Below, one piece after another: positions 1 through 64,000 of a DNA stretch of 64,000 nucleotides (its first letter is position 1; each line of letters opens with the position of its first letter). A model generated the notes under the pieces. It ran no database searches, was not told the origin of the DNA, and saw only the letters and a program-made list of their open reading frames with translations. The translations under genes were made by a program, and so were the position numbers. The stretch is from Datnioides undecimradiatus (Eukaryota > Chordata > Actinopteri > Lobotiformes > Datnioididae): positions 2,057,143-2,121,142 of the forward strand of contig WARS01001600.1 in assembly GCA_008933995.1 (NCBI GenBank). Reading direction: 5' to 3'.

Positions 1-35
1 TAGACAGCATGTGTATAGTGACAGCAAGCACTCAC

Positions 36-3000
36 CATGAGAGATCTGCACATCTGCTACAATGCGCTCTTTACGGGCAAACCTGTGTGGTTTAGCAGCC
101 AGGTCTGCCACACCTTTCATGATGTCATTCCAAAGCGCCGCCACCTCATCAGGGCGCTCCACGCCCCGGACAACATCTGATGGTACAGTGAGGATGATGT
201 TGTCAAACTCCAACTCTGCCCATGGTGAAGGAGCTGTGCGGAGCAGTGACCATTCAGCAGCTGTGGTCACACCTGAAGACAACAGAGGAACGTGTGATAG
301 AGCAGAAAATTAAGTCCTAACACTGTAATCCGGCCATGGCTTCATGCAGATGTGCACTAGTGTCACTACAGAGTCCTGAGCGGAGCATGAGCAGACAGTG
401 GCACGCACTCACCGCACTTGTAATAAGGGGCGAGCATAGCTATCTGCACTGTGATCTCCATCCCAGGCACCTGAGTGTTGGGTGGGGCCACCAGGTAGAT
501 GAGTCCCCCCCACAGGTTGCACACCTCGGTCTTCTCAGAGGTAACAGGAAAATGCTCAGTGACGCACGGTGCTCTCTTCAGCTCCTCAGTGTCCAGGTAG
601 TCTGTTTGACAGCCTATCTGGATCTGAGCAGGATGGAGAACATGTGTCACAACCTGTTTGAAGGGTCCTCTTCACTGTAGTTTGACTTTGCACAGTCAGT
701 GGACCCAAAGCAAGCAAAATGCATAAATAAACAGAGGCACGAGGACAGAGTGTGAGATAAGAAAAGTAGAAACAGCTACATTCACAGATGCTGCTTGAGA
801 GGAGATGTTTCAGTTTCACAACCGGAGGTGACCTCCTCATGTTCAAAGTTTTCTTCATAAAATACACATTTTTAATCTCGTACTGACAATAAAGTACAGC
901 AACAACTTCCCTTATTAAGCTTAAACTCTGAATACAATGACTGTGCAGTGTGACAGAGCTGATCACAATGTTGATATCTTAATTAAATGCTAAGTCTGAC
1001 ACAGATTACTCAAGTCAAAGCCTGTTCAGATGCAGAACACTGACTGAAACACGATGACTTCAGTAGCTATCATTGTTATGTTTATGATTTTGTATTCTGT
1101 ACCGCCCATCTCTTGTAGACGATCTTTGCTGGTACGATGATCTCCGTCCTCATGCCAGGAGAAAGGTACAGACCTGTGCTGATCCACTCATTGCCTCCTG
1201 ACACACCGACAGAGCAGCAGACGTTACCACGACGTTAACAAATGGACAAACTGTAGAGGCACGCTACAGTATCTCACAGTGACTTTACATAATGGTTCAC
1301 TGCAGTGTGATCTGACCTGCTGTGTTGACATCAATCTTGATCTTTCGGTTATAGACAAAAGGCATCATGGCATTATGCCTGATGAGGTAAGGCAGGAGGG
1401 CTTCACGATCTGGGGACACAGTGTACAACGCTGTTCCCAAACTGAGGAGAAGGTGGTCTTCAGGACTCTTCACCGGTGTCTCCTTACCCACCTTAAAGTA
1501 AAGCCAACATGAGTAATGATCATAAAACAGATCTCTGTGTCTCTATCGACTATGCAGTAATCTACCGTGTGTTCAGTATCAGCTTCCTCTAAAGGGTATC
1601 AAATATAGTGGTGATCAGATGAATTAGGGACAGAGGGACGTGTCAGGATCAAGGCCATGCAGGGTGTAAGGTGGAGGAGCTGATGATTCAGGTGTTGACT
1701 TGAACATTTGGCACCAGTGTGACCTGGGAGGCTGAGTGCACCCTCGTTTGGTTTGTTGATCTGACAATGAAGCTGCTCAACACCCTCACCATGACCCGTC
1801 TGAAACGATGGCGACAACGTCATGGATAAAGTTATAACATTACAGTCAGTCAGTGCCCACCTGTGGCATTTTGGAGTGCTTCAGTATGTCGGTGAGGGTG
1901 GACAGCACCAGTGTGTAGGAGTAGTTGTCGTATGCCTTCATCTGCAGGAAGCTGGCACACTCCCTGCCCAGTCTTTTAAGGTTTTTCTTTGTGGTAAGTT
2001 TTTCGCCCTGGATGACATGACCAGCAAAGTGGCGCAGCAGAGAGCGGAAGTGCGGGATGTCTGTCATTGCCTGGCTGGGTACAGGAGCCTTGTAGGAGCC
2101 CCGTTGGACTGTTGACTTCAACAAGCTCAAACCCATTTTGTTCAGGATTTGATTCCCTGAAACAAAACAAATCCAGACTTAATCGAAGAGTTCTGTACAC
2201 TTTGTGGTTAGAGTCTCACCACCCAGATCTGATGAACCTGAGCCCCGATCCGATCTGAACCCAATTCACTGAGAGTGAGGGAAAACACCAACTCAGCATC
2301 AACCACTCTCAGTTAAGTACCTGACTTGAAATATGATAACAGAGTTGCAATAATTAACTTTTCTAGCCAAATAGATGGTAGACAGAACACAGCAATGATC
2401 ATTTTCTAACCATTTAAAGTAAATTAAACCTTAAAAGTTTTTATACATTGTTGATTTAGACAGATGCAAATGTGTTATTTTCTATGGCAGTCATTTGGTT
2501 ATATTTACATGCTTGTGCCTGATAAGAGTGCCCAGCATATCTCATCCCATTTTATCTTGCTGGCACACTGGCTAGTGGGTTCAGAGGTTGTGATTGCCAG
2601 AAAATTTTGCGGGATGTTATCGTACCTGAGAAATCAGTCATTGAGTTTTGTTGGAGGTGTGTCTGTGCCCAGTGCCAGGCATGTCCACCAATCAGCAGGC
2701 CCCCTCCCTTCGCCACAAAGTCCTGGATCTCCTCTATATGATCATCACTGTACGCTGTACACACAAACACACTCAGGTCGTCCCTGAAGTGTGTCTTCTC
2801 ACAACTTATCCCAGACTTCCTGAGGGGGTAGAGGCTCGGCACTACACCAACCACGCCCCCCCGGCCTTGGTCCAACCAGTCGATGGCACTGTCCCAAAAT
2901 GAATCCCAGCTCTATATGAAACAAGTTACAAATCATTTAACGGGTTGCAGATAAAATACTACATGTGGCCTGAAGATCTGACAAAATATATGGTGTGACA

Positions 3001-4265
3001 CACTGAACGTTAACCAAACAATACACAAACCACCTGCGCAAATGGTCACAAAGACCAATTTATGTCTTTAAATAATTTATAAGACAATTCATTCATTTAG
3101 ACCGCACCTTGCTTTTCAGGAGATATTCGTGTGTCACCACAATGACCCGCCCCTGCCCGTAGTAGGCTCCTGCCAGGAAAACCTTTCCATCCACAGTGGT
3201 ACCAATAGGGAAGGCTAGCGGGCCGTGCACCAGAACCTCAGAAGCTACTAGATCACCGCCCAGGTCAAACTCCGAAATGTTCTTGAGCAACAACTCCAGG
3301 TCATCCTGCCATCCAAAGTTCTTTCCAACACTGTGTTAGCAGGAAGAGAGGGGAGAGGTGAGAAGACATCCGTCATCAGGCTCAGCATTTGTGCTTTTAA
3401 ATTAGACTATTTATTTATTTATTCTTGGTTTTGTACTATTTTTGAATGCACGTCAATGTAAGAACCTATTAAAGTTGTGTGTGTGATGGATAAATGCTGT
3501 GAATTAACACGGTACAACCTGCTTTTTGTGTATTGATGACGGTTGCAGGTCACACATCTGGAGCAGTTTCTAGATTAAACAAAAATCCACTAGTTGCAAA
3601 TGAAACATATCCACTTACTCTAAAGTCATCCAGGAGGACGGGATCTGGGGGTAGACAGGCAGGATTTCGACCATCCCATAATGGTCAGAGAAGTAAATCC
3701 CTGCCACCCCGGACACTTTGTTGCCTTCAAACTGAAGCAGCGTGTTCTCCTTGGGGTGATGTGCAGCCCAGTTCCACGCCTGCCCCCCTATCAGCACTCC
3801 TCCTCCAGCTTTCAGAAACGCCACCAGCTCCTTGTGGTCTGCCCCCACGCTGTAGGCATCGGTCACATACACACCGACCCCCAGACTGTTACTGAAGCCC
3901 CCGACGACTTGAGCATGGAGGCTGGATTTGCTGAGGTTATCAGCGACTGCCGCAACGTTCCTGTGGACCCCCACAGACATGTTGTCAGATCCATCTCCTC
4001 TCAGCCAGGTCAGAGCGTTCTCTACCAGAGCAGGAAAGGCTGTCAGGTAGCCCTCGTGACCCAGGACAACAATCCTTCCACAGCCGTACAGAGACGCAGC
4101 CATCAGGACCTGGCCTTGGCTGTTCATCACTAAAGGAAAGGCATGGTCTCCAATCAGGACCAGGTCACAGGGGACACAGGGGCCACGGAGATCCAGCTCA
4201 GTCAAGCCTCTCATCAGAGCCCTGTAGGCCCCTTCATGGGGGTTTTGTGTAGGCTGGTTGGACAT
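36..4265 (-). CDS. TRPM8 channel-associated factor (TCAF/FAM115) homologue, 3'-truncated by window edge
   Basis: Eight exons are visible on the minus strand: 3619-4265 (ATG at 4263-4265), 3108-3330, 2626-2911, 1861-2156, 1317-1491, 1103-1197, 413-623 and 36-233. They join in frame to about 710 residues, and the gene continues past the left edge. Two related N-terminal modules carry the family's repeated signature, seen as GGGVLIGGQAWNWA and GGGLLIGGHAWHWA. Next comes the segment leading to the peptidase M60-like region (IQIGCQTD, CNLWGGLIY, LAPYYKCGE), and the last visible exon ends in IVADVQISH. Mammalian TCAF1/2 bind TRPM8 and affect its surface delivery; that role in fish is inference. The presumed M60 metal-site region lies outside the window. 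An upstream splice acceptor near 4369 indicates a 5'UTR exon further right. The product lies divergent to pnkp. Family assignment is firm; orthology to TCAF1 or TCAF2 cannot be decided. Confidence 0.9.
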
Positions 4266-4368
4266 GGTGAGAGGGATCAGTGCTCTGAAGGTTGAGAGAT
4301 GTGTGCAGTCGGGCGCTGATGCTAGTGAATGAGATGATGATGAGTAAGATGAGTCAAGTGGTCGTCCT

Positions 4369-5791
4369 GTGGGGAAAACAGTGGGAGAATAATGTGAGAG
4401 GTTAACGTGTTGCATTTAAACAACAATCAAATTACAGCAACAGTGTGGACCAGCTGCTCTCCACCTGCTCCACCCAGATACAAACATGTCAGCAGGTTTA
4501 CTGTCACAGCTTCCTGAAAGCACAAGCTGCTGTTGCTGCACGTTTCTTTCAGACTTTCTGTTAATATGATTTATGCACATGTGTGTTATTAACTTATTGG
4601 TTATACTTATTGGTTTGTTTATTTAACTTATTAACTTATGGCTGCTTTTTGCAGAGGTCTCAGAGAATCTGTTTGCATTCTGTGTATTTTACTCTGCTCT
4701 GAGGTGTTTAATGTGGTGGCTCTGTGTGTCTGTGCATGGCTGTAGGAAACATGATCATAAGATCAGTCATAATGATGAGCAGAGGAGTGGCTCCATGGTG
4801 TCTGTTTAAATCACTTTGTAGGAGTATGATCTGCTGACATGACAGAAACAATAGGTCAAATGACACATACTTGTGTTTCTGTTAGTGGCTGTCTGTACAC
4901 TGTAGAGCTGAAATCTGTTTAGTGTTGGACTGCTGCTCTGGAACAGATTCATATACTTTATAACTGTACACCTGGTGTCAATTAACATATTGTAACATCA
5001 TAAATAATGAATCAACCTTCTTCACTGATCCTCACAATATACACCAGCCCAGAGCATAAATATCATTCATTACTCAACATTCAACATGTCTAATTAGTGT
5101 GATAATAGAGAGAGAGAGAGAGAAGACAAACGGGTTCAAACTGGTCAGTACAGTGAGCTTGTCTCATCTCACTCTCATGTTTTTATCTTTGGCTCTTGTC
5201 TGTCCCTCTCTCTGTCTGTCTCTCTGTCTGTCTGACTGTCTCATTCTCTTTCTGGGTGGAGTAGCTACTAAGTGTCTCACTCTCTCACTACCTGCGCCAC
5301 GTCAGAAACTCCTTTAACTTAAATGTCTATGAACGTGTGTTGTCTGTGTTATAATGAAAGACCGAATAAGTGAACTGAGCTACTTTACCATGCAGACTTT
5401 TCCTTCAGAGGAGTGTAAAGCGTCATATGAAAACCCGGAAAAAGGAAATTCCCCGGCGGAACCTTCAAGAGGAACATGTTTCCAGACGGACGGGTACTTC
5501 TGACGGACTGACGGAGTTCCCTGCAAAACAAAGACTCTTACACTTAACTTCCACAGCGAGCGGAGACCCAGATAAGTTGTGTTGAAGGTGTTGATGGGGC
5601 ATCCCTCAGAAACACGCAGCTCCCGCCGACAAGTGACGCTTTAACGTCAGCGTTTGGGTCCAAAGTGTGACGAGACGAGTCCTCAAATCAGCAACACAGC
5701 AGCAGTCAGTCAGAGAAGCAGTCAGTGAACCAGTCCGTGCTGCATGCTGTCAGTGAACCAGTCAGTCAGAGAACCAGTCAGTCTCAGCCAC
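4369..5791. promoter_or_regulatory. Divergent TCAF-like / pnkp intergenic region
   Basis: About 1.4 kb separates the two divergent start codons. No coding exon is recognisable. The left half is AT-rich. A (GA)n tract lies near 5106-5124 and a TCTG-rich tract near 5200-5240. The GC-richer stretch 5400-5790 probably holds the start sites of both genes. Within it are an ETS-like CCCGGAA and, at 5444-5453, GGAAATTCCC, which on the minus strand reads as the NF-kB-type GGGAATTTCC. Promoter function is inferred from position. Confidence 0.45.
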
Positions 5792-8700
5792 ATGTCCTGC
5801 TCTCTGATTAGCGCCTCCGGGGTCCGGGTCTCTCTGGAGAATGGCCGAGCCGTGATTCTGGGCCGAGGTCCGGACACCGGGGTCGCCGACAAGAAGTGCT
5901 CCAGGCACCAGGGTGAGGACGGGCTCCACACCGATGCTGCGTCGGTGCCAATTCACCACGAGACCCGTGTAGTTATTTGGCTCGTGCTCTGACATCTCAC
6001 GCACACTCACACCAGTCACGTTTAGGATCAGTGCACACTCGTCACTTTAACACCTGTGGAGGCAGTGGTGTGTATTTATTGTAGTTATTGATTATCTGCG
6101 TTAGTCCGCTGGTCCACAAAGCACCAGACAGCTGTGAGAGCTGGACGCTGACACGCTGACATTTACACAGCACCAATCAGACTCGGGGCAATCCAGAGTG
6201 TATGTACACTGCTTCCTTGTGCACGAGCGCCCAGGAAGTGACCAAAGTATAACCACCAACGCTGCTGTGTTTCAGCTATAGATGAACATACATGTAGAAA
6301 CGTGTGTGTGCTCCTTTAGTGAAAATGATGTTTGTGTTTCTTTCAGTGAAGGTGGTGGCTTGCTATGCAGACCAGGATGTGGTTGTTACTCAGGTATGAA
6401 GACAAACACTCCGCCCAGCCCTGCCCAGCTCAGTAGGCCCGGTGCAGACACTCGCCTGCAGCAGAGAGCAGAGCTCGGCTGTGCACGCAGACCAGACGTT
6501 ACCTGAGATTTGGGGGAATCGTGATGAGGAGATATAACATAGGTGTTGTCTTGTTTAAAAGGGCTGATTTTACAGTAAAGTGATGTGACTTAACGAACTT
6601 CTCAGACTCTGTAAGCTGTTCTGTCATTTGTCACATCACCCGGCCGTACCAGAGAGCGAGTTAGAGACTTGGTGCCACACACTGAAAACCTCACTTATGC
6701 TTTAATCCCTGATGACAAAGCAACGTCCCATAAACTGACTGCATGTGTATAACTGCTGCAGTTCAGTGTCCACAAGTGTCCTGTTTTCTTCCACAGCTGG
6801 GTCCAAATCCCAGTTCCCTGGACGGTGAGCAGCTGAGCCGGGGCCAGTCCGGCAAACTCGGCCATGGAGGGACGCTGTACCTGGTGAACCAGAAGCATCC
6901 GTTTACACTGCACTTCTCCCTGAGCTCAAACGGAGCGGCCTCCAGCGCTGCACAGAAGGGACTAAAAGTCACAGATAAGACGAAGGGCGGAGGGAACAGG
7001 AGAGAAAAGGAGGCGCAGTCGAGCCCGAACCCCAAACGCAGCATCAAGGATTTCTTCTCTACCTCTCCCATGAAGGTGCTGTGTTATCTCATGTGTTGTA
7101 TTAATGTTACAGCAAAGATGATGTTCATCAAGAGAAGTTCACATTTTTATTTTTCTGCTCAGACGTCTAAAAGACAGCTGAGCCCAGCGAGGGAGCACCC
7201 TGAGGTGAAGCGCCAGCGAAGAGATGAGCAGGCCTCAGACACACGGATGCAGGAGGAGGAGGAGGAGAGACGGGCAGAGGAGAAGCTCAAGCAGCTGCAG
7301 CAGTTGGCAGAGAAGTCCATGACAGAGAGGAGCAACAGCACCCAGCCTTCATCTTCTTCATCAGCATCATCCTCATCGTCTTCAAAGGGCTGCCTGAAGA
7401 GCAGCTGGCAGCAGACGGGCAGCCTGCTGCTCTACACTGCAGCCGGGGTCAGAGGCAGCGACAAGGTGGGACCCGCTTTGTGTCATCTACAGCGCTGTGC
7501 GTTCAGAGATTACAGTGTTGTGGTTTGCAGCTTGATTTTACAACGTCATGTTTCAAACAAAGTCACCTGGTTCAGTGTCGGATCATCTTTCACACGTCAA
7601 CATGTTTCACTCTGATATTAGCACAACAACGCTGCACTGGGGTTTACTCATACCACCTTAAATGAATCCTGGGAAGTGGAGTTTGGTTTCTCTCATGAGC
7701 TCATGCAGAAAGTGTGGCGATGACTCAACACCTCCTCTGCTCCTCACCCCCTCCAGATTGCAGGGTTCGACATAGACGGATGCATCATCACCACCAAGTC
7801 TGGGAAAGTCTTTCCCACGGCACCAGACGACTGGAAGTATGTCTGCACGCACTGGTTGGAGATAAGAGATGAGATAAATGGCTGTTGTCTCTGTTTTTCA
7901 GTTGCATGTAAAGATTATAGCTCAGATAGTCTCCTCGTGTTTGCTCACCAGGATCCTGTACGCTGAGATTCAGCCAAGACTGGCCAGCCTGCTCAAGAAG
8001 GGGTACAAGGTGGGAATCAGCACAGTGCAGCAGTCAATGCTGATATCTGGGGACGTTTACAGGATCAAAGTCTGCGTCATGTTATTAAATGTGTTGCGCT
8101 CTGACAGTGTTTATCCCTGAGTCTGACTGTGCCTGTGCTCTGCTCCTGCAGGTGGTGTTCTTCACCAACCAGATGGGCATCGCCAAAGGCAAACTGAGAC
8201 CAGAGGTCTTCAAGTCTAAAGTGGAGGACATCCTCACCACGCTGCAGCTCCCTGTGCAGGTCGGTCGTCCTGCAGGTTGACTCCCACCTCCCTCCCTACC
8301 ATGGTACCAGAAGATGACATGTTTATATCCTCTGCTGGTGTGTCTCAGGTGTTTGTAGCCACTGGTCCAGGTATCTACAGGAAGCCAGTGATGGGAATGT
8401 GGAATCACTTGTGTGAGAAGGTAACAGGGCGCACACCCATATTCATATAAGACCCACAGTCCACATACAGCATTTGCATCGAGAGCGATGGTCAGTGATG
8501 TGTTTGCATGTTGTTTCCTCCTCAGGCAAATGATGGCGTCACTGTTGACCAGGCGCAGAGTTTCTATGTAGGAGGTGAGTGAGGTTGGCTATGAGGTGGC
8601 GTTGCCATAGTGATAAGCAACCTGCACTTACAGGCGTTTGTGTGCTCTCAGTGATATGACATGACCAAACAACTTGACACATCCCATAATCCTAATGTGC

Positions 8701-11188
8701 AACACAGGTAACGTCTGAGGAGACGTTCAGATCTCATCATTACTTTAATAACATTTGGTGCCTACAAAGTCAAAAGAGTGCACACACGCACACGCACGCA
8801 CACGCACATACACGACGTCTGACTTGACCTGTGTGCGCAGATGCTGCAGGGAGGCCGGAGAACTGGGCTCCAGGGAAGAAGAAGAAGGACTTTTCCTGCA
8901 GTGACCGACTGGTAAGACCTTTACTCTGGTTACTCTCCTGCTTCTCCTCCTGCTGCTCCTCCTCCTCCTGCTCCTCATCCTGCTCCTCCTGTCTTGACTT
9001 GTTCCGTGTGCTAATTTGAACTTGTGCCATCTGAAATGTCATCAAAAAGGTCATGAGTGTGATTGGATGTCTCTGAGTGATCCTTTAATGAGGAGTCTGT
9101 GTGATGTCTCTGCTCGTCCTTGTTTTTGCAGTTTGCCCTGAACATTGGTTTGCAGTTTCACACTCCAGAGGAGTACTTCCTGGGCTGGAAGAGCGCCCCC
9201 TACAGCCTGCCTAGCTTTGACCCTGTGAGTGATGAGCATTGTACATACACTGTGTGAGAACACGTTTATGTGTGTGATCCGTATGTTTCTATATGTTTTT
9301 CTTCACCCTTTGAACGTGTAGAGGAAGTTGGACTCTGCTGCAAAGCTTTACGACCCACCGTCTGCCTCTCTCACCTCCAGCCAGACAGAAGTCATTGTGG
9401 CTGTGGGTTTCCCTGCGTGTAAGACTGAGACCCAGCAGTTTACCACATATATGTGTCCGTTCTCCCCTCCAACCACAACATTCTCATCCTCTTCCTCCAC
9501 CTTCTCTCCACAGCGGGTAAATCCACCTTCTTCCACACCCACATCATTCCTAAAGGCTATGTGTACGTCAACAGGGTGAGTGGACCACAGCACCACGTCA
9601 ACCGTTTGCTTCACAGCTTTCGTAGGTCATACAGATGTTAGTTGTAGTCGGGCCCTTTCCTAAAACTCCTAACAGGCTGTGACGATGCTCTGTGTTCCCT
9701 TGTCAGGACACACTGGGGTCATGGCAGAGCTGTGTGTCAGCATGTGAGCGCGCTCTGAAGGAGGGCCGCAGCGTCGCCGTAGACAACACCAACCCTGACC
9801 CAGAGTCTCGCAAACGGTGAAGCTCCACTGTATCAGTACATGTTGTGTGTGTGTGTGTGCGTGTGTGTGCGCGCGTGTGTGTGTGTGTGCGCGCGCGTGT
9901 GTGTGCGCGCGTGTGTGTGTGCATCCTTACATGTTTCCCACAGGACCCACCTCACGTGGGTACACATTTATGCAAACAGGCTGCAGAGAGCATCAACACA
10001 GAGTCGTGCATAAGTAAAGAGTGATTAGTCAGACAGGTGAGTGTGTTTGCAGGCAGGGTGGAGCTGTGCGCTTCTGTTCACATGTGCGATGGTTGATGAG
10101 TTCTGGGATCTGTGCCAGGAATGTCAAAACTATTTCAGGAGGAAACACCCGACAGGAATAACTGAAAGTCACGGCGAGTATTCACTCAGTAAAACAGAAG
10201 CTGCAGTGCCAACAGCCGTTGGGTGCACGGCAGAGAAGGGACGGCAAACAGCAGCAGCCTCATCTCACTGCAGAACAACAGAAAGGTCAAAGTGTGGAGA
10301 AAAGACGTTACGTTCAGACGCTGTCCTGACGCTGAGTGTCCCAAACATATGAACACGCTTACAACAAACTACAGTGATTCAGTTACAACGTGACACACTC
10401 TCACCTGGGCTGGCCGTGTGTGTGTTGTGTTCATCCACTCACAGCAGGTTAACCTGCTTCAGACGCAGCAGTTTGCACCGAGGAGCATCATTTCACCAGT
10501 TTCAGATCCTTTTCTAAAGGAATCTGATGTTATACTGTGGGTGTGTAGCTGTGTTTGTGTGTGAATGTGCTGCTGCTGCTGCTGCTGCTGCTGCTTGTGT
10601 GTTTGCATTTGTTTACTTGTTTGTTGAATCGATGATCTTTGTGTATTTTGCAGCTATGTGGACGTGGCCAAGGCTGCAGGAGTGCCCTGTCGCTGTTTTC
10701 ACTTCTCAGCTTCTCTGGAGCAAGCCAAACACAATAACCGAGTATGACTAACCTCCCCATGCACACACACCCACACCCACACCCCCACACACACACACGC
10801 CACACGCCACACGCCACACACACACACACACACTCATCACCTTCTGGTTATTCATTGATGTTATTCTTGTTCTCAGTTTCGTGAGATGGCTCCATCAGAC
10901 AGCAGACACGCCAAGGTCAACGACATGGTTTTCCATAGCTACAAGTGAGAAACAATAACCTTCTTCTGACACTCAGCTGTTATAAAACATAGTTCTGTGC
11001 AGAGCTTCACAAGACGCAGCTGAACCAATATCTTCTGACTCTAATCCGCCTTTTTTTTTCTGGACAGGAAACAGTTCGTGGCTCCGGCTCTCTCTGAGGG
11101 TTTCTGCGAGATCCTGCAGATCCACTTTGTCCCGAAGTTTAAAGACAGCCAATCAGAGACCTTGTTCAGACAGTTTTCTGAGGGCTGA
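5792..11188 (+). CDS. pnkp: Polynucleotide kinase 3'-phosphatase
   Basis: Seventeen exons join in frame to 608 codons: 5792-5912, 6347-6393, 6797-7075, 7163-7465, 7757-7836, 7952-8009, 8152-8259, 8349-8420, 8526-8574, 8841-8911, 9132-9224, 9322-9418, 9514-9575, 9707-9816, 10654-10741, 10877-10944, 11068-11188. The protein repairs DNA strand-break termini by removing 3'-phosphates and phosphorylating 5'-OH ends, acting in the nucleus with XRCC1/XRCC4 through its FHA domain. An FHA domain (residues 1-110) is followed by a long Lys/Glu/Ser-rich linker. The HAD phosphatase starts at GFDIDGC (Asp255 and Asp257) and continues with [15 protein letters not shown] and VGDAAGR. The kinase P-loop is GFPASGKST at 456-464, with DNTNPD and the C-terminal QFSEG beyond it. 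Cys replaces the usual Thr of DxDGT. The P-loop is split between exons 12 and 13. Poly(A) signals AATAAA occur at 11416 and 11596. Identity is near certain. Confidence 0.97.
9845..9921. repeat. Compound (TG)n/(CG)n microsatellite in pnkp intron 14
   Basis: Alternating GT dinucleotides are interrupted by GCGC and GCGCGC steps. Perfect purine-pyrimidine alternation with CG steps is a potential Z-DNA former. It is intronic. Confidence 0.9.
10568..10593 (+). repeat. (CTG)n / (GCT)n trinucleotide repeat in pnkp intron 14
   Basis: About eight GCT units lie some 60 bases before exon 15 of pnkp, close to its polypyrimidine tract. The repeat is non-coding. Confidence 0.85.
10764..10834. repeat. CA-rich imperfect microsatellite
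   Basis: A CACACC/CACGCCA-type imperfect repeat fills the short intron between pnkp exons 15 and 16. Confidence 0.8.
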
Positions 11189-11655
11189 TTGGACAGTTTT
11201 CACACTGACCTGGAACAGATGCAGATGCAGCTGAGCTGTGACGTCCACAGACAGACTCTTGTGTCTCTGTCTTTTAGCTGACGGACTGACTGTCTGACGG
11301 TTCCAGCTTGTTTCTGTAACGTAACTCTAACGGCGTCTGCAGTGTGAGACAACATTAATGGGACCTGCAGCACTGAATCAGCTCCTGCCATTCACAGTGT
11401 TTTATCAAGCAATCCAATAAAATGCACACATATAATTCTGTTATTTGAAGCTCAGGTGCAGATGATGCATGTGCTCGTACGTGTGTTTAGAAGGACCACA
11501 GTGTGGAAACAAGAGGAATTACTTTTTAATGTTGTGCAGGATTTGAGCGAGTTTTCTGCAGCACAGCTGTAAAAATCAATGTTTCTCTGTCCGACAATAA
11601 AACTGTTAGACTCTGCGGGCGTGTCTCGGTCCAGACGGAGCCCGGCTGGACGCTC
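11189..11655. terminator. Convergent 3' ends of pnkp and cfb
   Basis: This 467-base gap holds the 3'UTRs of both genes. On the plus strand AATAAA occurs at 11416-11421 and 11596-11601. On the minus strand ATTAAA is at 11525-11530 (read as TTTAAT on plus). If pnkp uses its distal signal, the two transcripts overlap over roughly 80-100 bases. Confidence 0.6.
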
Positions 11656-14600
11656 TCAGTTGATCTCAGGCAGGAACTGGATCTCCTTGCCCAGGTGCTC
11701 TTTCAGCCACGGCATTATCTTGAACAGGTCGATGTGAAAGTCTCGGGCGTCAGGAGGCGGCCTGTCACTGCTGTACCCTCGCAGGTCAGAGTTCGACAGG
11801 TCACACACGTTGATGATGCCCCAGCTCACCACTCCCACCTTGGAGATGAAGGCAGATGGAGACCATGAGATGCTGATTTTAACGTCAGTACTGAAGCTTT
11901 TTCTTGTCAAAGTGAGAAACGTGCTGACCTGAAAGTAGCGCTTTCTCTTCTGCAGAAACAGAGATCCACCTGAGTCACCTGCACAAAAGACAGACAACAT
12001 GTAACTGTGATGTGAGGCAGGTCTCGGCCTCGCCTCTGTGTGGAGGCTGTGTCACAGGACCAGTCCAGACCTTTACAGGTGATGCCGTCCTGATGTCCTG
12101 AGGATCCTCCAGTGCAGAGGAACCTGTCGGGAACGTACTCGTCCATAGTGATGTCAGTGGGCTCCTTCAGTGTAATCTTGGCCTTCTCCACACAGCCAGG
12201 CCTCTGCAGACAGTGAACAGCCCAACACTCAGATTTGTTCCCTGCACATTCTCCCCACAGTCCCGTCAGCCGTCACTCACCCGGCTCCCTGTGTGAATGT
12301 GCGTTTCTTTGCGTTTTGAGTTCTTGTGCATGAAGAAGGCCGAGGTCTGATCGTGTGGCAGCAGTTCCTCTCCTGTGTGTGCACATCAGAGATCTGTGTC
12401 ACAGTATATCAACACGTTGTTAACAGAGGGGAATATGGAAATAGACGCTGCATGCTCTTTATACTATGAATGCTGCTGCAGAGTGTAAACGTCAAAGGTC
12501 ACACACGGTGCTGCTGACAGGTGGAGTTGACCTTCTTCATGGCTCGGCTGGCTGGCACCGTACAGGGCAAGCAGACTGGTCTGTTGTATCACACACACAC
12601 ACACACACACACTGAGACTCAGGAGCATTTTTGTTGGGTGTGTATGTTTATTTTTAGCTACACGGGAGTGGAGGACACGTCACACACCTGCATCGTTTCC
12701 TGACAAAACAAGTCAATGTTCAGGTTCTGTGTGAATGAAATCCGTGTGTGTGCGTGTGTCTGCTGGCGGCGGTCTGCGGTGGTGTCAAACTCACCTGGCT
12801 CTCCAGGAGAGCGGGATGCTCTTGTTCACCTGCACCAGAGCTACATCGTAGTCATAGAACTCAGACACACGTCTGTTCTGGAGGCCCTTGATGTTGTACT
12901 TCGGGTGGACGATCACCTTCGTGGAAATCACCATGCCTCCACCTGGGAACCAGCGGAGCAACTGGTTAACGTAGCCCAACGTAGACCTGCTACCATATGA
13001 CGCTGTGGCTCGGTCGATTCGTCAAATGAAATGTGCTCTTGTGGTACTTTACTATGATCGGCATTAAAAGATTCAGTACATGTCTCAACAAACAGTTTCA
13101 AACGTGCAAACAAACTGACCTGTGAGCAGGTGAATTAAAGCCAGAGCAAAGTGATGAATCTGTTCCGTTCTGACACTCACCGTGTTTTATATTCACCTGC
13201 TGGCTGATAGGGTCTGTGCTCGCTCTGGCAAAGCAGTGAGCAGATGTCAGCACCCAGTTCGGGCTCACGATGGATCCGGAACATGGTGTCGACTACACGG
13301 GAGGAAGGTGTTCAGGTGTTGAGATCCACTCTGAAATGTTAAACTGATCTGAAATCTGCAGTTTGATGTCAGACTGACTGTGCAGAGCTCTCACCGACAG
13401 TATTGTGACGTGCCAGGGCTGGGTGTGGACCTCTGTGGACTTGCTCTTGTCCTTGGAGATGTCCTCCTGAGCGACCCCGCACATCGTCACGCTCTTGTCG
13501 CCTGTGTCATGAAATGTGAACCATGTAACGAAACATAATGTGTAATAACCTGCTCAGAGCACAGTATAATTATAGTCACAACCACTCATGAGTATACATA
13601 ATGCATCATAAAGCACTTTATAATGACTTAGATCTTACCCGTTGGTCGCTCACTGACATGTTTCTGCAGGGATCATGGTGTATATACGTTAAAGTCATAT
13701 TATAAATCATAATAATCCCTGGTACAGTGGTTTGTGATGAGATTATAAATTAGTCTCAGTGGTCTCTGCGTGCTTTAAGTGAAAGTGCGCAGTGTTTGCT
13801 ACAGGTTACCACGGTTACCTGCTGCCTCACAGATTGCAAACACTGTGTGAGAGGAGGTTCAAACTACACCTCAAGACAGAAACAGTCACTTTAGATTTGG
13901 TCGTCACGGTGATGGAGGAGACACCTGCTGCTGACAGCAGACGACCTGCTCAGGTGTGGTGTGTGGTTCGTCAGCGGATGACTCCAGGCTGAGGCGAGGC
14001 GGCTGTGTTTAAGCTCTACTACAGTGAAATATCCCTTTAAAGGTTGAGACGTGTCAGCTCTGTCGCACCCGTCTTCTGACTGATGCTGATGTAAAAGTGA
14101 AATGCATCACATTTTGTTGTTGCTCCTGCATAAACTCAGTTATTTACTCTCAGCCTGTGACGTCTGCCTCGAGAATTTCATCTGTCACGTTACAAAACAC
14201 ATATAAATGATGATTATGTGCATTATATCAATGATTTTATGTGTAACAGACTGTTATCGCGTTCAGACAGCGGCCTCCCACTCACTGATGATGCTGTTGA
14301 ACACCTCTCCCAGCGTCTCGAAGTTTTTCAGAATGAAGACGTGTCTCTCGCCACGTTTCTTCGAGGCCAAGGAGTTCAGCTCTTTCTTCTTCACTTCTTC
14401 CCCGACACCGAAAACATAGACGTCTGAAAACACACGTACATTAACATGTTTATACTGTTTACATGTCAGCACAGAGTAAACACAGAGGACAAGTAGCTCA
14501 GCTGCGCCTGATTTGTGATGTTGATGAGGTTGGAGTCGTGCTGTTTGTGTATTGAAACATCTGATCAGGTCTTTGTTTATGACGATACCCAGCAAAGTCT

Positions 14601-17337
14601 CGTCGGTGTGATCCTGGGATCTGTTGTTGTAGCCCAGCAGACTCCGGATCTGTGCCAGGGCAGCCTGAGGGCTGTTGCCTGTGTTGGAGTAACCTGTGGG
14701 CAGACATCAGGAGGGGGTCAAGGCCTGGAAACACAACTGCTAGTGAGACCTTTCTGGTGTGTTTACCGTCCGTTTCGATGATGATGATGTTCTGAGTCTC
14801 ATTAAAATGGTTTTTGGCGCTGTTCTGCTTGAAGAAGTTGATCATCTCGCTGACTCGGTACAGGGCAGCGTACAGGTTGGTGCCCGTCTTTTTCCCGTGG
14901 CCTGCAGGCGCACATGTTCAAAAGACTGAATGGCTGAAATCTGAACTCATGCACAGATCAACGTGTTATTGAACATGTCGGTGCATCCCAGCTGCAGCAC
15001 TGATTAGTGCTGGCTGCAGGAGGTCAGGAGGTTAAAGTGAATCCTGTAAATGAACAGAGGGAGAACAAGCGGCCTCCTACTGTGGTAGTCGAACTGCATC
15101 AGGCTCCAGATGACGTCGTCGGAGCTGCTGCTTATTTCCGAGTCTGTGATGTCCACGATGTCTTTGGACTCGCTGGCAAACGACAGCACGTGGTACTTGA
15201 TCTTGACCTCGTAGCTGTCCAGCTAAAGTGACGAGGACGCTGAGATGTGGTGAAATCTGGCACCTCAGTGTGAGTTAATGCCAGTAAATCTGTTTCTGTG
15301 TTGCTGTTGCTGCTTGTTTTGGCACTGACCTTTCTGATAAGAGCGATGGTGGCGTTCCTGGATATCTCAAAGTCCTGCTTCCTGATGCTTCCTGATGTGT
15401 CCAGCAAAATGTAGACGTTCATGCGGCTGCCCTCAGCCACGCGCAGGGTTCGGCCAAAGGACGACCCTGAACCTGACACGCACACACGCACGCACACACA
15501 CACAGCTCAGCTCAGCTCAGCTCAGCTCAGCTCAGCTAGTTGCTCTCTGACAGGTTTATGCTCATATTGAAGTGCAGTATTGTTTGTGATGTCACACAGA
15601 TGTTTTAGTTATTCCCACTTTTCCTTTTGGAGTCCGGTGAGAGGACGTCCATGACTCCTGCCAGTGAGCCCGCCAAGGCTGCTGCCACATCGCTGGGCGA
15701 GTCAAAGGTGTTCTGTCCTGCAGAGACGCACAAGAGATGCTGCATTTAGCATGATCTGATGCGCTGCTCAAGGTCTTGGTCTAATGGATTTAGTGCATGA
15801 AACAGCTCTGCACCTTGACACCGTGGTGCTGAACCGCTCCACTCCCTGTTCTCCAGGCAAACCCGTTCCCCCGAGCCGAGCAGATCCAGACCGGTCTGGC
15901 ACTGGTACACCACCTTCTCTCCTGTGTGAAGCCAGCCTCCTGACCTCCTGGCCCCCGGTGGGATCCCCGGGTCATCGCAGTCATCAGCTGCAGCAGAGGA
16001 GAAAAAGATCTTTGTTTAAAATGAGACTTGTTTGTAGAAATGATCAGAATCAAACAAAATTTGCAGAAATGATGCATAAAAACCTCTGAACACACCTACA
16101 TGTCTCTAAACCTGAGTCAGAACGGGGTCGGCTAGCTGTCACAGTATAAGATTAAAAGCTGTGTATAAGGATCATTTGAACGCATTCACCAAAAGCTGCT
16201 TTACAGTGTAAACCTCAGTGAGTCTGAGCTTAGTCAGCGGACACTCACTCCACCACAGGCGCTGACACACCTGATGAACTGGCCTCAGGTGGAAACTCTC
16301 AGGTGATCGCACTGACTGATGAATAAAGACGTGTTTCACACATGAGTTAAGCCGTGTAGTGTTTGTCTGTCCTCACCGTGGTTGTCACAGACAGGAGCGG
16401 TTCCTGTCCACTCCCCAGAGAGGGTGCAGGTCCTCTGGGCTGACCCGTACAGGGCGAAGCCTTCGTGGCAGGAGAAGCTCTGCGTCTCCCCCACAGGGAA
16501 CCACTGGTCCCTGGGCCAGAAGTCACCATTATCCAGCTGGAGCTGAGCCGGGCACAACACGTCTGGGACACAGAGAGGAGGCGACGATGCAGGAAAGGAA
16601 GGAAGGATGAGACTTGTTAGTTGTACCTGTGACAGCGAACGCATCACCATCATAAACATACCTTTACACGTGGCCTTTGACACCTGTCTGCCATTGGCTA
16701 CTCTCATGGGCGACCACTCCCCATCAGCACCGCAGAGCCTGTAGCTGACCGGGAACGGGTGCTGGCTCGGGCCGCAGTGATAGGTCAGCACGCTGCCCTG
16801 CAGCCCCCCCTGCACAGGAGACACACACACAGCCAAAGTGAGTCACATGAAGATTTTCAGTAAAACCGACGTTTGATTAGTTTCACTTCTCAGACTTTAG
16901 AGTTCATCATTATCACCACGCTCCACTTTGACTGTATTGTCCTCACCTGTTACTCACCTGTTCAGTCGGTGTTATAGAAATTAAAACAAACCTGCAGGAA
17001 GCCTTTATTTGACGCTGCTGTTTTGTTATTTGTTCACCTGTGAGTAGGTGACGCGTCCGTTACTGATGATCTCTGTCACTGAGCAGTTCAGAGGCTGAGG
17101 ATCCTCGTATGTCTCATAATCATACCCGTAGTCCTCTGTGGACACTGGAGCACAAACAGTAAACGTGTCGGTGGTAAACATGCAGCTCTGCGTCCACACA
17201 CAAGCAAAACGGCCACGCAGACGTCTTAGAGCCTGGACTGAAAGTGATCACGCACAGACGCACAAACACAAAGTGAACTGCTCACCGTCCTGCACAGAGA
17301 TGAGGAGAAGGAGCCACAGGATGGGCCTGACATCCAT
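11656..17337 (-). CDS. cfb: Complement factor B/C2-type serine protease
   Basis: Nineteen exons join in frame to 773 codons: 17286-17337, 17038-17144, 16662-16809, 16377-16562, 15814-15987, 15619-15717, 15330-15466, 15081-15222, 14767-14901, 14589-14693, 14286-14423, 13395-13501, 13181-13292, 12795-12942, 12507-12580, 12281-12372, 12071-12203, 11929-11978, 11656-11838. A signal peptide (MDVRPILWLLLL) leads into three CCP/sushi modules, then a KRKRSS stretch matching the factor D cleavage region, a vWA domain with MIDAS DTSGS (Asp278) and GTNLYAAL, and a trypsin-like domain with His529 (TSAHCF), Asp580 (YDYDVALV) and Ser699 (CKGDSGGS). Factor B supplies the catalytic subunit of the alternative-pathway C3 convertase. 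Length is close to mammalian factor B (764). Teleost Bf and C2 are hard to separate by eye, so the B-versus-C2 label is less certain than the family. Confidence 0.95.
15504..15536. repeat. (AGCTC)n pentanucleotide repeat in a cfb intron
   Basis: About six or seven tandem AGCTC units follow a CA/CG-rich tract. The array is intronic, between the exons at 15330-15466 and 15619-15717. Confidence 0.9.
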
Positions 17338-18470
17338 GGCTGGACTGCGTGTCAGTGGGGTTTTGTCTCTCAGTGACAGGAGCCGCAGAGTGTTTGCATC
17401 AAGCTGCAGCTTTATTTGTTGACCGATTACCCATTAACACAGCAGCAGCAAACAGATTGAGCAACTTAGGGCAGATCTCAGATCTGAGCTCTTACTTTCG
17501 TTTCCTCTCAGTCCATCTGTTTCTCTTGTTCCAGTCTCTGATGACTGATTCGTTTAAAGCCAGCATGGGGCCTCATAAAGAGCTGCTCTAATGCTTTTCA
17601 ATAAAACTCCATCAGGACCCAACTGCAGGCCGGCTTTGGGCAACAAATGCACCTTCAAATCTCACAATCTCTTTAGCACTTTTCTGGATAGTTTTCACTT
17701 TTCCCAAACTGACCTCAGCCCTGCACTGTTGTTGTTTTGCTGTGTAATGACCCGGGATGGCTGAGCTCGGACTGCAGGTCCCTGTGCCAGATGCTGCGTA
17801 GTACTCTAATTTATTGTATTTGTGTGTTTGTGCACCTGCGCGCTCAGGTTCAGGCACTCGTGCATTCGTGCTTGTTAATAAAACATCTAAGGAGCCTAAG
17901 AGATCATTGTGGGGATTATAGAGATTTAACAGGGACCCCCACCTTCACCTCCATCATCAACCCTCCTCCCCCCCTCCTCCTCTTTCTCCTCGGAGCTCAG
18001 TCCTCTCAGCTGACTCGGCTTTGCTCAGCGCTGTGAAGGGGTTTCTGAAACGCCTTTGTAACCACTCACACACACACCAGCACAAAACACATGAGGACCC
18101 CAGGTCGAGCTGCTGGGACAGAGGGAGCAGGAGGAGAGAAGCAGCAAACGTGGATACTTTGACACTCTGATCATTTCTGACTTTGGAGGTTACTGCTGTG
18201 AATTATATTGTGTTATCATTTCACTTTAATCTGGATTTCGCTGATGGATGTGCAACAAAGGGCCGTGCTGTGCTGGAGGAGTGAAGGCCGTGAGCTCACC
18301 ACTCTCCGGTGGAGGTTTACTGTTGGAGGATGTTAGAAACACCCGGGGAGGCATCTTTAACGTCTTTAACGTCCCCTCGTGTAGAAGCAGCTCTCTGCAC
18401 GATGTCAGCACCGACGTGTTCACCGCAGCATCGGGCTCTTGAAGGAGAGCAGCAGTGAAACAGACTGAAG
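17338..18470. other. cfb / mfrp divergent intergenic region
   Basis: This 1.1 kb spans the two divergent start codons. No ORF with family signature is seen. Just upstream of the cfb ATG the sequence presumably carries its promoter, and the 300 bases before 18471 should hold the mfrp 5'UTR. A pyrimidine-rich CCTCC block lies near 17945-17990. No TATA box stands out for either gene. Confidence 0.4.
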
Positions 18471-21400
18471 ATGTCTGACCTCAGCCAGGTCGCAGTGTAC
18501 TCTGACTCCTCAGACATTTACAAGGTGAGTGGCGATGAGTGATGAGTGATTGGCCGGGGTGCTGCTGTGCCGTGCTCGTACACGTCACAGCCATCGTGTT
18601 GCACTGTGCCATCCTGCGTCTCGGCTGTGTGACCTGCAGCAGGAACAGAACAATATCACAGTGAACTAAAGGCCGTCTGCACACTGCTCAGCAACAAACA
18701 GACAGCAGGCAGGCGGAGTCGGCAGTGAGCACTCAGCAGCTGAAGAGTCAGATATGGATTCAAATGTCCGTCTGTAACCGCAGACTGTGTCAATAATTAA
18801 GTGTTTGCTCTCCATCATCACATTATCACAGCTCTCTGTTCAAATCTCGGTTCTGCCGCCACCAGAAGGCCAAAATAACTGGTTTAGACACCAGCACCAC
18901 GTGACCTGACCGTGGGAAACGACCGTGAACAGACAACAGAGTTATCAAACTGACACGGTGATGTCTGTCCGAGCCTCTTCATAAAACGCCCTGATTGTGT
19001 GTTTTAGTGTTTTAATGCTCCTGAATATTTGGGACTTTTTAAAGTAACATTGTGTTTTTCTTAAAAACGTTTAACGTTCATTTTTATTCATTTTCTCATT
19101 TGCCCAGAATGTGTTCTGCAACCCCGCCTTTGAGCTGGAGGGGGAGCGGGAGGAGAGGGTGGAGGGATTCAGGACGTCCTCATCCACCCCTGAACCAATC
19201 AAACCGCCTGCAGCTAGTGAGTCAACCAATCAGCTCGCTGCTTTCCGTGACTAACCTTAAACCTAATTAAGCTGCGTTCTTTGCTTGGGTAACTTCACTG
19301 AGGTAGGTCAGGTCCAATGAAAGACTGTGCCAAGGTGCATTGTGGGAAATTAAAAGCATGATCAATTTACTGCAGCAGTGCTTTGCGCATTAGTTTAGTT
19401 TTAACTTCCCTTTGTGCCGACAGTGAGGCGGATTTTGCAGAATTTGCTTTAAGGCAACGTGTGATGTCGTTTTAGTAGCATCTGCGTTCAGGTAAAGGGC
19501 GACGCGTGATGAACATCCCCAGCGTATGAACTCTGGTAGCGTGTTTGTGTGTGTGTGTGTGTTCTGTCATCAGACGTCGGCTGGGGTCTGTTCGGGGTGT
19601 GTGTGACGCGCCTGCGGGGCCCGGGCTGTGGCTGGGGGGCCGTGGTGGTCTCTGCTGCTGCCCTGCTCCTGCTGGCAGCCCTGGGACTGGCGCTGGCCCT
19701 CATCCTCACACGTGAGTCACTGCTGCGCCTCAGACCAGTCTCCAAAATGAAACCAAAGAACCTCAGACTGTGTCAGAGGCCTTAACACGGATCAGATTCT
19801 GAACTTTAAGCTGTTTCTGTCTCGTGCAAACTGAAAACATATTGTGATTTCACCAACACAATCCGGGGCTTTTGCTGGGGAGGTACTGGGAACTGTCAGA
19901 TCGCTGCCACACAGAGAAACAGGGTGACTCGAGGAGAGCGACCCCGCTGCAGACAGGCACACGGAGCAGAGAGTTACACAGTTTGGTAGGTCGAGGAAGG
20001 CGGAGTCAAACACACAAGGACCAGATCCAAAAACAACAGGTGAAAAGCATGGGCCGTGGACAGGCACAGATCCCAAAACATGGGGAAGCTGGAAGGGCAC
20101 ACCTACTCACTGAAAAACAATGAAACACAACGAAGGAAAAGGAAGTGACACAACTTGAATAAACCAGACCCGGGTGAAATCAGAGACAGGAAACAGGTAC
20201 ACATTGACGCACAAAGAAAAACTTTTCAAAATAAAACAGGAAATGACCAAAAGTCCCAGCTGCACAGTCACCAACAGGATTTAAAACGTGTGCTTGATCT
20301 ACAGTGCGACGATCTAAGACGTCTGCAGGAGCACGTTCCCATGCTGTGTCTTTGTGTTTCAGAGATCAAAGGTCAGGCAGTGGACGACCAGTTGTTGTCC
20401 ACCAGCCCTGCAGACCTGCTGACTGCGGGAGACGAAGCGTCCCACACTTTACCCACAATCCCTGTCAACACAAGTCGTCTGGACAGCACAGCTGCACCGC
20501 AGCCTGCCCGCATCCCACCATCTGAGACACGTGAGAGGTTCACACAGCAGAAGCATCCTCACCAGCTGAGGGTCTTGTCTTTAACTTCCCTCTGTCTCTC
20601 AGGGTGTGGAGGGGTTTTCACCGAGTCTGAGGGCAGTTTCAGCTCTCCAAACCACCCCGGCTCCTACCCCCCCAACTTGCTGTGTGTGTGGGTGATCCGG
20701 GTCCCACCCCCGTCCCTGGTTCAGATCCACGTTTCCTCCCTGACCGTGGAGGGACCATCCCCCTGTCTGTTTGACTGGCTGGAGGTGCAGGAGCAGATGG
20801 AGCAGAGCTCTGTGGTCACCAGGTGGGTCAGACTCTGTCGGTCAGCTTCCTGTCCAGCAGTCACAGATGACTTCATACCACAGACCTCGGGTTCCCCACG
20901 TTGTTTCACTGTGACTCAACACAAGAACAAGGAAAACAGTGTTAATGCAGGAAGTTTTCACTCATTTCAGAGCATAAAGAGACCAGAGACTCAGCTCAAA
21001 TTAACACGTAACTAACTGTGTAGAGCAGCATCTCTGTACAAGCTCTGAGGGGAAATGATGTTTCCATAGCTGTGGTTGTAGAGAGAGGCCTGCAGAGTTT
21101 GGCTCTACGCCTCTGCATGCTCTCCCTAAAGCGACATCTCCAGGCCTCATGTCAGTACCTCAGAGTGCTGGCAGATGGCAGTAATGGTCTGTGCATCAGT
21201 GGAGGCGAGGCCTTCTCGGAAAGATCACTGTGCATGTGAATACGATGACCTCTTTGCTTGGCTGCATTCCTGGAAAGTGTCGTAACATGATTCGGGAAAT
21301 TCTACAAATGTTACACAACTTGCCACAAATCCTTTTTAAGAATTTACAGTGCAAAGTTCAGACACAAGTCCACAGCTGTGACCTGCAGAGGAATAAACAG

Positions 21401-21593
21401 GATTATTCATGTAAAGGTTCAGATCATCAGAGACGTCTGTGCTTCCCTCCTGCAGGTTCTGTGGTAACGTGGCGCCACCAACAGTCAACACAAACAGCAG
21501 CACAGTGTGGGTCACCTTCCACTCTGACGGCAGCATCGCAGGCAGCGGCTTCACTGCACAGTACAGGGCCATACTGCCTGGACACAGTCAGTG

Positions 21594-21641
<48 letters not shown>

Positions 21642-23288
21642 CCTTGCACCATTTGCCCTCCTGAGCATCATGTATCCACTGTGTGTTGCCCCAGAGAGCT
21701 GCTCCAGAGACGAGTTTCTGTGTGACAGCGGTCGCTGCCTGCTCCCCGTGTCCGTGTGTGACGGTCATCCAAACTGCCGTGACCAATCAGACGAGGCGAA
21801 CTGCAGCCATAAACACAAAGGTGAGAGCACGTAGACAGAGTTCACCCTGGGCATTGTCTCGACCTAACCCTCATCCTTTCACAGAGTGCGGCGGGCAGAA
21901 AAGCGGGCCCCATGGCTTCCTGTCAAGTCCAAACCACCCCAGGCCTTACCCTCACCAGCAGGTACATGTTTAACTTTCCACACACACTCCACACACACTC
22001 CACACTGCCCGTTACAGGATGGCGAGGCTTTGTCACTAACATCATGTGGCTGTGTTTCCATCAGTTGTGCGTTTGGCATGTATCTGTTGAGGAGGGTCAC
22101 GTCGTCACGCTGAGCTTCAGGAACTTCAGCCTGGAGACTCAGGACGTGTGTGAGTTTGACTACGTGGAGGTGCACGACAGCGTCGACACTGGAGCAGGAA
22201 GAGTGCTGGGCAGGTGAGACGCTCCACCGGCCGGGATCTCAGCCACATGTTGGGGTCAAATGCACAACATGTGAAGCTCATGAGATCCTCTCCATCCTGT
22301 GTGTTGAGGCTGAAACAGGGTGAATGTGTGTCCCCCTGTCTCCCAGATGTATAACCCTGACGTGCTGAGGCCACTTTTGTCTCCTCCTCCTGTCTCAGGT
22401 TTTGTGGGACCACCCTCCCCCCCGACCTGACCTCCTCCGGCCCCCACATGACTGTGGTGTTTGTGGCTGATGAGGGAGTGGCCGACAGCGGCTTCAACGC
22501 CACGTACCAGGCTGTGTCTGTGCTGGACAGTGAGTTCTTGCTGTTACAGAACTACTGTTGCCTTTATCACCTCTCCTGCTTCTGATGTTTCCTTTCTCCT
22601 TCCTTCCTTCCTTTTTTACTTCCTGCTTCTTTTGTTCCTCTCCTTCCTTCAGGTCTTACCGCAGTTTGATCACCTTTCCTTTCTTCTCTGACCTACATTT
22701 ACTCTGCAGACACCACCATTTACTTTCTATTCACAGCACTTTCCCTCCTCAGCACTTTTGCTCCTCATGTTTTGTGTATTTCTATCATCCTCTCCTGTGT
22801 GTGTGTGTGTGTGTGTGTGTTGTTGTCTTTATTTAAAGGGACATGTGGTCCCGGCCAGTTCGCCTGCAGTACGGGGGAGTGTCTTCAGCAGCAGTGGTTG
22901 TGTGATGGATGGAGCGACTGCCCTGATGGAGCAGATGAACAGGGCTGTGGCAACTCCACCTACCCTCCCTTCAGTGAGTCCCTGTTATCTCTGACCCGGA
23001 TCAGGTTCCCAGGAGGGAGTCTGACCGGCTTTTGTTTCCCTGATGTGTCAGAGTTCCTGTTGTGTGTCAGAGGAAGTGAGGGCAGAATATGAGCGGTTTA
23101 GTCTCTCTGTGCCCTCAGCTTCATCGTGCGAGTTCATCGAGGTAGAGATGTGTCAGGGTCTCAGCTACAACCTCACCTCGTTCCCAAACATCTGGCTGTC
23201 CATCGCTGATCAGAGAGAAGCTGCCACGCTCCTGCGACAGTACCGGGTGAGAGCTGCCCTCGTGACTTCATGATACTAAAAGAACAAC

Positions 23289-23325
<37 letters not shown>

Positions 23326-23646
23326 GAGCATGAGCTGACTGCACATGCTTTCAACAACTGTACGGCTGTTTCCACTCAGACATTCATCCTCACGCTCCCT
23401 TCTCTCCGTTTTGCCATGCAGGTACTGATGGAGCTGGCGTGCTTCGAGCCCTTGCGGAGGCTGGTGTGCGGGATGTTTCTGCCCCAGTGCAGCCCTCAGG
23501 GGGGCGTCCTCCAGCCCTGCCGCTCGGTCTGCTCCTCCGCCGAGCAGCAGTGCAGCCAAGCCCTGGACCTCTTCTCCTTCAGCTGGCCCTTCAACTGCCA
23601 CCTGCTGCCCGACTCCGAGGACCCCGTGGAGTGCTCGCTGCCTTGA
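18471..23646 (+). CDS. mfrp: Membrane frizzled-related protein
   Basis: Thirteen exons join in frame to 596 codons: 18471-18524, 19108-19216, 19574-19711, 20363-20530, 20603-20822, 21456-21586, 21695-21820, 21885-21961, 22065-22213, 22399-22529, 22839-22973, 23119-23246, 23422-23646. The order matches MFRP: cytoplasmic N-terminus, one Ala/Leu-rich membrane segment (about 76-99, type II), a Thr/Pro/Ser stalk, CUB1 (from [10 protein letters not shown]), LDLa1 ([16 protein letters not shown]), CUB2 (from [10 protein letters not shown]), LDLa2 ([16 protein letters not shown]) and a C-terminal Frizzled cysteine-rich domain (from [17 protein letters not shown]). Length is close to human MFRP (579). 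MFRP is an eye protein of the retinal pigment epithelium and ciliary body needed for normal axial eye growth. In mammals it shares a transcript with C1QTNF5; here no C1q gene follows directly and nudt8 is convergent instead. Identity is firm. Confidence 0.96.
21597..21639 (+). repeat. (GT)n microsatellite in mfrp intron
   Basis: A perfect GT run of about 21 units lies between the exons at 21456-21586 and 21695-21820. Confidence 0.95.
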
Positions 23647-24301
23647 TTCAACAGTTTTAAGAGTCAGCTGTGATTTCACTGAGAGATGATCGAGTCCAGC
23701 CTCCGTCCACTCCATGTGTGAGGACTGACAGGCCTGCATTTCACAGAGCTGGGCACTGGGACTGGACTCTGAGCAGCATCCAGGAGTTGTATAAAGCAGC
23801 CTGACCAGTAGCGTTGCACACGCCTGCCTGTAAAGCCCCCGCAGGAAGGTTTTTAATGAAAAGCTTTAAAGTTTGTAAAGAGTTTGTGTGATTCAGATAC
23901 AAACGAATCAAAATGAAGGTTTTCGATCTCTTCAGTGGAAATCAAACTGTTAATTGTCTTTTTGCACTATTTATTGCTTTGTTGTCAATCATGTAAAAAC
24001 AGAAAAACCTTTAAAACAAACTTTATTGCATTGTTCATCAACACAACACAGCATGTGTCATTTCAGTGTTTTCAGTCCAGATTTGATCCAGTGGGACGTG
24101 AAACGGGCTCGAGTTGAGTCACACTGTGCGGCAGGGACTGTGTTAGAGTTGCGCTTCACTGAGCCCACATGTTAAAATCATTACAACACAACTCATACTG
24201 TAAAGGTTTCCTCGGTCAGTCACTGATTTAACTTGTTAAAATCTGTTTAGATGGCGGTACGCACGATTTAAAGCTGAATGAAAGAAGGATCTGTTTGCGC
24301 G

Positions 24302-24342
<41 letters not shown>

Positions 24343-24585
24343 CTGATTGTTGTTGTTGTATAACTGAGGCTCAGAAAGTGCAAGAGATGCAAAATCCTTC
24401 TCCTGAGTGTGACGCTGCACCAAATGAAGGACGTTACCGTCATTAATGAGACCGAGTGACTGATAATATTTTGTATTCACGCTGAGTTCTCACATGGTTC
24501 TGTGACGACGCCTGATTTTACATTTTTTCCTAATTAAATCTTTGCATTATGGACGAGCTTTAGCGCCGTAGGTGCGACTGTGCTG
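23647..24585. other. mfrp / nudt8 convergent 3' region with CG/CA repeat
   Basis: These are 3'UTR-type sequences of both genes. A minus-strand AATAAA (TTTATT on plus at 24022-24027) could end the nudt8 transcript. A compound (GC)n(AC)n tract occupies about 24296-24339. No further coding potential is seen. Confidence 0.5.
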
Positions 24586-26363
24586 CTAAGGAGGGACGAT
24601 GAGTTTCAGGGTGTGGTCCAGGGCGACGGCCGTGAGGCCCCACACCCGATGCTTCCCGTTACGAAACACTGGCAGGGTGTATCCGTACTTGTCACCGGTG
24701 CGAAAGTGTGTGTAGCCACGGTTCACAGGGTTGCACAGGTGGGACAGGGACAGGGTAAAAATCTCCTCCACCTGGCACAGACACAGACAGAGACAGCACG
24801 GGTTGAAACTCTAACAGAGACCCATCAGAAGAGTCTTTGTGCTATTACTGAAGGTAAGCTGCCTATAGAGTAACTCTGCTGCAGGTTAGGGACATGTTTG
24901 ACTGCGATGTGACATCATACGCCTCCGAAAAGTGACTTATTTAAAACCTGCCGTGCAACACTTCACACACACACACACTGTACAGAGCAAACCTTTAGCA
25001 CATAAAAACACTTTCCTAAAACAAATCCTGCACCTACTGACACATGTTCAAACCTTTTCAAAGTAAAGGAAGTGAAAACCAGGAGCGACTGTACCTCTGC
25101 AGGGTTCGGTTTGAAGGACAACTCCTCCAGTGGGCCGAGGTTCGCCAGCACAGGAGCGATCATCATCCCCGACTGGTGAGAGAGACAAAATGCACAGACA
25201 GCATCGCGATCGGAGCGTGAGCGCATAAAAAAAAAACAACTTGAAAACGAACAGAGCGAGTACAGTTCAGGGCGTCATCCCAGCACTCACCGTGTCCCTG
25301 AGAGGCTTCAGGACGCCCCAGACCCTCTCTGTCCCCACTGTCACACCCAGCTCCTCCCGGGCTTCCCTCAGCGCTGTGGACACCACATCTCTGTCTGACG
25401 GGTCACTCTTTCCTCCTGCAAAGCTGCAGATGACTGAAGATGAGGACAGATGCACCTCTCTAACATGTTTACATACAGAGTAGCCTGTTTCCAGCCTGCC
25501 GCTCACCTGACGTCTCCCTTGTGTCTGCCCTTCAGAGTGCTGGAGCGCAGAGTGAAGAGAAACGCCGGATCCCCCTCAACAGAGCACAGAGAGACCAGGA
25601 CTGACGCCCATCGGGCCTGGTTCCTCCCCTGACTCTGACTCCAGTCCTTCTTCCATTTGTCCACCTCGTACAGCTTCAAGTTGGACCCCAGGCACTGTCG
25701 ACATCTGTTTTCATTCTGCGGGGACAGACACTCTCCCCAGGTGTGTGTCACACAGGGTGCAGCCTGATGAACAGCTCTGGTGTGGTGGACAGAGATGCTG
25801 GGTGGTGGCGCTCTCCTGTGAAAATGATTTAAAACCCACAGCTGACGTGTGGACGAGCTGGGAGGTCTAACGAACTTCAGTCTGTGACAGAAAAGACTTT
25901 GAGTCGTCTTACTGGTGGAACTGTGTGAAGGCTGGCAAATGTCCCAAGGCCTTCTCCAGGGTTCAAGGCAGGCTGTGTTGGCTAAACAGTCCTGGTCGGT
26001 GCTCACAGCTTCCAGGGGTTGACCTAAATCTTCACCTACAGTGCATTTACAACAATCAGACGCTTGTTCGTCCTCCGCAGAGGAACAAACCTGAGGTGGG
26101 CGATGATGGCTGGATGAAATGGCTTTGGATAAGAGGGACTGTCTCTGCCTATCACAGTCCACACTACATAAAGACAGCTGCGTTGTGCAGGACACCGTCC
26201 CTGTGCACAACGAAGGCCCCTCTTTACCTCCGCGGGTCCCTGCTGCTGCACCCTGCCATCCAGCACCAGGGTGCCCCCTGACAGCAGCCAGGTGGGTTTC
26301 TCTAAGCAGCAGCAGCGGCCTCAAAGGACAAGACCAAGCCAGGATCTGTGGGCCCCTCAACAT
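24586..26363 (-). CDS. nudt8: Nudix hydrolase 8-type mitochondrial CoA diphosphatase, N-terminally extended
   Basis: Four exons join in frame to 417 codons: 25507-26363 (ATG at 26361-26363, right after a splice acceptor), 25291-25423, 25095-25172, 24586-24771. The core has LRSSTLKGRHKGDVSFAGGK and the Nudix residues REAREELG, preceded by the D..D spacing typical of CoA diphosphatases, then EEIFTLSLSHL near the end. Such enzymes cleave CoA and its esters to 3',5'-ADP and (acyl)phosphopantetheine. The part that aligns with mammalian NUDT8 begins at CLSPQNENRC; about 211 residues precede it in the same exon with no other in-frame ATG. The start MLRGPQILAWSCPLRPLLLLR is basic/hydrophobic and could be a mitochondrial presequence. 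A non-coding first exon is likely near 26916-26960. The family is firm; the extension should be checked against transcripts. Confidence 0.88.
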
Positions 26364-26915
26364 CCTACACGGAGAAGCACAAACATACAAAGGTATCAGG
26401 TGTGTTCAGCAGTCACCAGTTCAGCAGGCTGACTCCACCTGCAGAGGAGGCGTGATTGGGTCTGAATGAGCAGGTGAGGTTCAACTGATCTTCATCTCAG
26501 CTTCAACTCTCCAAACCAACAAAGTTCAACAGTCCCAAAGTTTGCTGCATCTGTCGCTCCCACCGCCGGCTAACCTTCATTAGCAACAGCTGCGCGTTAG
26601 TCAAACCCGACACTTTATAATATAATCTATAAAATAATCTCATTACAGGTTAATGGCTTATTTGCCACCAACTGACACAGTTAAAGCTGGTTTAGTGTCT
26701 TTAAGGTCTTGTCTGGCTCGACGACCAGCTGCTGAGTACACGCAGGCTAGCTGAGCTGCTAACACGTTAGCATAAAACTGAACGAGACGCTTCGTTAGCG
26801 TCGTATCCTGACGCTGCCGGTGGCAGTTGGTCAGTATCCCGCTCACGTCCTACACGAAGGCAGAAAACGCGACTGACTTCACACCTGAGCTGTCTTTGGA
26901 AAGAGAAACTCACCT

Positions 26916-26965
26916 TTACAGCTGAGTGAGCAGCAGCTCGCCGGCTGCCAGCAGTCAAGATGGCG
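26916..26965 (-). promoter_or_regulatory. Probable nudt8 first exon / start-site region with YY1-type site
   Basis: A minus-strand donor (AAAG|gtgagt) ends a short presumed 5'UTR exon at 26916. The plus strand reads AAGATGGCGCC near 26958, an AAGATGGCG core of the kind YY1 binds at TSS-proximal positions of many housekeeping genes. Function is inferred from motif and position. Confidence 0.5.
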
Positions 26966-27610
26966 CCGCGCAGCTTCAGGAGCGTCACTGCTGCCCTCAC
27001 TGCGCAGACACACGCGCAACTGTGTGACGCTTCCCTTCCCCTTCATTCACATTGCGAGGAAATAGAGTGACACAGCTTATGCACATTATTTACTGATGAA
27101 ATCATGCCCCCCCCCCCCCGTCTCCGTTTACATCAACAGTGATGTCATCAGAGGTGAAAAACCAGTCTCTGTCCTCATCGGAGGCAGCATCAATCAGGTC
27201 TGGACTGAAACACGCAGACCTAACATCAGAGTTTCAGATCATAAGGAGGCTCACATGACTGTCCTCAAAGTCTCAACCTCAAACGATTTTATCGTCATTT
27301 AGTTTTATTTTCTTATTTTAAGAAGCTGCATTATTTCTCATTCGACGAACTGAGAACCAGCTCTGACTGAAACTCCTCACCCCACCTGTTTTACCAGCCC
27401 CACCCAGGTCCCAGCCCGCCCCAGGTTTTAAGCAGCATGTGATTCATGTGAACTGGCATTTCAGCCTGGCCATCTCTGACTGTCTTTGCTGTGATTTCCC
27501 TGACTTGTCTGTGTTATTTTCACATCTGCGACCCACTCAAACAGGGATCCCTCTGGTTCTTCATCCAGTCTGACCCCTGTGAAATCCTTCATAGCCAAAG
27601 CCAGCACCAT
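26966..27610. other. nudt8 / TRIM divergent intergenic region
   Basis: A poly-C run of about 13 bases lies near 27107-27119. Otherwise the sequence is unremarkable and carries the presumed TRIM promoter. No extra exon is supported. Confidence 0.4.
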
Positions 27611-28418
27611 ATGGCCTCAGCCTGGTCTGAAGAGGAGACCTTTGCCTGCCCAGTATGCCTGGACACCTTGAAGGACCCGGCCACTCTACCCTGTGGACAC
27701 TCGTACTGCTTGGCATGTATCCAGAGCCACTGGGACAAGAAGGACAGCAAGGGTCAGTACAGCTGCCCCCAGTGTAGGCAGGTCTTCAGCCCTCGGCCCT
27801 CGCTGGCCAAGAGCACTCTGCTGGTGGAGGCCATGGAGAAACTGAGAACAAACAGCCTGAACCGAAGCTCCCCCTCAGCCAACTCCTCCGCCCCACCGTC
27901 CATGCCCGTCTACCTGGAGGTCCTGCCGGACACAGGGCCGCAACAGTGCAGCATATACCCCCAGCTTCCCACAGTGGACCCCAGACCCTGCCCTCAGCAC
28001 AAACGGCCCCTCGAGCTATTTTGCCATGAAGACAGGGAGTGTGTGTGTGAGGTGTGCTGCCAGCATGGACACAAGGGACATCGTGTGCTCAAACCCCAGG
28101 AGGAGAGGAGCGAGAGACAGGTGTGTGAGGCAAAAGACAAATATCTGCAGGGGTGTATGTATCTGTAGAGTTCCTTCTCTTGGTGTGTGACGTAATGTGC
28201 AGGTGAATCAAGATCTGTGTTTTCACAAGTGCAACTTTTCTGAAATGTAGCTGAACTAGAAGTACTTGTAAAACAACTGTTGTTACTGTGTATTCCTGCC
28301 TCAATGTGTGTGTGTTTTCTGGCTAAAACCTCACAAATGACTCACCACAAAGTGCAAGCAGCGGCCAGTCCTGCCCCAGAGTGTGTGTGTGCGGACTCTT
28401 TCCCATACTAAGCTATGG

Positions 28419-28455
<37 letters not shown>

Positions 28456-31400
28456 AAAGAGCTTGCTCAGATGCAGGTGGATGTGCAGAACAGAATCCAG
28501 GAGACAGAAAAGAAGCTAATTGAGGTCCCACATGTCGCTCGTCAACACAAGGTTGGTGGAAACCTTTGCACCGTCTCTGATGTTTGCAGCTCTTTGCACC
28601 TTTCTCCTCCCTGATCCTCCCTGAACCTCCTCCTCAGGCTTTGCTACAGGCTCTGCAGCGGGAGAGCACAGACTTATTCTCTGAGCTGGTCAAGACTATG
28701 AATCTAACGGGCACCGAGGTTGCTGAGCTCCTCAGCACCTACGAAACCACCTCAGGCAGCCAGGTTGAGGGGCAGATCCACAGACTGGAGCAGGAGGTGG
28801 CTCAGCTGCGCTGGAAGAGCGCAGAGCTGAGCAGGCTGGCCGACATGCAGGACCACATCTGCTTCCTGAAGGTACTCAGAGTGAGGCTGAGCGTTTCAGG
28901 AGATGACTTGTAAAGAATGAAGTTCAGCATGGATGGTTTCAGCTTTTCTGTTTTTAACTGTAAAACTTTGTGTCGTGAAGAATTTCTTCTCCATGGAGCC
29001 GCCGTGTCAGGCGGGAGCCACAGGAGAGTCAGTGACGAGTCAGGAGGAGGCGGTGGTAGTCGCCATCCGCTCCACCATAAAAGAGCTGCAAAAGGAAATA
29101 CAGGACCTCTGCAGAGCCAGCCAGGCCAAGATCATCACGTTAGGTCAGTGCAGTGCACCTCCTCTCCTCTCCTCTCCTCTCCTCTCCTCTCCTCTCCTCC
29201 TCAGTCAACTCGTCTCCTTTCCTCTGTAGTGAATCAGGACCCCAAGGCTCCTGCCACAGCCAGCGTTGCAGCAGGAGACACTGCAGCAGCTGATTCCAGC
29301 GCTCAGGCCAGGGATCACAACACAGGTACATTGAATTAAAATCTCCCAGTCTGACACAAACGTTTGTTTTGACGGTTAGTTTAAACTGGAGAGAGGAGGA
29401 AACCTGCAGATGAGTTTCTCACACCTCCTCTGCTCTTTGCCACAGTGTACGAGACGACCACAGACCCTCCACCTCTGCCACCTCCACGGCCTCAGGGTAA
29501 CTTTGGAAACTTCATATTTTATGATGTGTGTGGCTCATAAAACAAATGTTCTGAGGATGTTTACCTGTGACTGTTCCCCCTCACAGCGCACAATGAGTCT
29601 CCACCTTCACATCCTGGATCTTTTCAAGGTAAAAATCAAAAAGCCTGCAGCAGGTTTGCTGACGCTCGACGCCTGGAGTTAAGATTTCATTTGTTTCACC
29701 TGTTTTCTTTGTTTCCTCTCTCTGGACATGAAGCGTCAGCCCCCCCTCCGCCTGCCCCTCATCTGCAGCCTCAAGGTGAATACACAGGCTCTGGAGAACT
29801 GCCTGTAGACGTCAGTCAGTACATCACAGTGTAGCAGCAGGAGGTGTTGTGTTAAAGGCTTCTGATCCCTGATTTGATGTATTCATCTGTGTTGTTTAGC
29901 TCCACCTGCAACAACAACAGGACTCGCTAATCCAGATCCAAAGACAAGAGGAGAACTGCTGAAATGTGAGTCCTTCATACTCCACAATATGAGACAGAAT
30001 AAAGAGTAAAACAGTGTCAAACGCTCTCAGAGACTTCACTCTGCATCCTCTCACTTCAGTTTACTTCGAACCCACCATGGAGCCCAACACAGCGTATCGC
30101 CACGTGCAGCTGTCAGACGAAGGTCATAAGGCCACGTTGCGGGCAGAGAACCTGAACCCACCAGACCACCCTGATCGCTTTGACTACTGGAGACAGGTTC
30201 TCTGCAGAGAGCCTCTGGCAGGCAGCCCTTACTACTGGGAGATGGAGTGGACCGGCCAAAAGGTGAATCCTTACACATCACCGGGGAGATCCAGATGATC
30301 ATACATCATCATCTGGATGAGCTGTATGAACCCAGACCCCAGTCAGCTCAGATAAAAACTTTAGTAGTGGATACAAAACAGTTCTCTGCCACAGCAACAT
30401 CCCCCCTCTAACCTCGGGTACAAAAATGATTTTTGCAGAGTTTCTACAGAACACACCCAGGTTTAACAGAGAAACTTTCACATGATCTGCATTTTATGGC
30501 CCCGCACACTCAAAACGTTGCATTTCCTGCTGCAGGAGGTCACAGGTCATCATAGTTTACAGTACAGCGGTGTCACCAGTGTAATGCTGATTATGCATCA
30601 CATCATCTTCAAACAAGCCATTAAACATCAGCATTGCACAGCGATTATAAAATATAATTGCTTACCTGTTGATTAACTAAAGGGATAAACTTTGCTTTGC
30701 TTTGATCGACTGGTATCTGGTTCAGACTCTCGTGGTGATTTTGATTGTCTGACCTCCAGCGCCATCATGAGTGACAAAAATCATCACTGTCAAATTTCAA
30801 TTTGCCCAATCCTGAAAATATTACTTATGAATAAATACAAGCAAAAATAAAATCCCCATCAGCCTCAGCTGTAGCTAGCACGCTGGAAACACATGCTCCT
30901 CAACACATGCATATAAGCATCATTGCATTAGCATGCAGACATTACCCTTTAGCACAAAGGCCCTGCTCTACCTGCACAGAGCTGCCTGTAAACTCCTAGT
31001 CTTTCTGAATGAACACCAAACTTATTGAGCCCGATGTGTGAACCATTAAAGACCAGGGAAACGCTGTTGTTTGGCTGTTGGCTGACACCGTTTACCTGCC
31101 TTCACTGTCATTTTATCAGATGTGCTCCCTTGTTTTATCTGCTTTATCCTGTCTCACCTCGCAGTTCACCATCGGCGTGGCCTACAAGGAGATGGAGCGC
31201 AAAGGCTCTGATTACAAAAGCCGACTGGGCCACAACGCTCAGTCCTGGGTCTTGAACTGGTCCGGGACTGGCTTCTCCTTCTGGCACGATGGTCAGGAAA
31301 AGCAGCTGGGCTCACCAAAGGCCCGGCGGATTGGCGTCTATCTGGACCAGCATGCAGGGATTCTGGCCTTTTACCGAATCACCAACAAGCAGGCTTACCT

Positions 31401-31515
31401 CATCCACCGGCACCAGAGCCAGTTTGCTGGCCCGCTGTACCCAGGGTTTCGGTTCTGGACCGGAGTCGGCGCGACGGTGACCGTGCGTCCGTTGGATTCA
31501 GCTGTATATGAATGA
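27611..31515 (+). CDS. TRIM family E3 ubiquitin ligase (RING, B-box, coiled coil, PRY-SPRY)
   Basis: Eleven exons join in frame to 617 codons: 27611-28120, 28456-28551, 28638-28871, 28981-29143, 29230-29325, 29446-29496, 29587-29628, 29734-29775, 29900-29965, 30060-30262, 31165-31515. The RING (CPVCLDTL...CGHSYCLACI...CPQC) occupies residues 12-60 and the B-box (CPQHKRPLELFCHEDRECVCEVCC...HKGH) about 121-162. A coiled coil is encoded by the 96- and 234-nt exons typical of class C-IV TRIMs. PRY-SPRY spans about 434-617, with an LDP-like stretch (LDQHAGILAFYRI). Five small exons between coil and PRY-SPRY encode an Ala/Pro-rich linker ([25 protein letters not shown]). Such proteins ubiquitinate targets, often in antiviral signalling. 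The layout resembles TRIM25/bloodthirsty-like fish TRIMs; no orthologue is assigned. AATAAA is at 31633-31638. Confidence 0.92.
28423..28453 (+). repeat. (TG)n microsatellite abutting TRIM exon 2 acceptor
   Basis: A TG run continues directly into the TGCAG acceptor of the 96-nt exon and so replaces much of the usual polypyrimidine tract. Confidence 0.9.
29159..29199 (+). repeat. (CCTCT)n pentanucleotide repeat in TRIM intron 4
   Basis: About eight CTCTC/CCTCT units lie just after the donor at 29144. The tract is pure pyrimidine on the coding strand. Confidence 0.92.
30263..31164 (+). other. Last TRIM intron, no feature recognised
   Basis: This 902-base intron separates the PRY and SPRY exons. 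It is AT-richer than its surroundings, and no exon or clear repeat was identified. Confidence 0.5.
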
Positions 31516-32375
31516 CGGGCTGTTGTTTTGCTGCGTGTCTGTTTGGAAACATGCAGCACTGCAGAGAAACAGGGAACATGTGCCTTTCTGCACCTGTTAT
31601 TAATGTCAATTGTCTAAAAATGTCTGTGAGTTAATAAAAGAGCAGTAAACACACACGTCTTCTCTTTAAGTTTGTCAGTGTCCTGCAGTGGGATTATGGT
31701 AAAGCTGATATGTAAACGCACCTGAGTCTGTCTGATTTTATCTCCGCTGCCCACACCTCAGTGACCTGGATGCTTTATACTTCCATTATTCCAGTATTCC
31801 CACATGGATTTGGAAAGAACAGTTTGACCTTCTTGGGTCTTTTGTCCACCCGCTCCTTTCTGCTGACACAGCTAGTTGTTATTGATCGACTTCTGATTTG
31901 TGATGATCAGAAACGTATTCCCGCTCAGATTCTCACCTGTTCCTGTTTTGGAGGAGACTTTTCTTTCTTATTCCAAACAGTCGTGAGCGAAGCCTTGCTT
32001 TGTGCTCGTTAACTCAAGTAACTCAACACTATTCACAGGAAGACAATGAAACTCTCCCTTTACACGTGGTGCCAGTAGTTTCCTGTGTCCTGGTCTGATT
32101 GAAACTCAGAAACATATGGAGATCACCTGTCGGTCTGAGGCTGCATCGATCCAGGCTCAAACTGGAGATTATAATGATCTGCTGGTGTCGACAACAACAC
32201 GGCAACATGCAGCAGAGTGAAGCGAGTCAGTGTCACATCAGTGTACCACTCCTGTTGGGGCTGAAGTGAGCAAACCGCACAGGACGAGTTGATCAGTCGT
32301 TGATGTGCATTAATCATTGCACTGAGAGTTGATGAGAAAACTGAAGTACGTGGACAACTTCCCTCAGAGGACAGC
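31516..32375. other. TRIM 3'UTR and intergenic sequence
   Basis: TRIM polyadenylation (AATAAA 31633-31638) is followed by about 700 bases of non-coding sequence. No gene signature is seen. Confidence 0.45.
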
Positions 32376-32612
32376 TGATACCTGACCTACATGCACAACA
32401 CAAAGCCCTGGAGGGTGTGTGTGTGTGAGGGACTGACTGTAAAGCCCCGCACTCATAAAGAAAAGGTATATAATGTAGGTACACCTGAATACAGGTGTGG
32501 GGTAAACAGGGCCGGCTATAGGGGAAGCAGGGAGGAGCTACAAGAGCAGAAAGAACACGGCCGATGGGAAACATGTATATATAGAGGTGAGAGCTTGGAC
32601 CTGCATCAGTGT
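32376..32612 (+). promoter_or_regulatory. Promoter of C1q-like gene 1
   Basis: TGATACCTG lies at 32376-32384, preceded by ACAGC, 285 bases before the ATG. TATATATA is at 32576-32583, so a start near 32605-32615 is expected. The same order (TGATACCTG element, TG-rich stretch, purine-rich GGAGG block, TATA-like box, TCCTGAAGC before the ATG) recurs upstream of the two neighbouring paralogues. Conservation among copies is seen directly; the bound factor is unknown. Confidence 0.6.
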
Positions 32613-32660
32613 CTGTGTTCCTCTGTCCTCCTGAAGCCTTCATCAGCTGCCAGCATCACC

Positions 32661-35600
32661 ATGAGAGGTGAGACGGGATATGACTAGAAGGAGGCTGCAC
32701 TGTTTAATAAGCTGGGTCTTCCTGTTGACATGTTTGTTGAGATTTAAAGATGAATTTCCCAGTGATGACTGACTCTGGGTTCGGTGCTTCATGCCTTTGC
32801 TCCTCTTCTCCCAGCTCTCGTATTGCTGTGTCTGGTGGAAGCAGTGTTTGTCCAGGCTAATGATTACTCCTGGACCGGACCCGACTCAAACACAGACAGC
32901 GCAGGAGTCAATGCCAACACAGAGAACGGTGAGAGGTTTGGATGGAAATTCAATTCAATTCAATTTTAGGGGAGAGAGGACACAGAGTTAATGGAGTTTA
33001 AGGAGAGAGAGGGAAGAGGAGTGTGGAGACAGCAGCCTCGGCCTATAGCAGCATAACTAGGGGATGGCATGGATGGTGTAGTTCACATGGTAACTAGAGC
33101 TAGCTGTAAGCTTTGTTGAACAAGAAGGTTTTAAGTTTTACTTTAAAGGTATAGAGGGTGTCTGCCTCTCGGACCCAGACTGGCAGCTGGTTCCACAGGA
33201 GAGGAGCCTGATAGCTAAAGGCTCGGCCTCCCATTCTACTTTTGGAGATTCTGGGAACCACAAGCAAACCTGCACTCTGGGAGCGAAGTGATCTGTTGGG
33301 TTGATAGGGACGTAGCATCTCATTGAGGTACAATGGAGCTTGGCCATTAAGGGCCTTGTAGGTAAGAAGAAGGACTTTAAAATCTATTCTGGACTTTACA
33401 GGGAGCCAATGAAGAGAAGCTAAGACCGGAGAAATGTGATCTCTCTTGCTAATTCCCACCAGAACCCTCACTGCAGCGTTTTGGATGAGCTGGAGGCCTC
33501 GCAGTGAGCTAGTCGGACAACCTGACAACAAGGAATTACAATAGTCCAGCCTTGAGGTAACAAATGCGTGGACTAGCTTTTCGGCATCACTTTGGGACAG
33601 GATACTCCTAATCTTAGCTATGTTGCGCAAGTGAAAGAAGGCAGTCCTAGTGACCTGCCTAATATGGGGCTGATAGGACATATCCTGGTCAAATATGACT
33701 CCCAGGTTCCTCACGGTAGAACTGGAGGCCAGGGTAACACCATCCAAAGCGACTGCGAAGTCAGATAACCTGTCTCTGAGGCGTTTAGGCCCAAACAAAA
33801 TCACTTCAGTTTTGTCTGTATTTAGAAGCAGAAAATTATAAGTCATCCAGGCCTTAATGTCTGTCAGACATGTCTGAAGTCTGACTAGTTGATCTGTTTC
33901 TTCTGGCTTCATAGATAAATATAGCTGTGTATCGTCCGCGTAGCAGTGGAAATTTATGTTGTGCTTCCTAATAATATTGCCTAGGGGAAGCATGTATAGG
34001 GAGAACAACAATGGTCCAAGCACAGAACCCTGTGGAACTCCATGATTAACCTTTGTGTGCATGGACGAGTAGTTATTAACATGGACAAACTGGAATCTGT
34101 CGGATAGATAAGATTTAAACCAGCTTAGTGCTGTTCCTTTAATGCCAATGACATGTTCCAGTCTCTGTAGTAGGATATTGTGATCGATGGTGTCAAATGC
34201 AGCACTGAGGTCCAGCAGGACAAGTAAAGAGACGAGGCCATTGTCAGAAGCTATTAGGAGGTCGTTGCTAACCTTAACCAATGCTGTTTCTGTGCTGTGA
34301 TTTATTCTAAATCCTGACTGAAATGCTTCAGATAAACTGCTCCTCTGCAGGTGATCACATAACTGATCAGCCACAGCCTTTTCAAGGATTTTAGAAATAA
34401 AGGGGAGGTTGGATATTGGTCTGTAGTGCGCTAAAACACCAGGGTCAAGAGAAGGCTTTTTGAGTAGAGGTTTGATGACAGCAACCTTAAAAGCCTGTGG
34501 AACATAACCTGTTAGTAATGACAGATTGATCTGGTCTAATATAGAAGTGCCAATCAGGGGCAAAACATCTTTGAGAAGATGAGTTGGGATGGGGTCCACA
34601 AGACAGGTTGAGGGTTTGGATCTAATGATTGTTGAGGACAGTTCAGTGAGATCTATAGGAGAGAAGTGGTCCAGAGATAAATTAGGGCCTGCAGACATTT
34701 CAGGGGCTGCTGCAGATGACACACATGGATCTCTAACAGTTGAAGAGAGTGCGTAATGAATCCTTTCTCTAATATCTTTGATTTTACTAGTAAAGAAATT
34801 CATAAAGTCATTGCTGCTGAGAGCTGAGGGAATAGTTGGCTCAACAGAGCTGTGACTCTTTGTCAGCCTGGATACAGTGCTGAACAGAAACCTGGGGTTA
34901 TTCTTATTTTCCTCTATTAATTTGGAATAATAGGCAGTTCTTGCCTCACGCAGGGCTGATTTGTATGTTATAATACTATCTTTCCAGGAAAGGTGAAATT
35001 CTTCTATATTAGTGGATCGCCACTTCCTCTCTAACCTTCGTGAGGACTGTCTTAAAGTGCGTAACTGTGTGTCAAACCAGGGAGCTAGCTTCCTCTGCTT
35101 GATGGCTTTCTTATTCTGTTTTATAGGGGCCACATTGTTCAGTGCTGTGTGCAGTGTAGCTGCAGTATTATCAACAAGATAATCTATATGTGCTGGACTA
35201 GTAGTTAGGCTGCTACCCTCTGCTGTAATGGCACATGGCATAGAAGCCCAAAGAGATGGAATAACTTCCTTAAATTTGGAAACAGCATTATCAGAAAGAC
35301 ACCGACTGTAGGTAGTCTCCCTGCCAAATGCTGAGAAGTTCATAATTGTGAACTGAAATGTTATTAAAAAATGGTCAGATAAAAGAGGGTTCTGGGGAAA
35401 CACTATTAAATGTTCAGTTTCTGAGCCATATGTCAAATGAGTCTAAAGAGGGGGTCAATGTGTCTGCATGCATGCTCATCTGCAGCCTGCTATGTTTCTG
35501 TGTGTGTGTGTCCAGTGTGTCTCACGGACCAGGCATCGTGTGGCTGCTGCCTGATGCAGCAGCAGATACACAGGATGAAGATGTTCTTCAACATGAGCCT

Positions 35601-36204
35601 CAACGAGCTGGAGAAGGAGCTGATGAAGACAAAGACCATCCTCAACAACGTCAGAGGTGAGACAAAGTGACGAAAACCAGAAGAAGAACGCTTCTGAACA
35701 TCTGTCATGTGCCCCATCGAGGAGCTTCTCCCAGTGCTTCATGTGTTTCTCCTCCACTCTGCTCCTCCAGCCAGCCGCAGCGCCTTCTCTGTGGCTCTAA
35801 CCAGCGATGACAACCTGAAATGCTTTGGCCCTTTCCGCGACGACAAACTCATCCCATACAAACACGTCTTCATCAACCTGGGTGACGGCTACAACCCAGA
35901 GACCGGTATCTTCACCGTCCCCCGCTCTGGCGTCTACAGCCTCGCCCTCACCGTCTACAGTGACGCCGGTTCTCCCGGTAACACCCTGGCCGCCTGCGCC
36001 AGCCTGCAGGTTAACGACCAGATGCTGGCCAGGCCCAGCGAGAAAAACATGGAAGATCAAGAGGACAGCGCCACTATTGTGGTGGCCGTCCACCTGATGG
36101 CTGGAGACAAGGTGTCTGTCAACCTGCCCATCGGATGCTTCCTCTGCGACGACAGCAGCCACTACAACACGTTCACTGGGTTCCTGCTGTATGCTACTGA
36201 CTAA
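32661..36204 (+). CDS. Secreted C1q-domain protein, cluster gene 1
   Basis: Four exons close to 231 residues: 32661-32667, 32815-32928, 35516-35656, 35771-36204. Exon 1 contributes only ATGAGAG. A signal peptide ([17 protein letters not shown]) precedes the mature start NDYSWTGPD. Exon 3 gives a cysteine-rich helical stalk ([19 protein letters not shown]) with an NMS glycosylation site. Exon 4 holds the whole C1q head (from [10 protein letters not shown] to [16 protein letters not shown]). There is no Gly-X-Y collagen. C1q heads of this sort form trimers, as in cerebellins and C1q/TNF-related proteins; the ligand here is unknown. Intron 2 is inflated to 2.6 kb by an antisense LINE. AATAAA is at 36498-36503. 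It closely resembles genes 2 and 3 downstream. No orthologue symbol is claimed. Confidence 0.9.
32947..35445 (-). mobile_element. L2/CR1-type LINE, 5'-truncated, antisense in intron 2 of C1q-like gene 1
   Basis: An uninterrupted minus-strand frame of 778 codons (33100-35436) begins inside the end of the endonuclease domain (SDHFLITF). It covers a full reverse transcriptase: [44 protein letters not shown] and the catalytic YADD at residue 499 (33931-33942). It runs on to a conserved C-terminal tail ([10 protein letters not shown]). A stop codon lies a few codons upstream of the frame, and the 5' part with the rest of the endonuclease is missing, so the copy is dead on arrival. The 3' end is a short tandem AATTC/AATTG tail at 32947-32966, typical of CR1/L2-like elements. 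An intact frame suggests a fairly recent insertion. Confidence 0.9.
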
Positions 36205-36745
36205 GTTAGAGAGGCGTAGCTGCTCCGGGACTCTCGTCCCGCTGACGAGGTTTGAGTCTGAAATGTAAAATGTTCCTGTGGTGACAGCTGCTGATCCATA
36301 TCTGCTCATGTTCACATGTGAGATTATTTCTAATGTGTGAAGCTTCTTCAGACATTAGGAATGACTCTGTGACTTCTGCTTCCTGTGTCCTCACACAGCC
36401 TGAGCATCTTCGTTCTTACAGCTGTCAATCTGTCACCACTGTTTTATGTGATTGAAATTGTGAAATATGATGGATACACGTGTTAAAATGACAAGTTAAT
36501 AAACCAGGAGTTTGAACAAAGCTGTAGCACGATGCCGTTTTTTGTTTTAATCTCTGCAAACTGAGCAGTGACCTGCTGCGACGCTGACAGACTCAAGTTC
36601 AGGTTGATCTGACTCCTGTCTCAGACGCAGACCTGCAGACACACTCTGATGGGTTAAATGTGACAACGGTCGCTGGCGAACATCTGTCAGACTGAACCAA
36701 ACCTGTTTTTAACGAAGACCTTTGGTAATGAACCGTGTTCTGCAG
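36205..36745. other. C1q-like gene 1 3'UTR and downstream spacer
   Basis: The 3'UTR ends near the AATAAA at 36498. The remaining 240 bases show no feature apart from the acceptor before the orphan exon at 36746. Confidence 0.5.
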
Positions 36746-37656
36746 CTGCTCCGTGAGCTCTCTCAGCATGAAGTGGAGGATGACATTGTGCAGGTAAAGA
36801 GCATCGTTCCTGACTCTTCCTGCTCAGAGCTGGACCTCCCTCTGTCACAGGAATAACATATAAAAATATTCATAGCTATGCACCCATGTTGCATTTATAT
36901 GAATTGGTCTTGTTCAAACTCAAACTTGTTCACCTTTTCGATGTAGAGCTGCAGTTCTGTCACCACGATTATCACTGTAAGCACGTCAGGTGTGTTTGTA
37001 GCTGTAAGGCTAAATGTGATTCTCTTGCAGGTGGCAGCAGAAGAGAGGAGAGCAGCACAGCGACAGACCGTGGAGCAGCAGGTCAAGAGGAGGAGGAGGA
37101 GGAGCAGGTTCAGGAGGAGGAGCAGGTTCAGGAGGAGGAGGAGCAGGTTCAGGAGGAGGAGGAGCAGGTTCAGGAGGAGAAGACCTGACGACCTCCACTG
37201 CTGCACAGCGGCTCACAGCTGATGAGTAAGAACAAACACCTCACTGTAGCCAAACCGAGTTAGACCGGGCTAATTAACAATCACTGCCTTTGTTTGTCAG
37301 GTCTTCCTGTTTCAGCTTTACTGTTTGGCCATGATTAGACTGAGACCATTATGTAATCTGCCTGTGTGCTGTTTCAATATATTTATAACATATTTTTTCA
37401 TTTTGTAATATTGTGCAATCATTCATGGTGCCCAGAGGAGGAACCTGCCCTTTTCTCACCCCAAGAACATTGAGATTTGTGTTTTATCAGATAATATAGA
37501 AGATAAGATAAGGTAAGATAAGATAAGATGAGATGCTGTGGAAACATGATGACATCGTCATTCTCCGCATGTTATCAGGCTGCAGACGCAGCAAACAGGA
37601 TGAGCCAGTTCCTCGTCTCTGCAGCCACAGAGATGCAAGACCAGCTGAGCTGCAAG
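36746..37656 (+). pseudogene. Three orphan in-phase mini-exons, coiled-coil-like, unidentified
   Basis: Three segments are each bounded by AG and GT and are all multiples of three: 36746-36793 (48 nt, LLRELSQHEVEDDIVQ), 37031-37081 (51 nt, VAAEERRAAQRQTVEQQ) and 37579-37656 (78 nt, starting AADAANRMSQFLVSAA). Joined, they make a charged helical stretch of 59 residues without stops. No start exon or 3' exon was found on either side. They may be the remains of a coiled-coil gene or part of an unrecognised one. I do not recognise the family. A minisatellite directly follows the second donor. Confidence 0.35.
37086..37180 (+). repeat. GAG-rich minisatellite with CAGGTTCAG units
   Basis: Four or so copies of a (GAG)n-CAGGTTCAG unit of 18-24 bases lie in tandem. 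The repeat is open in two frames (Gln/Glu-rich and Arg-rich), which is a by-product of its composition. Each unit contains a donor-like CAG|GTTCAG. Confidence 0.85.
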
Positions 37657-37870
37657 GTGCCTCCTGAAAGCCGGTGGACACAGACTCCTGCCTCTTTGTG
37701 TGAGCCAGAAGAACATAAATGTAGTCTGTGTTCACCTCTGCACGTGTCCCTGCTCATCCCGCACTCTCACAACTCTCCAGGTAACTTCAACACTGCAGCT
37801 GCATGAAACATGATGCAGGACTGCCCATGATAAAACTCCACATTCAGAACACCTCATCTCAGGTGACAGG

Positions 37871-38110
37871 TGATACCTGGGTGGCATCAACAACAACAAC
37901 AGCAAAGGCTGGCAGGGTGTGTGCGTGTGTGTCTGCTTGTGTGTGATTTTCAGAAAATGAGAGCCCCTAGTGATGAAGAGACACATCTCCAGTTATGAAG
38001 TTATAAAGGCAAACAGGGCAGACAATAAAAACAGCGAGGAGGAGCGTTGTCAGAGGAGGAGGAATAAAAATGAGAGGCGGCCAGGGAGGAGCCCGCAGAA
38101 ATATATATAT
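37871..38110 (+). promoter_or_regulatory. Promoter of C1q-like gene 2
   Basis: TGATACCTG at 37871-37879 lies 313 bases before the ATG. TGTGATTTTCAGAAA at 37942-37956 is shared almost exactly with gene 3. AACAATAAAAACA-type and GGAGGAGCG blocks follow, and ATATATATAT at 38101-38110 runs into TCCACCAC. The arrangement parallels genes 1 and 3. Confidence 0.6.
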
Positions 38111-38183
38111 CCACCACCTTTGTCTCATGATCAGTCTGCAAGCCTCCATCCTTCTGAAGCCGTCGTCATCCATCAGCATCAGC

Positions 38184-39391
38184 ATGAGAGGTGAGACGAG
38201 GTGCAACTGCAGGGCATCAGGTTCAGGCGAGAGGGCAGAAGTAAAGGAGGTAGATCAGGTTAGACATGTCAGAGCGAGGGCGGCTGATTAACGATTAGTG
38301 ATACTGATCAGATAGCATCAGATTAACATTTTCTAATGAAACAAGAAAGTTTTGTGCAACTTGTTTCACTGAAAGTCTTTTTGTTGAAGCATATGTTTGT
38401 GTCAAAATGAGGAAAAGGACAAACGGCAGAAGTTCAGAGTCTTTCCTGGTTTTACGGCTACTTGCCCTGGTTTCCCCCCCACAGCTATCGCACTGCTGTG
38501 TCTGCTGCACGCAGCCTCTGGTCAGAACGGGTGGGGTGACGTCTCATGGAATAAACAAACATTTTCTTGGCTGGGACCTAACACCGCGAGTCCACCCCCC
38601 GTCACAGAGCAAACTCAAAACAGCGGTGAGAGCGATCGCCCAGCCCGTCCCTCCTGTAAATACACCGTCTGCGCATCTTCAGCTTAACGTATCAATGTGT
38701 GTGTCCGCAGTGTGTCTGAAGGACGAGGCGGCGTGCGGCTGCTGCCTGATGCACAGACAGATGAACAGGATGGAGCGGTTCTTCAACATCACCCATGGAG
38801 AAATAGACAAGGAGCTGACGAAAGTGAAGAGGACCTTGGATGATCTGAGAGGTGAGCGACACACAGACAGCACCCAGGCACTGCTGAGCATCATCTGAGT
38901 GCCTGAAGGACTGAACTGATCCACCAGCACTGACCCGTTTCTTCTTCTCTGCTCTCCCAGCCAGCCGCAGCGCCTTCTCTGTCTCGCTGAACAATGAGAA
39001 TCGTTTGGGCTGCCTCGGCCCCCTCAGCAGCAACCAGGTCATCGTGTACAAGCACGTCTTCATCAACCTGGGAGGCGGCTACAACCTTCAAACCGGTATC
39101 TTCACCGTCCCCCGCTCTGGCGTCTACAGCCTCTCCGTCACCATCTACGCCACTGGTTCTTCTAACGGCACCATGGTCAGCTGTGCCAACCTGCAGGTTA
39201 ACAGCCAGGTGCTGTCGGAGCTCCTGGAAAAAGATGGCCAGGACGTTGAAGACAGCGCCACCGTTGTTTTGGCTATGACGCTGAAGGCCGGGGACCAGGT
39301 GTCCGTCAACCTGCCCAAGGGATGTGTCATCTGTGACCACAACAGCCACTATAACACCTTCACTGGCTTCCTGCTCTACGCTACTGACTAA
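38184..39391 (+). CDS. Secreted C1q-domain protein, cluster gene 2
   Basis: Four exons close to 239 residues: 38184-38190, 38485-38625, 38711-38851, 38961-39391. The signal peptide is MRAIALLCLLHAASG. The mature N-terminus holds SWLGP, matching the SWxGP of genes 1 and 3. The 141-nt stalk exon has the same length in all three genes and reads AACGCCLMHRQMNRMERFF, with an NIT glycosylation site. The C1q head is in one exon and ends [14 protein letters not shown]; relative to genes 1 and 3 it is one codon shorter. The paired CFGPF and CDDSS of genes 1 and 3 are CLGPL and CDHNS here. AATAAA is at 39700-39705. It is a tandem duplicate of its neighbours with independent promoter and poly(A) signals. 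Confidence 0.92.
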
Positions 39392-40268
39392 GGCTCTGTG
39401 CCAACTGTTGTCCTGACAGGTGCTGAGTCTGTTAGTCTGTTTCCATGGCGACAGTCATGACATGTAGCCTCTAATCTCTGTCTGATCAGTTGTACAATCA
39501 TCCATCCCAACACAGTGCTGTCCCCAGTTATCAATATTACCTTTTTAATTGTCAGTCCACCTTAAGAAAACACCTGTGCTGTCTCTCCCTGTCTCACTGT
39601 CTGAGTGTGTTGGTTGTAACAGCTGTCGGCCGTGAAACGCTGAAATGACTTGATGTAAATTTTGATAGAAAGTTGAATTTTAAACAACTCACCTGAGAAA
39701 ATAAACAGACCTGTAAACGAACCGGTTGGTGTCTGAGTTGCTTCGTTTCAGCCTCCATTGACGACCCTGAAGTCACAGTCGGCAGTACAGAAGCTGCACG
39801 ATCACTAATAAAACTCACATTTTAGGATCAACGGAGGTTTGACTTCTCTCAACCACATTATAAAATACTTTACTGAATCCCTGAAGCGACAGTTTTAATT
39901 CCCCTGAGTCACATAAACACTGAAGGTAGTTCGAACTGAAACAGGCGCTGTATCTCCAGACAAAACATACGTGTTGTACCTGTGCACACACACACTGTGT
40001 CTGTGATGAAAGCAGTGAGGCAACGGTGTGAGAGCGAGCGTGAGGTCAGATTAGGTTTCAACCTGTTATTGGGCCATTTTGAACAAACTATCCTGATTAT
40101 TTGAGACGAAGACAGGACCTGATTCCCCAAACAGTGACGGCGAGCAGCCAGCTGCGCAGACCATAGGTCTGCTGTGGTTTTCTGCGTGTCAAGAGAAAGT
40201 GATGAGCACAAGATATGAAAATCATTTGACAGAGCTCCTGAGACAGAGCCCTCGATCCAGACGACAGA
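39392..40268. other. C1q-like gene 2 3'UTR and spacer
   Basis: The 3'UTR ends near 39705. The rest is non-coding with no recognised element up to the gene 3 promoter. Confidence 0.45.
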
Positions 40269-40520
40269 TGATACCTGGCCTGCAACCACACACATAAAGG
40301 CCTGTGTGTGTGTGTGTGTGTGCGTGTGTGTGTGTGTGTGTGCGTGTGTGTGTGCACGCGCGCTCGGGTGTGATTTCAGAAAGTGGGAGCAGCTGGCGAT
40401 AACAATAAAACATGGCAGGGTATAACGGGGCAATGGGGCAGTCGATTAAACAAACATAAATAAGGAGGAGCGACGGCAGCAGAGGAGGAGCTCAGGCATA
40501 AACTTATATCCACAACACTT
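40269..40520 (+). promoter_or_regulatory. Promoter of C1q-like gene 3
   Basis: TGATACCTG at 40269-40277 lies 313 bases before the ATG, the same spacing as gene 2. A long TG repeat (about 40303-40355) follows, then TGTGATTTCAGAAA at 40369-40382, AACAATAAAACA, a GGAGGAGCG block, and ATAAACTTATAT near 40497-40509 followed by CCACAACAC. Confidence 0.6.
40303..40355 (+). repeat. (TG)n microsatellite within the gene 3 promoter
   Basis: TG repeats interrupted by TGCG steps lie between the TGATACCTG element and the TATA-like box. Shorter TG-rich stretches occupy the same place in genes 1 and 2. Confidence 0.9.
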
Positions 40521-40581
40521 CCTCCATCATCAGTCCATCACACCCTGCGTACTCCTGAAGCTGCCATTGTTAGGCGCCAAC

Positions 40582-41525
40582 ATGAGAGGTGAGACTTCAG
40601 ACTTTATCTGAGAGGTGGCAGCACCTGTGCGAAGCCCCCGCCGGCTTCACTGCCTCACGCCTCTGCTCTGTTCCTGCAGCTGTAGTTCTGCTGTGTCTGC
40701 TGCACGCTGCCTTTGGTCAGACTGAGTACTCCTGGAACGGACCGGGCCACACGCCATCGAGTTCAGACACAGGTAGTGGTGAGGAATCCTGGGTAAACGA
40801 TGCGTGTGTGTGCATGTGCTCTCACCTGCGAGTGCGTTGATGTGTGTCTGTGCTCAGCGTGTCAGGCGGACCAGGGCTCCTGCGGCTGCTGCCTGATGGT
40901 GCGCGAGGTGCAGAGGATGAGGACGTTCTTCACCACCAGCCTGAATAACCTGGAGAAGGAATATCTGAAAACCAACCAGACGCTCAGCAACATCGAAGGT
41001 GAGCACGCCATGACATGACCGACGCACTCGCTCTTCTCTTTGCAGCGTACCTTTCACACCATTACCTGTTGTGTCCCCTCTGCACCTCCAGCCAGCCGCA
41101 CCGCCTTCTCCATGGCTCTGTTCAGTGAGGATCGCTTTAAGTGTTTCGGCCCCTTCTCTTTCAACACCATCATCCCCTACAAATACGTCTTCCTTAATCT
41201 GGGTAACAGCTACAACCCAAACACCGGTGTCTTCACTGTGCCCCACTCTGGTGTCTACAGCCTCGCCGTCACCGTCTACAGTGACGCTGGAGCTTCTACA
41301 AACCTCCTGAGGGCCTGCGCCAGCCTGCAGGTTAACGGCCAGCTGATGGCCGGGACCTCAGACCAAAACATGCATGACCAGGAGGACAGCTCCTCTATGG
41401 TCATGGCCATCCACCTGAAGGCTGGAGACCTGGTGTCTGTCAACCTGTCGCCTGGATGCTTCCTCTGCGACGACAGCAGCCACTACAACACGTTCAGCGG
41501 TTTCCTGCTGTATACTACAGAATAA
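40582..41525 (+). CDS. Secreted C1q-domain protein, cluster gene 3
   Basis: Four exons close to 224 residues: 40582-40588, 40680-40772, 40858-40998, 41092-41525. A second in-phase donor six bases on (40778) would add two residues. The signal peptide is MRAVVLLCLLHAAFG and the mature start QTEYSWNGPG. The stalk reads GSCGCCLMVREVQRMRTFF with an NQT site. The C1q head (from ASRTAFSMAL) ends SSHYNTFSGFLLYTTE and matches gene 1 more closely than gene 2 (CFGPF and CFLCDDSS both kept). No collagen is present. AATAAA at 41987-41992 is the likely poly(A) signal. It is a tandem paralogue with the same exon phases as genes 1 and 2. Confidence 0.92.
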
Positions 41526-42934
41526 GTTAGAGAGGTGTAGTGTGCTGAACCTCCAAACAAGGTTTAGAGTCTGCTAGATGAAATCTACCCATGGTGACTG
41601 ATCTAAGGGACACTAGGTGTTAAATGAAGCAAATCTGGATCCAACCATGCACTCTGAAAGTTCACAGCATGGCACGAGCGTCTTTGTTCTGTAACTGCTG
41701 ATCTTTGTTGAGAGAAACACACCCAGTCACCTGTAACAGTGTAAGACCATCAATCAGGATTGTGAGCAAAGCATTTGGCCCTGTACTGAAGATATGTGCT
41801 GTGTCTACGCTGGGGAAAATTAAAGTACTGAAACATCAACATTTGCTTCCTGTTTGTCTGATCATTCACCGTCTGTCAAACCAAACCCCTTTAACCACAG
41901 CTTTGTTCACGCTGAGGCCTCCCAGCACAACAGCAATACTCTATATTTTACTTTTCTAATAATTACATGTACACTTACAATTAATTAATAAATTCAGTTC
42001 AAATGGAAAATGTATTGAAATGCATTTGCAAAATGTTCAAAATACACTGTTTGTAACATTGGGAACAAGCTGTGCATCAACTATTCTGCACCATTTAAGA
42101 TAAAAAATGCTTCCTGGTCAAATAAAAGTTGCTGTTTGTCGAAGGTTTGCACACTTCCTGCAGAAACATTTCCGGTCCACCGGTTCCTGCAGCAGACCTC
42201 TGATAATATTAATGAATAAGTCAAACACACAGTCAGACACGCCTCAGGTGTGCTCAAAAACATTACAGCAGCTTCATACTTCACTGTCTTTCCTCAGTCG
42301 TTTGAGAACATGTCACGTGACCTCTGACTGCCGTTGCTCATCAGCTCCATGACCTGTCCTGACAAGACTTTCAGTGCAGCTGCGAGGTCTGCTTTGTTTT
42401 CTGTTCCTGGACAGTATGTTGAACAGGGGGGTCGACTTCTCTCGGTAACCGTGTCACCATGCACGATGAACATTACATCATCTGAAAGAATGACCACAAA
42501 GACATTTCCTGCACAGCTCCCGTTACATACGCAGCATCAGACATTTAGTTGTTCGGTGTCATGTTTTATGGTTGTTTTTGTACTTTTGTCAACTTCAGTG
42601 AAGATCTGAAGAGAAAGAAGAGTCAGCGCTTCACTTTTCCACGTATGGCGTTATAGTTAAATTTCTGTTTTGATGAAAAGAAAGTCTGGTTTCGTGAATC
42701 TGAGGAGGTGTATTTCCACAAATGTCACAGAATAATCTATTTTAAGTCCTGATCAGGAGGTCGTGGCCACTCCCTGCTGACTGGAATTCATGCCGGGAAA
42801 ATTAACTGATGGCATATTTTCAGCTGTAGTTAGGAAAGACGGAAGACGTCTCAGGAAGACGTTGCTGCTCTGTTTTCACCTTCATGCAGAAATCCAAAAC
42901 CTGAAATCACATCTGAGGTCAGTGCTCGCCTCAG

Positions 42935-42970
42935 ACACAAAGCACCTGATACCTCCTGGCCTCAATCTGG
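42935..42970 (+). promoter_or_regulatory. Orphan copy of the C1q-cluster promoter element
   Basis: CACCTGATACCTCCTGGCCT contains TGATACCT (42947-42954) followed by CCTGGCCT, resembling TGATACCTGGCCTG of gene 3. No matching ATGAGAG exon, stalk or C1q head follows in the next 2 kb. It may be the remains of a lost fourth copy or a chance match. Confidence 0.3.
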
Positions 42971-44149
42971 CTGATAAGGCTGTGTGAAGAGCAGTTCAGC
43001 TGACACGCATCACAACAAACACACACAAAGCCACGTCCCCTGCAGCCAAGTCGACTTTCAAGTGGGTGTCAACACAGGAAACACCCTGTTATCCAAGAGG
43101 ACCACAGGGACACCACTGACGGCACCCAATGACGGAGCAGCTGTGGCCTGAACACAGCGGCCGCCACTTCACTCTGCGCCCCGTAAAAATGCGCGCAGTA
43201 AATCACTGCTCCTTTACAGACCCATGACTCCCTTATTACATAACATTACTTATGTCAGCATGTTCAAATCTGCTTTCTATGATTAGCATGTCACGCAAAA
43301 CACACCGAGGCTGATGTGAGTGTCAGTGGTTCTGCAGCTGTTGGACAATAAACCAGTTGGTGCTGGATGAGAGAGGAAGAGGAGGTGTGATGCCTGGCCG
43401 AGCAGCAGCTTCATGCCTGGAGCCACAGCCAGCAGGCTAACAATGAGTCGCACTGCACAAAACTGTAAATGTCTGACTGACCCATGAACGTCTCCTGAAT
43501 GACAACGAGTTCTTCTCTGAACGCAGCAGCATGGAGCAGAGCAGCTGACAAATGAACGAGGAGATATCTCCAGATCAGGACTGAGGTGTTTGCAGCCTCT
43601 CATCTCTCAGAAATCAACTTTCTTTGAATCTTTTAGTGGAACAACACACGATAGACGACAACAGCACGTTCCTTTGCGACTTATTGTTGGATAAATGCCG
43701 GCCCACACCACAGGATCATATTATCCACTGTCTCGTATCTCAACCCACAACGAGCCGCCATCAATACATCTGGGTTTCCAACAGTGTCGGAGGAAACGTA
43801 TTTATGGGAACTCCTCTGCTCCTTCTGTCTCAGCATGAGAACCAGAGACGGCGGTATTGTTCTCAGATCTAGGCCTTCATCGATGGACCGATAACACCTC
43901 CCAAACACCTCCTTTTGTCGTCATCATATCCTGTGAGACCAGACAACAGATTTCTCCCTATCAGCATTTCTGAGCTGCTGGTGTCCTGTAGAGAGATGGC
44001 AACCAGACACCGCCGTCCTAATAACAGCCATTATGGTCCCAACAATGAGGAGCCAAAGGTGCAACGAGATCACTTCATGTCCAACCATCACCTGCACCGT
44101 GACACCAGGGGCGTACATGGCTCTCTTTGTGTTGAGGTGTTTGGCTGTG

Positions 44150-44154
<5 letters not shown>

Positions 44155-44190
<36 letters not shown>
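44155..44190 (+). repeat. (TG)n microsatellite
   Basis: About 18 perfect TG units are followed by a GAGAGAG/GAGGAGG purine block, 160 bases upstream of the presumed first exon of C1q-like gene 4. Confidence 0.95.
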
Positions 44191-44191
<1 letters not shown>

Positions 44192-45088
44192 CAGAGAGAG
44201 AGGAGGAGGAGCTTCAGTCGTTTACGTCCTGGAGGGGAGGATCACCTGACGCTCGTCAATAAGACTCTGAAACCATTCGCTGCTTAAAACTCTCACTGAG
44301 TCTGACAAACTCACAACAGCCTGGCGTAGACTCTGAGAACGAGGAGAGGAAACAGTAAGTCTGATGTTTCTGTCAATTCATTGATTGTAATTAAAAAACG
44401 GTGACTGACTGTCAGACACACGCATAAAGACTGATGAGGATTGTTTCAGTAATTGTTGGTTTAATGACTGAGTGATGTGGCGCTGTGATCTGGAGTAAGT
44501 GTTAGATCGCACAGCTCATTAACGAGTTAAGCAGGATTAATATAAGAAGGCCGTGTTGTTGTTTTGTGTGGTTACCTTGATTATTCTGTCTTAACATCAC
44601 TGACTTGTTATTGTGTGTAGTAAAAACAAACGTACAGACACATTCATGATTTATGAGGTTGTTGAATTTAAGATGCTAACGAGCAAATGTTAACGAGCAT
44701 GTCCGGCAGTTTACCGGAGCGAACACTGATCTGCAGGTCAGAAGTTGTCGAGACATGAAGACTTGGTTTGTTGATGTCACCGTAGAGCCGGAGGTCATGC
44801 TCAGGTCATCAAAGCCATGCTCAAAGTGCTCTTTGCTGGCCTGTTAATGAGGGCACCGACATTCAAACACATCGGAGATACAGTCTGAGCAGAGTCCTGT
44901 TACGCAGAAACACTTGAGTCAATGATTAATACGTATTGATTGTATCAGGTCATTGTATCAGGTTAGGAATAACCAATGAGCGGCCTGATGAGTGGATTCA
45001 GATGTAACGGGCCTTACATGTAAATCAGCCTGAACGTTCATCACCTGACTGATCCGTTACTGTAAGTGAATTCATTCTTTATTTTCAG

Positions 45089-45850
45089 ATGGTTGTAATA
45101 CCGGTCCTGTTCCTGCTGGGGTCGCTGTTTCCCTGCAGTCACGTGGAGGCTCAGTCCTCCACCGTAGAGCTGCTGAAACAGACTGCGCGTAAGCCTCACA
45201 CACATCAACACCTGCACACACAGGTGCTTCTTAAACCTTAACTCAGGTAAAGTGATGAGAGCAGACTCCATGTTGAACCCGCCCCTCCCACCCCTCTGTC
45301 CCCCTCCCCTCTCTGTCCCGTCTCACCCCTCCATCCTGTTTCAGTGCAATGGAAAGGAGATCTCACCTGTGAAAAGTGGGACTGCAACTGCACCTACACC
45401 CGGCAGCGTGGCTGCTGCTGTGCAGCCAACGAAATGTACAAAGTAGAGGACGACACCTTCTTAAGGATCGAGAACTTGCGGCACAGCATCAGCTCACTGA
45501 ACAGCAGAGTGCAGGATCTCACAGGTGAACAGCGATGGGCCGTAGGTTTAGTCTAACAGGTCTGTCACACACACACAAAGATGAGACATCCTGTGGACAC
45601 TTGGTTTCACTGCACCTCTCTCCCTCTCCCTCTCTCTCTCTCTCTCTGTCTCTCTCTCCCTCTGTCTCTCCCTCTCTCTCTCTCAGGTGCTGTCAGGGTT
45701 GCCTTCAAAGCCAACATGAACTCAAACATCGCCGTCCTGATTCCAGGAACCACTGAGCGCTGCTTTGGTCCTTTCAATGCCAACGTGCCAATCCCCTACA
45801 CCACTATCACGCTCAACCAAGGGGGAGGATACAACCCCTCCTTGGGTAGG

Positions 45851-45887
<37 letters not shown>

Positions 45888-46251
45888 CCTGTACACCAAT
45901 GCAGGTGCACTGACTCCTCCCCTCCCTCTGCAGGTGTGTTCACTGCCCCCACTCCTGGGGTTTACTCCTTCTCCTGCACAGTCTACTCGTACGTGGGAAA
46001 GAACGAGCGCATCTACCACAAAGTAAACAAACCGGATGGACATGACAAACATCTGATTTGAGGAAACGTTTACCCAGAGCAACAGGAAGTGACGCGAGTG
46101 TTTTGTTGCATCTGCAGGTGCAGCTGATGAAGAATGGGCAGGTGGTGGCCAGCGTGTGGGAGAACAATCGAGAGGACGGTGAAGACAGCGCCACTCAGGT
46201 ACGAACTCAAACCAGTCTCGTGATTTAACATCAAGTAACATCTGACGTTTG

Positions 46252-46285
<34 letters not shown>

Positions 46286-46434
46286 GCCGCTGTGTTTGCC
46301 TCCAGGTTGTGATGCTGGAGATGAAGAGAGGCGACCAGGTCTTCATGGAGCTGATGTCTGGGAGGAAGCTCTGTAACAACGTGGAGTACAACATCTTTAC
46401 CGGTTACATGGTGTACCCCCACATCAACAAGTAA
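45089..46434 (+). CDS. Secreted C1q-domain protein, cluster gene 4 (divergent, multi-exon C1q head)
   Basis: Six coding exons close to 245 residues: 45089-45188, 45345-45524, 45687-45845, 45934-46022, 46118-46198, 46306-46434. The ATG follows its acceptor directly; a non-coding first exon probably ends at 44354 (AAACA|gtaagt). A signal peptide (MVVIPVLFLLGSLFPCSHVEA) is followed by LQWKGDLTCEKWDCNC and GCCCAANEM, a Cys-rich stalk and a short coil (LRHSISSLNSRVQDL). The C1q head runs from AVRVAFKANM to YNIFTGYMVYP. Unlike genes 1-3, four exons make up the head, and the promoter lacks the TGATACCTG element. It has no collagen. It is thus a more distant relative or an independent member of the C1q superfamily. 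AATAAA is at 46705-46710. Confidence 0.9.
45617..45685 (+). repeat. (CT)n/(TCTC) pyrimidine tract before an acceptor
   Basis: A long CT-rich low-complexity run serves as the polypyrimidine tract of the exon starting at 45687. It is a mirror-like pyrimidine stretch. Confidence 0.88.
45849..45887 (+). repeat. (CA)n microsatellite in C1q-like gene 4 intron
   Basis: About 19 CA units lie just downstream of the donor at 45846. Confidence 0.95.
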
Positions 46435-48046
46435 CACCCCAGCTGGATGATGAAGCTCTGTGACTCCAGGACCTTACATGAATCCATCATCGTCAAACTG
46501 AGATCCCGATTCATAAACAAACAAGCTAGCGTTCTTTGACACACGTCCACCAGCAGGTGTTCAGTAGGTTTGGGACCTGTGGCGGGACAGGCCCCGTAGA
46601 TGAATAGAGTTAAACAGGATCAATCGTACACACAGCGACTGGTGCATGTGTTTACAGGCATTAATGATCAAACACAGGGGAAACGACGTATGAGCACGCG
46701 TGTGAATAAACAACCATAACTACAACGACTGTGTCTGTGTACGGAGCAACAGTGTTTGATTTGAACATAAATGACTTTTGGACATGTGATGTTCCTTTCT
46801 TTGTGACTCAGTGTGTATTTTAGCTTCACACACACGCACGCACACACACACACACACACGCACACACACACACAGACCATGAATGGATATAGGTAGCAGG
46901 CAGAGGTGTTGAAATCATTTGGGAATGCTAACAGTGGGTCGAAACAACGCCGCTGCTGCTGCTGCTGCTGCTAACATTTGGCCTATGACAGTATTGTATA
47001 AGACTGCAAACAAGTGCCTTTCATGGAAGCTCATGAACCACAGCCAGTCTGATTCCTTCAGTTGAATAAACACATGATGTAGGAGCAGCTCACACACACA
47101 CACACTCACACACACACACTGGGAGTTACCAGTGGTTCCTTTATGAAGGTCTATGAGGAGCAGGAAGCTGGAGCTGAAGCTCGCCCCCCCCCCCCCCGGT
47201 CTGCTTGCTGTAACCTTACAATGAGCGAGCACAGTACAGCTGGGCTTATGGAGGAATGGGAACAGGTGTGCAGGTGTGCAGGGGGAGGTCAGGTGGTAGG
47301 GATGATCTGATCTCTCATTATAAATGAAAATAAAAAGTTTATTAATGCATTAACGCAGTTTTTGCTGCATGCAGCATGAAGGCTGCAGGATCAGACATTA
47401 AAACAGATGAAAAACAGCGTCAGTGTTCAGTATCAACACGTTTCGCAGCTCTGGCGTCGTCTGTTCATCAGCTGAAATACACACACACACAACACTGTTC
47501 CCTCCTTCATCTCTTTGTCTCGTGTGTTTCCATTTGGACACTTTAAATCCTCCACAGTTTTCCTGCGAGTCAACTGTTAAAGGAAAATCAATCACATAAA
47601 TACACACCCAATAAAACCCGTGAGAATGCGTTCAACATCTGGCCCCGCTCAGGTTTCAGCTGATGAAAGCAGGATTTAACGAGGAAACCTCAGGCGTACG
47701 GCTTTCCACATTATACAGCCCGAAATGGAAAATAGATGAGACGAAGCACTTTAATAACCGTCGTGACATCACCAGAGTTAGTTCAGATAATTCAGTGTGG
47801 AGCTTTGATTTGTTGATTGATAACCGGTCAGCGAGTGTGTTACTGCCTTGCCGATGTGTGTGTGTGTGTGACGGTGTGTTAAACTGACGGTGGCTGTGTT
47901 TGAGTTTGTCTTCCTGAGTGAGTTCCCACCGAGGCACAGAAGCCAAATGTGGTCAGGAACGCTCAACACCTCTTATATCCAGACAGGAGCGCCGGGCCAG
48001 AGAGCGAGGGAGAGATCCTGAGACGGGACGAAGTGATAGATGCCAC

Positions 48047-48091
<45 letters not shown>

Positions 48092-48551
48092 GTACAGGAC
48101 TTACATGGAGTTCTCTGTCTGAATGATGATGGGTCTGTTTCTCCTCCTCACCTCCCATCCTTCCTCATCTCCCATCCTTCCTCACCTCTCCTTCCTCTCA
48201 TCCTTCATCCTCTCCTTTCCTCCCTCTTCTTCCATCCTCTCCTCACCCCTCCCTCCTCTTCTCCTCACCCTCTTCTCCTACTCCTCCTCTCATGCACCCT
48301 TTTCTCTTTTTATCCATCCTGTCTTCCCTCCCTCCTTATTGTGCAGAAACTTGGAAGTTAGAGAGTCGCTGTGGACCAACACCTTCATTGCTTTTCCACA
48401 CATCCCATCTCTCTCCTCCCTGTGCCCCCTCTCCATCCCCTCCCTCACCGCCTCGAACGCGCAGCGCTGTGGTGAAAGTATTTGGAGAATTCCTGCTGAC
48501 CAAACCAACGCCGCCTGGCTGCTGTGTCTCCTCTGCACGGAGCAGCTCTAC
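46435..48551. other. C1q-like gene 4 / tagln intergenic region
   Basis: Non-coding. It holds CA repeats (about 46830-46874 and 48050-48088), a (GCT)n run near 46950-46972, a poly-C run near 47187-47198, and a strongly pyrimidine-rich block at 48131-48350 that gives artefactual Ser/Pro/Leu-rich frames. No gene is supported. Confidence 0.5.
48050..48088 (+). repeat. (CA)n microsatellite
   Basis: A perfect CA run of about 19 units lies upstream of the pyrimidine-rich block before tagln. Confidence 0.95.
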
Positions 48552-48561
48552 CCAAATAAGG
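48552..48561 (+). promoter_or_regulatory. CArG box (distal) of tagln promoter
   Basis: CCAAATAAGG is a perfect CC(A/T)6GG serum response factor site. It lies about 230 bases upstream of the presumed transcription start. The mammalian transgelin (SM22-alpha) promoter has two CArG boxes at comparable distances that drive smooth-muscle expression with SRF/myocardin. Confidence 0.75.
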
Positions 48562-48633
48562 CTGGGCTTTTTTACTGGACGTGAGGGGAAGAGACACGCA
48601 GGCAGCGAGAGGGAGCTGCTGAAAGGCCATTGC

Positions 48634-48643
48634 CCTTTTAAGG
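48634..48643 (+). promoter_or_regulatory. CArG box (proximal) of tagln promoter
   Basis: CCTTTTAAGG is a second perfect CC(A/T)6GG site, 82 bases downstream of the first and about 150 bases before the presumed start. Paired spacing near the TSS matches the known transgelin promoter design. Confidence 0.75.
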
Positions 48644-48757
48644 ATGAAGTTTCCTTTTTTCCTTCCCCTCTCTCTCCTATTTCTCCACCATGCTCCCTCC
48701 TTCCTCCCTCCCTCTCCTCTCTGTAGACCAGTGAAGTCATCTTGCCTCATCTGCTCC

Positions 48758-48882
48758 TTTTAAGCCGGCATTTTTGAGAGGGAGGTCCCTGTGAAGCATA
48801 TACAAACACTCAGTCAGGCATCCACACTCACCCTACACGCTGCACTGGTAGCCAGCAGAGAACCAACCTATTCCCTCACACA
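48758..48882 (+). promoter_or_regulatory. tagln: tagln core promoter and non-coding exon 1
   Basis: A TATA-like TTTTAA at 48758-48763 precedes a presumed 5'UTR exon that ends at 48882 (TCACACA|gtgagt). The large first intron then runs to the coding exon at about 52680. A non-coding first exon before the ATG exon is also the mammalian arrangement. Confidence 0.55.
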
Positions 48883-51800
48883 GTGAGTATGCTCTTCTTC
48901 TTCCTTTCCTCCGTACAGGTAGCACTGCTCACCTGGACAGTCAGTGGGACAAAGCTGCAGATGGTCCGGGGCTTTATAGATCAGTCACCCAGAAGTTCTG
49001 AGGCCTTCCTAACTTCTTATCACTAGAACATGCAGATGTGTCCTTGTGTCTCCTGTGTTTGAATATAAGGTGATGATGAACAGCTCGTAGTCGCTTCAAA
49101 ATGAGAGTAATGAAGAGTAAAAGCAAACATACAGACACTCTGAGATGCATCTGCACTCGACCAGGAGTTAGACAGGGTTTGTCACATTCATGCAGAGACT
49201 TTTAAGGTTTCCTGAGGTTGTTCTGCAGATTATATGGGCATCGTAGCTGTTGTTTGAGTCACTGTTTCGTCTGTTAAACGCTGCACTTTTGATATGGAGC
49301 CTGGTTGAACCTGGTTAAACCCAAACCGTCTGCTTTTTTCTGGAAGCTGCGCAGTAATGAGAGGATTGTCTCAGAGCAGATGGACTCTTAATACGATTCA
49401 GATGCTATCTGAGGGTTAACAAGTTTCCCATGTGAAGCCAGGAGAGGAGAAGCGGGGAGGTGACGCAGACAGCGTTGCATATCTCTGCCAGAACACATAC
49501 TTTTATTTGCACAAGCAAATGATCCGCTGCCATACATGGACTTTGAATTCACAAGGTATGAAAGGAAGCCACAGAGGTGCAGACAGACACACCTGGACAA
49601 AGCATTCAGAGAGGCCGATCCAGGAGACTTTACTGAATGTCCTGACCCTGATCGTGGACTTTGCCACATCGCGGCTGCTTATAAACAGGAGAGTTTTATT
49701 CTAGAAAACCTCTGCGGCGTTTTAAAGCTCACTGTGATGTTTGGACTGAAGCTCACAAGCCAGAGCAGGCCAGCAGAAACACAGGGGAACAACCCGTGGG
49801 AGCAGCAGCCACAGGGGCAGATAACACTATCTGCACTGCCAATCCTGTGGCAGCACATACACACAGCAGAGCACAGGAACTGACCACAGCCCTGCAACCA
49901 CACAGATACACAGCTCAGACACGCACAGCTCAGACATTAGCCGTGCAGCAACAGAGCTCTGAGTCTGAGGATGCAGTTAACCCTCAGCTCATCATCATCA
50001 GCCAACAGGAAGGGCGGCCTCTGACCACATGACATCACCAGAACTGAGATCCATAAAGCAGTGACAGTGTCTGCTAACTGGACAACTTTCGTACCAACTC
50101 ATTATACGGTGGTTGGCTGGTTAACTGTGGAGGAAGGCACATGACGGCACGTCCCCTCGGGCTGCCACAGTCGCCACAGCCCTCACACTGGTTTTCCTCC
50201 TCTGGCGTCAGGCTGCGTTACCATGGTGACAGAGAAACAGGGCAGGAAAAACACGAGTGGGAGAGCTGAACGGAGGTGATGAAGTCATGTTTGTGTGACT
50301 TTTGTCAGGAGGAAGTTCAATGAATCTGTGGATTTACTGTTTTCACCTCCGCACTTTTGTTTTGTACCATACTGTTTTCAATTCATTTCGATTTCTTTAT
50401 TCATTTCAGAACCAAATTACCAGCAGATTACTATCAGAAGTAGAGTATTGGAGCCAGTGAAGGCAGTATAAGCACACGTAGCTGCAGCAGCAGTGCTGTA
50501 GCTGCAGAGAGAGGCTTCATGCACTGATCGTGTGATTCAGTTGCAGTAATAACAGATGTCTCAGCAGCAGCAGAGGGGCTTTGACGCAGTTTGTGAGTGT
50601 TTTTATGTGCCTTGTCATGTGAAAGCTGCTTTAAGTGTTTGAGAAGAAGCAGGCAGACAGCACAGAAGCTTGTTTAGCAGATAGTCCTGAGTTATTGGAT
50701 CTGGGCTGAGTCCCAAGGACAACAACAGGTCCCCAGATACACATAAATACCACAAATAGAGAACAGACCCTAACGGACTCATTTAACCTCGAAAACCATG
50801 AGAATAATGATCTTTGCATGGTCCTCATGTAACGCACACACACACAGGCTGATGCAGGACAGGACGTTTGGGGGGAAACGTGCTTCTCTTCTCTTCACTG
50901 GACCCAAGAAGGCAGCGAGTTCACGATGTGGTGAACACAACCTCTGTTTCCTTTCCTGCAAACAGAGTGTGTGGTTAGCAGTTTGTGAGGCTAGCAACCA
51001 GAGGCCAATGGAAAAAGACAGGTTAACTGAATACCAGACATGCATTACACTGTAATAATGATTATATAATGATGCATATCAGTGAGAGGGACAAGGGGCG
51101 GGCGTGTGTGCGCGCCAGAGAGAGGCATGCAGACAAAGATAAACTATCAGATCTGAACTTGTGGTTGCATGTAAGTGAGCGTGTTGCCCAGCATGTGTGT
51201 TTGGTTTCTTGCGGTCTGGACCAGCACCACAGGGAACGCAGAGAGTATTAAACAGGGTTGGCGGTAACAGTCTGCGGCCTCTCCGGGCAGGAGTCCATTG
51301 ACGCCGCTGGCACACGGGCTCTAATACACAGACATGCACTGTATCTCTTTGCAGAGCTGGAACAACTATTTAAATGCTTTATTTAGATTCACCACAAGGC
51401 AAAAGTGCTGCCCTACTGCGACGTCCTGCATGAGACACACACTGGTTACTGACTAAAGAAGTGACAGCATCAAATAAAAAGTATTTCGAGCAGCTGTGGT
51501 CAATACTTTTTCAAATGATGTGTACCGAGCAGGGTCACTGGTAGCGACCCAGGCCTGACGGAGCCTTTCAGCCTGTTTCAGCTCATTTTGTTCCAGCGAC
51601 TTCAGCGTTTATTCATATCATTTCCAGCTGCAGCAGGCAGCTGTTTTTAACAAAATGGCTCTGATAAAGGCTCTGAGCACCGCCGGCACAACTCACTGAC
51701 AGGGGAGAGACGAAGCTGCAGACTAACGGCAGTAAAAACAGGAAAACACTGCACACACTCAACAACACACAACGTCCAGTGCATCGTTCATAAACACACT

Positions 51801-52678
51801 CATAAGCCCCTCTCTTGCCCCCACCCCACCCTGTCCACTCCTGGATTTGACCTTTAACATGTGAACTTTGAACCTCCCCAGGGACAGGAAGTTGAAGTGA
51901 CCTGACATCAAGATGGCAACAAAGGTTGGACGGTGCAGACAGCACCTTGATATGGGTTTTGCACTTGGCTGTCGGCCCGAAGGCATTACAGAAGCATCAG
52001 GCATCAGCAAAGAGCTGGCTGTGAAACATGTGTTGACAGAGGCCAGGAGGGAGAGCGAGTGTCTGTGTGTCTGTGTGTCTTTGTGTGTGTGTAGGTGTAT
52101 CAGCTGGCTGACATGGTGCTCCCATTGGACACCACTTTGCCCCTGATGCTGGTCCTGACGGGGTTAAATGGTGTGCACTCGGAGACACGTCGCTGTTAAT
52201 GCCACTGTTGTGGGAGAGGTGTTTAAAGCCTTTACGCTTTCATAGCTTCACACGCTTTTGACCTGCATGTCCTGTTTGTTCTGGTGTATGTCCTGTACAG
52301 TACATATGGAGGGTTAAGTGTGTGTTGGGTCAATGTGCATGTTTGTGCATACAGGCTACATCCAAATACCACTGCAATGTGAATGTTAGCTATTGTCTGT
52401 ATCAGCTGTGACGACCCACTGTGGACTAGAGGTGGTGATACTGCCACGAGAAGAAAACAGGAAGTGCATCAAATCCAGATGTTGTCATGAATGAACAGCT
52501 GCTGCTGGAGGAGGGATCCATTGACGACTGCTCCACAGATCCAAACCCTCCATTTGACTCCTCTCTTACTTCATTTTACATCTCCGCCTCCTCACCCCAT
52601 CTCCATACTCACCCGTCTCCCCCACTGTTTCCTCTTTTATCCCCCCCCCCTTCTCTCCCCCATTCCCTGCTCACCTCA
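48883..52678 (+). other. tagln intron 1
   Basis: This 3.8 kb intron contains no supported coding exon; the frames within it lack family signatures. It ends in a C-rich pyrimidine tract (52590-52675) before the acceptor near 52678. Confidence 0.5.
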
Positions 52679-52688
52679 GGGAGTCGGC

Positions 52689-53616
<928 letters not shown>

Positions 53617-54372
53617 ACTCACCGCCACACACACCACGAACCCGTCCAGCCCCTCACACCCTCCTAGAGCCTGAAACTGGTCCACTTCAACCCCCCCTCG
53701 TCATAAAACCTCTTCTGCCTCAGACTTTAGCTTCTCCCTGACCCGCTGTGCCCTGGACTTCCTCGGTCCCTCAGCCTCTAACGTAGATGTTTGAGATGCA
53801 CCGTGTCAGTCGCTGATCTCACCAGGCTTAGACCCCCGGCCGCCAGTTTGTAGCCCCCACCCCCCGGCAACCGAACGTCAGTAGTCTTAAGTAGAAACCG
53901 TTACTAGAAAGCCGAAAAACATCAACGTGACCATGTGACATCACAGATAACTGACCAGTTTCATCATGACTTCTTCATCTACCACGACCCACAATGCAAC
54001 ACCTGCTGTATCAGCGCCAATATTTTTGTACATTGACTTATTAAATAATGATTTTAAAAGCCAAGCCTGGACTGACTTTGATCATTAGACAGAATATCAA
54101 CAATCTCTGGGTCCTGCTTCACCACAGATGACACGATGAAAATATACATACACGTACACATTCACATACTTTAAACACAGCATTTCAAACTGAGCCACGG
54201 TGTGACTCCGGACAGTTTGTGCCTCCTGGCAGCTCCGTGGCGATGCCGGTTTGGTAATTTAACGCCTGACGTGTGAATGTCGCTGTGTTCAACAGTTTGG
54301 TTGGTTTAAATCATTTCAGTTATTTTTGTTTTTCTCAGGACACCACGACTTTCAGCTGTGCTCATCACTGAA

Positions 54373-54440
54373 TGTTAGCATGCTAACAGGCTAAACATAA
54401 GCAGCTTAACGTCATCATGTTGAATTTAGCATGTTAGCAT
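54373..54440. repeat. Palindromic TTAGCATGCTAA-type interspersed repeat fragment
   Basis: TGTTAGCATGCTAACA at 54373-54388 is a perfect 16-base palindrome. Related ATTTAGCATGTTAGCAT follows at 54425-54440. This wording recurs in percomorph fish genomes as part of non-autonomous repeats, which I infer here from motif only. Confidence 0.4.
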
Positions 54441-55009
54441 AGCCACTAGTTTGTTCAAGGCCAGGCCTCCGGCTGTGGATCTAAAAAACATTTTGCTCTT
54501 CCATCATCGTCTCACTCACAAACCATAACTATAAGCATAATAACAGTGTGTTAACAGTGGGGCAGTGGTGTGTGTGTGTGACCGTGCTGCAACAACCGTG
54601 TGAACAGTGAGAGGGTGTTTCATCAGCAGCCGTTTATTATCATCCAGATCACCTGTGACTTGCACAGCAAAACACAGTTTCCCTCGTCAGTCCTGACACT
54701 TGTAAAAAAATTAAAGCTCTGTAATCTGTTTTTAAAAACACTTTGTATAAATCATTAAACACCGCCGGTATATATATATATATTTATATCTGTACAGCAG
54801 GCACACACTGTGTATATATATATATATATTACGCTTCATATAAAAATACATATACAAACCCCACACTTGAAAATCCCACTTCAAGTTTTAAATCAGTAGT
54901 TGACGACCCACAGATAAAAGGCGTCAGCAGGACTCTTAAAACATGTCAGCATTGTCTTAAAACCTCACTCGTGAGGACGCATCTTCGAGGAAGACCTTGC
55001 ATGTTTTAC

Positions 55010-55036
55010 ACGCACGCACGCACGCACGCACGCACG
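55010..55036. repeat. (CGCA)n tetranucleotide repeat in pcsk7 3'UTR
   Basis: About six CGCA units lie within the presumed pcsk7 3'UTR. Confidence 0.9.
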
Positions 55037-55556
55037 CTCGTTCGTACCTTTTTGTACAGTGCACATCACATTTTCATCTTTCTCTTGGTTTAAGGGCCCC
55101 ACAGGTGTCTGAGTCGTGTCCCACCGACCTGCAGGCTCAGGTTTACATACAGGCAGGTCTGTGGACACACATGCAACACACACATGTACTGGGATAATAA
55201 ATCCTGTCAGGTCCCTGTCCCGTACACGCTCCAGCCAGACTCATCCTCACCTCAGAGCTCAGTTTTCATTTGTTGGAGAGCCTCGTGGTCAAAAACACAC
55301 ACGCACTCTCCCACACGTGCACAGATTTTCATACAAGGCCTCATGTTTGGGGAACGCAGACGAGGACAGTCAGGTTCATCTGCAGTCCACATGGTGACCC
55401 CATACCCCCCCCCCCCAAAACCACCACCACCACCACCACCACCAGCACAGATCAGGCCTCCCTGAGTGGAGGCAGGGAGGGTGGGGAGAGGTAAAGCCTG
55501 AGACGTCTGCTGAGCACAGACAGTGAGAGGTCTGAGAGCCGCCGTCCGGCTCAGTG

Positions 55557-58500
55557 CTATGTCGCCAGCCGCTCTCCATTTAAAAGTGACGTTCTGGCCT
55601 CGGAGTCCAGCACTGCACGCAGCTCCACCTCTGAGTCCCGCTCCTCTTCCTCACCATCCTCCTCGTCTCCCAGCGCCTCCTCCACTCCTCTCCCCCGCCG
55701 CCCCCTCCTGACTCTGTGAACTCCACGTCTCCGGCGCAGGCACAGGAGGCCCCTGAGGTCCAGGTGGGCCAGCGTGACCTCCAGTGTGTAGTACAGGGAC
55801 CAGAAAAGAGCGAAGCAGCCCAGCAACAGCAGGAACTGCAGGAGAGAGACAGACGAGTAAATCACTGACGGGCGCAAAGCGCAGAGTGACGACAAAGTGA
55901 CGAGTAAAGTCGGAGTCAAAGCGTCTTTGAAGGAAACATTCAGGAGCTTTTCCTTCTCAACACAGCTAAAGATGATACAGGACAGATCCAGAGGGATGAT
56001 ATTAGCTTAGCCTGGATGTTTTACTGCATGTATATGAATATTACACATGAATCGTGGATTAGATTTATGGATTTTGTCAAATCCACAGTTTAACACTGTG
56101 TCTTCACTGTAGCCCCGTGATACATGTGCAATTCATCTGCAGAGTGAGGGTGAGAGTTGTGCGGTGCAGGTGCTGGGTTTGGTTTTACCTTGAGGTTGTT
56201 GGAGGTGAAGGGGCTGATGATCTCTGGCGGGATGTCCAGGCCTGGAGGGCAGGGCAGAGAGAAGCTGCTGTCCAGATACTTCCCACTCATAGCCTCCTCC
56301 AACAGCCTGTCAGTCAACGCACAGCCAATCAGCATCAAGCTCTCACACCAGTCATCACAGATTAATCAACTCTGTCCCGGCGGCAGCGGGGACAGCCTGC
56401 AAGGTCGTACCTCTGCCTGTCCTTCACCTCCGTGTAGGTCATGGAGGAGCCATACAGGGTCAGCGCCGACTGCTTCAACACTCCCAGAGCGGCACACATC
56501 TCAGGCAACGACTCATCTGCAGGAGCAGGGACCAGGGTCAGTGTGGGCAGGAGGTCACACAGGGAAACACAACAGCTACAGAGAGACGTGTGTGTGTGTG
56601 TGTGTGTGTGTGGTCTTACTGTGGTCAGTTATCTTGAGGGTGTACAGACCCACAGCTCTCTCTCCCCAGCAGCGCACCGTGGAGAAGGTCCAGTCCTGGT
56701 AACCTGCAGGGTCTCTGTGTGCGACACACACACACACACACAGACACAGACACAGACACACACACACACACTCAGTTACAAAGCTGACACACTGATAAAT
56801 GAGTATTGCTCATTTCCTGTTTACCTCACCGCTCCTGTAAGTGAATAAAGAAACTTCACTCAACTGTTCAATAAACCATCACTTCACATTTTACTCTTCT
56901 CAAAACGATACAAACATGTGTGTCTGTGTGTGCGTGCGTGTGTGTGTGTGTACCTGTCGACAATGCGCTGTGCCCCGATGACTGATGCCATTCCACTGGG
57001 GCAGACCAACACAATCTCCACGTTGCCACGGCAAGGGTGGGTTATCGTCACGGTAACAGCCACATGCTCCAGTGTCTTCATTCCAGACTGTCTCAGGTCA
57101 GCTTCAGACACTGAGGGAGAGAGGAGAGCAGCTCAGTGTGTGTGTGTGTGTGTGTGATATGAACATGTGTATTCAGATGCTGCACTGAAACAACAAGTCT
57201 GTTTACACAGATTTACATGTTGTAGACATGTTACACTCCAGATGTGACATCATCATCTTATTCGTACACAGCTGTGCTTCACATCATGTGACAGGGACGA
57301 TTAAATCAGGGTCTCTGGATGTTTCCTCTCAGCCAGTCTTCCTGACCGCCCCCCGCCCCCCCACTGTAAGTGTCTGGTAACTTCCCGGTATTTCCTGGAC
57401 TCTGACTGCTAATGGGCCGTGATGCTCTCTGACCATGTAGGGCTGCACACATCCTCGGGGCAGGGAGGGACGCAGGGTGACGGGGGAGCGGGGAGTGTAA
57501 ACAGAGGTGTGGAAGGAAACACACAGAGCCAGGGGACAGATGCAGAGAAGGAGGGAGGGAGGGGGGAGACAACTGGAGGAGATGCATTGAGAGTGTGTGT
57601 GCGTGTGATAATCAGTGATATACTCCAACCTGTCTATGGCAGGTGGTGAATCAAAATCGTTCCTTTCCTTTAGTTTACACTGATCCAAACCTTTACACAC
57701 ACACACACACACACACACATTCACATAGCCCCTGAGTTCACATGGGAAGCCGGTGTGTGAAATGCTTCAGGGGTTAGTGTGTTAGCCAAGACGGCAGCCA
57801 AAACACATAGAAACTAGAACAACAAACACGGCTGAGCGGAGTGACAGACAGAGCTGCACTCTGTCAGCGGCTGGCCTTGACGGACCGAACGCAGGATCAC
57901 ACAACACAATGTGTATGACAGAAGCTTGATTTGATTCAATTTCTCTGTGAAACGAAGCCCAGACATGCTGTTAGCAACACACACACACACACACACACGC
58001 AGAGGCAGTGTTCCTGTCTGTGACGGGGCTGTGAAACAGAGGAGAAGCAGATAAAGGGAGGGGAGGAACAGAGAGGAGGGAAAGGTTTCTGCTGGAGTGA
58101 GGTCCAGGACAATGAGCTAATGTGAAAAAGTGTGTGTGAGTGAGAGAGAGAGACGAATCACATACGCAGACGGTCGAATATGAGAGAGGTGGTGAGAAGT
58201 GAAAAGGGAACAAAAGCTACTGAGAGGAGCCATAAACTCCAGAGACGGGCTGAGGAGAGGAATGACGGAGGGGGAAGAGAAGTGAAGGCAGTCTGAACCC
58301 GCGCCCAGCGTCTCAGTGTGGAGGCAGGAGCACGCAGGAGAACATGACCTATTATGGAAAGGCAGACTGAGTGAGGAGCAGGGGGAGGGAGGGGGAGAGG
58401 GAGGGAGGCTGCTACACAGCTCAGTGTAAACAGAGCTGAGAGACTGAGAGAGGAGCAGACAGAGTTACCTTCCCAGGTGCGGATCAGCTCGTCGGGATAC

Positions 58501-59694
58501 GCTGTGATGGACGCCTCCTCCTTAATCACTGCACTCTGATAGGACACGAGGAACGGCACCGGCTCCCAAACCTGAGAGACACCAGAGACAAAGTCTGGGC
58601 TCTGGTGACGTGCAACTTCTGGACCAATACAGTCGCCTGTGTGTGTGTGTGTGTGTGAGAGTGTGTGTGTGTACCTTAGCAGCATTGACGAGCCTCCATG
58701 CGTTCAGCAGACCGAAGCCGTGCTGGTGACTGTGATGGAAACCGGCTCCATTCACCCTCCAGTCTGCACTGTTGTCACACTGTTACCCGACACACACACA
58801 CACACACACAAAAAGGTGAAATAGGTATGAAATGCAAGCTCTACAGGAGTCAAACTGTAGCGAGGCCTGATGTTTCTACGCTAACTGGCTGAAACTTCAG
58901 AGACATGAGAGCTGTGTGTAACAGACTGAACTGGCCTGAACTGGCCTGGTTTGATCTGGACTGGTGTGTGGAAACTCGATGTACCCAGCTGAATAGTGCA
59001 CCCACACAGGCCTGTGTCCTGTCAGACCTACCTTGGTGGCGGTGAAGGCAATGATGTGCTGGACGTCCCTCCAGCTGAGGCACGGACGGACCTGCAGCAT
59101 GAGGGCCACCATTCCTGCCGCCAGGGGGGCCGCGGCAGATGTGCCGGTGTGACCCTCTGTACAGCCCGTCCCCTTCTGCATGGACCAGTCTGACGTCACC
59201 TGCAGAGACAGACGGATGGGCTGAACGGGGACCGAGCCCAGTACAAACAGTGCAGAGCGCTGGCGGGAGGCCAGACCCACACATATGTAAGTTTACACCA
59301 TCAGAGTGGAGGCACACCTCCGCAGGCTGTGTCTCTCTCACACACACACACACACACACTGAGTCCTCAGCATGAAGGGTCTGCAAACTAAACCAGCAGC
59401 TAACAGCACTTCATCAGGGACCGCCGTCACAGAGCTGTCATGACATAACGACATCCTGACGGTGTGTGGCCTCAGTCCAACACTGCAAGTGTGTGTGTGT
59501 GTGTGTGTGTGCACAGTTTAAAGCCCTGCAGTGCTTCAGCTCTGATGTGTGTGTGTTTACACAGAGAACAGACATGGAGCGGCGAAATCCTGACACGAGA
59601 AGCAACAGAAGAAGAGTTTACAGGGAAGATGAGCATGATGAGGAAGAAAACAGACCAATTTCACACGTGTCTCTCACACGTGTCTCTCACACGT

Positions 59695-59737
<43 letters not shown>

Positions 59738-62700
59738 CGTGTGTGTGAGTGTGTGAGGGGGCAGTCCAATCCATCCTTACGCAAGCTGCACAACTGCAAA
59801 CATGTCACATGTCTTCCATGTGCACCACCCGCTGACACACACGGTGTTACGCAGCGACAGCCTGTCTGACAGACAGCCCACAGCGATGTGGGCTGAGGAA
59901 CTCCCAGCCCTCCGTGTTTACATGCGGCCTTTTCCAGCAGCTGTTCAAGCCGTGTAGAAGCTCTGGAGCTACTGTGCAGTGTTGTGCATGCAGTGTGTTG
60001 CCCAGCAGGGCCCCTCAGGTTCATCCAGAGCAGCTGTCTACGTGGTGAGAGTACAGAAGCATCACAGGAGACACACTCTGTCCCTCAACGTGCTCCACCC
60101 TGTGTATAATCAGTAAAACCTGCCTTATATTCAGTTAGAAACAGTGAATCTGTTCTGCGTCATGTTTCGGTTATTTGTCCTAATGTGATCACAGCCAAAC
60201 TAAACTTTGCAGACAAAGCTTCGTCTGAAACTCAGCATGAATGTTTTGTGATGTTTCCGGGCTTTGCAGGCTGAGAACACGGCGATTAGATGCATTAATG
60301 ATGGCAGCTGTTCTCTGCAGGATAAATGGGTTCTCCAGAGAAACACTCATGGGCAGTGAGCGGTGAGCCCTTGGCCTGTGAGTACACTGTGGTCAGTAGC
60401 GGATCAGTCCTCTCTAGAGGGAGCCAATCCTGGCCAAGTTCTTCTCCCACAGGCGATGACATCCCTGGTCCAAACAGCGTTGCCATGGTGACACCCGCAA
60501 ACAGCGGCAAATAGAGGTCAGCGGCTTCAATGGGCTCTTACTCCTGTCATCATCTGTCATCGTCTCAGATGGAAATAGACTCTGTTCCTCCTCATGTGGA
60601 GCTGCTCCTTCACCAGCTTTACCACGAGTTTTTAGACACGTCAGTTTTCAGTGATCAGTGACTGAGCTGGACAATGAGGAGATGGTAGCAGATCATGCAT
60701 GAAGACGTACAGATCACATCAGAGACGAGTTCAATGGTGGTTATCTCCTGATTTAATACTAAAAACACATAAATATGGTTTGGTCTGTGTCGTTTCACAC
60801 CCTGTAACAGTACGGGAGCCCGACAGGAACCAGACTCGGACCACAGCTGCTTTACAGCTTTAACACCAGCCTGAATAGACTTAATGACTCCAGGAAGACA
60901 CACCACAGTTTGTCTGAATCCAACCGAATAGTTTAGGTGTGAAGTCTCCGTCCTTCATCGGGATTGGCTCAACTCTATGATGACCTCATCTATTCATGTC
61001 TTTATCCAGCCTGAGAAGCGCAACACTGCCTTCCTGCCTTCCTGTTGCTCCTTGTACCACAATTAATCCACTCTCCATAGAGTCATCCTGTGTGAGTGTG
61101 TGTGTGTGTGTGTGTGCGTGTGCGTGTGTTCTAGTAAGGACCTACAATGCTCCTCAGATTGTTCCCCCCGCTGCTGAAAGTGACGGCCAGCATGGACGCA
61201 CACTCCTCAGCATAGAAAGGCATCCTGCCGTTCTCATCAACCGCTCCTGCAACACACACACACGCAAAAGCACATGCATGCACGCAAACAAAATGGTCAT
61301 TCACTGTCCTATTGGAGCAAGCTGAACCACAAAAGCACAAGTGAAATTACAGAGACGCACAAACACGCACACACGCTCCTGAGACTCTCCATCTTACCGA
61401 CTGTGATGGTGTAGATGGAGTTGGCGTAGCCGTCATAGTTGCAGTTATCATTGAACTGACCTCCATTGCCGCTGGCAACCACAAAGATGCTGCCGAAGCC
61501 ATGTCTGCCTGCAATCACGCCGTGCTGCAGCGCCGCCTGCGGAGGAGAAACAGTTAATGCTGCGATAACAAGAGGAAAAACAAGATCCATCCCAGTGAGA
61601 GCACCACACACTCTGCACACACCACGCACACTCTGCACACACTATGCACACCAGTCACTGATCTGTCGGCGTGTGCTGCCCCCTGCTGGACAACAACTGC
61701 ACCTCTCTTACCTTGCCCAAGGGGTGGGGTCCATCCACAGTGTGCCCGTCATCGTCTGGACCCCAGCTACAGGTGACAAGAGTTTGAATCAGAGTCAAGC
61801 AAGGCTTTGACGTTAAGGTATGAAAACACAGAAACACTTCATGACACTGGAGACACAGAGGTGGTCCAAGTCTCAGACACATGACACATCTGTGATTTAA
61901 CTGTTTCTAAAAACAGACAGAGAGGCCTGTTTGGTACCTGCAGCTGTAGATGTCATTGACCTGGTAGTGTTTGTTGAAGGCTATGGCCTCCAGGCTGTCT
62001 GTCAGCGGGCCGTCCAGGACTCGGATACCTGAGCAGAATGAGAGACATGGTTCACCAGACGCGTTCACCCGTAGCTTCCCTCTCTGCGCTTTGTATAAAA
62101 CCAGGCTGTCCAGAATAAATCCTCGTCTGTACCTGCCACCTTGCTGCCGTAGGCAACCCCTACAGCACAGAAGCTGTTGTTGGGAACAGCTGCGATCTCG
62201 CCGGCACATCGCGTCCCATGGTGGTTGTCACTGTGGACGTCCGGGTGAGGCATTGGGTCGGGATCATTGGAGTTCAGGTCGTAACTGCCCTCTGGACTCT
62301 GAAACAGGAAATTTCATCAACAGTTATTGTTGGATCCACAGCTGCTCTGTAAAACAACACATTCGCTGAGCTCTCTTCTCCATTTAAGCAGGATTAGTTT
62401 TAAGCACCGTCAGTTTCATCGGTAAGAAACAGGAAGTAACTACAGTCCGCTGATCGTAGAGTCACTGTTAGCTTTGACTCACATAGTTGAGCTGGATGTC
62501 CTGATGGGTGTGCTCCACCCCGTCATCTACCACCACCACGGTGACTCCTTGGCCGGTGATGTTGCGCTCCCACACCCCTGTTACGTTGATGTCCATGCCC
62601 TTATTGAGGTCATTGTGCTGCAAGAACAGGATGAGCAGGATGAGGACCAGAGTGCAGGATTACTAAGGCAAGGATGTAAAAGAGTGAAGGTGTCCTGGAG

Positions 62701-63431
62701 TCAGGCTTCTGTGGCCTCTGCTCTTACTGTGGCACAAGGATCGGCGTCAACACATTTTAATTATTTTTATTAGAACAAATCAGTTTTGGTTGTCACGACT
62801 GGCACGGTGCAACTGGAAGACTCTATAGGCTTTAAACACAAGTACGCAACGCAACTACAACCAGAACTGTTTAAAGGAATAGATCTGAGCGTCCTGTCTG
62901 CTATCCAGGCACATGTAAACATAACAAAGTCGACTGAATGCAGCTTTATTGAGTGCACAAGCAAACATGAACAACACTGTATGTGGAAATCATGGCTGTA
63001 TCAACAACTGTCCTTCCAGTTCACAGGAGGACACCACCGTATATTGATGCTTCGCCACCTGCACCTCAGTCTGAAGTAAGACAGCAGACTGCTGCTCTCT
63101 TCTATCTGCCAATCAAAACTGTTTAATGCTATAAAACGAGTGATAATGATTAATCTGAAGGACTATCACACACGCTCCAGAGCCTCACCAGGTGCCACTG
63201 TTTAGGGTAGTGGGGGTCATTGAAGGCCATTGATCTCTTGGAGCGGCTCAGCGCTCTCTCCTGGGAGTGCCACAGGACATGAGGGTGGGCTGCCAGCACG
63301 TCCCCTGGATGGGCGCCCTTGTTCTCAACACCAGCGGCAGATCCAGTCTCGGGCTTGACAGAACACATTAAGTAGTGTCCCTCCAGCTGTCCGATCTGTC
63401 CCTGGTTCTGCAGCCCAGCCTGCTCTGCCAC
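55557..63431 (-). CDS. pcsk7: Proprotein convertase subtilisin/kexin type 7, 5'-incomplete
   Basis: Fifteen exons join in frame to 686 residues: 63189-63431, 62483-62617, 62133-62298, 61938-62028, 61712-61766, 61398-61536, 61146-61246, 59032-59199, 58675-58779, 58469-58571, 56954-57110, 56620-56714, 56411-56516, 56189-56306, 55557-55835. The N-terminal signal/prodomain start lies beyond the right edge. A prodomain cleavage motif (RSKRS) is followed by the S8 domain: Asp in [10 protein letters not shown], His in [10 protein letters not shown], oxyanion Asn in VVASGNGG and Ser in [10 protein letters not shown]. The P domain includes [19 protein letters not shown] and [16 protein letters not shown]-terminal membrane segment ([16 protein letters not shown]) leads into a basic then acidic tail. 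It is a trans-Golgi serine endoprotease cutting after paired basic residues. Convergence with tagln matches human 11q23.3. Identity is near certain. Confidence 0.97.
59200..61145 (-). other. Large pcsk7 intron
   Basis: This 1.9 kb intron interrupts the catalytic domain between the RSI and VTSDW segments. It has TG repeats and no additional exon that I can support. Confidence 0.55.
59697..59750 (+). repeat. (GT)n microsatellite in pcsk7 intron
   Basis: A GT run of about 18 perfect units is followed by GAGCGTGTG-type imperfect units, in the 1.9 kb intron between exons at 59032-59199 and 61146-61246. Confidence 0.93.
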
Positions 63432-63710
63432 CTGGGATGGAGAGGATACTGATGATAAATACAAATTTAACTGGGACAGTACTTCTAAAGTGAACAAGCT
63501 CAGGTTTGTCTCCCCGACCGAAGCAACTTTTCAGACAGAAAAGCTGAATGAAACACTGTCTGCAAAGGTGCTATTGTGCCGTATGAGATGAGGCAATATT
63601 AATGTGTTATTCTCACATTTCTCACAATCACCATGACATGAAAAAATACAGTAGCTGTTCTAAACTGAATTTCATTTTTGAAACCATCAGAGCAGAGACA
63701 TGAGTCCTAT

Positions 63711-64000
<290 letters not shown>

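Follow-up and report, generated by a model that had tools for sequence, protein, structure and literature searches.

Three tandem C1q-like genes

The window analyzed here is a 64,000-nt stretch of Datnioides undecimradiatus DNA (contig WARS01001600.1), in which positions 32376..41525 hold three adjacent C1q-like genes on the same strand. A fourth C1q gene, which served as the outgroup, lies downstream, and the second intron of gene 1 harbors a reverse transcriptase reading frame:

32661..36204 (+): gene 1, C1q-like, 231 aa, GT-AG splice model with an open reading frame (PF00386, E 3e-15)
32661-32667, 32815-32928, 35516-35656, 35771-36204 (+): coding exons of gene 1, splice model
33103..35442 (-): reverse transcriptase reading frame in intron 2 of gene 1 (RVT_1, PF00078, E 1.5e-36)
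38184..39391 (+): gene 2, C1q-like, 239 aa, splice model (PF00386, E 1.1e-16)
38184-38190, 38485-38625, 38711-38851, 38961-39391 (+): coding exons of gene 2, splice model
40582..41525 (+): gene 3, C1q-like, 226 aa, splice model (PF00386, E 1.2e-16)
40582-40588, 40680-40778, 40858-40998, 41092-41525 (+): coding exons of gene 3, splice model
45089..46434 (+): fourth C1q gene, six modelled coding exons, C1q domain split by introns

The four-exon plan and the exon phases of the gene models are identical across the trio, whose members are mutually the closest among the C1q genes of the window. Their proteins are 52-63% identical in pairwise comparison, values that a recount without gene 4 reproduced, and their synonymous distances (dS) are 0.47-0.70 by NG86, the scale adopted here; the YN00 whole-gene values for genes 1 and 3 (0.775) and genes 2 and 3 (2.24) are both larger. 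Homology also reaches into the 3′ flanks to about +300 and weakens outside this limit. Together, the gene order, gene models and distances indicate that the trio arose by old tandem duplication, an already-known kind of event for C1q genes. In a tree of the C1q domains of the four window genes, with gene 4 as the outgroup, genes 1 and 3 are joined with moderate support (84% of 200 bootstraps).

The fourth gene was considered as a possible sharer of the trio's promoter; however, its 2.6 kb upstream region does not align with theirs above control level (the score is reached by 80, 121 and 113 of 150 controls), and TGATACCTC at 42947 is taken as a chance match. A search for retrotransposon target-site duplications of at least 7 bases returned none between the two stretches compared; the intron holding the reverse transcriptase frame measures 2587 bp in gene 1, whereas its counterparts in genes 2 and 3 span 85 and 79 bp.

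A shared upstream region and its elements

The three ATGs are preceded by a parallel series of elements. The first-pass annotation had placed the word TGATACCTG at 285, 313 and 313 bases before the ATGs, followed by a TG-rich tract, GGAGGAGC and a TATA-like box, and had noted TGTGATTT(T)CAGAAA as common to genes 2 and 3; all of these were recovered, at the same distances:

32370..32384 (+): distal block of gene 1, GACAGCTGATACCTG; the trio agrees at 14 of its 15 columns
37865..37879 (+): distal block of gene 2, GACAGGTGATACCTG, with the same 14 of 15 agreement
40263..40277 (+): distal block of gene 3, GACAGATGATACCTG, with the same 14 of 15 agreement
32413..32428 (+): gene 1 TG-rich tract, masked in local-alignment comparisons
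37917..37945 (+): gene 2 TG-rich tract, masked likewise
40298..40362 (+): gene 3 TG-rich tract, masked likewise
37942..37956 (+): TGTGATTTTCAGAAA, gene 2 copy of a word in genes 2 and 3 only
40369..40382 (+): TGTGATTTCAGAAA, gene 3 copy of that word
32531..32538 (+): gene 1 GGAGGAGC, run of 8 identical columns
38038..38045 (+): gene 2 GGAGGAGC, run of 8 identical columns
40464..40471 (+): gene 3 GGAGGAGC, run of 8 identical columns
32576..32583 (+): gene 1 TATA box TATATATA
38102..38110 (+): gene 2 TATA-like box
40504..40509 (+): gene 3 weak TATA-like TTATAT, no TATAWAW match
32605..32610 (+): gene 1 ATCAGT, putative initiator and presumed start site, run of 6 identical columns
38130..38135 (+): gene 2 ATCAGT, putative initiator, run of 6 identical columns
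40529..40534 (+): gene 3 ATCAGT, putative initiator, run of 6 identical columns
32631..32637 (+): gene 1 CTGAAGC, presumed 5′ UTR
38154..38160 (+): gene 2 CTGAAGC, preceded by TT rather than TC
40555..40561 (+): gene 3 CTGAAGC

Two further elements needed revision. The word TCCTGAAGC, described as lying near the start of all three genes, is found letter for letter only in genes 1 and 3; gene 2 reads TTCTGAAGC, so the three-way word is CTGAAGC. The 7-nt coding exon ATGAGAG is indeed present, and the exon/splice junction ATGAGAG/GTGAGAC is identical across the trio in 14 of 15 positions; however, ATCAGT, absent from the first-pass annotation, lies 29, 28 and 25 bases beyond the opening T of the TATA-like box in genes 1, 2 and 3, and if transcription starts there the first exon would be 63, 61 and 60 nt long, with 7 coding bases. 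ATGAGAG is hence probably not a micro-exon but the coding end of an ordinary 60-63 nt first exon.

The similarity upstream of the genes is not restricted to TG repeats: with these masked, the alignments of -420..-1 beat most controls: out of 200 control pairs, 0, 10 and 0 score as high (genes 1-2, 1-3 and 2-3, respectively). Farther out, from -1000 to -421, controls reach the score in 23, 42 and 86 of 200 cases and no homology was detected. These comparisons indicate that the upstream homology is real and bounded, running from about -350 to the ATG. It could be argued that the shared words are chance coincidences selected by eye, since the window contains 21 matches to TGATACCTG when one mismatch is allowed, against 17.65 (sd 3.6) expected, and the word by itself therefore proves little. 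This explanation has next to no probability, being contradicted by the alignment controls and by the fact that TGATACCTG is the only non-simple 9-mer common to the three 345-bp upstream stretches, when any such shared 9-mer is found in just 1 of 400 random triples of window stretches. Its exact matches in the 64 kb, on either strand, are the three at 32376, 37871 and 40269. Among the matches listed in a literature search for this letter string, no title concerned these C1q genes.

Descent, likely constraint and possible exchange upstream of the trio

Across the three genes, 113 of 282 ungapped upstream columns are identical (40%), and the neutral expectation derived from the NG86 dS is 43% (sd 2.6), or 54% and 34% with branches 0.7 and 1.3 times as long. 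The alignment was assembled segment by segment between hand-set anchors, which were the shared words themselves, a choice that favors upstream identity and works against a neutral reading; an alignment of the whole 435 bp by MAFFT was judged to misplace parts of gene 3. Among at least 150 random triples, the highest three-way identity was 0.41, reached by one.

These figures bear on the proposal that the upstream similarity is a neutral leftover, i.e., decayed homology free of functional constraint, with which the comparable identity in the first 100 bases of the 3′ flank (28 of 71) would also agree. Other non-coding parts of the locus are nevertheless less conserved: introns 1 and 3 are identical in 43 of 166 columns (26%) against 88 of 212 upstream (p 0.0016; still p 0.018 with the 15-nt block removed, at 74 of 197), one spacer stretch in 19 of 74 (26%) and the later part of the 3′ flank in 45 of 167. 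The count of 88 covers three of the four upstream segments, cut at shared words; the fourth, from GGAGGAGC to TATA, was set aside (identity in 15 of its 35 ungapped columns); intron 2 was excluded because of its insertion. Intron 3 of genes 1 and 2, with a z of 4.2, is comparable to some of the upstream stretches (2.2-5.9). Since upstream identity exceeds that of introns 1 and 3 and the spacer stretch, some promoter constraint is likely, and with the clustering of the 15-nt block described below it makes a purely neutral leftover quite unlikely.

The block extends beyond TGATACCTG, the word given in the first-pass annotation, to GACAGNTGATACCTG, with 14 of 15 columns identical in the three genes. 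In 5000 column shuffles, such clustering had p 0.0004 for the block, 0.004 for a run of 9 and 0.008 for 17 of 25 columns. Under neutral simulation with branches scaled by 0.7, 1.0 and 1.3, the block arose with P 0.15, 0.011 and 0 of 3000, and the run of 9 with P 0.47, 0.08 and 0.014, these values varying because they depend on the dS scale. Runs of at least 5 identical columns show a weak excess (5 observed against 2.3, sd 1.5, expected). Thus, by these comparisons, the clear local excess of conservation is confined to this one 15-nt block, and most of the upstream resemblance is the expected residue of tandem duplication.

The first-pass annotation had gone further, taking non-coding conservation on this scale to suggest that co-expression is under selection. 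That argument is not supported: the upstream 40% matches the neutral 43%, and is lower than the identity of four-fold coding sites (28 of 48, p 0.038), although the GC3 of 74-76% suggests a codon bias that may inflate the latter yardstick. Selection for co-expression as one set, keeping the three promoters alike, could draw on the excess over introns and the spacer stretch and on the nearly invariant block at a similar distance from each ATG; moreover, a true dS above NG86, as the YN00 values would have it, would put the upstream region above neutral. Yet a common ancestral promoter also accounts for the shared elements, and genes 1 and 3 have in sum the lowest upstream identity (0.53-0.58 over three gap settings) and the highest in exon 4 (0.80). 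We regard co-expression selection as unlikely.

Genes 1 and 3 are the least alike upstream in most alignments, though not in all, yet the closest in the C1q exon. A possible, if rather unlikely, source of this pattern is gene conversion or ectopic recombination that swapped parts among the copies, such that promoter and gene body differ in history. Informative sites unite genes 1-2, 1-3 and 2-3 in 48, 28 and 62 cases upstream and in 77, 112 and 44 cases in coding sequence (chi-square p 5e-9; p 3e-4 against third positions), and three stiffer pairwise alignments concur in sum. However, gap-tolerant alignment returns upstream identities of 0.79 for genes 1-3 (203 sites), 0.77 for genes 2-3 (242) and 0.72 for genes 1-2 (261), whole-stretch alignment leaves genes 1-3 (0.560) level with genes 2-3 (0.558), and the GGAGGAGC-to-TATA segment has genes 1-3 highest in all three gap settings. 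Genes 1-2 and 1-3 tie in coding exon 3 at 25 sites each, and the 300-base 3′ flank scores higher for genes 1-2 (292) than for genes 1-3 (253). Given three copies without an upstream outgroup, rate differences among them account for the pattern just as well. Gene conversion within exon 4, raised by a 42-nt identical stretch of genes 1 and 2, was rejected as run tests were non-significant (p 0.13, 0.07 and 0.31).

A probable ancestral promoter-gene unit and its C1q proteins

The explanation that we consider probable is that a compact promoter-gene unit was duplicated twice in tandem, its promoters staying recognizable through descent plus constraint on the core promoter and the distal 15-nt element. 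The earlier suggestion that the whole unit was duplicated is borne out by the common four-exon plan and by homology from about -350 to about +300 in the 3′ flank. The ancestral unit would have had a promoter of the TATA/initiator type spanning about 300 bp, followed by a short first exon, three introns and a C1q domain kept within a single exon, and its two duplications would be old enough for NG86 synonymous distances of 0.5-0.7. Thereafter, the promoters would have stayed alike partly by shared descent, with the predicted core promoter and the one distal element held by constraint.

A scan with consensus strings places CANNTG inside the block of every gene and finds RYAAAYA in each of the three upstream stretches. 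CANNTG followed by TACCTG is an E-box or ZEB/SNAI-type string, and RYAAAYA is a FOX-type string. The distal element is likely to bind a factor of the E-box or ZEB/SNAI type, with putative FOX-type sites closer to the start. A more elaborate scenario, which we hold to be improbable, is that GACAGNTGATACCTG is a lineage-specific bipartite element (E-box plus TACCTG) kept about 290-320 bases before the ATG of every copy while other promoter sequence drifted, and that promoters were also swapped among copies independently of gene bodies. The trio illustrates the limits of reading upstream similarity in tandem paralogues, since most of it here needs only common descent; the single outstanding short element is a concrete target, and should orthologues prove to retain it, the three genes would offer a small natural series on the separate divergence of promoter and gene body in tandem copies.

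All three proteins match the C1q domain (PF00386) in profile searches with 57-61.6 bits against the curated cut-off of 23.7. A model of gene 1 exon 4, the one trio member modelled (mean pLDDT only 62, from an alignment of 3 sequences), matches the jelly-roll fold of C1q-domain structures (best E 1.5e-9, TM 0.75), including C1QL3, caprin-2 and adiponectin. Each protein combines a hydrophobic leader, judged by eye, with a C1q head and a short stretch rich in Cys (CGCC), an architecture that probably denotes secreted oligomers. No collagen-like Gly-X-Y stretch before the head was seen by eye in the three translations, which sets them apart from the collagen-type complement subunits C1QA/B/C. They resemble the Cerebellin/C1QL (C1q-related) family in the C1q domain: the PDB sequence matches of gene 1, the only query, are led by cerebellin-1 and C1QL3, and C1QL3 ranks first among the fold matches of its model; however, identity is low (19-29% in the 50 fold matches listed), and the trio lacks the collagen stretch by eye. 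A pattern search for relatives of the gene 1 protein in viral contigs matched 11 stretches, with no true relative among them.

By description, the trio is also likened to teleost plasma C1q-like proteins in its leader and C-terminal C1q head. Rainbow trout C1q-LP3 has a leader peptide and a C-terminal C1q/TNF domain in 256 aa (~26 kDa), and is reported to run on non-reducing gels as a trimer and larger multimers, given there as data not shown (PMC10623068). Precerebellin-like protein is described as a known acute-phase protein with regional C1q similarity (PMC7579410). The particular STAT, C/EBP, NF-kB and IRF strings chosen had no match in any 345-bp upstream stretch of the trio, and that scan thus gives no indication of acute-phase control. 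Like the trio, bivalve C1q-domain genes form clusters expanded by tandem duplication, with 476 C1qDC genes in the oyster; this duplication is described as continuing (PMC6835236), whereas the trio consists of three copies that are old by dS.

Gene structure of the tandem C1q-like trio

The window bears a tandem trio of C1q-like genes with related promoters, an arrangement that is real and ordinary in kind, together with the following features:

C1q genes and an inserted reading frame
32.7-36.2 kb, +, C1q-like gene 1, adjoining gene 2
33103-35442, -, reverse-transcriptase reading frame (2.3 kb, 780 aa, RVT_1) inside gene 1 intron 2
38.2-39.4 kb, +, C1q-like gene 2, adjoining genes 1 and 3
40.6-41.5 kb, +, C1q-like gene 3, adjoining gene 2
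45089-46434, +, fourth C1q gene: different exon plan, C1q domain split over several exons, CNCTYTRQRGCCC segment

In each trio gene, GT-AG introns whose phases are identical across all three separate four coding exons, in the following order: seven coding bases (ATGAGAG), a hydrophobic leader exon, a Cys-rich exon and an undivided C1q-domain exon. Pfam assigns the C1q domain in all three proteins, and the model of gene 1 exon 4 (mean pLDDT 62) resembles C1QL3 and other C1q-domain structures. Protein identity is 57% (genes 1-2), 63% (1-3) and 52% (2-3), with NG86 dS of 0.70, 0.47 and 0.67, respectively. The products are probably secreted oligomers, a predicted property in which they would be like trout C1q-LP3 (PMC10623068).

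Judged by intron length, the reverse-transcriptase element was inserted into gene 1 and is lacking in the other two genes; it is accompanied by an AATTC-type short repeat near 32950. The head of the fourth gene is 38-41% identical to the trio, and no similarity was found between its upstream region and the trio upstream stretches. Between genes 1 and 2 lies a GAG-rich array with a 21-base repeat unit (37087-37179, +), possibly belonging to an unrelated exon.

Shared promoter words and the extent of the duplicated unit

The upstream words named by the first-pass annotation are real: TGATACCTG, from the distal block, is matched exactly at only three sites in the 64 kb, one per gene, lying 285, 313 and 313 bases 5′ of the ATGs of genes 1, 2 and 3. 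The start-proximal word attributed to all three genes does not hold for gene 2, which carries TTCTGAAGC instead, and the TATA-like box is found in all three but is weak in gene 3. The initiator-like ATCAGT lies 29, 28 and 25 bases 3′ of the first T of this box in genes 1, 2 and 3; should transcription begin there, exon 1 would measure 60-63 nt, and the 7-nt coding exon ATGAGAG of the first-pass annotation would be nothing unusual.

With TG tracts masked and 200 control pairs per comparison, local alignment shows that the upstream likeness exceeds chance: over 420 bp, the scores for genes 1-2, 1-3 and 2-3 were reached by 0, 10 and 0 controls, and over the next 580 bp by 23, 42 and 86. The 3′ flanks are alike over ~300 bp (0, 0 and 1 controls), beyond which the likeness fades (31, 83 and 33). 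Thus, the still visible duplicated unit spans ~-350 to ~+300; at this divergence these are visible limits only, and the spacers may once have belonged to it.

Upstream constraint and the 15-nt block

The two yardsticks for upstream constraint conflict. Columns identical in all three genes make up 88 of 212 upstream (three of four segments), against 43 of 166 in introns 1 and 3, a yardstick degraded by indels, and 19 of 74 in one spacer stretch (p 0.0016 and 0.018). In the 3′ flank such columns number 28 of 71 and then 45 of 167; for random triples the mean identity is 0.20 (sd 0.06; maximum 0.41, n=150). By synonymous change, however, the upstream regions are not better kept: 113 of 282 ungapped columns are identical (40%) versus 43% (sd 2.6) simulated from NG86 dS, and four-fold sites exceed them with 28 of 48, where GC3 of 74-76% suggests codon bias. 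This second yardstick is soft, since the simulated identity shifts to 54% with branches at 0.7 times and 34% at 1.3 times their length, and YN00, where run, yields longer branches than NG86. The earlier claim of non-coding conservation survives relative to introns and one spacer stretch, and in one block that stands out, but not for the upstream average against synonymous expectation.

Five identical runs of at least five columns occur upstream, versus 2.3 (sd 1.5) expected: TGATACCTG, the neighbouring GACAG, GGAGGAGC, ATCAGT and the presumed 5′ UTR word CTGAAGC. In the 15-nt block GACAGNTGATACCTG, 14 of 15 columns are identical in all three genes, a clustering with p 0.0004 by column shuffle and, under neutral simulation, 0.011 at the measured dS and 0.15 at 0.7 times dS. 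From these comparisons we conclude that promoter constraint is mild and concentrated in this block, the one short element that merits testing; co-expression of the trio, which the first-pass annotation suggested to be under selection, is a hypothesis only. The block holds CANNTG with a variable centre, then TACCTG, which we take to be an E-box and a ZEB/SNAI-type site; these adjoining sequences may be factor sites. RYAAAYA, presumably FOX-type, lies at -159 (gene 1), -175 (gene 2) and -132 and -126 (gene 3), and may provide a further candidate site in each promoter. These motifs are consensus strings; the strings used for C/EBP, STAT, NF-kB and IRF had no match in the three 345-bp upstream stretches.

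Relationships among the copies and neighbouring features

Genes 1 and 3 are the closest pair over the whole protein, in exon 4 and in the 100 bases that open the 3′ flank, yet the least alike upstream by site patterns and, in sum, under three gap settings. Promoter and gene-body relationships seem not quite in step, a pattern that either exchange between copies or unequal rates could produce. Several alignments run contrary to the pattern: a gap-tolerant one ranks genes 1 and 3 closest upstream, as does the GGAGGAGC-to-TATA segment; the first whole-stretch alignment has 1-3 and 2-3 level; exon 3 is a tie; and genes 1 and 2 score higher over 300 bases of 3′ flank. Exchange, which would give promoter and gene body different histories, is unlikely, and somewhat more so in view of these contrary alignments. 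Run tests did not reveal gene conversion in exon 4.

Elsewhere in the window we observed:

Other features of the window
11656-16842, -, reading frames resembling complement factor B/C2 (sushi, vWA, protease) by eye; no Pfam match in the one fragment scanned
20149-24000, +, CUB domain, with LDLa- and frizzled-like frames by eye; presumably MFRP-like
27452-31515, +, RING, B-box and SPRY frames of a TRIM-type gene 5′ of the trio
52491-52913, +, transgelin-like frame by eye; the fragment is without Pfam match
58900-59292, -, subtilase fragment, presumably proprotein-convertase-like
61312-61641, second candidate fragment, without Pfam match
63715-64000, 143 perfect AT dinucleotide repeats in a row at the window end
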